From: Nanobdellota archaeon
GTDB lineage: Archaea; Nanobdellota; Nanobdellia; Pacearchaeales; GW2011-AR1
DNA: 42,737 nucleotides
Direction: 5' to 3'
Assembly: GCA_030611805.1 (NCBI GenBank)
Contig: JAUWPB010000006.1
Coordinates: 1 to 42,737, forward strand
Below the pieces are notes generated by a model. The model was not told the origin of the DNA, did no database searches, and saw only the letters and a list, made by a program, of their open reading frames with translations. A program made the position numbers and the translations under genes. This document shows positions 1 to 42,737 of this stretch, in pieces. The first letter of the stretch is position 1, and each line of letters starts with the position of its first letter.

Positions 1-110
1 TAAAAAGAAAGTATGGAAGTTGTATTCTTAGCAAATCTTTTGCAACCCAGAAAAAAGAATTGTTGTTTAGAATAATTGCTTATAATATTGACAGGAAAAT
101 AATTCTATCT

Positions 111-140
111 GCTTTGGTGATTATAGGAATTCACCAAAGC
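111..140. other. Inverted repeat with perfect 10-bp arms
   Basis: GCTTTGGTGA-ttataggaat-TCACCAAAGC, at the frame 3/frame 1 switch of the TSP1 gene. Confidence 0.8.
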
Positions 141-231
141 CGGAATTATTATTGCGTACGAATATACCTTAGAAATTCCTAATCCAGGACATGGGGCAGA
201 TGAGATTTTAATTTCTATAGATGGTTTTACA

Positions 232-669
232 ATGACTTTACAGGAAGCAATAGATAATGATTTCCTTGTTGATGGTGCTCTGGCTCCGACACAAGAATAC
301 ACCACAGAAATTTCAGGGGCTTACCAGACTAGAAATGAGATTTATGTTTCTGTCGAAGGTGCTGAAATGAGTTTGCAAAATGCTGTTAATGGAGGAGAGT
401 TTTGTTGTGCTTGTGCTTTGACTACTTGTGTTGGAAACACCTGTAGTGATTTAGGGACTAATCAAATTTGTCAAGGAACTAAACCTGCTGTAGATGGGGG
501 ATGGAGCAGTTGGTCAGGATGGAGTGCTTGTTCTGTTTCATGTGGGGGTGGAACTCAAACAAGAACATGCACTAATCCGGTACCTTTGTGCGGGGGAGCA
601 GATTGCGCCGGAGCTTCTACAGAAACACAAAGTTGCAATACGCAGTCGTGTTGCCAGGGATTATTATGA
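232..669 (+). CDS. TSP1-domain ORF (central part of the split gene)
   Basis: [23 protein letters not shown] is the TSP1 signature; the open frame extends upstream to 127 without an ATG. Confidence 0.6.
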
Positions 670-893
670 CTGGGCAGGAACTTGCAGTAGTTTTTGTGCA
701 AGTAAAGGGGGGAGTGCAGTGAGGATTGGGTATCATTTGGAGTTAAATACACCACCGCCATGTATAAATTCTTATGAAAGTTTTCAGACAGGGGGAGACG
801 GGGTAGAAGGTCATAAACATTGTTACAGTGCATTAATAAGATTTTTGACCTGTACCACTACAACAATGTGTCGCTGTTCGTGCCCATAAAAAA

Positions 894-2264
894 TTATTTT
901 TTCAATTTTTCTTTAAGGATTTTTCTTGTTGTTTCAAAATCAGCCCTTTTATTTGATAACCTCATGACTTGTCCAATCAAGAAATTCAAAGATTCTTTTT
1001 TACCTGATTTGTAATCTTCAACAGCTTTTTTATTTTCTTTTATAATTTGTTTGCAGATTTTTTCTATTTCTTTTGTTCCTGAAATTTGAGAGTGTTCTTT
1101 AATTTTTGGAGAGCTTGATTTTTCCTTCCAACTTCTTAAAATATCTTTTGCATTTAATTCAGTTATAAATCCCTTTTCAATCTTTTTAAGTAATTCGATA
1201 AAGTGTTCTGGTTTTATTTCAACATCTTCTAATTCTTTTTTATTATAATTCAGAACACTAAGAAGTTCTTCAGTTACCCAGCGAACTGCAAGTTTTGGAT
1301 TTGTTTTTTCAATTATTTTTTCAAAGAATTCCACAACCTCAAATTTTTTTGTTAAAACTTCTGCAGAGCTTTTTTTTATTTTATATTTTTTAATAAGTTT
1401 TTTCAATTTTTCATGAGGAGTTTCTGGTAATTCAGATTTTATTTTTTCTACCCTTGATTTTTCAATTTTAATTACTGGCAAGTCAGGTTCTGAAATAAAT
1501 CTGTAATCCTGAGCTTCTTCTTTTGTTCTCATTTTAATTGTAATTCCTTTGGTTTCCTCAAACATTCTTGTCTCTTGTATTTTGGGAAGTTCTTTTTGTT
1601 GTCTTTGAATTTCATAAGCAATTGCTGTTTTGATATTTTTCAAACTGTTTATATTTTTAATTTCAATTCTTTTTCCCCCTGAAACAGAAATATTCACGTC
1701 TGCTTTTATCCCGACGTTTTTATCAATTGCTTTTATATAATTTAAAGTTGATATTAATTGTTTTAACCATGCAATCACTTCTTCAGAATTTTTGAAATCT
1801 GGTTCTGTTACAATTTCTATTAATGGGCTTCCGGAACGATTATAATCTATTTCTCCTGTTTTTGGATTCCATGCAGCAGGATCTTCTTCAAGATGTGCTT
1901 CTGTAATTTTTATCCCTAAAAATTTTCCTTTTTCTCCAACAGGAATTGCGTAAGGTCCTGAAATTGTATTTTGATAACCTTTTGGCAAGTCAGGCCAGTC
2001 ATAATGTTTTCTGGCCCATACAAGTTTTTTATTTATTTTACATCCCAATATCAGTGCAATTTGAATTACTTTATTCATTGCTTTTTTATTTGGCAATAGT
2101 GGTTTAGCGCCCGGCATTCCGCAGCATGTTGGGCAGATATTTGTGTTTGGTTTTGAATATTTTAGACCGTGTTCTGATTTACATTTGCAGAAAAGTTTTT
2201 CATTACTTACAATATAACCATGAATCTCTAAACCTATTTTTGTCATATTAATAAAAAGAAACAA
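894..2264 (-). CDS. gatB: Asp-tRNA(Asn)/Glu-tRNA(Gln) amidotransferase subunit B
   Basis: GLEIHGYIVSNEKLFCKC...NICPTCCGMPGAKP, DYNRSGSPLIEIVTEPD, KADVNISV; full-length GatB. Confidence 0.95.
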   Translation of the reverse strand: MFLFINMTKIGLEIHGYIVSNEKLFCKCKSEHGLKYSKPNTNICPTCCGMPGAKPLLPNKKAMNKVIQIALILGCKINKKLVWARKHYDWPDLPKGYQNTISGPYAIPVGEKGKFLGIKITEAHLEEDPAAWNPKTGEIDYNRSGSPLIEIVTEPDFKNSEEVIAWLKQLISTLNYIKAIDKNVGIKADVNISVSGGKRIEIKNINSLKNIKTAIAYEIQRQQKELPKIQETRMFEETKGITIKMRTKEEAQDYRFISEPDLPVIKIEKSRVEKIKSELPETPHEKLKKLIKKYKIKKSSAEVLTKKFEVVEFFEKIIEKTNPKLAVRWVTEELLSVLNYNKKELEDVEIKPEHFIELLKKIEKGFITELNAKDILRSWKEKSSSPKIKEHSQISGTKEIEKICKQIIKENKKAVEDYKSGKKESLNFLIGQVMRLSNKRADFETTRKILKEKLKK

Positions 2265-2314
2265 GGTTTATAATATTTTTCAGAAGAAAAATGTGGGGTT
2301 AAAAATTAATTAAT

Positions 2315-3091
2315 TTATTCTAAAGGCACTTTTAATTTTTCAAGCAATCCTAAAAAACTTTTTGATTCGGCTTTATGATTTTTCCAATCATTTACAACTT
2401 CATTAAAATAATTTTTATTTAAACCAATATTTTCAGATAAACTTTTAATGTCATAACAATCATTAACTAACCTCAATAAAGCTATCTTTTTAGGAGATAC
2501 TTCTAAAGACCTTGAAGTAATTTCGTTTCTTAATTTTCTTGAAAAATTTCTTAGAGATTTTACAGAAACTTCTTTTGGAGTCCATATATTATATTTTTCT
2601 GAAAATAAAAGGGCTCTGTGAAGTTTAGTTACAACTAAATCCTCCGGACTTAAAACTCCATAATTAAGCCCCTCTTTTGAAATAGTTCTTTGATTAGAAA
2701 TTTCTCTTCCTAAAGAATTTTTGATTCTCTCAAAATAATTTTTTGAGAACCTAGGGTGTTGTATTAAAAATGAATCTTTTTTATTTCCAAAAGTAATTTC
2801 AAAAACCTGCCCTTTCTTATGAAAATTTATGTTATAATTTTGATTTTTTAAATAACTAACTAAAGGCTTACATAACTCTTTAAATTCAGATATACATCCT
2901 TTCCAATACAAAGTAAAATCTAAATCAATAGTTCCTCTATGCAATCTTTCTGGAATATAACTCTGCACAGCCATACCTCCAGCTATTCTCCCGGCAGTTT
3001 TCCCTTTCAATTTGTTAATTGCTATAATAGAATCTTTAACTATTGTATCTTCTAATTTATGTTGAGTTAAATGGAATGGTTTCATTATCAA
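2315..3091 (-). CDS. AbiEii/AbiGii-like nucleotidyltransferase-fold protein
   Basis: AGGMAVQSYIPERLHRGTIDLDFTL (GG..A...R.T.DxDF) and SPEDLVVTKLHRA motif. Confidence 0.65.
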   Translation of the reverse strand: MIMKPFHLTQHKLEDTIVKDSIIAINKLKGKTAGRIAGGMAVQSYIPERLHRGTIDLDFTLYWKGCISEFKELCKPLVSYLKNQNYNINFHKKGQVFEITFGNKKDSFLIQHPRFSKNYFERIKNSLGREISNQRTISKEGLNYGVLSPEDLVVTKLHRALLFSEKYNIWTPKEVSVKSLRNFSRKLRNEITSRSLEVSPKKIALLRLVNDCYDIKSLSENIGLNKNYFNEVVNDWKNHKAESKSFLGLLEKLKVPLE

Positions 3092-3203
3092 ACATCTATT
3101 TTTTAAGCATATTTAAATCTTTCTATTATGTAACTCCTATTAAGTTATAACCAATCTCAATCAAAGTCGTAACATTTATAACTTTCATTATATAATTAAA
3201 TCT

Positions 3204-3614
3204 ATGAAAAAAGAGGCAAAAAAAGGGGCTAAGAACCACAAAACAATTAATCCTATTTTTAGAATCCCAAAAACAGCCGGACAAAAAGCAGCAGACTGGA
3301 TTGCCAAATGGGCAGGGAGTTGGACTTTTATAATTGGGTTTTTTATTTTTATAGGAATTTGGATGGGGACGAATGGGATTTTTGTTTTGAAATATATTAA
3401 GGGAGATTTGGTTGATCTTTATCCATTTATTTTATTAAATTTAGCTTTGTCGTGTTTGGCGGCTATTCAAGCTCCTGTTATTTTAATGAGCCAGAATAGA
3501 CAAGTTCAGAGAGATAGAATAAAAGCAGAATTTGATTATAAGATAAATAGAAAAGCAGAGCAGGAAATTAGAGAAATAAGAAATTTGTTGTTGAGGAAGA
3601 GGTATAAGAAGTGA
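3204..3614 (+). CDS. DUF1003 family membrane protein
   Basis: WIAKWAGSWTFIIGFFIFIGIWMGTN...YPFILLNLALSCLAAIQAPVILMSQNRQVQRDR is typical of DUF1003. Confidence 0.85.
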   Translation: MKKEAKKGAKNHKTINPIFRIPKTAGQKAADWIAKWAGSWTFIIGFFIFIGIWMGTNGIFVLKYIKGDLVDLYPFILLNLALSCLAAIQAPVILMSQNRQVQRDRIKAEFDYKINRKAEQEIREIRNLLLRKRYKK

Positions 3615-4529
3615 TTAATCTCTGGTTTTAAAATAATCAATTGTTTCTTTTAATCCTTTTTCTAAACCATAATCTAATTGCCAACCGGAATTAATTAATT
3701 TAGTTGCATCAAGACAACTCCTCATCTGCTCACCTTTAATTATTGGACCATAGAGTTCTTTAACATCTGAATTCATCCCATCCACAATTTTTCTAAAAAT
3801 TTCATTAACACTAGTTTCTTTTCCAGTACCTACATTGAAAATTCCTGAAAGATTCAAAGCTAAAATGTTCGCTTTAACAACATCCTTGACATAAATATAA
3901 TCTCTTGTCTGATTTCCTGAACCATTTATTATTGGTGTTCCACCAGAAAGAATTTTCTTTATAAAAATAGCTACAACTCCAGCCTCTCCTTTGCTGTTTT
4001 GCCTTGGCCCATAAACATTACTATATCTCAAAGATACAGAGTCTAAACCCTGAACATTCTTGTAAAAATTCAGATATTTTTCTATTGATAATTTTGCTAT
4101 TCCATATGGAGACATTGGAACTTTTTTCTCTGTTTCAGGTGTTGGAATTTTACAATCATCTCCATAAATCGCCCCCCCTGTAGAAGAAAAAATTATTTTT
4201 TTAACATCATATTTAACACAACAATTTAAAATATTAAGAGTTCCGCTAATATTTATATCTGCATCTTCTATGGGGTTTTTAATAGATTCTCTCACATTCA
4301 TTTGCGCTGCCAAATGAAAAACATAATCTGGCTCCTCTTTTTCAAAAATCTCTGAAATTTTCTCGTCCCTTATATCTGTTTCACAAAATTTTGCCTTATT
4401 ATTTAAATTCTTTTTGTTTCCTGTTGACAAATTATCTATAACTATTGTTTCCAATCCTTTATCAACAAGAGTATCAACCAGCCAAGAACCAATAAAACCC
4501 GCACCACCAGTCACTAATACTTTTGCCAT
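3615..4529 (-). CDS. NAD-dependent epimerase/dehydratase, UDP-glucose 4-epimerase-like
   Basis: VTGGAGFIGSWLVDTL, YGIAKLSIEKY (YxxxK), extended SDR organisation. Confidence 0.85.
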   Translation of the reverse strand: MAKVLVTGGAGFIGSWLVDTLVDKGLETIVIDNLSTGNKKNLNNKAKFCETDIRDEKISEIFEKEEPDYVFHLAAQMNVRESIKNPIEDADINISGTLNILNCCVKYDVKKIIFSSTGGAIYGDDCKIPTPETEKKVPMSPYGIAKLSIEKYLNFYKNVQGLDSVSLRYSNVYGPRQNSKGEAGVVAIFIKKILSGGTPIINGSGNQTRDYIYVKDVVKANILALNLSGIFNVGTGKETSVNEIFRKIVDGMNSDVKELYGPIIKGEQMRSCLDATKLINSGWQLDYGLEKGLKETIDYFKTRD

Positions 4530-4570
4530 ATAAAATTGTCAAAAAGAAGATTTATAAAATTTATCTATCA

Positions 4571-5845
4571 CTACTCTAACCTATTATTCAATTCATGACG
4601 AACATTCTCTAACATTTTTTTCTTCACAATTTCTTTATCTTTTGCCCATTCTTTATGCCCTAAAATCCAGCCCAACTTAATCAAGGCTGTTTCACTTAAC
4701 ATATCCTCTAAATAGATAATTCCGGTTTTCATTAATTCCCTTCCGTTAGAATAAACCAATGGGTCAAGCCGCCCATAAATAGTCTGGGCAGCAGCGCAAA
4801 TAATTAATCCTTTTTCCTGAGCTTCTTTAAGTTTTTTTATCCAGCTTTTTCTTGCCCTTTTTGTGGGGGCATGTCCAAGTCCGCTCATTTCTAAAATAAT
4901 TCCTTTATATTTTTTCTTCAGATAAAAATCCAGAATTTCAGGGTCTTGCCCGGGATAAACTTTAACTAAAGCAACTTTGTCTTCAAATTTAACATCAAGT
5001 TTTACCTTACTTTTATTTCTTAAATTATAATCTGAAATCATTACTATGCTATCAGAGAAAATTTTAGCAAAAGGTTTGGCATTAACAGTTTTAAAAGCAT
5101 CTCTTTTTGAAGAGTGCATTTTTCTAACTTTAGTTCCAGGCATGGCATGACAAAAATCATCATTTGAGGAAGCGTGTCCGACAAGCATAACTTCTGCAAT
5201 ATCTGAAATTGCTGCCAGAGTACTGCATTGTAAATTTAAATTAGCGTCGCTACTTGCCCGGTCAATACTTCTTTGACTGTATGTTAAGACAACTGGTTTA
5301 TTTAAATTTTTGAGAAAAAAACTCAAGGCAGCAGAGGTGTAATGTAAAAAGTCAGTTCCATGAGTGATGATTAATCCTTTTATGTTTGAATCATTCAAGA
5401 GTTTTTCAGCAACTCGTGCAATTTTCTGCCAGTCTTTAAAATCCATATCTTCTGAGGCTTTCATAAATGGGATTTCAATTTTCACAACATTAACTTTTTC
5501 AAAAATTCCCGGATAATATTTAAACAAACTCTCTGGGGAATCAAGCCAGTCAACTCCTCCTTTTTTAGGATTTAAACGTGCAGCAATTGTTCCGCCTGTA
5601 ATAATCATTGCAATATTTGGTTTATCTTTGTCTTTTTTTATTACAATATCTTCCTTTTTTTCTAAACCTTTTTCAATAAACTTAATCTCTAAAATATCTT
5701 TTTTATTAAATCCAATATTATAACCTGAATCTAATTTAAGCAAAATAATTCCTGGTTCAGGGTTTTCTAAAAGAATTCCAGTATATGTCTTTTTAACCAA
5801 AACAACTTTAATTTTATCCCCTGATTTATGGCTCTGTTTTTCCAT
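4571..5845 (-). CDS. gatD: Glu-tRNA(Gln) amidotransferase subunit D
   Basis: N-terminal GatD domain plus asparaginase domain (IITGGTIAARLNPKKGGVDW, ITHGTDFLHYTSAAL). Confidence 0.93.
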   Translation of the reverse strand: MEKQSHKSGDKIKVVLVKKTYTGILLENPEPGIILLKLDSGYNIGFNKKDILEIKFIEKGLEKKEDIVIKKDKDKPNIAMIITGGTIAARLNPKKGGVDWLDSPESLFKYYPGIFEKVNVVKIEIPFMKASEDMDFKDWQKIARVAEKLLNDSNIKGLIITHGTDFLHYTSAALSFFLKNLNKPVVLTYSQRSIDRASSDANLNLQCSTLAAISDIAEVMLVGHASSNDDFCHAMPGTKVRKMHSSKRDAFKTVNAKPFAKIFSDSIVMISDYNLRNKSKVKLDVKFEDKVALVKVYPGQDPEILDFYLKKKYKGIILEMSGLGHAPTKRARKSWIKKLKEAQEKGLIICAAAQTIYGRLDPLVYSNGRELMKTGIIYLEDMLSETALIKLGWILGHKEWAKDKEIVKKKMLENVRHELNNRLE

Positions 5846-5879
5846 GATAAATAAAAAGAAAGGGTGTATAAAAATGTTA

Positions 5880-6467
5880 TTAAATTTTTGATATTCTTAA
5901 CAGTTCTTTTAATGCAATTGGGAGTTCTTTAATCTTACTGCTTTCATCAAAATGTCCTTTGTTTTTTTCAATAATAACTTTAGCAGATAATTTTTCTTTA
6001 AAAAGTTCTTTATTAGTCAAAGGAACATAAGGGTCATTATCTGATAGTATGCAGACAAATTTATCTGTATGTGATTTTACTTTAACCCAATCAATCGGGG
6101 TGTCAACCCATGGTCTTACAATTTCTATAACTTCTTCACTTTCTTCCTCAATAGTTTGTTTATCTAAATGCATCCATGGAGCAATAAAAATAACTCCTCC
6201 AATTTTAATATTATTATCCAAAGTTTCCAGATATCTTAAAACAGCTTGACAGCCAATACTATGTCCTATAAAATATGTATTTTTATCAGGATTTATTGCA
6301 ATTTCCTTTATCTTTGAAACCCAGGGTTTTATCTTTGGTTTATCTGTGTCCGGCATTTCTGGAACTACAACGTCAAATCTTTTTTCTTCTAACTTTTTCT
6401 TTAACCATTTATGTAGGGGTTCTTTTGGGCTTCCTTCCCAACCATGAATAATAAAAACTCTTTTCAT
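5880..6467 (-). CDS. RBBP9/YdeN-type alpha/beta hydrolase
   Basis: VFIIHGWEGSPKEPLHKWLKKKLE, GHSIGCQAVLRYLE. Confidence 0.8.
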   Translation of the reverse strand: MKRVFIIHGWEGSPKEPLHKWLKKKLEEKRFDVVVPEMPDTDKPKIKPWVSKIKEIAINPDKNTYFIGHSIGCQAVLRYLETLDNNIKIGGVIFIAPWMHLDKQTIEEESEEVIEIVRPWVDTPIDWVKVKSHTDKFVCILSDNDPYVPLTNKELFKEKLSAKVIIEKNKGHFDESSKIKELPIALKELLRISKI

Positions 6468-6584
6468 AATAAAGATAAAATAAAAGAGTATAAAAAATTA
6501 ATGATTAAAAGAATTATAATGAGTTATGACTTCTTAAGAGTAACAGATAGAAAGATTTATAAAAGGCAAATTTGTTGAGAGAAC

Positions 6585-6848
6585 ATGGAAAGAAGTCCAA
6601 TGATACATAGAATTAATAAAGAAAATGGAATAGAAGATTATGCTAAAATGTTTAAACGAGGCGCTTTAATTTTTTGTTTATTATCTTCAATGTATTTTGG
6701 CCAAAGTGTCTTAAAAGGTTTAGGAGAAATTGAGAATCAGCAAATGGCAAGAGAAAGCGGAGTTCCTTCTGTTGAACAAAGTTATGTAGGTTATATGTGC
6801 TTAGGAGCCAAAAATCTTGCAGAAAAAGTCTATTCTATCTTAAAATAA
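6585..6848 (+). CDS. Small hypothetical protein with one predicted TM segment
   Basis: Hydrophobic RGALIFCLLSSMYFGQSVL; TATA-like TTTATAAAAG about 27 bp upstream of the ATG. Confidence 0.5.
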   Translation: MERSPMIHRINKENGIEDYAKMFKRGALIFCLLSSMYFGQSVLKGLGEIENQQMARESGVPSVEQSYVGYMCLGAKNLAEKVYSILK

Positions 6849-6943
6849 ACTTGAATTCTAAAACTTAATAGAGTAACATAAAATTTCTGCCAAAACATTT
6901 TTCTCTTAAAAAATATTATAAACCTTGTTTCTTTTTGTTTTAT

Positions 6944-8389
6944 ATGGATGAATTTGATTATGAAAAGTTGGGATTTAAGTGCGGGCTTGAAATCCATCAG
7001 CAATTAGATACTAAAAAGTTATTTTGTAATTGCCCTTCTTTGTTAAGAAGAGATGAACCTGATTTTGAAATTAGAAGAAAATTACACGCTGTTGCCGGAG
7101 AGTCAGGCGAAATTGACAAGGCCGCGATTTATCAGGCATCTTTGGATAAGGAATTTGTTTATCAGGGATATGATTCTACTTGTTTAGTTGAGTTGGACGA
7201 GGAGCCGCCGCATGAGATAAATAAAGAAGCTTTGAAAATTGCATTGCAGATAGCGTGTTTGTTAAATTGCAAAGTTGTCCCAATAACTCAGGTCATGAGA
7301 AAGGTTGTTATTGATGGCTCCACTACTTCTGGATTTCAAAGAACTGTTTTAATTGCGAGAGACGGTTATTTAGAAACAGAGCAAGGGAGAGTTGGAATTG
7401 ATTATATTTATTTAGAGGAAGATGCTGCGAGGATTGTTGAGAGAGAGAGAGGCAAGGCAGTTTATAAGTTAGATAGATTGGGTATTCCTCTTGTGGAGAT
7501 TGTTACTGCACCTGATGTGAAAACTCCTGAACAGGCGAAAGAGGTTGCACTTGAGATTGGAGATGTTTTAAGAAGTGTTAAAGTTCGAAGAGGGATTGGC
7601 ACAATTAGACAGGATGTTAATGTTTCTGTTCGGGGAGAAAACAGAGTTGAAATTAAAGGAATGCAGGATATGAATGTTTTTATTAAAGCAATTGAAAATG
7701 AGATTGAACGGCAGGTAAAATTATCTGATGATAAAAAACCTGTGAAGATGGAAGTGCGAAATGTTTTGCCTGATGCTACGACAAAATTTATGAGGCCTCT
7801 TCCGGGAAGTGCGAGAATGTATCCTGAAACTGATTTGCCTTTGTTAAAAATCTCCAGAAATTTTATCAATGATGTTAAAAAAACTTTACCAAAATTAAGA
7901 AGTGATATTGAAAAAGAGTTGAAAAGTAAGGGGTTAAATCAGGAGATGATTAAATTATTGTTTAAGCAGAATAAACTTGAAGAGTTTAGAGAACTCTTAG
8001 AGGTTATGGATGAGCCGCAATTAATTGGGAAGATTCTTTTGATTTTTCCAAAGGAGATCGCAAGGCACGAGAAAATATCTCTTGCAAAATCAGACAAAAT
8101 TTTGAATAAGGATATTTTAATTTTTATTGTTGAATCATTGAAAAAAAAGAAGATTTCTGAAGCGCAGATTAAACATGTTTTGGAAAGAATTATTAAAGGA
8201 GAGGATTTTAAAGAGGCTGTTGTGTTTGAAAAACAAGATATTAATGTTATTGAGGAAAAAATTATGAAGATAATGAAGGGTAAGCCAGGGCTTTCAGAAA
8301 AAGCTTATATGGGTTTGATAATGAAAGAGTTTAAAGGAAAGATAGACGGGAAAAAGGCCGTGGAAATTATTGGGAAGTATGTGAAGTGA
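6944..8389 (+). CDS. gatE: Glu-tRNA(Gln) amidotransferase subunit E
   Basis: YEKLGFKCGLEIHQQLDTKKLFCNCPS; ORF track starts at TTG 6935, but ATG 6944 is preferred. Confidence 0.95.
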   Translation: MDEFDYEKLGFKCGLEIHQQLDTKKLFCNCPSLLRRDEPDFEIRRKLHAVAGESGEIDKAAIYQASLDKEFVYQGYDSTCLVELDEEPPHEINKEALKIALQIACLLNCKVVPITQVMRKVVIDGSTTSGFQRTVLIARDGYLETEQGRVGIDYIYLEEDAARIVERERGKAVYKLDRLGIPLVEIVTAPDVKTPEQAKEVALEIGDVLRSVKVRRGIGTIRQDVNVSVRGENRVEIKGMQDMNVFIKAIENEIERQVKLSDDKKPVKMEVRNVLPDATTKFMRPLPGSARMYPETDLPLLKISRNFINDVKKTLPKLRSDIEKELKSKGLNQEMIKLLFKQNKLEEFRELLEVMDEPQLIGKILLIFPKEIARHEKISLAKSDKILNKDILIFIVESLKKKKISEAQIKHVLERIIKGEDFKEAVVFEKQDINVIEEKIMKIMKGKPGLSEKAYMGLIMKEFKGKIDGKKAVEIIGKYVK

Positions 8390-8436
8390 AAAGATAGATT
8401 AAAAGAATTTAAATATTAACAAAATAAAGAAATAAT

Positions 8437-9738
8437 ATGAAACTGAATTTAAAAAACAGGATTTTAATCAAGGAAGTTTTTGAGGGCAGGAAAAATAAAG
8501 CAGAGATTGCCGGATGGGTGCATAATACCCGGGAGTTGGGAAAAATAAAGTTCCTTCTTTTAAGAGATGTTTCTGGATTGATTCAGGTTACTGCTGTGAA
8601 AGGAAAAGTTAGGGAAGATATTTTTAAAATTCTTGACAAGATTCCAAGAGAATCTGTTGTGCATATTAAAGGGATTGTTAAAGATTCAAAACAGGCGCCT
8701 GGGGGAAAAGAGATTGTTCCGGATGAGATTGAAATTATTAGCAAGGCAGAAGATTTGCCGATTGATGTTTCTGAACATTCAAAGACAGAATTGCCGAAGA
8801 GACTGGATTATCGGTTTTTGGATTTGCATAGGACAAGGACTCAGGCGATTTTTAAAATTCAGTCCACGATTGGGTCTTCGTTTAAGAATTATTTTGTGGA
8901 CAAGGGTTTTACTGATGTGCATTTGCCTTCGCTGATTAGCACAAGTTCTGAAGGCGGAACTGAGTTGTTTGAGGTAAATTATTTTAATAAGAAAGTGTAT
9001 CTTGCGCAGAGTCCTCAGTTGTATAAGCAGATGCTTGCGTGCGCAATGGAGAATATTGTGACTATTGCTCCTGTTTGGAGAGCAGAAAAGCACAACACTG
9101 TTCGGCATGTGAATGAGTGTCGGCAGATGGATATTGAAATGGCTTTTGCAGATGCGAAAATTGTTTTGAAGGAGATGGAGGGAGTTGTAAAACATATTGT
9201 TGGGGAAGTTATTAAGAAAAATAAGGCAGAGTTGGATTTGCTTGGGGTTAAATTGAAAGTGCCGAAGATAAAGTATATGACATTTAAGGAAGTTGCTGAA
9301 CTGATGAAAAAGCAGAAGGTTGAGATGAAAGATGATGATTTGACAGGGGAAGCAGAGAGAAAGCTTGACGAGTTGTTTTCAGACACAATGGTTTTTGTTT
9401 ATGACTGGCCTATGAAAGGGAAGCCATTTTATATTATGCCCAAGGGAGAAGATTCAAATGCAAGGTTGAGCGAGGGTTTTGATGCTATTTACAAAGGAAT
9501 GGAAATTTGTTCTGGAGGACAGAGGATTCATATTCCTGAACTTTTGGAAAAGATGCTGAAGGCAAATGGTTTGAATCCAAAAGATTTCAAAAGTTATATT
9601 GATAGTTTTAGATTTGGCGCTCCGCCTCATGCAGGATGGAGTATTGGAATTGAAAGATTTACATACGCACTTCTTGAACTGCCGAATATCAGAGAAGCGT
9701 GTTTGTTTCCGAGAGACAGAGACAGACTTACTCCGTAG
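8437..9738 (+). CDS. aspS: Aspartyl-tRNA synthetase, archaeal, probably non-discriminating
   Basis: Class II motifs (FKNYFVDKGFTDVHLPSL, APVWRAEKHNTVRH, GWSIGIERFTYALLELPNIREACLFPRDRDRLTP); N-terminal OB fold. Confidence 0.95.
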   Translation: MKLNLKNRILIKEVFEGRKNKAEIAGWVHNTRELGKIKFLLLRDVSGLIQVTAVKGKVREDIFKILDKIPRESVVHIKGIVKDSKQAPGGKEIVPDEIEIISKAEDLPIDVSEHSKTELPKRLDYRFLDLHRTRTQAIFKIQSTIGSSFKNYFVDKGFTDVHLPSLISTSSEGGTELFEVNYFNKKVYLAQSPQLYKQMLACAMENIVTIAPVWRAEKHNTVRHVNECRQMDIEMAFADAKIVLKEMEGVVKHIVGEVIKKNKAELDLLGVKLKVPKIKYMTFKEVAELMKKQKVEMKDDDLTGEAERKLDELFSDTMVFVYDWPMKGKPFYIMPKGEDSNARLSEGFDAIYKGMEICSGGQRIHIPELLEKMLKANGLNPKDFKSYIDSFRFGAPPHAGWSIGIERFTYALLELPNIREACLFPRDRDRLTP

Positions 9739-9768
9739 GTTTTTAAATTAAGATTTCTTGAGGAAGTT

Positions 9769-9855
9769 ATGAAAATATTAGTAATAGGAGATTTTCATGG
9801 AAAGTTTCCCAAGAAATTAAAAGATAAAGTTAAAAAGATTAAATTCTTGAAATAA
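9769..9855 (+). pseudogene. Truncated N-terminus of a calcineurin-like metallophosphoesterase
   Basis: Reads MKILVIGDFHGKFPKKLKDKVKKIKFLK then TAA: only the GDxH motif remains. Confidence 0.55.
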
Positions 9856-9857
9856 TC

Positions 9858-10535
9858 ATGAAAAAGAAACCATATACTTGGGAAGAGATTAGGGAATTTT
9901 TAAGAAAAGAACTTGGGAAAACAAAGCATATTATGACTTTTGGAACAATTGGGTCTTGTAATGTTGAGCGAGATATTGACACAATTATAACTAAAAAACC
10001 TAAATCAAAATCTTCTTTATTTTATGAGGAGATGCATGGTATTTTTGATAATCTTAATTATCATTTAAATAAAAAATATGGAGTTCAATGTATTCGTTTT
10101 TATCAATGTGAACCCGAATTTTTAACTCTTTCAAATTTTCAGAAAAATGATTTAGCTATTCACGCACTGGTATATACTTCTTACAAACAAATTAGGGAAG
10201 ATTGGGAAAGGTCTCTTTTGCCAGGAGAAAATATTAAAGGAATTTTGGAAAAAAATTATAATTGTTTATTAGGTTCTGTGAAAGATTTATTTTCTAAAGA
10301 TTTTCAAGATGACTCTTATTCTTCAATGTTTTATTATATTCAAGTATATGATAGGATTAATTCAAATTATTCAGAAAAATTTTTAGTTGAAATTATGAAT
10401 TTTTATTATGATTTTGTATTTACTAAAAGATTAGGATTGAAAGCACCTATTGCTAAAAACAAAAAAGATGTTAGAAAATATTTTTACCAACTTTGTGATA
10501 TTGTGGATAAATTAAATGCTAAGAAAAGCAAATAA
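9858..10535 (+). CDS. Putative nucleotidyltransferase-fold protein
   Basis: FGTIGSCNVERDIDTIIT resembles a GS...DxD NTase motif; no further family recognised. Confidence 0.45.
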   Translation: MKKKPYTWEEIREFLRKELGKTKHIMTFGTIGSCNVERDIDTIITKKPKSKSSLFYEEMHGIFDNLNYHLNKKYGVQCIRFYQCEPEFLTLSNFQKNDLAIHALVYTSYKQIREDWERSLLPGENIKGILEKNYNCLLGSVKDLFSKDFQDDSYSSMFYYIQVYDRINSNYSEKFLVEIMNFYYDFVFTKRLGLKAPIAKNKKDVRKYFYQLCDIVDKLNAKKSK

Positions 10536-10565
10536 TCTTATAAACTAATTCTTCTTATTTCTATC

Positions 10566-10590
10566 ATGGATTTCCTATTTCACAAAGTTT
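10566..10590 (+). repeat. Left copy of exact 25-bp direct repeat (start of gatC)
   Basis: ATGGATTTCCTATTTCACAAAGTTT, identical to 11593-11617; here it encodes MDFLFHKVFKNENI then stop. Confidence 0.95.
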
Positions 10591-10623
10591 TTAAGAATGA
10601 AAACATTTAAATATCTATAAACT

Positions 10624-10656
10624 TATACAAATGTATAAATAAAAATACAATTGTAT
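10624..10656 (+). promoter_or_regulatory. Twin operators overlapping the predicted core promoter of the MNT/HEPN cassette
   Basis: ATACAAATGTAT (10625-10636) and ATACAATTGTAT (10645-10656), start-to-start 20 bp; TATAAATA (10634-10641) lies ~26 bp upstream of ATG 10660. Confidence 0.7.
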
Positions 10657-10659
10657 AAT

Positions 10660-11175
10660 ATGTTAGATAATAAAGAAAAGATTTTGAAGGTTTTTTTTGA
10701 TAGTCCTACTAAAGTGTTTCATATTAGGGAAATTGCCAGAAAAACTAAATTAAATCCTAATACTGTTTTAAATCTTCTTGCTGATTTAATAAAAAATAAA
10801 ATAGTAAAACGGGAAAAGAAAAAACATCTTGTAAATGTTTCTGCTTTGGTCAATGAAAATTTTCAAAGATTAAAAAGAGTTAATAATTTGAAGGTTCTTT
10901 ATGATTCCGGGCTTGTTGATTTTTTAGTGGATAAGTTTAGCCCTGAAGCTGTTTCTGTTATGGGGAGTTATTCTTGGGGCGAAGATATAGAAAATAGTGA
11001 TGTGGATATTGTGGTTGTTTCCAGTAAGGAAAAAATACTTGATTTATCTAAGTTTGAGAAGAAAATAGCCAGAAAGGTGCATTTGATTGTAGTAGATTAT
11101 AAAACTATTTCCAAAGAGTTTTACATAAATTTAATAAATGGGGTTGTGTTGTATGGATATCTAAATAAGAAGTAA
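10660..11175 (+). CDS. wHTH-MNT nucleotidyltransferase (probable antitoxin of a HEPN/MNT module)
   Basis: N-terminal winged HTH (FHIREIARKTKLNPNTVLNLLADLIKNKIVKREK) and MNT motif GSYSWGEDIENSDVDIVVV (GSx10DxD). TTG at 10651 is an alternative start. Confidence 0.8.
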   Translation: MLDNKEKILKVFFDSPTKVFHIREIARKTKLNPNTVLNLLADLIKNKIVKREKKKHLVNVSALVNENFQRLKRVNNLKVLYDSGLVDFLVDKFSPEAVSVMGSYSWGEDIENSDVDIVVVSSKEKILDLSKFEKKIARKVHLIVVDYKTISKEFYINLINGVVLYGYLNKK

Positions 11176-11176
11176 G

Positions 11177-11593
11177 ATGAAACCTTTTGAATATTATTTG
11201 CGTAGTGAATTGGTTAAAAAATCCCGGAAAGATGTAGAGAGAGCAAGATTCTTGATTAAAGATGCTAATGGAAGAATAGATGACTTGAATTTAATTGACA
11301 TGGAGAAGCTTCCGAAAATATTTTTTGAATATACTTATGATGCTTTGAGAGACCTTTGCGATGCGGTTTTGCTTTTAGACGGGTATAAATCTTTTTCTCA
11401 CGAAGCTTCAATTGTTTATTTGTCAAAAAAAGGTTTTGATGTTGCGACCCTTGGGAAGTTTGATAGATTTCGGTATAAGAGAAATGGTTCTAAATATTAT
11501 GGTGTGCCTATAACGGTAATGGATGCAAAAGATATAAAGGAGTTTTACTTGGAAATAAAAAAGAAATTAAATAAAATTTTGAACAAGATATAA
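11177..11593 (+). CDS. HEPN-domain protein (probable toxin partner)
   Basis: Helical ~138-aa protein directly after MNT: LVKKSRKDVERARFLI...YDALRDLCDAVLLLDGYKSFSHEASIVYL; RYKRNGSKYYG in the usual Rx4-6H region. Confidence 0.65.
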   Translation: MKPFEYYLRSELVKKSRKDVERARFLIKDANGRIDDLNLIDMEKLPKIFFEYTYDALRDLCDAVLLLDGYKSFSHEASIVYLSKKGFDVATLGKFDRFRYKRNGSKYYGVPITVMDAKDIKEFYLEIKKKLNKILNKI

Positions 11594-11617
11594 TGGATTT
11601 CCTATTTCACAAAGTTT
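11593..11617 (+). repeat. Right copy of exact 25-bp direct repeat (start of intact gatC)
   Basis: ATGGATTTCCTATTTCACAAAGTTT, identical to 10566-10590. Confidence 0.95.
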
Positions 11618-11850
11618 CTGAAAAAGAAAAGCAAGAGATTAAAGAGCAGGCAAAGGGCATAATGGATAGTTTTTCCAGAAAGCTTTCTAAGATTGATAAG
11701 AAGATGGCAGAGCCGTTGATTGAGAGAGATAAAGGAGAACGTGAAGAAGGGGTTGGTCTGGTTTGTGATAATGAGTTTAGAAAAATTATGTTTGAGAACG
11801 CGCCTGTGAAAAATGATGATTTTATAATTGCGGAGAAAAAATCATGGTAA
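11593..11850 (+). CDS. gatC: Aspartyl/glutamyl-tRNA amidotransferase subunit C (archaeal, short)
   Basis: C-terminal FRKIMFENAPVKNDDFIIAEKK matches the GatC '..NAP...dgffvvpk' ending; upstream of gatA; start overlaps the HEPN stop (TAATG). Confidence 0.7.
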   Translation: MDFLFHKVSEKEKQEIKEQAKGIMDSFSRKLSKIDKKMAEPLIERDKGEREEGVGLVCDNEFRKIMFENAPVKNDDFIIAEKKSW

Positions 11851-12560
11851 TGATAGATGCTCATTTACATTTAGGTTCAATTCCTTCTGGAAAAAAGAAT
11901 TGGGGGAGTTTCACAGAATATAAAAAAATAGCGAAGAAGATTGGAATTGAAAAATATTGTGTTGTTCCAATAGGATTGCCTAAAAATTTTGCTGACAAAA
12001 CAACCCCAGATAATAATTCTATTTTAAAAGAAGCAGAAAAAAATAAATCTCTTATTCCTGTTTATTGGTTTAATGTTTTTGATTTGCCAAAAAGTGTTGA
12101 TGAAAGATATAAGGCAATAAAATTACACTCTGATATTGGGAAAATAGATATTGATAATAAAAGAGTTGTGAATTTTGTTAATAAGATTAATCTTCCTGTT
12201 TTTGTTCATACAAATGAGAGTAAGGAATATACAAGTTTAGGTAAAGTTTCTAAACTAGCGAAAAAAGTTGAAGTGCCTGTTATTGCTGTTCATTCTGGTT
12301 CTGTTACTGGAACATTTTTTAAATTAGATAATTATGAGTTTCCAGATAATGTTTATTTTGAAACTTCAGGCATTCAATATTCTGTGATACTTAAAAAAAT
12401 TTATGAAAGATTTGGGGCAGAGAGAATTATTTTTGGGAGTGATTATCCTTTTGGAGACCCAAGGGTTTCTTTAGCAATGATTGATACACTAGAAGCGTCA
12501 AAAAAAGAATATAAATTAATGACTGAAGGAAACATAAAAAAGATTTTAAAATTAAAATGA
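11844..12560 (+). CDS. Amidohydrolase-family metal-dependent hydrolase
   Basis: MIDAHLHLGS, PVFVHTNE, RIIFGSDYPFGDP; ATG 11850 is an alternative start. Confidence 0.8.
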   Translation: MVMIDAHLHLGSIPSGKKNWGSFTEYKKIAKKIGIEKYCVVPIGLPKNFADKTTPDNNSILKEAEKNKSLIPVYWFNVFDLPKSVDERYKAIKLHSDIGKIDIDNKRVVNFVNKINLPVFVHTNESKEYTSLGKVSKLAKKVEVPVIAVHSGSVTGTFFKLDNYEFPDNVYFETSGIQYSVILKKIYERFGAERIIFGSDYPFGDPRVSLAMIDTLEASKKEYKLMTEGNIKKILKLK

Positions 12561-12910
12561 AAGGTAAATTTATTAAATTAATTGTAACAAGTAATGATGA
12601 GTTTAGATACCATTATACACTTAAGAAAGATGAAAATTTTTTTAAAAATTTTCCTTTTTTTTGTAATGATTTAGGAATTGATTTAGATTGGTTTAGTGAT
12701 TGGAGTCCAAGGAAACCAAATGATAAAAAAATAAAGGGATTAATTAAACAGAGAATTGATAAATCAGAATATGTTAGTGATAAGGGTTTTCATATAGACA
12801 TCTTTTATGGAAAAAATAATGTTGGATTAATCATCATAACTAAGAAAAAAAAGAAACTTGTTGAAACTGTTGAAAAATACTTTCGTTTTGAGGGGGAGAA
12901 ACTAAAATGA
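12557..12910 (+). CDS. Conserved hypothetical protein within the gatC-gatA operon
   Basis: Overlaps the genes on both sides (ATGA junctions). Confidence 0.6.
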   Translation: MKGKFIKLIVTSNDEFRYHYTLKKDENFFKNFPFFCNDLGIDLDWFSDWSPRKPNDKKIKGLIKQRIDKSEYVSDKGFHIDIFYGKNNVGLIIITKKKKKLVETVEKYFRFEGEKLK

Positions 12911-14217
12911 AAACCCTCCAAAAACTAAAAAAATACTTGGTAGAAATAAAAAAGAACGACAAATCTGGGAAAAAAATAAATGCATTTCTTCAGTTAAATC
13001 CTGATGCTGTTGAACAGGCAAAAAAAATTGACTCTAAAAAGAAAAAAGGAAAACTTGCGGGCAAAATAATCGCTGTTAAATCAAATATAAATGTTAAGGG
13101 TTTGAATGCTTCATGCGCTTCAAAGACTTTGGAAAATTATAAATCCCCTTATGATGCCACAATAATTAAGAAAATAAAAGAAGAAGATGGTTTGATTATT
13201 GGGATGACTAATATGGATGAGTTTGCTTGCGGTTGGAGTGGGGAGACTTCTGCTTTTGGTCCGACAAAAAATCCTCAGGCTTTGGATTTAGTTGCAGGAG
13301 GTTCTTCATCAGGAAGTGCAGCCTCGGTATCAGCAGAATTCTGCGACATGGCTTTGGGTTCAGATACAGGAGGGAGTATAAGAGTGCCTGCTTCTCATTG
13401 TGGAGTGGTGGGAATTAAACCAACATATTCCAGTGTTTCAAGATATGGGTTGATTGATATGTGCATGAGTTTTGACCAGATTGGTTCGTTTGCAAAAAAT
13501 GTTTTTGATGCGGGTTTATTGTTGAGTGTTATTCAAGGTAAAGATAATAATGATTCAATTTCTCAGGAAAGCAAGAAATTAAATCTTAAAGAAATTGAAA
13601 AAACTCCAAAAAACATAACAGTGGGGTTGCTTGATTTTCCTATTAGTGATAAAAAGATTCAGGAGTTAATTGAGAAAAGAGTTGATGAAGCAGTTAGAAA
13701 ATATAATTGGAAAATAAAAAAGATTAAGATACCTTATATTGATTTGGCAATTGCGACTTATTTTCCAATTGTTTATGTTGAGTTTTTTTCTGCAACAAGA
13801 AGATTTGATGGTCGGAAATATGGAAAAAGAATTGAAGATGTTGCAGGTCCGGAAGTTTTAAGAAGGATTTTAGGAGGAAGTGAAATCTCTCGGGCAGAAC
13901 ATCATGGAAGATATTATCATCTGGCATTGAAAGCGAAAAAATTAATAGAGGAAGAATTTGCAAAAGCATTTAAAGGCATTGATTGCATTATTTCTCCTGT
14001 GGTTCCAAGACTCCCTCATAAAATTGGAATTAAGATTTCTTCTGAAGAAATGTTTCAGTATGATGCTCTGACTTGCCCAATGAATATAGTTGGCAACTGT
14101 GCAATTTCAATTCCTGCTGGAAAAGTTGAAAACATTCCTGTGGGTATGCAGATAGTTTGTGATAAGTTTGAAGATGGAAAAATGTTGAGGATTGCCAGAA
14201 GTTTTGAGAAATTGTGA
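12907..14217 (+). CDS. gatA: Asp-tRNA(Asn)/Glu-tRNA(Gln) amidotransferase subunit A
   Basis: Amidase signature: AVKSNINVKG, GGSSSGSAASV, GSDTGGSIRVPASHCGVVGIKPTYSSVSRYGL. Confidence 0.95.
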   Translation: MKTLQKLKKYLVEIKKNDKSGKKINAFLQLNPDAVEQAKKIDSKKKKGKLAGKIIAVKSNINVKGLNASCASKTLENYKSPYDATIIKKIKEEDGLIIGMTNMDEFACGWSGETSAFGPTKNPQALDLVAGGSSSGSAASVSAEFCDMALGSDTGGSIRVPASHCGVVGIKPTYSSVSRYGLIDMCMSFDQIGSFAKNVFDAGLLLSVIQGKDNNDSISQESKKLNLKEIEKTPKNITVGLLDFPISDKKIQELIEKRVDEAVRKYNWKIKKIKIPYIDLAIATYFPIVYVEFFSATRRFDGRKYGKRIEDVAGPEVLRRILGGSEISRAEHHGRYYHLALKAKKLIEEEFAKAFKGIDCIISPVVPRLPHKIGIKISSEEMFQYDALTCPMNIVGNCAISIPAGKVENIPVGMQIVCDKFEDGKMLRIARSFEKL

Positions 14218-14261
14218 TTAACCACCATAATCTTTATAAAATTCTTTCCTGTTTCTTAATC

Positions 14262-14795
14262 ATGAAATATGACAAAAACCAAGTTCATTATGTGACTACT
14301 ACAGTAATTCTTGTCAAAGACGGAAAATTTTTAATAGCAAAAAGAGCAGATTGGGAAAAGGCTTTTCCTGGAAAATGGACTGTCCCAGGCGGAAAGCTCG
14401 AGGTCTTGGATTATGCTCTTCGGGAGAAAGACACAGGTGTTCAATGGTATAATATCCTTGAAGATTTATCTAAAAAAGAGGTCAAGGAAGAAGTTGGATT
14501 AGAATTTAGGAATTTAAATTATGTTACAAGTTTAGTTTATATTCGGCCTGATAATATTCCTTCTTTGATTATAAGTTTGTGGGCAGAGCCTGTTGGAGAG
14601 GTCCTCGACGGACATGACTCTGGTGAGCCTAATGTTAAACTTTGCAATGCCTTGACAGAATATAAATGGGTTAGTTTAGAAGAAGCTAAAAATTATGACT
14701 TGATTGAAGGCATTTATGAGGAATTGGAAATTTTGGATAAGAAATTGAAAACCGGGAAGATGGATAAATGGGGAAAAAATACCCAAAATCTTTAA
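14262..14795 (+). CDS. NUDIX hydrolase
   Basis: GKWTVPGGKLE...KKEVKEEVGLEF Nudix box (with insertion); ATG 14262 preferred, TTTATAAAA ~26 bp upstream. Confidence 0.85.
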   Translation: MKYDKNQVHYVTTTVILVKDGKFLIAKRADWEKAFPGKWTVPGGKLEVLDYALREKDTGVQWYNILEDLSKKEVKEEVGLEFRNLNYVTSLVYIRPDNIPSLIISLWAEPVGEVLDGHDSGEPNVKLCNALTEYKWVSLEEAKNYDLIEGIYEELEILDKKLKTGKMDKWGKNTQNL

Positions 14796-14819
14796 AAATC
14801 AATCTCAACTTCTTTTTAC

Positions 14820-15536
14820 ATGAAAATAGATGACCTTGAACTCAAATGGCTGGGACATTCTGGATTTTTGATTCAAAATTCGACACCGTCGGCGTATCCC
14901 GATAAATCTTCTACGAAGATTTTTACTAAGGGCAAGATAATTTATATTGACCCGTATAATATTAAAGATGATTCTGAAAAAGCTGATTTGATTTTGATAA
15001 CTCATAGTCATTATGACCATTGCAGTGTCGCGGATATTAAAAAAATTATTAAAGAAGGGACAAAGATTTTGATGACTGCAGATTGTCAAAGCAAGATAGC
15101 AAGATTTGATGTTCCGATTAAAATGGAAATTATAGAGCCAGGGCAGGAATCGGTTTTTGGAAATGTTAAGATATCTGCTTTACCTGCTTATAATATTGAC
15201 AAACCATTTCATGCTAAGGAGGAGGGTTGGGTGGGTTATTTGATAAAAATAAATGATGTTTTTATCTATCATGCCGGTGACACAGATGTTATTCCTGAAA
15301 TGCAAAAGCTTACTGGTTATAAACAATCAGATAAAAAATTTATCGCTTTGCTCCCTGTTGGAGGAAGATTTACTATGAGTGCAGAAGAAGCTGCAGAAGC
15401 CACGAAATTAATAAAGCCGTCGCTGGCGATTCCAATGCATTATGGAAGTATTGTAGGCAGTGAAGAGGATGCCAATGAATTTATTGAACTATGTAAAGAA
15501 GAAGGGATTGATGCAAAGGTGTTGGAGAAATCTTAA
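14820..15536 (+). CDS. MBL-fold metal-dependent hydrolase (UlaG/UPF0173-like)
   Basis: LKWLGHSGFLI...ILITHSHYDHCS...AIPMHYGSIVGS. Confidence 0.85.
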   Translation: MKIDDLELKWLGHSGFLIQNSTPSAYPDKSSTKIFTKGKIIYIDPYNIKDDSEKADLILITHSHYDHCSVADIKKIIKEGTKILMTADCQSKIARFDVPIKMEIIEPGQESVFGNVKISALPAYNIDKPFHAKEEGWVGYLIKINDVFIYHAGDTDVIPEMQKLTGYKQSDKKFIALLPVGGRFTMSAEEAAEATKLIKPSLAIPMHYGSIVGSEEDANEFIELCKEEGIDAKVLEKS

Positions 15537-15574
15537 AAGCAAATTAATTTAAATTGCATAAATCTAGTTAATAC

Positions 15575-17446
15575 ATGCAAAAAAAGAGGATAATTTTTAC
15601 AGATTTGGATGGAACCCTGCTTGATGAAAAATATAGTTTTAAAAAAGCCCTACCTGCTTTGAAGATAATAAAAGAACTTGATATACCATTGATTATTTGT
15701 TCAAGCAAAACAAGAGCTGAAATTGAAGTATATAAAAAGAAATTAGATAATGGGCACGCATTTATTTCTGAAAATGGAGGAGCTATTTTTATTCCCTTGG
15801 ATTTTTTTCATAAAAAAAACCATGGAAAATATAAAATAATTGAACTTGGAAAAAAATATAAAAGTTTAATTAGAATTTTTAAAAAAATAAAACAACAAAT
15901 TCCTGTCAAAGGATTTTCAGATATGACAAGCAAAGAATTATCAAAGAATTCCGGGCTTAATTTAAAAGAAGCTAAACTATCTAAAAAAAGAGAATATGAT
16001 GAAGCTTTTATTCTTGAAAATAAAAAAGATGAAAAAAAACTTCTGAAATTAATTAAAAAATATAAATTAAATTATACAAAAGGGGGAAAATACTATCATA
16101 TTTTAGGAGACAATGACAAAGGTAAGGCAGTTAAAATATTATCAAAATTATATAAGAAAAAATACAAGAAAATTTTAACCATTAGTTTGGGTGATGCAAA
16201 AAATGATTTGCCAATGTTAAAATCAACTAATAAAAGTTTTTTTGTTAAAGGTCCGTCTGAATGGAATCAAGATATAATTAAATTATTAAAAATGGACAAC
16301 AAAGAAATAAAAAAAGCCGAAGAGCTTTATAGAGAGAGCATAAATATCTTAAAAAAACTTCAGTTAAAAAACGGGGCTATTTTGGCTTCTTTTCCAAAAG
16401 GACGATATCCTTATATTTACCCAAGAGACCACTCTGTTTGCATACTCGCTTTAATTGAAGCAAGATTATTTACTGAAGCACAAAAAGCATTAAGTTTTAT
16501 TTTAAAAAGTCAGAATAAAGATGGGAGTTTTCCGCAGAGATTAGATAAAAAAGGAAGAGATGCAAGTTACAAACCAATACAATTAGACAATACAGGATTA
16601 ATTTTGTATGCTTTTGCAAGATATATCCTCGAAACTAATGATAAAAAATTCTTAAATAATAATCTAAAAAAAATAAACAAAGCAATTGAATACATAAAAT
16701 CCAAATTAAATAAAAAAAATCTTTTTTTCACACCAAATAGTATTCATGAATTTCCTCCTTATGAAGAAGGTTTAGAGGTTTGGGCAAATGCAACCTGTTA
16801 TGGAGCATTAAAAGAACTTGAATTCATTGGAGTAAAAAATAAAATTGATTTGAATAAAATTAAAAAATCAATAAACAAATATTTATGGAATGGAAAATAC
16901 TTTATAAAAAATATAAGATTAAAAGAATCAAGTTCTGTTGTAGTAGATATTGATGCGAGTTCTTATGCATTGGCTGATTTTAGAGTTTTTAATGATGATA
17001 ATGAAAAAATAAAAAAAACAGTTAGAGAAATAGAGAAGACATTATGGCATAAAAAGTTAGGTGGCATTTGCAGATACAAAAAAGTAATTGGAAGAAACAA
17101 TGGAGGACATGGGCCCTGGCCTCATTTTACATTAATGATTTGCCGACATTTTATAAGATTAGGAAATAAGAAAAAAGCAGATAAATATCTGAACTGGATT
17201 TTAAAAATAGCATATAAAAATAAATTACCTGAACATATTGCATTAAAAAAGGATTTTGAAGAATGGGTTAAAAATTATAAAAAAGCAGGATTATTAAGAA
17301 AAGACAGAAAAATCATGATTAAAAACATAAGAAAAAATAAATTATATAAAAAAGGACTTGCATATTCTGTTTTGCCTCTTGCCTGGCCCCACGCTGAATT
17401 TATCAGAACATGGATTTTATACAAAGAAAAATTTTTATCTAGTTGA
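15575..17446 (+). CDS. Fusion: HAD-IIB phosphatase (mannosyl-3-phosphoglycerate phosphatase-like) + GH15/glucoamylase-like domain
   Basis: N-term IIFTDLDGTLLDEKYSF...SLGDAKNDLPML (HAD); C-term YPYIYPRDHSVCILALIEA...QNKDGSFPQ...QLDNTGLILYAFARY (GH15-like), one open frame. Confidence 0.85.
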   Translation: MQKKRIIFTDLDGTLLDEKYSFKKALPALKIIKELDIPLIICSSKTRAEIEVYKKKLDNGHAFISENGGAIFIPLDFFHKKNHGKYKIIELGKKYKSLIRIFKKIKQQIPVKGFSDMTSKELSKNSGLNLKEAKLSKKREYDEAFILENKKDEKKLLKLIKKYKLNYTKGGKYYHILGDNDKGKAVKILSKLYKKKYKKILTISLGDAKNDLPMLKSTNKSFFVKGPSEWNQDIIKLLKMDNKEIKKAEELYRESINILKKLQLKNGAILASFPKGRYPYIYPRDHSVCILALIEARLFTEAQKALSFILKSQNKDGSFPQRLDKKGRDASYKPIQLDNTGLILYAFARYILETNDKKFLNNNLKKINKAIEYIKSKLNKKNLFFTPNSIHEFPPYEEGLEVWANATCYGALKELEFIGVKNKIDLNKIKKSINKYLWNGKYFIKNIRLKESSSVVVDIDASSYALADFRVFNDDNEKIKKTVREIEKTLWHKKLGGICRYKKVIGRNNGGHGPWPHFTLMICRHFIRLGNKKKADKYLNWILKIAYKNKLPEHIALKKDFEEWVKNYKKAGLLRKDRKIMIKNIRKNKLYKKGLAYSVLPLAWPHAEFIRTWILYKEKFLSS

Positions 17447-17511
17447 GTTTTTTACTTACCAAAGTATCAACTAAAAGTAAAGTTTTTATAACACTATTTC
17501 TTTAAACTATT

Positions 17512-18333
17512 ATGAAAAAAATAAATCTTAAAAAATATAATAAAATTATTTTTTGCGGGATTGGGGGCAGCGCTGTTTCAGGTGAAATTGTAAAAGCGCT
17601 TAATTATAAAAAACCTGTTTTAATTGCGCATGAAAATTTACCTGCATCTGTTAATTCAAAATCTTTATGTTTTGTGATAAGTTATTCCGGGAATACAAAA
17701 GAAACTTTAAAGCTTTACAGACAGGCTAAGAAAAAAAAATGCAGGATAATTATCATAACTTCAGGGGGCAGGTTATCTAAATGCAAGGAACATAAAATTA
17801 TTCTCCCAAAAGAACATCTTCCAAGAGAAGCTCTTATTTATATGTTAATTCCTGTTCTGGAAATTTTAAAAATAAAATTAAAAAATCCTTTGAAGATTAT
17901 TAAAAAAGTTAAAAAGATAAATGCAAAATTAATTGCTTTTAGATTAAAAAATAAAATGCCTGTTATTTATGCTTCTTCTGAATCTTTAAAGGTTGTTGCA
18001 GAAAGATGGGAAACACAGTTTAATGAAAATGCGAAAATCCTTGCGCATTCAGATTACTTTCCTCAAATAGCGCATAATGAAATAGAAGCAAAACTATCTA
18101 AAAAATATAAAGTGATTCTTTTAATTGACAAAGAAACAAAGCAGATTCAAAAAGCAAAAAAACTCTTAAAACCAATTAAGATTAAACTTAAAGGAAGCGC
18201 GCTTCTTGAAAAAATACTTTATGGAATTTATCTTGGGGATTTAGTCAGCATTTATCTGGCAAAACAAAAACATATTAATTACAAAGAAACTAAAAGGATA
18301 AAATATCTGAAGTCAGTTAAATTTATTAACTAA
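17512..18333 (+). CDS. SIS-domain phosphoglucose/phosphomannose isomerase
   Basis: IIFCGIGGSAVSGEIVKAL, VISYSGNTKETLKLY, ERWETQFNENAKILAHSDYFPQIAHNEIEA. Confidence 0.85.
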   Translation: MKKINLKKYNKIIFCGIGGSAVSGEIVKALNYKKPVLIAHENLPASVNSKSLCFVISYSGNTKETLKLYRQAKKKKCRIIIITSGGRLSKCKEHKIILPKEHLPREALIYMLIPVLEILKIKLKNPLKIIKKVKKINAKLIAFRLKNKMPVIYASSESLKVVAERWETQFNENAKILAHSDYFPQIAHNEIEAKLSKKYKVILLIDKETKQIQKAKKLLKPIKIKLKGSALLEKILYGIYLGDLVSIYLAKQKHINYKETKRIKYLKSVKFIN

Positions 18334-18363
18334 GATATTTTAAAAATGTAAAAGGAGGGAAAA

Positions 18364-19344
18364 ATGAAAGTTGCAATTAATGGTCTTGGCAGAATAGGAA
18401 GATTAGTTCTCAAAATTGGATTGGAAAAAGGAATAAAATTTGCAGCGATAAATGATTTAACTGATACCAAAACTCTGGCTTATTTGATGAAGTATGATTC
18501 TGTTTATGGCAATTATGATAAAAAGGTTGAATGTGGAAAAGATTACCTTAAGATTAATGGAAAGAAAATAAAAATCTTGGCTGAGCCGGACCCTGAAAAA
18601 CTTCCCTGGAAAAATCTTGGAGTGGATATAGTAATTGAGTGCACAGGTCGGTTTACTGATAAAAAAGGTGTAAGCAAACACTTAAAAGCTGGTGCAAAAA
18701 AAGTTTTGGTTTCTGCACCCTGCAAAGATTCTGATATTACAATAGTTTTGGGAGTTAATGATAATAAATTGAAAAAAAGTCATAAAATTATTTCTATGGC
18801 ATCCTGCACCACAAATTGCCTTGCGCCAGTTGCCAAAGTTTTAGACGATAGTTTTGGAATTAAAAAAGCTTTTATGACTACAATCCATGCTTACACAAGC
18901 AGCCAGAATATTGTAGACGGACCTCACAAAAAACTAAGAAGAGGCCGGGCAGGCGCATGGAATATTGTTCCGACAACTTCCGGAGCTACAACAGCAACAT
19001 CTGAAATTATCCCAAAGTTAAAAGGGAAAATAAATGGATTAGCGTTTAGAGTTCCTGTAGCTTGTGGGAGCATAGTTGATTTTGTTGCTGAGCTGAATAA
19101 ATCTGTCAAAAAAACCCAGGTAAATAATGCGTTTAAGAAAGCTGCTTCTGGAAAAATGAAAGGAATTTTGCAATATACCGAAGAGGAGTTGGTTAGCAGT
19201 GACATTATCGGGAATTCTCACACAAGTATTGTGGACGGTCTTTCCACTCAGGTTTTAGGAAACACGGTTAAAATTTTATCCTGGTATGATAATGAGTATG
19301 GTTATAGCTGCAAGATTGTTGATATGTTAAAGAGGCTGAAATGA
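18364..19344 (+). CDS. gap: Glyceraldehyde-3-phosphate dehydrogenase, bacterial/type I, NAD-type
   Basis: KVAINGLGRIGRLVLK, AINDLTDTKTLAYLMKYDSVYG, ASCTTNCLAPVAKVL; SD AAGGAGGG upstream. Confidence 0.96.
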   Translation: MKVAINGLGRIGRLVLKIGLEKGIKFAAINDLTDTKTLAYLMKYDSVYGNYDKKVECGKDYLKINGKKIKILAEPDPEKLPWKNLGVDIVIECTGRFTDKKGVSKHLKAGAKKVLVSAPCKDSDITIVLGVNDNKLKKSHKIISMASCTTNCLAPVAKVLDDSFGIKKAFMTTIHAYTSSQNIVDGPHKKLRRGRAGAWNIVPTTSGATTATSEIIPKLKGKINGLAFRVPVACGSIVDFVAELNKSVKKTQVNNAFKKAASGKMKGILQYTEEELVSSDIIGNSHTSIVDGLSTQVLGNTVKILSWYDNEYGYSCKIVDMLKRLK

Positions 19345-20276
19345 TATACAATTTAATAATTCTTGGAGCAGGACCCGGAGGCATGACTGCTGCGATTTAT
19401 GCTGCAAGAAGAAAATTAAAATTTTTGATTGTGAGTTTAGATGTAGGCGGGCAGATGTCGTGGAGTTCTGAGGTCGCAAATTATCCCGGCACAACTCATT
19501 CAACAGGAATTGAATTAACAAAAAACTTTCAGGAGCATTTGAAAGAATACAACATTAAAGTTAAACAGGAGGAAATTATTAAACTCAGTAAAAAGGGAAA
19601 AATATGTATTGTTAAAACAAAAAAGAATGTTTACCAATCTAAGGCAGTTATTATTGCCTCTGGTAAAAGCCCGAGAAAATTAAATGTTCCTGGCGAGGAT
19701 AAATTTGTAGGAAAGGGTGTTAACTATTGCGCGACTTGTGATGCACCTTTTTATAAAAATAAGGTAGTTGCAGTTGTAGGAGGAGGGAATGCTGGTTTAG
19801 AAGCGGTTTTGTTTCTGGCTAAGTATGCAAAAAAGGTTTATCTTCTTGAGTTAAATTTAAAGTTAGGGGGGGAGCCCTATTTGAAAGATAAAGTTTTGCA
19901 GAATAAAAAAATTGCTGTTATAACCGGAGCAAAAACTACAGAGATTATTGGCGATAATTATGTCGCTGGTTTGAAATACGAGCAAGCTGGAAAAGAAAAA
20001 ACATTAAATGTTGGGGGTGTTTTTGTTGAGGTTGGGCTTGTTACAAAAGCTGATTTTACTGACGTGAAAAAAAATAAGTGGGGTGAAATAATGATTTTTA
20101 GAAGTACGAAAACTAATGAAGAAAATATGACAAGTGTTCCCGGGATTTTTGCAGCAGGCGATGTTACTGATATTCCTGCAAAGCAGATAGTTGTTGCAGC
20201 AGGAGAGAGCTGCAAGGCGGCTTTAGCGGCTTTTGATTATATTTACAGGTTTGATAAAACACATGATGGAAAATGA
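19341..20276 (+). CDS. trxB: Thioredoxin reductase-like flavoprotein
   Basis: ILGAGPGGMTAAIYAARRKL, YCATCDAPFY (CxxC), VVGGGNAGLEAV. Confidence 0.92.
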   Translation: MIYNLIILGAGPGGMTAAIYAARRKLKFLIVSLDVGGQMSWSSEVANYPGTTHSTGIELTKNFQEHLKEYNIKVKQEEIIKLSKKGKICIVKTKKNVYQSKAVIIASGKSPRKLNVPGEDKFVGKGVNYCATCDAPFYKNKVVAVVGGGNAGLEAVLFLAKYAKKVYLLELNLKLGGEPYLKDKVLQNKKIAVITGAKTTEIIGDNYVAGLKYEQAGKEKTLNVGGVFVEVGLVTKADFTDVKKNKWGEIMIFRSTKTNEENMTSVPGIFAAGDVTDIPAKQIVVAAGESCKAALAAFDYIYRFDKTHDGK

Positions 20277-21451
20277 AAACTCTATCTTCATTTAATCTAA
20301 AAAATAAAACAGTTCTTTTAAGGACAGATTTAAATTCAAATGTTGTTAATGGCAGAGTATATTTATCTGAGAGAATAAGAGAGTCTGTAATAACTATCAA
20401 AGAACTGAAAAAGAAAAAAGCCAGAGTTGTTGTGATGGCGCATCAGGGAAGACCAAGTAAAAGTGATTTTGTTTCTTTAAGACAGCACGCTAAACATTTA
20501 AATAAATTTGTAAAAGTTAAATTTATAGAGGACATTACAGGAAAGAGAGCAAGAAGTGCGATTAAAAATTTGAGGGCTGGTGAAGTTTTGCTTTTGGAAA
20601 ATATTAGATTTGAAAAAAATGAATTTCATCCTGAAAAAGGAAAAAATAACAAATTGATTAAAAGATTAGCGCCGATGTTTGATTTTTATGTGAATGATGC
20701 TTTTTCTGTCTGCCACAGGAAGCAGACTTCTATTGTAAGTTTTCCTAAATATTTGCCTGGTTGCGCCGGCAGACTTTTGGAGAGAGAATTAAAAGCCCTG
20801 AATAAAATTAAACTAAAAAATACTCTGTATGTTTTAGGGGGCGCTAAACCAGAAGATGATATTAAATTATTAAAAGGAAACAAGGTGCTGGCCTGCGGAT
20901 TATTTGGACAGATTTGTTTAATTGCCAAAGGTAAAAAATTAGGAGCGCAGAATAAATATTTGTTTAATAATGGTTTTGTGGACGATAAATTAATAAAAAG
21001 ATTAAAGAAAAAATTACAAAATGTCAGGACGCCGTTAGATTTCGCAGTTAAAGTTAATGGAAAAAGAAAGGAATTAAAATTAAATGAATTTCCAGTCAAG
21101 TATGAAATTTTTGATATTGGAAAGGATACAATTAAGAATTATGTTTTGGAAATTAAAAAAGCTAAGTCAATTTATATGAAAGGACCTGCTGGTTTTTCAA
21201 GCGATGAGAAATTTTCTAAAGGAACCGTGGAAATTTTAAAAGCAATTGCTAAAAATAAAGGATTTTCTTTAATTGGAGGCGGGCATTTATCTGATACTAT
21301 AAAAAAATATAAAATAAATAAAAAGAAATTTGGACATGTTAGTTTATCAGGAGGGGCTTTGCTTAGATATATTGCAGGGGAGAAACTGCCGGGGTTGGAG
21401 GTTTTGAGGGGCATTGTTAAATTAAAGGGCACGAAGATTATGGAAAACTAA
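20273..21451 (+). CDS. pgk: Phosphoglycerate kinase
   Basis: NKTVLLRTDLNSNVVNG, GRPSK, LLLENIRFEKNE, FYVNDAFSVCHRKQTSI, LSGGALLRYIAG. Confidence 0.95.
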   Translation: MKTLSSFNLKNKTVLLRTDLNSNVVNGRVYLSERIRESVITIKELKKKKARVVVMAHQGRPSKSDFVSLRQHAKHLNKFVKVKFIEDITGKRARSAIKNLRAGEVLLLENIRFEKNEFHPEKGKNNKLIKRLAPMFDFYVNDAFSVCHRKQTSIVSFPKYLPGCAGRLLERELKALNKIKLKNTLYVLGGAKPEDDIKLLKGNKVLACGLFGQICLIAKGKKLGAQNKYLFNNGFVDDKLIKRLKKKLQNVRTPLDFAVKVNGKRKELKLNEFPVKYEIFDIGKDTIKNYVLEIKKAKSIYMKGPAGFSSDEKFSKGTVEILKAIAKNKGFSLIGGGHLSDTIKKYKINKKKFGHVSLSGGALLRYIAGEKLPGLEVLRGIVKLKGTKIMEN

Positions 21452-21545
21452 TATTTTCTTAACTTTAGAGTTATAAAAATAGAAAGATTTAAAAGGTATT
21501 TTTTTGTCTCAAATTATATAAAAATTATTGTATTTGATATAGAAA

Positions 21546-22757
21546 ATGACTTTTGAAGATCAATTAAAAGAAATTAGAAGAGGAACAGTTGATATCCTCA
21601 CAGAAAATGAACTATTTAGGAAACTGAAAAAAAAAAGACCTCTTAATGTAAAATTTGGGGTTGATCCTACTGCTCCGGACATTCATCTAGGCCATACTGT
21701 TCCATTACGGAAATTAAAGCAATTTCAAGATTTAGGACATAAGACCCAATTGATTATTGGAGATTATACTGCAACGATTGGAGATCCAAGTGGAAGGAGT
21801 GAAACAAGACCTATATTAAATAGAGAAGAAATAGAAAGAAACATGAAGACATATCAAGAACAGGCTTTCAAAATTTTGGATCCAAATAGGACAGAACTAA
21901 TATATAATAGTGTATGGTTAGGACAATTTTCTGGGACTGATATGATTAAATTAGGTTCAAAGTATACAGTTCAACAACTTCTACAAAGAAGAGATTTTAG
22001 AGAAAGAATAAAACAAAATAAACCTTTATCAGTTACTGAATTATTATACCCGCTTCTTGTCGGTTATGATTCTGTACATCTTAAGAGCGATATAGAAATT
22101 GGGGGTACAGACCAATTATTTAATTTTGTGGCAAGCAGAGTGATACAAAAAGCGTATGGTCAAGAACCAGAAGTTATCATAACCCTTCCTTTACTTGAAG
22201 GGGTAGATGGGGTAAAAAAGATGAGTAAAAGTTTAGATAATGCTATAAGTGTTAGTGATAATCCAAATAATATTTATGGAAAAATAATGTCTATATCTGA
22301 TGATTTAATGTTAAGATATTATGAATTATTGTCAGATACATCAATAGAAGAATTACAGGAAATTAAAGAAACTATTACAACCGGGAGTGTAAATCCCATG
22401 AGATATAAACAAAAATTGGCAAGAGAAATAGTTTCTAGATATTATGACAAAGATCATTCTGTGTCTGCTGAAGAAAGATTTAATAGAGTACATAGAAGAA
22501 GAGATATTCCAAATCAATTAGAAGAAGAAGCAATAAGGTATTCTATAGATAGAAAAGGTCTGCCTATTATCAGTATTCTTAAACAAATTGGAAGAGCCAA
22601 ATCTAATAGTGAAGCAAGGAGACTCATAGAGCAAAGAGGGGTAAGATTGGATGGAGAAGTTATAGATGATATTTATTATTCTGTTTCCCCTAAAAATGGT
22701 CAGGTTATCCAAGTTGGAAAAAGATATTTCAAAAAACTGAAATATGAGAGAGATTAA
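21546..22757 (+). CDS. tyrS: Tyrosyl-tRNA synthetase, bacterial type with C-terminal S4 domain
   Basis: VKFGVDPTAPDIHLGHTVPLRKLKQFQDLGH, GDYTATIGDPSGRSETRP, KKMSKSLDNAI; S4-like AKSNSEARRLIEQRGVRLDGEVI. Confidence 0.95.
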   Translation: MTFEDQLKEIRRGTVDILTENELFRKLKKKRPLNVKFGVDPTAPDIHLGHTVPLRKLKQFQDLGHKTQLIIGDYTATIGDPSGRSETRPILNREEIERNMKTYQEQAFKILDPNRTELIYNSVWLGQFSGTDMIKLGSKYTVQQLLQRRDFRERIKQNKPLSVTELLYPLLVGYDSVHLKSDIEIGGTDQLFNFVASRVIQKAYGQEPEVIITLPLLEGVDGVKKMSKSLDNAISVSDNPNNIYGKIMSISDDLMLRYYELLSDTSIEELQEIKETITTGSVNPMRYKQKLAREIVSRYYDKDHSVSAEERFNRVHRRRDIPNQLEEEAIRYSIDRKGLPIISILKQIGRAKSNSEARRLIEQRGVRLDGEVIDDIYYSVSPKNGQVIQVGKRYFKKLKYERD

Positions 22758-22804
22758 TTTTTTAGAAATAGTTTTATAAATAAGTTTTTATTAATAAAAT
22801 TAAA

Positions 22805-23815
22805 ATGGAACCAAAAGAAAAGTTTAATTTAATAACAAGAAATCTTCAGGAGATAATAACAGAAGAAGAATTAAAATACTTGCTGAAGAAAGAGAAAGAA
22901 ATTTCAGTTTATTGGGGGACTATGCCTACTGGGAGCATATCTGTAGCATACTTTTTTCCAATGTTAAAAATAGCTGATTTTTTAAAGGCCGGGTTAAAGG
23001 TTAAGATATTAATAGCAGATTTGCATGCCGCTTTAAATGGAGTTCCGTGGGAGTTATTAGAAAAGAGAACAGAGTACTATAAAAGAGCAATAGTTCTTAT
23101 TTTAAAAAAAATTGGGGTAGATATTAAAAAACTTGAATTTATTAAAGGAAGTAACATACAACTAAAAGGAAAATATTTTGAGGATGTGTTAAGATTAAGT
23201 ATGATGTCTGGTGTTAGAAATTGTAAAAAAGCTGCATCAGAAGTGGTAAAGATAACAGATAATCCTCGACTTGGGAATCTTATTTATCCTCTAATGCAGG
23301 CGTTAGATGAAGAATACCTAAAAGTACACATTCAATATGCTGGGTTAGATCAAAGGAAAATTATGGTTTATGCAAGGGAGAATCTCCCAAAAATTGGATA
23401 CAAGCCAAGGGTAGAACTAATGTCGCCAATGATTAGAGGACTTGTTGGTGAAAAAATGAGTTCAAGTATAGAAGCTACAAAAATTGATTTGCTTGATAAT
23501 GAAAATAACATCAAGAAAAAGGTAAATGGTGCAGAATGCATCGAAGGAGATGTAAATAATGGAATAATGTCTTTATTAAGATATTTTATCATGATATTAA
23601 AAGAAGACAAAAAAAGTAGTTTCGTTGTTGAAAGACCAGAAAAATTTGGGGAGACTATTAAATATATAAATTATGAAGAGATTGAGAGGGATTTTAAATC
23701 TAAAAAGTTGCATCCCTTGGATTTGAAAAATGCTGTTGCTAAAGAATTGAATATTTTATTAAAAGCTTTTAGGGAAGATAAGGAATTGCTGGATTTGCAT
23801 AAGAAGGCCTATTGA
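22805..23815 (+). CDS. Tyrosyl-tRNA synthetase, archaeal/eukaryotic type, degenerate HIGH motif
   Basis: VYWGTMPTGSISVAYFFPMLKIADFLKAGLKVKILIADLHAALN...YPLMQALDEEYL...GLDQRKI...GEKMSSS. Confidence 0.9.
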   Translation: MEPKEKFNLITRNLQEIITEEELKYLLKKEKEISVYWGTMPTGSISVAYFFPMLKIADFLKAGLKVKILIADLHAALNGVPWELLEKRTEYYKRAIVLILKKIGVDIKKLEFIKGSNIQLKGKYFEDVLRLSMMSGVRNCKKAASEVVKITDNPRLGNLIYPLMQALDEEYLKVHIQYAGLDQRKIMVYARENLPKIGYKPRVELMSPMIRGLVGEKMSSSIEATKIDLLDNENNIKKKVNGAECIEGDVNNGIMSLLRYFIMILKEDKKSSFVVERPEKFGETIKYINYEEIERDFKSKKLHPLDLKNAVAKELNILLKAFREDKELLDLHKKAY

Positions 23816-23842
23816 TAAAAATGAGATAAAAAAGAGGAAAGA

Positions 23843-24904
23843 ATGAAGAATAAAAAAATTACCTTTGATAGAAAATATTATAGTTCTATTATGAAAGAAT
23901 TTGGTTATAATCCCTTAGAATTTGAAAAAATTAATTTTTCTTTAGGAAATTTAAAAAAAGATGATCTTCAAAGAATGTGGTTATGCCATCATGATGGGAA
24001 TAGTTTTGCTAGAGATTTAGAAAAAGGTAAAAAAATAATCGTGAGTACTGGATTTGGACTTTCTGGAGAACCGCATATAGGGACATTATCTCAGATTTTA
24101 AGATCTATAGCATTACAAAAAGCAGGAATTCCTGTGCAGATTGTTCTAGGAGATTTAGATGCTTATAATGGAAAGACCATTCCTCTAAAAAAGACATTAG
24201 AATTATCAAAAAAATATAGGAGATTTATTTTATCATTAGGTTTTAATAAAAGAAAAGGATCTATTCTTAGAGAACAATATGGGGAGTTAGATGTTTTAAG
24301 GACATCATATATTATCGGACACTTTATGGATGATAAAATGTTTAATGAAGCTGAAGAAGATCTTCACTCTTTTTACCATAAAAGAGGAAAGGTAGACAGA
24401 GAAATGAGTTACAGAAGAAAATTATCTTTAAACCTAATGATTGCAGATTTTATGAACTTATGCTTTGAACACAAATACAGAAATATTTTAGTTATGTTAG
24501 GTATAGACGAACACCAATATATTAGATTTGGTAGAGAAACTATAAGAAGAATGAAAGAAAGTAAACAGTTTGAAAATTTTGATATGACTCTCTCTGCAAT
24601 ATACTCTCCGATGATAAAAGGATTTTTTAATTATCCTAAAATGTCAAAAAGTTTTCCAAAGTCTAGTATCAGTGTTAATATGAATCCTGAACAAATAAAA
24701 CATAGAATAATTTATGGTGAAGGGAAGTATGACAAGCCCGAAAATAATGTAGTTTATCAAATGATGGCTTCTGTAAGTTATTATACTGCAGAAGAAATTA
24801 AAAGATTGTATAAATTATGTTTAAAGGGAGGCTCTGATTGGGAAAAATCAAAAAAAAAGTATGCAGAAATTTTAATAAAAATTTGTTCAAAATGGGAGAA
24901 GTAA
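23843..24904 (+). CDS. Class Ic aminoacyl-tRNA synthetase-like protein (TrpRS/TyrRS superfamily paralogue)
   Basis: STGFGLSGEPHIGTLSQILRSIALQKAGIPVQIVLGDLDAYN (HIGT), GIDEHQYIRFGRETIRRM, SPMIKGFFNYPKMSKSFPKSSISV (KMSKS, TrpRS-like context). Confidence 0.75.
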   Translation: MKNKKITFDRKYYSSIMKEFGYNPLEFEKINFSLGNLKKDDLQRMWLCHHDGNSFARDLEKGKKIIVSTGFGLSGEPHIGTLSQILRSIALQKAGIPVQIVLGDLDAYNGKTIPLKKTLELSKKYRRFILSLGFNKRKGSILREQYGELDVLRTSYIIGHFMDDKMFNEAEEDLHSFYHKRGKVDREMSYRRKLSLNLMIADFMNLCFEHKYRNILVMLGIDEHQYIRFGRETIRRMKESKQFENFDMTLSAIYSPMIKGFFNYPKMSKSFPKSSISVNMNPEQIKHRIIYGEGKYDKPENNVVYQMMASVSYYTAEEIKRLYKLCLKGGSDWEKSKKKYAEILIKICSKWEK

Positions 24905-26010
24905 AAATTACTAAAAACAATGCAGTTAGTGAAGTTTTATACAGAATTAATGTGCAATCGAAAATAAACTTAAAACTTCTAGGAGAAGCTTTTGATTCTG
25001 TTTTATCTAATCCTAAACAATATGTAAGAGATATCCAACTTGGAGCAATTCTAACTGGAATAATGGCGAGAGGTCCAACAACTGATGAAATTGTAACTTT
25101 GTTGAAATCTGTTTTTAAGTTAGATAAATTTAACCCTAAGAAGAGATATAAAATAAAAATACCTAAGGGAGAACTGTTAATTGGTGCAATAGGTAGCGGA
25201 AAAAAAGGAGTAAAAACTATGAATATCTCAACTCCTGCACTTTTAACTGCTGCAAGTGCCGGAGCATTCACAGCAAAAGTAGTTTCTTGTTCTACAAGTT
25301 CTTTAACTGGTTCTGCAGATTTTTTGCGTGAAGTTGGAATGAATCTCAATCTTTCAATTAAAGAGATGGAAGAAGTAGTAAGCAAAACAAAATTTGGTGC
25401 GTTTACTATAGAAAGTCTTTTACCTAAGTTTAATTCTATTTATGCAAAAAGATTTTATGCTCCACATGCTTTAAGTTTTGGTTTGGCTGCTTTAGCGAGC
25501 CCAATTAAATATGATAATTTCTTATATGGATTAGCTCACCCAAACATAAATCTCTCTATAAATGTGTTAAAAAAATTCGAAATTGAAAATGTAATGGTAG
25601 TTTCTGCAAGTAATGATGGAATACACTACATAGACGAAATGGGGGTTTATGGAATGACTAAGATAAAAGGAATACACAATGGTAAAATTGGATACACAAA
25701 AAAGTTTAATCCTCTAGTTAAATTAAACCTGCCCAAGTATCAATCAAGAGACATTTGCGAAGGAAAAAATAAGAGAGAGAATATAAAGTTGGTTATAGAT
25801 GTTTTAAGAGGAAAAGGTGAAAAAGCAAGGGAAGATATAATTTGTATTAATGCTGGAACAATTCTTTATTTAGCAAGAAAGGCAAAAAACCTTAAAGAAG
25901 GATATATGATCTCTAAAAAAGTTATACAAGAGGGGATTCCATTTAAGAAGTTATTAGAAGTAATCAAGGAAAGTGGTGGTGATGAAAAGAAAATAAAGAG
26001 GTATTTATGA
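24892..26010 (+). CDS. TrpD-like (glycosyl transferase family 3) phosphoribosyltransferase, diverged active site
   Basis: LLIGAIGSGKKGVKTMNISTPALLTAASAGAFTAKVVSCSTSSLTGSADFLREVGMNLN aligns with TrpD GTGGDGxxTFNIST...KHGNRxxSSxxGSADxLExLG; DEMGVYGMTK in place of DExxxxGxT. Confidence 0.75.
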   Translation: MGEVKITKNNAVSEVLYRINVQSKINLKLLGEAFDSVLSNPKQYVRDIQLGAILTGIMARGPTTDEIVTLLKSVFKLDKFNPKKRYKIKIPKGELLIGAIGSGKKGVKTMNISTPALLTAASAGAFTAKVVSCSTSSLTGSADFLREVGMNLNLSIKEMEEVVSKTKFGAFTIESLLPKFNSIYAKRFYAPHALSFGLAALASPIKYDNFLYGLAHPNINLSINVLKKFEIENVMVVSASNDGIHYIDEMGVYGMTKIKGIHNGKIGYTKKFNPLVKLNLPKYQSRDICEGKNKRENIKLVIDVLRGKGEKAREDIICINAGTILYLARKAKNLKEGYMISKKVIQEGIPFKKLLEVIKESGGDEKKIKRYL

Positions 26011-26011
26011 A

Positions 26012-27010
26012 ATGAAAGCAGTAGTTATTTCTAAAAAAAGGAAAATAGAATATAAAGAAATTCCAGAACCTAAATTAAAAAGAGGATATGTTAAAATAAA
26101 GGTAAAAGCAACAGGACTTTGCGGAAGCGATATTCAAAAAATATTTTCTGATAAAAAGGCATTAACTTTAATAAAAACAAATATCTGGGGTCATGAGATT
26201 TCTGGCGTAGTTTATGAAATTGGAAAAAATGTAAAAAAGTTTAGAAAAGGCGATAGAGTAATTATAAATCCTCTTATTAGAAATAAAGAAGATGATAATA
26301 TTACTATGGTTAAGTCTATTGGCAAGGATTTTCCAGGGGGATTTGCAGAATATGTTTTAGTTCCTTATCAAAATTTGAGAAAAATTCCCCAGAAGATAGA
26401 TTTTGAAGAAGCTGTTTTAACAGATAGTATTGCAGTAGCATTACATGGATACCATCTTTCTGGTGCTCCTTCCAACAAAGACATACTAATAATTGGAGAT
26501 GGCTCTCTTGCATTAATTACAAGCCTTATTTGTTTAGAATTCAATAATAAAGTAACCATAATCGGAAAGAATCTTAAAAACCTAGATTTAGCTTCCAATT
26601 TTGGGGCAGATTCTTTAAAAGATAGCCAGATAAAAAATTTGAAGGGAAATTATGATATTATTTTTGAGGTTGTTGGAAGAAGGCAGAATAAAACCTTAAG
26701 AAATGCTATAAGATTCATCAAACCGAATGGTCAGATAGTTGTTTTAGGAGTATTTGAAAAAGGTTTCTATGGAAAAATTCCCTTAAGAGAACTCTTTTAT
26801 AAAGAAGGTAAAATTGTGGGATCAAATTCTTACGGTTTCTTTGATAGAAAAAATGAATTTGATATGGCCATAAATTTATTAAGAAAGATAAAGCCAAAAT
26901 TTTCACAACTCATAACAAATGTAATGCCTCTTAAAGACTTCAAAAGTGGTCTAAATTTGATAAAAAATAAAAAAGATTCCAAAGTTATAAAGATAGTTTT
27001 TAAACCATGA
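26012..27010 (+). CDS. Medium-chain (zinc-type) dehydrogenase
   Basis: GLCGSDIQKIF, WGHEISGVVYEIGKNVKKFRKGDRV, PGGFAEYVLVP; structural-Zn Cys cluster absent. Confidence 0.85.
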   Translation: MKAVVISKKRKIEYKEIPEPKLKRGYVKIKVKATGLCGSDIQKIFSDKKALTLIKTNIWGHEISGVVYEIGKNVKKFRKGDRVIINPLIRNKEDDNITMVKSIGKDFPGGFAEYVLVPYQNLRKIPQKIDFEEAVLTDSIAVALHGYHLSGAPSNKDILIIGDGSLALITSLICLEFNNKVTIIGKNLKNLDLASNFGADSLKDSQIKNLKGNYDIIFEVVGRRQNKTLRNAIRFIKPNGQIVVLGVFEKGFYGKIPLRELFYKEGKIVGSNSYGFFDRKNEFDMAINLLRKIKPKFSQLITNVMPLKDFKSGLNLIKNKKDSKVIKIVFKP

Positions 27011-27639
27011 AAAAAATTAAATGTTTTATATTTGACCAAGACGGAACTTTTTATCCTGAGAACAGCAAACTTACAAATGTATTAAGAGAGAAAACAAAAA
27101 AGTGGTTAATGGGTAAACTTTCTTTAGATAGAAGAGAGGTTGAGAATCTTTATAAAAGACTCCCAAGAAAGTATCCAAATACTTTAGACGGGTTTAGATC
27201 ATTGGGTTTAAATATAAAGGATTATCATAGAAATGTTTTTGATATTATAAATCCCTCAGAATATTTATCACAAGATGAGAATCTAATTTCCATATTAAAA
27301 AAATTAAAGAGAAATAGATTTGTAGTAACATTCGCATCAAAAAAATATTCAAAGTCTTTACAAAAAACATTAGGAATAAATAATCTCATCAAACAAACAT
27401 ATTCTTTAATTGATTTCTTTCCCAAAACCTCTAAACTGCATGCATATGAATATATAAGAAAAAACAATAACTTAAATAGGAAAGATATCTGCATCGTGGG
27501 CAATAATCTAGAAGTAGATTTAATTCCTGCATTAAATAAGGGGTATAAAACAATTTTAATTGGTGCTTCTACAAAAAAATTTAAAGTTAAATCAATCCAA
27601 AATATACAGGGATTGTCGGCGGTTTGTGATGGCATTTAA
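27007..27639 (+). CDS. HAD-superfamily hydrolase, pyrimidine 5'-nucleotidase-like
   Basis: FIFDQDGTFYPENSKLT (DxDGT), FASKKYSKSL, IVGNNLEVDLIPALNKGYKTILIG. Confidence 0.75.
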   Translation: MKKIKCFIFDQDGTFYPENSKLTNVLREKTKKWLMGKLSLDRREVENLYKRLPRKYPNTLDGFRSLGLNIKDYHRNVFDIINPSEYLSQDENLISILKKLKRNRFVVTFASKKYSKSLQKTLGINNLIKQTYSLIDFFPKTSKLHAYEYIRKNNNLNRKDICIVGNNLEVDLIPALNKGYKTILIGASTKKFKVKSIQNIQGLSAVCDGI

Positions 27640-27798
27640 GTTAAAGTAATTTCAATTAGTTATAATTTTAGAAATTTTAATCAAATTTAACTACTTCTTA
27701 AGTTTTCTATAGCGAGTGTGCCAAAATTTATTTCACTTAATATTTAAGCAAGGTTTATTAATTATGTTTCTTTTATAAATTAAGAAAAGGAGATTAAA

Positions 27799-28704
27799 AT
27801 GTTTGACATAATAAGTTTTGGGAGCGCTGTGGTTGATGTCTTTGCAGGCACAGATATTCCGGAAAAAAAGAAATGCATTGCTTATCCAGTGGGTTCCAAA
27901 ATTTTAATAAAGGATTTGAAATTTGATATTGGTGGAGGTGGAACTAATACGGCTGTTGCGTTCTCCAGACTTGGATTAAAAACAGGTTTCATAGGCAAAA
28001 TTGGCGACGATAAACAGGGGCAGGAAATTCTGAACCTCTTAAAAAAAGAAAAAATAAAATTTCTTGGAAAGATTGAGAGTAGAGCAAATAGTGGATATTC
28101 CATTATTCTGGATAGTAGGGAAAAAAACAGAACTATTCTGACTTACAAAGGAATAAATAATGAATTCAGATTTTCTGAACTTAATTTGAGAAAAATAAAA
28201 ACAAGATGGTTATATTTGTCTTCTTTATTAGGCGAGAGTTTTAAGACTCAAAAAAAGCTTGCCGGAATTTTGCATAAAAAGGGCGTAAAAATAGCTTATA
28301 ACCCCAGCGAATATATAATCAGGAAATACAGGAAAAAGAAATTATCTGAAATCTTAAAGTTATGTGATGTTTTAATATTAAATAAAGATGAAGCTAAGCT
28401 TTTGGTTTTGGAAAAAGATTTATTAAAAGGGTTGCGAAATCTTGGAGCGAAAATTGTTGTAATTACTGACAAAAATAAATTAATTAGTTGTTTTGACGGG
28501 GAGAAAAAATATTATTTAAAGCCGCATAAAATTAAAGTAGTAGAAAGAACCGGGGCAGGAGATGCATTTGCTTCAGGATTTGTTGCCGGGCAGGTTGCTG
28601 AAAAAAATATTATGGAAAGTTTAAAACTTGGATTAAGTGAAAGCGAGAGTGTAATTAAATATTTTGGAGCAAAAAATAAATTGTTGAGGCTGAAATTGAG
28701 ATGA
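27799..28704 (+). CDS. PfkB-family carbohydrate kinase (candidate phosphofructokinase by context)
   Basis: DIGGGGTNTAVAFSRLGLKTGFIGKIGDDKQG, ERTGAGDAFASGFVAG; overlaps the FBA gene. Confidence 0.85.
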   Translation: MFDIISFGSAVVDVFAGTDIPEKKKCIAYPVGSKILIKDLKFDIGGGGTNTAVAFSRLGLKTGFIGKIGDDKQGQEILNLLKKEKIKFLGKIESRANSGYSIILDSREKNRTILTYKGINNEFRFSELNLRKIKTRWLYLSSLLGESFKTQKKLAGILHKKGVKIAYNPSEYIIRKYRKKKLSEILKLCDVLILNKDEAKLLVLEKDLLKGLRNLGAKIVVITDKNKLISCFDGEKKYYLKPHKIKVVERTGAGDAFASGFVAGQVAEKNIMESLKLGLSESESVIKYFGAKNKLLRLKLR

Positions 28705-29453
28705 AAATAAAATTAAATAAAATTTTGAAAAAAGGCAGGGCTATGTTTTTAGCTTATGATCAGGGGATGGAGCATGGCCCTACAGATTTTAATGATAAGA
28801 ATGTTAATCCGGAATATATTCTCCGGATTGCAAAAAAAGGAAAGTTTACGGGTTTGATTTTTCAAAAAGGAATTGCTGAAAAATATCAGAGCAAAATAAA
28901 AAAGAGCGGCGTGCCATTGATTGTTAAGTTGAATGGAAAGACGAACTTAGTTAAAAGTGAGCCAGTATCCCGGCAATTATGTTCTGTGGATGAAGCAGTG
29001 AATCTCGGGGCTGTTGCAGTTGGTTATACTATTTATATTGGAAGTGTTTTTGAGAAAGAGATGTTAACTGAGTTTGAGAAGATTCGGGGAGAGGCGCGCA
29101 AGAAAGGTCTGCCTGTTATTGTCTGGATTTACCCTCGGGGAAAGGGAGTTAAGGGGAAAAAGAAAAAAGATTTGATGGCGTATGCTGCGCGGGTGGGGTT
29201 GGAGATTGGAGCAGACATAGTTAAGATTCAATCAACCGGAAAAAAAACTGATATTGAGTGGGCAGTTGAATCAGCGGGGAAATGCAAGGTTGTTTTGGCT
29301 GGCGGGAAAAAGAGAAGCGAGAAGGAATTACTAAATGAGATTAAAGACGCTGTTAATGCGGGGTGCGCTGGAATTGCTATCGGAAGGAATATCTGGCAAA
29401 ATAAAAAACCTCTGGAAATTACAAATAAAATTAAAAAAATAATTTTCAAATGA
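28701..29453 (+). CDS. Class I fructose-bisphosphate aldolase, archaeal DhnA type
   Basis: MFLAYDQGMEHGPTDF, VIVWIYPRG, ADIVKIQST, AGCAGIAIGRNIWQ. Confidence 0.92.
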   Translation: MKIKLNKILKKGRAMFLAYDQGMEHGPTDFNDKNVNPEYILRIAKKGKFTGLIFQKGIAEKYQSKIKKSGVPLIVKLNGKTNLVKSEPVSRQLCSVDEAVNLGAVAVGYTIYIGSVFEKEMLTEFEKIRGEARKKGLPVIVWIYPRGKGVKGKKKKDLMAYAARVGLEIGADIVKIQSTGKKTDIEWAVESAGKCKVVLAGGKKRSEKELLNEIKDAVNAGCAGIAIGRNIWQNKKPLEITNKIKKIIFK

Positions 29454-30076
29454 AACCAATTATTGTAATAAATTTTAAAACTTATAAGCAGGGAAAAAAT
29501 GCAATCAAGTTAGCGAAAGTTACAGAGAAAATTGATAAGAAAATTATAGTTGGGGTGCAGGCAGGTGATGTTTGTGAGATTGCAAAGAAAACTAAATTAA
29601 AAGTTTATGCCCAGCATGTTGATTATTTCAAGCCCGGAAGACATACCGGCTATGTTTTACCTGAAGCTGTTAAGGCTGACGGGGCTAAAGGTACTTTTTT
29701 AAATCATTCTGAACACAAGTTAAAATTCAGAGTTTTAAAAAAAACAATTAAAAGATGCAGGAAAATCGGACTTAAAACTTTAATATTTGCTTCTTCTCTG
29801 AAAGAGGCAAAAAAAATCCAGAGATTAGAGCCGGATTATCTTGTAATTGAACCGCCGGAATTAGTGGCAGGAAAAGTTTCTGTTTCCAAATCTAAACCTG
29901 AGTTGATTCAGGAAATTGCCAAGAAACTCAAAGTTAAGTTTTTGATTGGGGCAGGAATAAAAAGCAGAGAAGATATTAAGATTGCGATGAAACTTGGAGC
30001 ATCAGGAATTGCAATAAGCAGCGCAATTACTAAAGCTAAAAATCCAGGGCAGAAATTAAGAGAATTATTTGGTTAA
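29450..30076 (+). CDS. tpiA: Triosephosphate isomerase, archaeal type
   Basis: PIIVINFKTYKQG, FLNHSEHKL, VIEPPELVAG, IGAGIKSREDI. Confidence 0.93.
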   Translation: MKPIIVINFKTYKQGKNAIKLAKVTEKIDKKIIVGVQAGDVCEIAKKTKLKVYAQHVDYFKPGRHTGYVLPEAVKADGAKGTFLNHSEHKLKFRVLKKTIKRCRKIGLKTLIFASSLKEAKKIQRLEPDYLVIEPPELVAGKVSVSKSKPELIQEIAKKLKVKFLIGAGIKSREDIKIAMKLGASGIAISSAITKAKNPGQKLRELFG

Positions 30077-30919
30077 TTACACCTTATCAACAACTTTTGT
30101 TATTTCATTTAATAAATCTGTTGCAACTAAAGATGTTTTTCTTTTAGTTGATTCTCCGGCTTTTCCATTTATATATGCAGCCGCGCATGCTGAATCAAAT
30201 AAAGAATTTTTTTGAGCCAGAAGACTGCCTAAAATTCCGGCAAGAACATCCCCTGTTCCGGCTTTTGTCATATACGGTGTCCCGGTTTTATTTATCACTG
30301 TTTGTTTTTTATCGCTTATTATATCCACATGCCCTTTTAATAAAATAGTGGTATTTAATTTTCCTGCTGCCTGTTTTACTTTTTTAATTCTTGATTTTAA
30401 ATTTGCATTTAGTTTCTTGCCTGTTAAAATATAAAATTCATGCGCATGAGGAGTTAGGACAAAATTTTCCAGATTAATTTTTTTATCCAAAGCATAAATT
30501 GCATCAGCGTCTATAACCCCTGGAATTTTTATTTTTTTTAAATAGGCTTTCATAACAGAAAGAGTTTTTTTATTTTGCTCCATTCCTCCGCCAATAACAA
30601 AAGCTGTTTTATTTTTTGATAATTCAAGTAATTTTTTTAAATGCTTGTTTTCTATATAATTTCCTTTAAGAGGATAAGTAATTAAATCAGGAGAAAATTT
30701 TGCAATTATATCTGCTGTTCTTTTTGGCGCAGCAACTTCCACAACATCTGCGCCGGTTTTATATGCAGACATTGCAGCTAAGGCATTTAGACCTGGGCTT
30801 CCGGAATATTTTTTACTTCCTCCAATAATTAAAAGTCTGCCAAAATCATTTTTATGACTTCGGGGTTTACGGATTTTATAAACTTTTTTCAGAATTGATT
30901 TTGTTATTTGATTCGTCAT
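30077..30919 (-). CDS. nnrD: ADP-dependent NAD(P)H-hydrate dehydratase
   Basis: GRLLIIGGSKKYSGSPGLNALAAMSAYKTGAD, NKTGTPYMTKAGTGDVLAGILGSLLAQ. Confidence 0.9.
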   Translation of the reverse strand: MTNQITKSILKKVYKIRKPRSHKNDFGRLLIIGGSKKYSGSPGLNALAAMSAYKTGADVVEVAAPKRTADIIAKFSPDLITYPLKGNYIENKHLKKLLELSKNKTAFVIGGGMEQNKKTLSVMKAYLKKIKIPGVIDADAIYALDKKINLENFVLTPHAHEFYILTGKKLNANLKSRIKKVKQAAGKLNTTILLKGHVDIISDKKQTVINKTGTPYMTKAGTGDVLAGILGSLLAQKNSLFDSACAAAYINGKAGESTKRKTSLVATDLLNEITKVVDKV

Positions 30920-30922
30920 TTT

Positions 30923-31660
30923 TTACAGACTGCAGGTCCATCCACCGTCTATTATAATTTCTGCGCCAGTCATATAAGATGAAGAATCAGAAGCTAAAAA
31001 TACTACAGCTTCAGCAATCTCAATTGGCTTGCCTGTTCTTGCCAGGGGTATTTTTGCAAGCATGTTTTGTTTTTGTTTTTTATCTGCTAAAATATCTTTT
31101 ACCATTAAAGTTTCTATAATTCCAGGATGGACTGAATTAACTCTTATCCCTGATGAACCATATTCTGCTGCTAAAGATTTTGTTAATAATCTAATCCCTC
31201 CCTTGCTTGCGCAATAAGCCGCAGCCTGCGAATAACCGCCTATCCCTGCCACTGAAGAGATATTAATTATTGAAGCGCCTTTTTTCATATATTTTAGTGC
31301 TGCCTGTGAACATAAAAAAGTTCCTTTCAAATTTATATTTATTGTCTTATCCCAGTCGTCTTCTTTTAATTTTTTAGTGTCTCCCGGAACAAAAATTCCT
31401 GCATTATTAACGAGGATATCAATTTTCCCAAATTTTTTAATTGTTTGCTGCATAAGATTTTCAACTTGTTTTTTATCAGAAATATCAGCTTTTATGAAAA
31501 TTGATTTTCGTTTTAGTTTTTGAATTTTTTTAACTGTGGCTTGTCCGGAAATAATATCCGAAACAATTACATCTGCTTTGTTCCTTGCTAATTCTACAGC
31601 AATGCTCTGCCCTATCCCGCGAGCAGCGCCCGTCACTATTGCTACTTTGTTTTTTAACAT
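30923..31660 (-). CDS. Short-chain dehydrogenase/reductase (FabG-like)
   Basis: AIVTGAARGIGQSIAVEL, YCASKGGIRLLTKSLA, VFLASDSSSYMTGAEIIIDGGW. Confidence 0.9.
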   Translation of the reverse strand: MLKNKVAIVTGAARGIGQSIAVELARNKADVIVSDIISGQATVKKIQKLKRKSIFIKADISDKKQVENLMQQTIKKFGKIDILVNNAGIFVPGDTKKLKEDDWDKTININLKGTFLCSQAALKYMKKGASIINISSVAGIGGYSQAAAYCASKGGIRLLTKSLAAEYGSSGIRVNSVHPGIIETLMVKDILADKKQKQNMLAKIPLARTGKPIEIAEAVVFLASDSSSYMTGAEIIIDGGWTCSL

Positions 31661-31746
31661 TTTCCTCTTTTATCTTATTACAAAGGTTAAGGGTATTTAA
31701 AGTTTTTTTGTGATAGTTTTTTAAATATATAATCCTTTTAATTAAA

Positions 31747-32559
31747 ATGAAAAAAGAGGTAATTGCCGTGAATCTTGGCGGAACAAATTTGAGAGTGGCG
31801 CTTATGAGAAATCATAAAATAATCAAATATCTTAAAAAAAAACATTCAAAAGAAAAAAATAAATTGCTCAGAGAGTTGATTGATTCTATTGAAAGTTTGA
31901 TGACTAAAAAAGTAAAGGGAATCGGAGTTGCGTGCGCAGGACCTTTGGAAAATGGAGTTCTTAAAAATCCCCCGAATTTACCTTTCAGGAATTTCAATTT
32001 GAAAAAAATTTTAGAAAGAAGATTCAGGAAAAAAATAGAAGTTGAGAATGATGTGAACTGTCTGGCTCTTGCTGAGGCAAAATTCGGCTGCAGGAAAAAG
32101 AATTTTATTGTCCTGACTCTTGGAACAGGGATTGGGGGAGGAATCATAATTAATGGAGAATTATACAAGGGACAGGGTTATGCAGGAGAATTAGGTCATA
32201 TAATTATTGATAAAGGAAAATATTTTGAGGAGTTGTGGAAGATAAATAAACAACTGACTAAAAAAAGTTTCAAAAGAGAATTGTTAATTAAGGATTTAAT
32301 TAAGATAAAGAATGATAAATCCAGAAAAATCTTAAATCAAATAACATTGTATTTTGGGGAGAGCATTGGCGGTTTAATTAATATTTTTGATCCGGAAATT
32401 GTTATTCTTGCCGGAGGAGTCAGGGAAGCAGGACATGAGTTCTTTAATATGGTAGCAAAACAGGTAAAAAAATATACATTTATTCCAAGAACACCAAAAA
32501 TCCAGTGGACTAAATTAAAATATCCGGAACTTCTGGGGGCATCTTTGTTAATTAAATGA
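31747..32559 (+). CDS. ROK-family sugar kinase (glucokinase-like)
   Basis: AVNLGGTNLRVALM, VENDVNCLALAEAKFG, LGTGIGGGIIINGELYKGQGYAGELGHI. Confidence 0.9.
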   Translation: MKKEVIAVNLGGTNLRVALMRNHKIIKYLKKKHSKEKNKLLRELIDSIESLMTKKVKGIGVACAGPLENGVLKNPPNLPFRNFNLKKILERRFRKKIEVENDVNCLALAEAKFGCRKKNFIVLTLGTGIGGGIIINGELYKGQGYAGELGHIIIDKGKYFEELWKINKQLTKKSFKRELLIKDLIKIKNDKSRKILNQITLYFGESIGGLINIFDPEIVILAGGVREAGHEFFNMVAKQVKKYTFIPRTPKIQWTKLKYPELLGASLLIK

Positions 32560-34514
32560 CATCTAAAATTTTTCCAAAAGTAATTAAAGCAAAAGACATC
32601 ATGAAAAAATCTTATTTTCAAAGAGGGAGATATCATTTTTTAATTTATAATTTAGATGGTTCTATTAGCAGAGAATGTTCTGGTTTATATCTGCCGCCGA
32701 TTAATTTTTTAAATAAACTTGATTTTTTTATATATAAAAATAAAAAATGGATTAAAATTCATAATCATCTGAAGAAAGTCAAAATTGAAAGTTTTGAAAC
32801 AATACATTTTTATGAGATAGGTGATATTAAAATAAGATTAGAAATTTTTCTTCCGGATAATTTTACTGCACTCAGGTTTTTTATTAAAGCAAATAAAAGA
32901 ATAAAACTTAAAATTAAACCAGTCATAGAATTTGATTATATTCCTAAATACCATGAAAATCCTGTTAAGGGCCATTCTTTTAAAAAATTCAAAAATGACA
33001 TTATTCTCCACGCTAAGTTTGATGATAAAACTGTTTTAATGTTTAATTCAGATAAAAAATTCAAAATTAGTAGTACAAACTCACAAATAAATTGTTTTGA
33101 AATGAATATAAGAAATTGCAATATAAATGTTTTATGTGCTGAAAAAAGTGAAAAAGAGCTTTACCATATGTTAAGAGAAATAAAAAAAGATACAAGATTA
33201 ATTAAAAAAAAGAGATATAACAAAAGTATTTTTGAAAGAGTTATTTTAAAAACAGATAATAAAGAATTAAATGAAAATTTTGAATTTGCTAAGCATAATT
33301 TATTTCTTTTAAGACACAGGCAAACAGGTATTGGAAGAGGGTATCTTGCAGGAGTCCCTTATTTTTTAAGTTTTTTTGGAAGAGATACTTTTTGGAGTAT
33401 GCCCGGAGCTTTAATGCTTGGGGATTTTGAAAACGTAAAAGATTGTTTAAACATGTTCGCAAAATATCAAAGTGAGGTTAGCACAGAAACAAAGAAACCA
33501 GGAAAAATGCCCCATGAGATATGGTTAAACGGCGAAATTAATTATTATAGTACTGATTCTTCAATGTTATTTGTCCATGCTTTATATTGGTATTATCAAC
33601 ATTCAAAAGATAAAGCTTATCTTGAAGATATTTTTCCTACATTGAAAGACACAATTAATTTTTTAATTGAAAATTTAGAAAAACATAGAATAAATCATGG
33701 GAAATTAGGTTTTCTAAAAGATACAACCTGGATGGATTCATATAATCGAGGACAAACAGCAATAGAAATGCAGGCATTGGTGGTTTCTTGTTTTAATGTT
33801 GCCATGGAAATTGCCAAAGTTGTAAAAGATAAAGAAATTGTAAAGGAATGGGAAATAGAAAAAAACAAAGCGGAAAAAGTTTTAAAAAAATTCAGTAAAA
33901 ATGGCTTTTGGGTTGACCATATAAATAAAGATAACACAAAAAGCAAAAGCATTGTCGCTAATACGCTTTTTTTACTTGTTTTGAATTTAATTTCTAAAAA
34001 GCAAGCTAAGGATATCATTAAATTTTTAGGCAAATCAGAGCTTTTTACTGAATTTGGTGTGAGAAGCAGAGCTAAAAAATCTCAGGGACGCAATCCCGAG
34101 TCCTATCACAAAGGAGGAATATGGCCTTTTTTATCAGGAATTTATTTAATTGGAATGTATAATTATAATCTTAAAGACAATGAAAATATCTTAAATTCTT
34201 TTTCAAAATATTACAGAAACTTTTCTTATGGATTTGCTCCGGAATATATTCATGGAGATAATTTTGATTTGCAAAATTTAAAGCATGATTCTTGTTTTTT
34301 GTTTTTATGGAGTTCTGCTTTATATATTCAGGCGGTTTTGCAGGGAATGTGCGGAATTAGAATTAATAAAAAAGGCAAACTTTATTTAAAACCACATCTT
34401 CCTAAAAACGTAAATGAAGTTGAAGTAAAAAACTTTAGATTTGGAAAAAACTTTTATGACATTAAAATTAAAGGGAAGAAAAAAGAAATAAAAAGGGTTT
34501 TAAAGAAAGAATGA
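32556..34514 (+). CDS. Amylo-alpha-1,6-glucosidase/glycogen-debranching-like protein
   Basis: YFLSFFGRDTFWSMPGALMLGDFE, WMDSYNRG, GGIWPFLSGIYL typical of the GDE C-terminal domain. Confidence 0.8.
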   Translation: MTSKIFPKVIKAKDIMKKSYFQRGRYHFLIYNLDGSISRECSGLYLPPINFLNKLDFFIYKNKKWIKIHNHLKKVKIESFETIHFYEIGDIKIRLEIFLPDNFTALRFFIKANKRIKLKIKPVIEFDYIPKYHENPVKGHSFKKFKNDIILHAKFDDKTVLMFNSDKKFKISSTNSQINCFEMNIRNCNINVLCAEKSEKELYHMLREIKKDTRLIKKKRYNKSIFERVILKTDNKELNENFEFAKHNLFLLRHRQTGIGRGYLAGVPYFLSFFGRDTFWSMPGALMLGDFENVKDCLNMFAKYQSEVSTETKKPGKMPHEIWLNGEINYYSTDSSMLFVHALYWYYQHSKDKAYLEDIFPTLKDTINFLIENLEKHRINHGKLGFLKDTTWMDSYNRGQTAIEMQALVVSCFNVAMEIAKVVKDKEIVKEWEIEKNKAEKVLKKFSKNGFWVDHINKDNTKSKSIVANTLFLLVLNLISKKQAKDIIKFLGKSELFTEFGVRSRAKKSQGRNPESYHKGGIWPFLSGIYLIGMYNYNLKDNENILNSFSKYYRNFSYGFAPEYIHGDNFDLQNLKHDSCFLFLWSSALYIQAVLQGMCGIRINKKGKLYLKPHLPKNVNEVEVKNFRFGKNFYDIKIKGKKKEIKRVLKKE

Positions 34515-35035
34515 AAATAGGAATAATTGGACCAAGTAAATTAAATCAAGAATATAAGGAGTTAATAAATAAATTAGCAGAAATTATATCTAAAAAAGGA
34601 TATGAAATTGTTGTGACTCCTGATAAAAAAAGTTCTTCAGAGTATTTTGCTGAAAAATATTTAGAGGCAAATGGCAAAAAAGTTTTTTCTATAATTCCAT
34701 TAGAGGATAAAGAGTTTGGTTTTGATTGGGTTAATACAGAAATAGGGGAGAAAATTAACTGTGGTATTTGGAGAAATCAACCAGAGAAGTTGAATGAAGA
34801 ATCAGAGGCATTGCTTTGTATTGGGCACTCTGTTGGAGGCATGATTGAGATAGGGTATACAAAATGGTTTTGCAGAAAATCAAAGATTTCTACGTTGTCC
34901 TCCAAAGATGGAGAACAAAACAAAAAACCTGTTTATATTATAAAAGAAATAACAGAAGAAAAATTTCCTTCACAGATTGAAAAAGAATTGGATATTCAGT
35001 ATGTGTCTTTGAGAGAGTTTAAGAAGGTTATATAA
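34511..35035 (+). CDS. LOG/Rossmann-like hypothetical protein
   Basis: MKIGIIGPSK...IISKKGYEIVVTPDK...ALLCIGHSVGGMIEIGYTKWF. Confidence 0.5.
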   Translation: MKIGIIGPSKLNQEYKELINKLAEIISKKGYEIVVTPDKKSSSEYFAEKYLEANGKKVFSIIPLEDKEFGFDWVNTEIGEKINCGIWRNQPEKLNEESEALLCIGHSVGGMIEIGYTKWFCRKSKISTLSSKDGEQNKKPVYIIKEITEEKFPSQIEKELDIQYVSLREFKKVI

Positions 35036-35036
35036 A

Positions 35037-35624
35037 ATGAAAAATAATTTCCTTCAACGAAAAAAAGATATCCTTTCTAAATTAGATAAATCTTCAAAAA
35101 AATCTTGGGATGAAAAAATAATTTCTTTGTGTGAAAAAATTAATGTGTTGGAAAATTATTATACAACTTCATCTTGTTCTGGAAGAGTTGTTTTGATTGT
35201 GGATAATTCGAAAAAAGGTCCGGGGCTTTTTGTTCAGGTCTGGCATGATTTGGTTTCTTTTGAGGAATTGAAAAAGAGTCTGGAAAATTGCACCGAGAGG
35301 GGTATCTCAAAATCTCTGGGGCAAAGAAAAAATATTATTTTTAAACAAGAACCAGTTATTCTGCATGTTGCTTGCAAAAGTTTAGAAGATGCCCGGAGTT
35401 TGTTAGATAAAGCCAAATTAGCTGGATGGAAAAAGTCAGGAATAATTTCTATTTCAAAAAGGATTATAGTTGAATTAAATGGAACAGAGAAACTGGAGTT
35501 TCCAATTACAAGAGATGGAGAAATTCTTGTAAATAATGATTTTGTGAAAGTGATTGTTGATAAAAGTAATGAGAATCTAAAAAAGAGTTGGGAGAAGATT
35601 AAGAAGTTGAAAGAAAGAATTTAA
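35037..35624 (+). CDS. taw3: tRNA wybutosine-synthesis protein 3 (Taw3/TYW3)
   Basis: FLQRKKDILSKLDKSSKKSWDEKI...YYTTSSCSGRVVLI...WHDLVSFEEL; HVACKSLEDARSLLDKAKLAGWKKSGI. Confidence 0.88.
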   Translation: MKNNFLQRKKDILSKLDKSSKKSWDEKIISLCEKINVLENYYTTSSCSGRVVLIVDNSKKGPGLFVQVWHDLVSFEELKKSLENCTERGISKSLGQRKNIIFKQEPVILHVACKSLEDARSLLDKAKLAGWKKSGIISISKRIIVELNGTEKLEFPITRDGEILVNNDFVKVIVDKSNENLKKSWEKIKKLKERI

Positions 35625-35760
35625 GATAAGTTTAGATTTTATTTAAATCCTTCAGATAAATCACTATTTTTTATTACCAAAATTTATTTAAAGAACTAAT
35701 CACTAATATTTTTATTATATTAATTTTAACTTGGCGGTTTAATTAATATTTTTGTATGTG

Positions 35761-35782
35761 GAGGGGATTTTCCCTCTTTTTC
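35761..35782 (+). terminator. Hairpin plus T-tract upstream of ftsZ
   Basis: GAGGG-GATTTT-CCCTC-TTTTTT. Confidence 0.5.
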
Positions 35783-35866
35783 TATCAATAATATTTGGAA
35801 GTATGTGAAGTATTTAAACTTTTCGCAGATTTCCGAAAATATAGAGATATAAGGAGGTATAAAAAA

Positions 35867-36946
35867 ATGGTGTTAGATTTTGCAAAAGAGGCAATAGAAA
35901 ATACAGATACACATAGTATTAACTTTGACGAGTTAAGAGCTGGTAAAGCAAATATTAAAGTTATTGGTGTTGGTGGAATGGGTGGTAATGCAGTAACCTG
36001 GCTTTTTAATAAAGGAGTTGATGGTGCTACAATCTATGCTACGAATACAGATGCTTTGCATTTAAGTGTTACAAAGGCTGACGAGAAACTTCTTATTGGC
36101 AAGGAATTGACAAGAGGTTTGGGTGCAGGTGGACGTCCTCAAACAGGAAGAGAAGCCGCAAAAGAAGCTATTGTGGATGTTAAGAAAGCAGTTGGAGGAG
36201 CAGACATGGTTTTTGTTATTGCTGGATTAGGCGGTGGAACAGGAACTGGTGCAGCCCCGATAATTGCACAACTTGCTAAAGAAACTGGTGCAGTTGTTAT
36301 TGGTGTTGTTACAATGCCGTTCGAAGCAGAAAAGGCAAGAATTGATAAAGCTGAATTTGGATTGCAGGAATTAAGAGAAGTAACAGATACTTGCATTGTT
36401 CTTGACAATAACCGGCTTGTTGATATTGCAGGACAGTTGCCAATTGAACAGGCTTTTGCTGTTGCTAATGAATTAGTGAGTACTATGGTTAAAGGAATTG
36501 TGGAAACAATCACACTTCCAAGTTTAATTAACCTGGATTATGCAGATGTTTCAGCGATTATGAAGAATGGTGGTGTGGCTGTTATTGGCATTGGAGAAGC
36601 AGATACTACAAATCGTGTTGAAGAAGCTGTCAAGCAAGCCCTTACTCATCCTCTACTTGACGTGGATTATCAGGGTGCTAGCGGAGCTTTAATACACATT
36701 ACTTGTGGTCCTGACTTGAAGTTAGAGGAATTTGATCTTATAGGAAGAACTGTTTCTGAAAACTTAAGCCCAGATGCACAGGTTATTATTGGTGCAAGAA
36801 TCAGCAAGGATTTTGTTGGAAGAGTTCGTGTAATTACAATTATGACTGGAGTCAAATCCCCGTATGTATTGGGAAAATCCATAGAAGAGCAAGCACTCCC
36901 TGTATCTAAAGAAATCTCAGATTTAGGGATAGAAGTTTTAAGTTAA
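35867..36946 (+). CDS. ftsZ: Cell division protein FtsZ
   Basis: IKVIGVGGMGGNAVTWLF, FVIAGLGGGTGTGAAPIIAQLAKE; strong SD AAGGAGGT (35851-35858) supports ATG 35867 over the ORF-track start. Confidence 0.95.
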   Translation: MVLDFAKEAIENTDTHSINFDELRAGKANIKVIGVGGMGGNAVTWLFNKGVDGATIYATNTDALHLSVTKADEKLLIGKELTRGLGAGGRPQTGREAAKEAIVDVKKAVGGADMVFVIAGLGGGTGTGAAPIIAQLAKETGAVVIGVVTMPFEAEKARIDKAEFGLQELREVTDTCIVLDNNRLVDIAGQLPIEQAFAVANELVSTMVKGIVETITLPSLINLDYADVSAIMKNGGVAVIGIGEADTTNRVEEAVKQALTHPLLDVDYQGASGALIHITCGPDLKLEEFDLIGRTVSENLSPDAQVIIGARISKDFVGRVRVITIMTGVKSPYVLGKSIEEQALPVSKEISDLGIEVLS

Positions 36947-36954
36947 TTTTTTGG

Positions 36955-37010
36955 GAGGAGAAATCCTCTTTTTATTTTTTATGTCCTCGAGAAAAATCTC
37001 GGGGGTTTTT
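36955..37010 (+). terminator. Two consecutive hairpin/T-tract terminators after ftsZ
   Basis: GAGGA-GAAA-TCCTC-TTTTTATTTTTT then CCTCGAGA-AAAA-TCTCGGGG-GTTTTT. Confidence 0.65.
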
Positions 37011-37075
37011 ATTTTTATAAAATATATATTGTATGATACTTGTTTTTAAAAAGAGTATTTATTTTTATCAATATT

Positions 37076-37555
37076 ATGAAAGAAACTATAAATCATGAAA
37101 TAATTAAGCAGGGAAACATTTCTTTTATGCAAAGTGCTTCATATATGATGAACAACTCTGCCTTGTTTTTTGATACACTACAAAGAGCAGAGTCATTTTA
37201 TGAAAGAGCGAGATATGATGGTTTACAATCTTTACCCCTCCCGCAAGGGTTTATTTTTGTAGAGCCTGCTCATGCAACTGGTTTGTTAAGTGCAATCTAT
37301 GAAAATAAAAATCTTTTGAAAGAATTTGCAATCAAAGTCGCAAAAGTTTCTGAAGGAGAATATATTGTAAGAGATGATTGTTCAAGGATAGAAGTTCCTT
37401 TTAAAGATAAATTTCGTGGAAATTATAAAATTGCGTTAGATATTTTTGAATATACTTTGGGTGCAGAAGAAAGTTTTAAGCCAGTAAAAAGTCTATTAGG
37501 TTTGCCTCAATTTGCAGGAATTGAAAGATTAGCAAATTTGGAATTTGTTGTTTAG
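37076..37555 (+). CDS. Hypothetical protein
   Basis: Open frame of 160 aa from ATG 37076; no family recognised. Confidence 0.55.
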   Translation: MKETINHEIIKQGNISFMQSASYMMNNSALFFDTLQRAESFYERARYDGLQSLPLPQGFIFVEPAHATGLLSAIYENKNLLKEFAIKVAKVSEGEYIVRDDCSRIEVPFKDKFRGNYKIALDIFEYTLGAEESFKPVKSLLGLPQFAGIERLANLEFVV

Positions 37556-37573
37556 AAAGTTTTAAGTTTACTC

Positions 37574-37804
37574 TTATACACATAATCCAGCAATATCTTT
37601 TTTTATTTCATCTGCGTTTTCAAAATAAATTTTTTCACCTTTATATTTTCCTGTTACAGCGCAATACTCTGTAATAAATGTTGCATCTCCTAATCCAAAA
37701 GGATTTTTTCTAATTTCTGATGCTATAATAAGGTCTCCTCTATCGCAAGCAAGTTTTTGTTGCAAGGTGTAGTACATTTTTCTAATTTTTTTTAGTGTTA
37801 ACAT
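37574..37804 (-). CDS. Small hypothetical protein
   Basis: 76-aa ORF with a balanced, non-low-complexity composition. Confidence 0.5.
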   Translation of the reverse strand: MLTLKKIRKMYYTLQQKLACDRGDLIIASEIRKNPFGLGDATFITEYCAVTGKYKGEKIYFENADEIKKDIAGLCV

Positions 37805-37843
37805 TTTAATTATGAAATTTTTTCCTTTTTATAATTATCTAAC

Positions 37844-37933
37844 GAGAACTTTGAATAATTCAGTTGTTCTCTCCTGAAAACCTTATGTTACTTTTTCAGG
37901 ATTCAACTTTGTTATTCTTTTTTTGCAAAGTTG
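37844..37933. other. Three consecutive stem-loops in a 130-bp intergenic region (candidate structured RNA)
   Basis: GAGAAC...GTTCTC (37844-37871), CCTGAAAA...TTTTCAGG (37873-37900), CAACTTTG...CAAAGTTG (37904-37933). Confidence 0.45.
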
Positions 37934-37934
37934 C

Positions 37935-38492
37935 CTAAACATCCAAAGTTTTAATTTTTTTCATCTTCTCATTTTCATATTTGTTAAAGTAAAGAATTCT
38001 GTTAATGTCTATTTTTACTTTTCTTGTCCTTGGTTTTTCAAATTCATAGCCTATTGGGAACATGGCTTCAACATTTATGTCATCAGGGATTTTTAGTGCG
38101 TCTTTTACGAACTTTTCAACAAAAGCTCCTGTCCAGCAAGTAGAAAGTCCTGCTTCCTCAATCTTCAATAAAAAGTTTTCAATTGCTGCACCTGCTTGTT
38201 GCCGGCAATACATTTTTCCTCGTTCATCATAAGAGTTTACTGTTCTTGATGGATTTGTGCAAACCACCACAACATATTGAGTTTGAGAAATAAATGGTTG
38301 CTGTGCAGCTTCGGCAAGTTTTTGTATTATTTTTTTGTCATCAACTAAAATGAATTTTAAAGAATACATTCCTCCAGCCATTGGAGCATATCTTGCAGCA
38401 TCAATGCATTCAATAATATCTCTCCAGTCTGGTTTTTTGGGTTTGAACTTGCGGACACTTTTTCTTGATTTAATTGCTTTGTCTAACTCCAT
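37935..38492 (-). CDS. Nitroreductase-family protein
   Basis: MELDKAIKSRKSVRKFKPKKPDW, GAAIENFLLKIEEAGLSTCWTGAF. Confidence 0.88.
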   Translation of the reverse strand: MELDKAIKSRKSVRKFKPKKPDWRDIIECIDAARYAPMAGGMYSLKFILVDDKKIIQKLAEAAQQPFISQTQYVVVVCTNPSRTVNSYDERGKMYCRQQAGAAIENFLLKIEEAGLSTCWTGAFVEKFVKDALKIPDDINVEAMFPIGYEFEKPRTRKVKIDINRILYFNKYENEKMKKIKTLDV

Positions 38493-38599
38493 GGAAATTA
38501 AAAGAAAGAGATATTTATAAAATTATAGGAGAGGAAATTTTTTTGAGATGAAAAGCCAATTAGCAAACTTTAAAAGTAAAAATCTTTTAATTGTGTTAG

Positions 38600-38672
38600 G
38601 TCTCAGTAGCTCAGTTGGTAGAGCGAACGGCTGTTAACCGTTAGGTCAGAGGTTCGAGTCCTCTCTGAGACG
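38600..38672 (+). tRNA. tRNA-Asn (anticodon GTT), CCA not encoded
   Basis: Acceptor GTCTCAG/CTGAGAC, anticodon loop CTGTTAA, T-arm GAGGTTCGAGTCCTC, discriminator G. Confidence 0.95.
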
Positions 38673-38718
38673 TTTTTTCAATACAAATAAATATAATCCC
38701 AAAAAAATAATTATTAAT

Positions 38719-38970
38719 ATGTTTGCACAAAGAGAATTAGCACAATTAGAAAAATATGTTGGAGGAGAGATAATACAAAAAGAAGATAAAGTTTTAATAG
38801 AAAATTTACAATCAATGGGTTTAGCAACATCAGGTTTTCATCAGGAAGGAAGTGAAGTTTATGATACATCTCGGTTGACGCCAGAAGGATATGATTTGTT
38901 CAAACTTTCAGAAATAAATTATAATCCATTAAAAAGATTTTTTCATGCGTTAATAAATTCAGTATATTAA
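38719..38970 (+). CDS. Small hypothetical protein
   Basis: 83-aa ORF downstream of the tRNA; no family recognised. Confidence 0.45.
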   Translation: MFAQRELAQLEKYVGGEIIQKEDKVLIENLQSMGLATSGFHQEGSEVYDTSRLTPEGYDLFKLSEINYNPLKRFFHALINSVY

Positions 38971-38976
38971 ATTCTC

Positions 38977-39474
38977 TTATTTCAGCCCCAAATCAATTGG
39001 TTCTTTGACCTGATGTCTTTCTAATAAATTATAAACATTTGATTGCTTGGATCCTTTGACAATTGAAATAATTGCCTGTTGCGCGTTTTCTAAATGTTCT
39101 GGGTCTCCAATAATTCCTATATAATTATCTTTTAATTCAAAATTGCATTTTGTTAATTGATGAAGTGTCTGAATGGTTTTGCCTTTTGTTCCAATAATTC
39201 GCGCTCTGATTCTTTCAAGGTCTTTTCTTTTTGTGTGGTCTTTTATATTTATTATTTCAAAAATAAAACCCTCTTCTTTTATTAAGATAGCAGTTGAAAA
39301 AGGAAACCCAAAATTCAATGCATCAATAACTTTTTCTGCAGAATATTCGTCTTCTGAACGCCCTTCTATAATTACTTCTTTTCCTCTATTTCTTATTTTT
39401 ACATTTAGAATTCTCTCTAATCTTTTCTTATTCTTTATTATTCTTGGAAGTTTTTCTGATAAAATAACTTTCAT
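38977..39474 (-). CDS. Archaeal KH-domain RNA-binding protein (Krr1/Pno1-like)
   Basis: RIRARIIGTKGKTIQTLHQLTKCNFELKDNYIGIIGDPEHLENAQQAI. Confidence 0.88.
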   Translation of the reverse strand: MKVILSEKLPRIIKNKKRLERILNVKIRNRGKEVIIEGRSEDEYSAEKVIDALNFGFPFSTAILIKEEGFIFEIINIKDHTKRKDLERIRARIIGTKGKTIQTLHQLTKCNFELKDNYIGIIGDPEHLENAQQAIISIVKGSKQSNVYNLLERHQVKEPIDLGLK

Positions 39475-39529
39475 AATAGAAATAAGAAAGAGAAGGTTTT
39501 AAGGTTTTTGGAATGGGAGGAATTAAGGG

Positions 39530-39554
39530 AATTTTTTGGTTTCGCCAAAAAATT
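39530..39554. other. Perfect 10-bp-stem hairpin in intergenic DNA
   Basis: AATTTTTTGG-TTTCG-CCAAAAAATT. Confidence 0.6.
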
Positions 39555-39610
39555 ATTGGTTTGACCTCAGAATTTAACGAAGTGAGAGTGTAGCGTGGCT
39601 TGAGTTTATT

Positions 39611-40021
39611 TTAATTGACTCTTTTTTCTAATCTTATTTCGTTCTCTTTTAGAGAACCATTTTTTCTTAATTCGCTTAATTTTTTATCGTCAATCATTTG
39701 AAAACCTATCTTTTGATGGGTGCAAATAGATATAATATTTTCTTTTTTTATTGTAGCATATAGAATCTTGAGATTATGTTTTTGTACAAGTAAATCTTCT
39801 GCAGTTTTAACTAATCCCTTCCCTCTAAAATCAGAATCAATAACTATCTGCACAAAACCTGAATTATTTGGAAATTTTGCTGGGATAAACCCCACAATTC
39901 CCGCTCTCTTATTATTATATAAAATTGTGTAATAAACTCCGTTTTCTGCAAGCAAAATTTCCTCGTGCCCATCAAGTGTTTCAAAATATTCTTTATCAAA
40001 TTTACTTAACTCTATTTCCAT
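39611..40021 (-). CDS. GNAT-like acetyltransferase
   Basis: GFVQIVIDSDFRGKGLVKTAEDLL resembles the GNAT acetyl-CoA-binding region. Confidence 0.7.
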   Translation of the reverse strand: MEIELSKFDKEYFETLDGHEEILLAENGVYYTILYNNKRAGIVGFIPAKFPNNSGFVQIVIDSDFRGKGLVKTAEDLLVQKHNLKILYATIKKENIISICTHQKIGFQMIDDKKLSELRKNGSLKENEIRLEKRVN

Positions 40022-40116
40022 ACTAGATAAAAAAATTAAGCATCTATATAAAACCTAGGGAGATTAAAATAAATTTAATATAACACCTATTACTTTTACT
40101 TTTTAATTTCTCCAAT

Positions 40117-40449
40117 TCAAAACTCACTTTTCTCTTTTTCCAGATAATTGTTTTTTCTTAGCCAAACAATCTGGTTTAGACGGTATTTGAATAATATATC
40201 TCCTTTTGTGTTATCTAATTCCCATGGTTCAATAATGACCACATCATCTGGACGAAGCCACAATTTTCTTCTTAATCTTCCAGGAACTCTGCAGTTTCGC
40301 GATTTTCCGTCCAGGCAATTTATCATCATCTTATTTCCTCCAAGTCGTTGTTCAACAATCCCAATAACTTCTCTTCCTCTTGGAAGCCGTGCCCTTGTAA
40401 CTTTTTGTTCTTCTTGCGTGCCGGATTTATTTTTTCTAAAATTTCCCAT
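40117..40449 (-). CDS. Translation initiation factor aIF-1A
   Basis: RLPRGREVIGIVEQRLGGNKMMINCLDGKSRNCRVPGRLRRKLWLRPDDVVIIEPWE. Confidence 0.95.
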   Translation of the reverse strand: MGNFRKNKSGTQEEQKVTRARLPRGREVIGIVEQRLGGNKMMINCLDGKSRNCRVPGRLRRKLWLRPDDVVIIEPWELDNTKGDILFKYRLNQIVWLRKNNYLEKEKSEF

Positions 40450-40514
40450 ATTATTTCAGAGCAGAGGGTTTTATAAATTTGATGTATATATTAGAGAATA
40501 GAAATTGTTAAAAA

Positions 40515-41303
40515 ATGTTTAGAATTCTTTTTACAATGGATTACAAAAGAAGTTTTAGAGATGTATTCAGGGGGATTCCTAAACCAATTATTGGGATGAT
40601 CCATTTAGAAGGAGAAAATTCTAAAGAGAGGATGGAAAGGGCAAAAGAAGAATTAAAAATTTTTGAGGAAGAAGGAATTAATGGAGCTTTATTTGAAGAT
40701 TATCATGGAACCTCTCAAGATGTTTTTGATGCTCTTGGAGAGTGTATGTATTTGGATAAAAATGTGGTTTTTGGAGCAAATATTTTAAGAAATCCTTATG
40801 AAGCTTTTGAATTTACAAAATCTCTTCATCCTTCTTGGAGAGGAGTAAGATTTATTCAGTTTGATAGTGTGCAAACACAAGACCTTGATTTAGGTTTATA
40901 TAATCTTATGAAAAAAGAATTTCCCTGTGTTGTTTTAGGAGGGGTCGGGTTTAAGTATACTGGAGATACTGGAAATTCTTTAGATAGAGATTTAGTTGAA
41001 GCAATGCCTCACTGTGAAGCGATTGTAACAACAGGTTCTGGAACAGGTATAGAAACTCCTTTTAATAAATTAAAAAATTATAGAAAAGAGATAGATAAAA
41101 TTCAAAGAGGATTTCCTTTAATTGTGGGTGCAGGATTAACCGCAGATAATGCTTATGAACAATTAATGGTGGTGGATGGGGCAATTGTTGGGTCTTTTTT
41201 AAAGTATGATGGCAATACTGAAAATAAAATTGAAAGAGAAAGGGTTCAAGAATTAATGGATGTTGTTAAAGAAGTTAGAAGAGATTGGGCTTATTCTTTG
41301 TGA
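40515..41303 (+). CDS. BtpA/SgcQ-family protein
   Basis: KPIIGMIHLEGEN, EEGINGALFEDYHGT, VFGANILRN, IVGAGLTADNAYEQLMVVDGAIVGSFLKYDG. Confidence 0.8.
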   Translation: MFRILFTMDYKRSFRDVFRGIPKPIIGMIHLEGENSKERMERAKEELKIFEEEGINGALFEDYHGTSQDVFDALGECMYLDKNVVFGANILRNPYEAFEFTKSLHPSWRGVRFIQFDSVQTQDLDLGLYNLMKKEFPCVVLGGVGFKYTGDTGNSLDRDLVEAMPHCEAIVTTGSGTGIETPFNKLKNYRKEIDKIQRGFPLIVGAGLTADNAYEQLMVVDGAIVGSFLKYDGNTENKIERERVQELMDVVKEVRRDWAYSL

Positions 41304-41305
41304 TT

Positions 41306-41353
41306 TCACATCAATACCATAGCAAATGGAACTCCCTGAATTTGTTTTCTGAT
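41306..41353 (-). pseudogene. Remnant of a second DUF424 3' end
   Basis: Minus strand reads NIRKQIQGVPFAMVLM-stop, versus GIKKIQGVPFALVLL-stop in the intact DUF424 at 41933-42265. Confidence 0.65.
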
Positions 41354-41425
41354 GTTTTTTTAGAGAAAAGTTAATAGATTTTATAGAATATAAATTATTA
41401 AAAAGTATGTATAGTTGTTTTGGAT

Positions 41426-41932
41426 ATGGAAATATATAAATCCTCTAAAGATGAATTAGCCAAGTTCTTAGTGAATAATCCTTGGTATTATAATTGTGCA
41501 AGGAGTTTTTTAGAGCATGATAGCTTTCTTAACTCTAAACTCAATACTCCTGAAGCAATTGGGAAATTAGAAGAGGCTAACAGGATTGCAAGAGAATCTG
41601 ATTATTTTGTTTTGGATGCTTTTAATAGTTGGGTAGAGAACGTTCATGGAGAAGGGAGTGGTTGTATAGCTTTCCAAAATGTTAAAGGTAAATTAATAGA
41701 GAGATTGGGTTTTCGAGATGATTTTCTTCCTGATATTGAAGAGATTTATAATTTTTTAAAGAATAAGGAGGTTGAGAAAATTTATACTTTTGATCCTTAT
41801 GAAGAAGCCTCTTTTGGTATAGAGCCTGAAGAAGTAGATAATGAAGAAGATGTTATGGAGAATAGTATTTTAGACCCAGCGCATAAAGAATATTTAGAAA
41901 ACCAAGGAATAAAAGTTATTGTTTTAGGTTGA
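41426..41932 (+). CDS. Hypothetical acidic protein
   Basis: Open frame with ATG 41426; lies between the DUF424 remnant and intact DUF424. Confidence 0.6.
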   Translation: MEIYKSSKDELAKFLVNNPWYYNCARSFLEHDSFLNSKLNTPEAIGKLEEANRIARESDYFVLDAFNSWVENVHGEGSGCIAFQNVKGKLIERLGFRDDFLPDIEEIYNFLKNKEVEKIYTFDPYEEASFGIEPEEVDNEEDVMENSILDPAHKEYLENQGIKVIVLG

Positions 41933-42265
41933 TTATAAAAGTACGAGTGCGAAAGGAACACCCTGAATTTTTTTAATTCCTTGTTGAGAAATAATCCCTG
42001 CTTTTAATGCGGTGTTTATGGATTTTTCTCCGACAATATTAAATGTGGCGTCTTCCCTTGACATATCCTGTATTATCTGCAAAACTTTTTCTTCAGAGAT
42101 TTCTTCGCCTTTGTAAAAACTTTCTTTCACCTCAAGCTGGAATTTTCCTCCTTCTGATGGTTTTCCTAAATCATCGCTCGCTTGCGATACAAATGTTTTT
42201 CCAATTAATTCAGAATCGCAAATAGCAATAATATCTCTGTATGTTTTGTGGATTTTTAGGAGCAT
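41933..42265 (-). CDS. DUF424 family protein
   Basis: MLLKIHKTYRDIIAICDSELIGKTF...FQLEVKESFYKGEEI...NIVGEKSINTALKAGII...GVPFALV. Confidence 0.85.
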   Translation of the reverse strand: MLLKIHKTYRDIIAICDSELIGKTFVSQASDDLGKPSEGGKFQLEVKESFYKGEEISEEKVLQIIQDMSREDATFNIVGEKSINTALKAGIISQQGIKKIQGVPFALVLL

Positions 42266-42488
42266 AAAAGTAAAAGAAGTATCTGGTTTTTAAGTTTTTG
42301 TTTAGTGCAACATTCGGACGAAGTAAAATTTTAGAGTTGAGTTTGAGTTTTATTCTATTAATTTCTACAAAGTAGATTATATTTTAGGTACGCGTGCTTT
42401 TTTGTTTCTTTTTTCTAAAAAGAAAATAGAAATAATAGTTTTCTTTAGCACAATAATCTTTTTAAATACTGACAAAATACCATATAAT

Positions 42489-42737
42489 ATGGGATTATCT
42501 TTACTTTCAGCATTACAAATACAAGGAAATGAAACTTTAGTTGATTTTTATAAAGATAAAGAATCTGGAAAATATGGTTATGCTATTACTCATAACGAAG
42601 GAAAGTATTGTCGTCCAATAGTTTCATGTAACCCTGTTTATGATTCTAGCGATGACTCATTAACAGCAGGAAATAAGTTAATGGCGCAAATAAAAGCATT
42701 GGATCTGAACCCTCAAAGAAAATCACTTGTTAATGCT
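42489..42737 (+). CDS. Partial ORF running off the window edge, hypothetical
   Basis: MGLSLLSALQIQGNETLVDFYKDKESGKYGYAITHNEGKYCRPIVSCNPVYDSSDDSLTAGNKLMAQIKALDLNPQRKSLVNA..., open to 42737; TTTTTAAATA ~27 bp upstream fits a leaderless promoter. Absent from the supplied ORF list. Confidence 0.6.
   Translation, partial: MGLSLLSALQIQGNETLVDFYKDKESGKYGYAITHNEGKYCRPIVSCNPVYDSSDDSLTAGNKLMAQIKALDLNPQRKSLVNA

Follow-up and report, generated by a model that had tools for sequence, protein, structure and literature searches.

A block of six genes in an uncultured Nanobdellota archaeon contains a core of three, encoding a tryptophanyl-tRNA synthetase (TrpRS)-like enzyme, a TrpD-like transferase and a dehydrogenase, whose order is conserved across three archaeal families. 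Our preferred explanation, to which we give slightly less than an even chance, is that the block represents a rare specialised-metabolite cassette of DPANN archaea that has moved laterally, is linked to tyrosyl-tRNA synthetase (TyrRS) genes and makes an aminoacyl-nucleoside-like product. The window (the whole 42,737-nucleotide stretch of DNA analysed) carries the six tightly spaced open reading frames at 21546–27639 on the + strand, with exact spacings of 47, 27, −13, 1 and −4 bp. Their coordinates, strand, gaps and overlaps, first given in a reading made from the sequence alone, were all confirmed, and the family identities proposed there for genes 1–6 agree with our assignments, made with Pfam and NCBIfam profiles and their curated cut-offs.

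Gene 1, 21546–22757, + strand, 403 aa: bacterial-type TyrRS with an S4 domain (TIGR00234 tyrS, PF00579, PF01479)
Gene 2, 22805–23815, + strand, 336 aa: archaeal TyrRS (PRK08560)
Gene 3, 23843–24904, + strand, 353 aa: diverged TrpRS-like class Ic enzyme, cassette core (PF00579)
Gene 4, 24892–26010, + strand, 372 aa: diverged TrpD-like phosphoribosyltransferase, cassette core (PF00591, TIGR01245)
Gene 5, 26012–27010, + strand, 332 aa: Zn-type medium-chain (polyol) dehydrogenase, cassette core (PF08240/PF00107)
Gene 6, 27007–27639, + strand, 210 aa: nucleotidase-like HAD phosphatase (TIGR01993)

The host genome is 855 kb and encodes five PF00579 proteins: the products of genes 1–3 and two encoded elsewhere, a TyrRS (contig C21) and a TrpRS (contig C27). 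Since the latter two are ordinary synthetases, genes 1–3 are all surplus, and the possibility, raised in the sequence-only reading, that gene 3 is the organism's only TrpRS does not hold. Sugar-metabolism genes surround the block. We considered the downstream PfkB gene (27799–28704) as a further member and rejected it, PfkB, aldolase and TIM being grouped in family relatives that do not carry gene 3. None of the six genes matched the defence-system models.

The trio of genes 3, 4 and 5 is colinear in two further archaeal families, in the Woesearchaeon RIFOXYB1_FULL_34_13 (locus L046) and the Saanich Inlet archaeon SI047_bin43 (locus L047, 4298–13132), so the grouping in the window goes beyond chance. 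Gene 3 is 64% identical to its Woesearchaeal homologue and 55% to that of SI047; for genes 4 and 5 the identities are 58 and 45% in the first set and 44 and 35% in the second. At both loci the neighbours of the trio differ from those in the window. A HAD gene and a bacterial-type TyrRS adjoin the SI047 trio, and no TyrRS lies within the 20 kb read around the Woesearchaeal one. The HAD thus accompanies the trio at two of the three intact loci; a surplus TyrRS is likewise linked at two (the window and SI047, not the Woesearchaeal locus) and also at a decayed locus in a Pacearchaeon (L050). The expected co-occurrence of TrpRS-like, TrpD-like and HAD genes elsewhere was therefore borne out for the first two at both loci and for the HAD at SI047 only. 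All six genes stand together unbroken in the window alone. A HIT gene adjoining the Woesearchaeal trio was weighed as MccH-type immunity and rejected, its motif being the ordinary HxHxH and not the HxHxK of MccH.

The distribution is sparse: ~650 distinct genomes contain three intact loci and a single wreck, with no additional intact copies in family- and order-level searches and nothing related to gene 3 in plasmids, phages or IMG/VR. As only three loci are intact, the ancestral gene content of the cassette is uncertain. In the wreck (genomes G475/G513) the archaeal TyrRS, gene 2, is the only intact gene, and the last 46 codons of gene 1 remain. The resident TyrRS of this Pacearchaeon is a pseudogene, and the copy of gene 2 is the only intact TyrRS found in G513. 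Gene 2 of the host is 83% identical to the intact copy in G475, and the genus mates of G475 are 60–65% identical to gene 2; judged from these identities, the pattern is that of a cassette common to different genera, a signature of transfer. The SI047 locus has 33–35% GC against 23–29% in most flanking genes, a weak contrast because the flanking DnaJ gene also has 33%. The best reading of these observations is that the cassette is rare and laterally moved.

Both TyrRS genes score above curated TyrRS thresholds. Gene 1 reaches 359.5 bits with TIGR00234 (cut-off 113.8); its nearest solved structures are the TyrRS of H. pylori, Acinetobacter and Thermus (6byq/6bqy/1h3e), and it is 45–49% identical to bacterial TyrRS but only 30% identical to the bacterial-type TyrRS of SI047. 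Gene 2 reaches 288.9 bits with PRK08560 (cut-off 220); its KMSSS motif is unbroken, its HIGH motif reads S-V-A-Y, and it is 54–69% identical to the single TyrRS of many members of its archaeal family. Because it is the type commonest in that family, and apparently the sole TyrRS of the genome with the decayed locus, gene 2 is on comparative grounds a genuine TyrRS, and it seems able to act as the only one in a cell. The role of the bacterial type is less simple. In the SI047 genome the single tRNA-Tyr found is archaeal-type, with C1-G72 and a short variable arm, and such C1-G72 tRNAs are normally not charged by bacterial TyrRS. The bacterial-type enzyme is therefore odd as a plain immunity gene; it could serve as a decoy, have been retargeted, or activate tyrosine for the pathway. 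A pattern search of the window's own genome found no tRNA-Tyr.

It could be that the trio is a real pathway and that the TyrRS genes are chance neighbours, retained or brought in by ordinary TyrRS replacement. Several TyrRS types do occur in the host's archaeal family, typically one per genome, the surroundings of the Woesearchaeal trio lack a TyrRS, and gene 1 is nearer to ordinary bacterial TyrRS than to its counterpart in SI047. Three TyrRS in one genome of this small size are exceptional, however, and a surplus bacterial-type TyrRS adjoins gene 3 or lies one gene away in two families, whereas a given gene would fall beside a given neighbour by chance in roughly 1/1000 cases at this genome size (a rough estimate). 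We regard chance linkage as quite improbable.

Gene 3 belongs to the class Ic fold (PF00579, 56.9 bits) and falls below the TrpRS cut-offs (TIGR00233, 68.1 against 176.75; NF008925, 74.9 against 451). It is 22–25% identical to the TrpRS of these genomes. E223 replaces a glutamine found in 37 of 37 Tyr/Trp synthetases of the compared genomes and M199 one found in 27 of 27 TrpRS, and both pocket glutamines are replaced in all three homologues, which also share an intact KMSKS motif; the HIGH motif of gene 3 reads HIGT (the second H replaced by T). AlphaFold models built from three-sequence alignments had low mean pLDDT (53 and 49). Their sole use was to check that gene 3 has the class Ic fold; foldseek gave an archaeal (Aeropyrum) TrpRS, 3a04, as its best match. 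Gene 3 thus has the class Ic catalytic domain and KMSKS in common with canonical archaeal TrpRS, but not the pocket glutamines, the HIGH motif or the longer C-terminal region, its own C-terminal helical region being shortened and partly retained. As far as its sequence can tell, it is not an ordinary TrpRS. We also rejected a cyclodipeptide synthase, a class Ic fold that lacks the ATP-binding signatures, since KMSKS is unbroken and HIGH is present in its HxGT form.

The partial persistence of that helical region and the linked TyrRS genes would suit a pathway of tRNA or RNA modification, in which gene 4 ribosylates a base or an RNA end, gene 3 adds an amino acid to the nucleoside so modified, in the manner of GluQ-RS, a synthetase paralogue that modifies tRNA, and charging of the affected tRNA falls to the TyrRS copies. 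Such pathways are usually inherited broadly, whereas this cassette has three intact loci and is dispensable in G475, and a 5′-nucleotidase-like HAD and a polyol dehydrogenase suggest free small molecules. We rank modification above chance linkage and still consider it unlikely.

Gene 4 aligns over its full length with TrpD and retains the NIST, SADxL and DE motifs, the metal-binding pair D248-E249 being present in all three homologues. It scores 150.8 bits with TIGR01245, under the trpD cut-off of 199.05. Two motifs of anthranilate phosphoribosyltransferase are lost in all three: the PRPP loop GTGGD reads GSGKKG, and the anthranilate motif KHGN reads K(V/P)(V/G)S. Gene 4 is, by these motifs, not an ordinary TrpD, and its use of PRPP is putative because GSGKKG stands where GTGGD is expected. 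Its ATG start falls within a longer TTG-initiated ORF. Plasmid relatives among the matches listed were ordinary trpD-like proteins of <29% identity; a TrpD-like protein in genome G045, 29% identical, has no trio around it.

The nearest solved family to gene 5 is galactitol-1-phosphate 5-dehydrogenase; C37, H61 and E62 are invariant across its homologues (45 and 35% identity), and the structural-zinc loop is deleted in the window copy. Gene 6 scores 71 bits with TIGR01993, the pyrimidine-5′-nucleotidase-like HAD model (cut-off 143); its nearest solved structure is XMP phosphatase (7ef6), its nearest group comprises nucleoside monophosphate phosphatases, and its homologue in the SI047 cluster (36% identity) retains DxDGT.

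Every enzyme is compatible with ordinary intermediary metabolism, and the sugar-metabolism setting of the block would agree with a pathway that serves the cell itself, whether for a cofactor, an osmolyte or salvage. Gene 3 would then be a ligase resembling MshC, the CysRS-derived enzyme of mycothiol synthesis that acts on an amino-sugar. This would leave two or three surplus TyrRS unexplained, and the distribution is too sporadic for a needed cofactor, with trio neighbours that vary at other loci; we think it unlikely, if less so than modification or chance linkage. The cassette's sporadic distribution, signs of transfer and changed pocket residues make a specialised pathway a better fit than a housekeeping one. 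The sequence-only reading's proposal of a nucleoside-like scaffold, with an amino acid attached to it and a TyrRS giving resistance, is partly supported.

Under our preferred explanation of a specialised-metabolite cassette, gene 4 would transfer a phosphoribosyl group to an acceptor other than anthranilate, the gene 6 HAD would strip the 5′-phosphate, and the gene 5 Zn dehydrogenase would oxidise a sugar hydroxyl. Gene 3, with ATP-driven activation, would join the ribosyl scaffold to an aromatic amino acid or an analogue of one, directly or via tRNA. The resulting compound would be similar to an aminoacyl-nucleoside, and its target would be TyrRS or another class Ic synthetase related to it. 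As a spare functional TyrRS, gene 2 would shield translation, and gene 1 would be another insensitive copy, a decoy, or an enzyme that activates tyrosine in partnership with gene 3, on the model of AcmD and AcmF. Counting against this scheme are the archaeal-type tRNA-Tyr that the bacterial-type TyrRS of SI047 faces, the Woesearchaeal trio with no TyrRS in the 20 kb read, and the altered PRPP loop of gene 4; nor did we see an aminotransferase or sulfamate-type gene to provide an amine acceptor.

A bolder version is doubtful: a mobile DPANN pathway for an aminoacyl-ribosyl compound directed against the TyrRS of neighbours or hosts, made by a new type of class Ic enzyme and a new TrpD-fold ribosyltransferase, with spare TyrRS for self-protection. 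If the cassette reading is right, sub-megabase archaea exchange a small biosynthetic cassette that carries its own protection, and new chemistry can be predicted for two enzyme families: a class Ic synthetase whose amino-acid pocket is altered and a TrpD-fold transferase that differs at its donor and acceptor sites. The cassette would also be a lead toward natural TyrRS inhibitors, of which a review names only SB-219383 (PMC7916415).

We found no literature on such a cluster. MshC offers one parallel, with a class I synthetase fold that links amino acid and sugar-derived acceptor without tRNA, as gene 3 might; it is of a different synthetase subclass and is likened here by description, not sequence. 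The ascamycin (acm) cluster comes closer in arrangement: AcmD and AcmF, a canonical synthetase and a shortened synthetase-like protein with an altered site, stand beside enzymes for a nucleoside scaffold, much as gene 3 stands beside genes 1 and 2 (PMC12945691). The likeness is one of cluster logic only. The ascamycin synthetases are class II AlaRS and the window's are class Ic; AcmF is without ATP-binding residues, whereas gene 3 retains KMSKS; and ascamycin, a bacterial system, has sulfamate genes where the archaeal cassette has none and, according to the review, no TrpD-like transferase (PMC12945691). In the SB-203208 (sbz) cluster, SbzA is an extra class I synthetase that joins self-resistance to aminoacyl transfer (PMC6331615, PMC12945691), but it is a single IleRS with sulfonamide chemistry, compared with three extra synthetases in the window. 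By analogy, then, the cassette resembles the logic of ascamycin and SB-203208, carried out with different enzymes.

The six open reading frames at 21546-27639 of the window all lie on the + strand, with the positions and exact spacings (47, 27, -13, 1 and -4 bp) that the sequence-only reading had given, and family searches bore out its gene identities. Gene 1 is a bacterial-type TyrRS carrying an S4 domain, gene 2 an archaeal TyrRS, gene 3 a protein with only weak TrpRS likeness, gene 4 a TrpD fold scoring under the trpD cut-off, gene 5 a Zn-type medium-chain dehydrogenase and gene 6 a HAD phosphatase with likeness to pyrimidine 5'-nucleotidases. The block is flanked by PGK (ending at 21451) on one side and a PfkB-aldolase-TIM run on the other. 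Since the PfkB, aldolase and TIM genes are grouped in family relatives that lack gene 3 as well, HAD is most likely the last gene of the cassette. Elsewhere in the window (894-14217), GatB, GatD, GatE, a GatA-like amidase and a class II D/K/N-type synthetase lie close together, which suggests that this very small genome encodes both GatCAB and GatDE.

With gene 4 as query, a search across 380 genomes from the phylum returned two strong relatives, in G152 (59%) and G392 (44%), with the next at ~30%. The loci outside the window are:

JAGVXY010000011.1, Woesearchaeota RIFOXYB1_FULL_34_13 (G152): genes 3, 4 and 5, in the window's order
JABHXU010000020.1, archaeon SI047_bin43 (G392): genes 3, 4 and 5, in the window's order
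JAFCEV010000004.1, Pacearchaeota Meg22_1214_Bin_270 (G513, apparently the same genome as G475): decayed cassette

The co-occurrence of genes 3, 4 and 6 raised earlier thus held for genes 3 and 4, colinear with gene 5 at two further loci; HAD joins them at SI047 only (36% identity to the window). Identities for genes 3, 4 and 5 are 64%, 58% and 45% at the Woesearchaeal locus and 55%, 44% and 35% at SI047. The SI047 run also holds a bacterial-type TyrRS beside gene 3 in divergent orientation, a methyltransferase, and an ORF that resembles a beta-propeller by eye and has no family match. A 168-aa ORF in this run (5247-5753 in locus coordinates, - strand), perhaps a fragment, gave a weak partial match to radical SAM/SPASM proteins. 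For a 369-aa protein encoded 3' of the Woesearchaeal trio (6737-7846 in locus coordinates, - strand), searches of Pfam, NCBIfam, PADLOC and PDB sequences returned nothing. Directly downstream of that trio lies a HIT-family hydrolase gene (8167-8568 in locus coordinates, - strand) with an ordinary HxHxH motif; HIT enzymes are capable of cleaving aminoacyl-nucleotide bonds (PMC7157772), and this gene could be part of the pathway or a mere neighbour. Further searches at family, class and order level yielded no more intact copies, the searches together covering roughly 650 distinct genomes. A wider scan, over 85,462 species genomes, relied on just two short peptide patterns and is not a census.

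The 855-kb assembly of the window's genome (89.6% complete) encodes five PF00579 proteins: genes 1-3, a eukaryote-like TyrRS adjoining a GTPase gene on contig C21, and an ordinary TrpRS on contig C27. Gene 3 is therefore not the organism's sole TrpRS, and synthetase-like genes 1-3 are surplus to this genome. The assembly contains tRNA-Trp, and no tRNA-Tyr was found in it. Outside the cassette, the SI047 genome encodes an archaeal TyrRS and a TrpRS of its own. The Woesearchaeal assembly yielded no TrpRS or TyrRS besides gene 3, which consequently cannot be shown to be surplus there; the missing synthetases are probably on contigs absent from the assembly.

We aligned gene 3 and its two homologues with 37 TrpRS and TyrRS sequences from these genomes. 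All three have Glu where all 37 have Gln, and Met where Gln stands in 27 of 27 TrpRS and 9 of 10 TyrRS. The fourth residue of their HIGH motif is Thr, and KMSKS is intact. Since the two replaced glutamines contact the substrate amino group in MjTyrRS and human TrpRS, gene 3 probably takes a different substrate or places it differently. Compared with TrpRS, its C-terminal region is shortened, and a low-confidence model matches the archaeal TrpRS/TyrRS fold.

Gene 4 aligns with solved TrpD over its length; in the three homologues GSGKKG replaces GTGGD and KHGN is gone. A second diverged TrpD-like kind, with a GTGGSK loop and without KHGN, is encoded at 1489-2577 (+ strand) of a locus in archaeal genome G045 and stands outside any trio. 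The dehydrogenase keeps C37, H61 and E62 and is nearest to galactitol-1-phosphate 5-dehydrogenase. DxDGT is present in the HAD protein, which among solved structures comes nearest to XMP phosphatases. An internal cofactor as the product of these enzymes seems unlikely to us, and a role in tRNA modification slightly less likely again.

Of gene 1, the decayed cassette retains only the last 46 codons (70%). Gene 2 is intact there (83%), gene 3 contains stops and breaks off after about 80 codons, and nothing of genes 4-6 is left. Directly next to the cassette, where the contig ends, lies a tRNA gene with an intron (44-136 in locus coordinates, - strand), a possible integration site. Stops, frameshifts and a deletion disrupt the resident TyrRS of this genome, which has the same GTPase neighbour as the C21 TyrRS. 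Gene 2 should be a working TyrRS, because it is the sole intact one in this assembly, unless another went unassembled. Gene 2 shares 83% identity across the two genera, against only 60-65% between it and the TyrRS of other second-genus members, which indicates transfer of the cassette from one genus to another. The existence of a conserved, mobile cassette is nearly certain.

The TyrRS type of gene 2 (22805-23815), the commonest in the family, adjoins the same GTPase in several members. Both HIGH histidines are absent (S-I-S-V-A-Y in gene 2; also at L078-L082, further loci of this type) and KMSSS is kept. This altered motif recalls mupirocin hyper-resistant IleRS2 (PMC10485003), but it is seen across the family and so is no proof of resistance. 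At the GTPase-linked locus (L064, L003), the TyrRS type varies among family members and is a pseudogene in one. Judged from this locus, TyrRS replacement is frequent in Pacearchaeota.

The bacterial-type TyrRS presents a puzzle. The one tRNA-Tyr found in SI047 has C1-G72, a short variable arm and an intron. Bacterial TyrRS normally needs G1-C72, a difference on which orthogonal Tyr pairs are built. Unless its tRNA specificity has changed, the bacterial-type TyrRS found at the cassette loci is therefore unlikely to serve simply for immunity. It could instead be a decoy or activate tyrosine for use in the pathway. Gene 1 shares 45-49% identity with ordinary bacterial TyrRS and 30% with the SI047 enzyme, itself only about 30% identical to the bacterial TyrRS seen; given these low identities, separate recruitment of the two is likely, though not proved. 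That the TyrRS genes merely neighbour the trio strikes us as unlikely.

The genomes themselves show that the cassette is conserved, was transferred and has decayed in one genome, and that its synthetases are surplus and its sites altered; the reading of the cassette as making an aminoacyl-nucleoside-like metabolite is about evenly balanced. In such a pathway, gene 4 would carry out ribosylation, gene 6 5'-dephosphorylation, gene 5 oxidation and gene 3 amino-acid coupling, with TyrRS as target or supplier. Literature searches, which reached few subscription journals, turned up no account of a cluster like this. Nucleoside sulfamates yield tight inhibitors made by TyrRS itself (PMC7613620, PMC11671014); for natural dealanylascamycin, PfAspRS is the reported hit and PfTyrRS is not (PMC12262901). 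In ascamycin biosynthesis, AcmD charges tRNA and AcmF, a shortened, site-altered AlaRS-like protein, moves alanine onto the nucleoside; in the SB-203208 system, the extra IleRS-like SbzA, named a self-resistance protein, also does the transfer (PMC12945691, PMC6331615). The cassette is a close parallel to both in logic but by sequence a member of neither, and by analogy it may work as they do.
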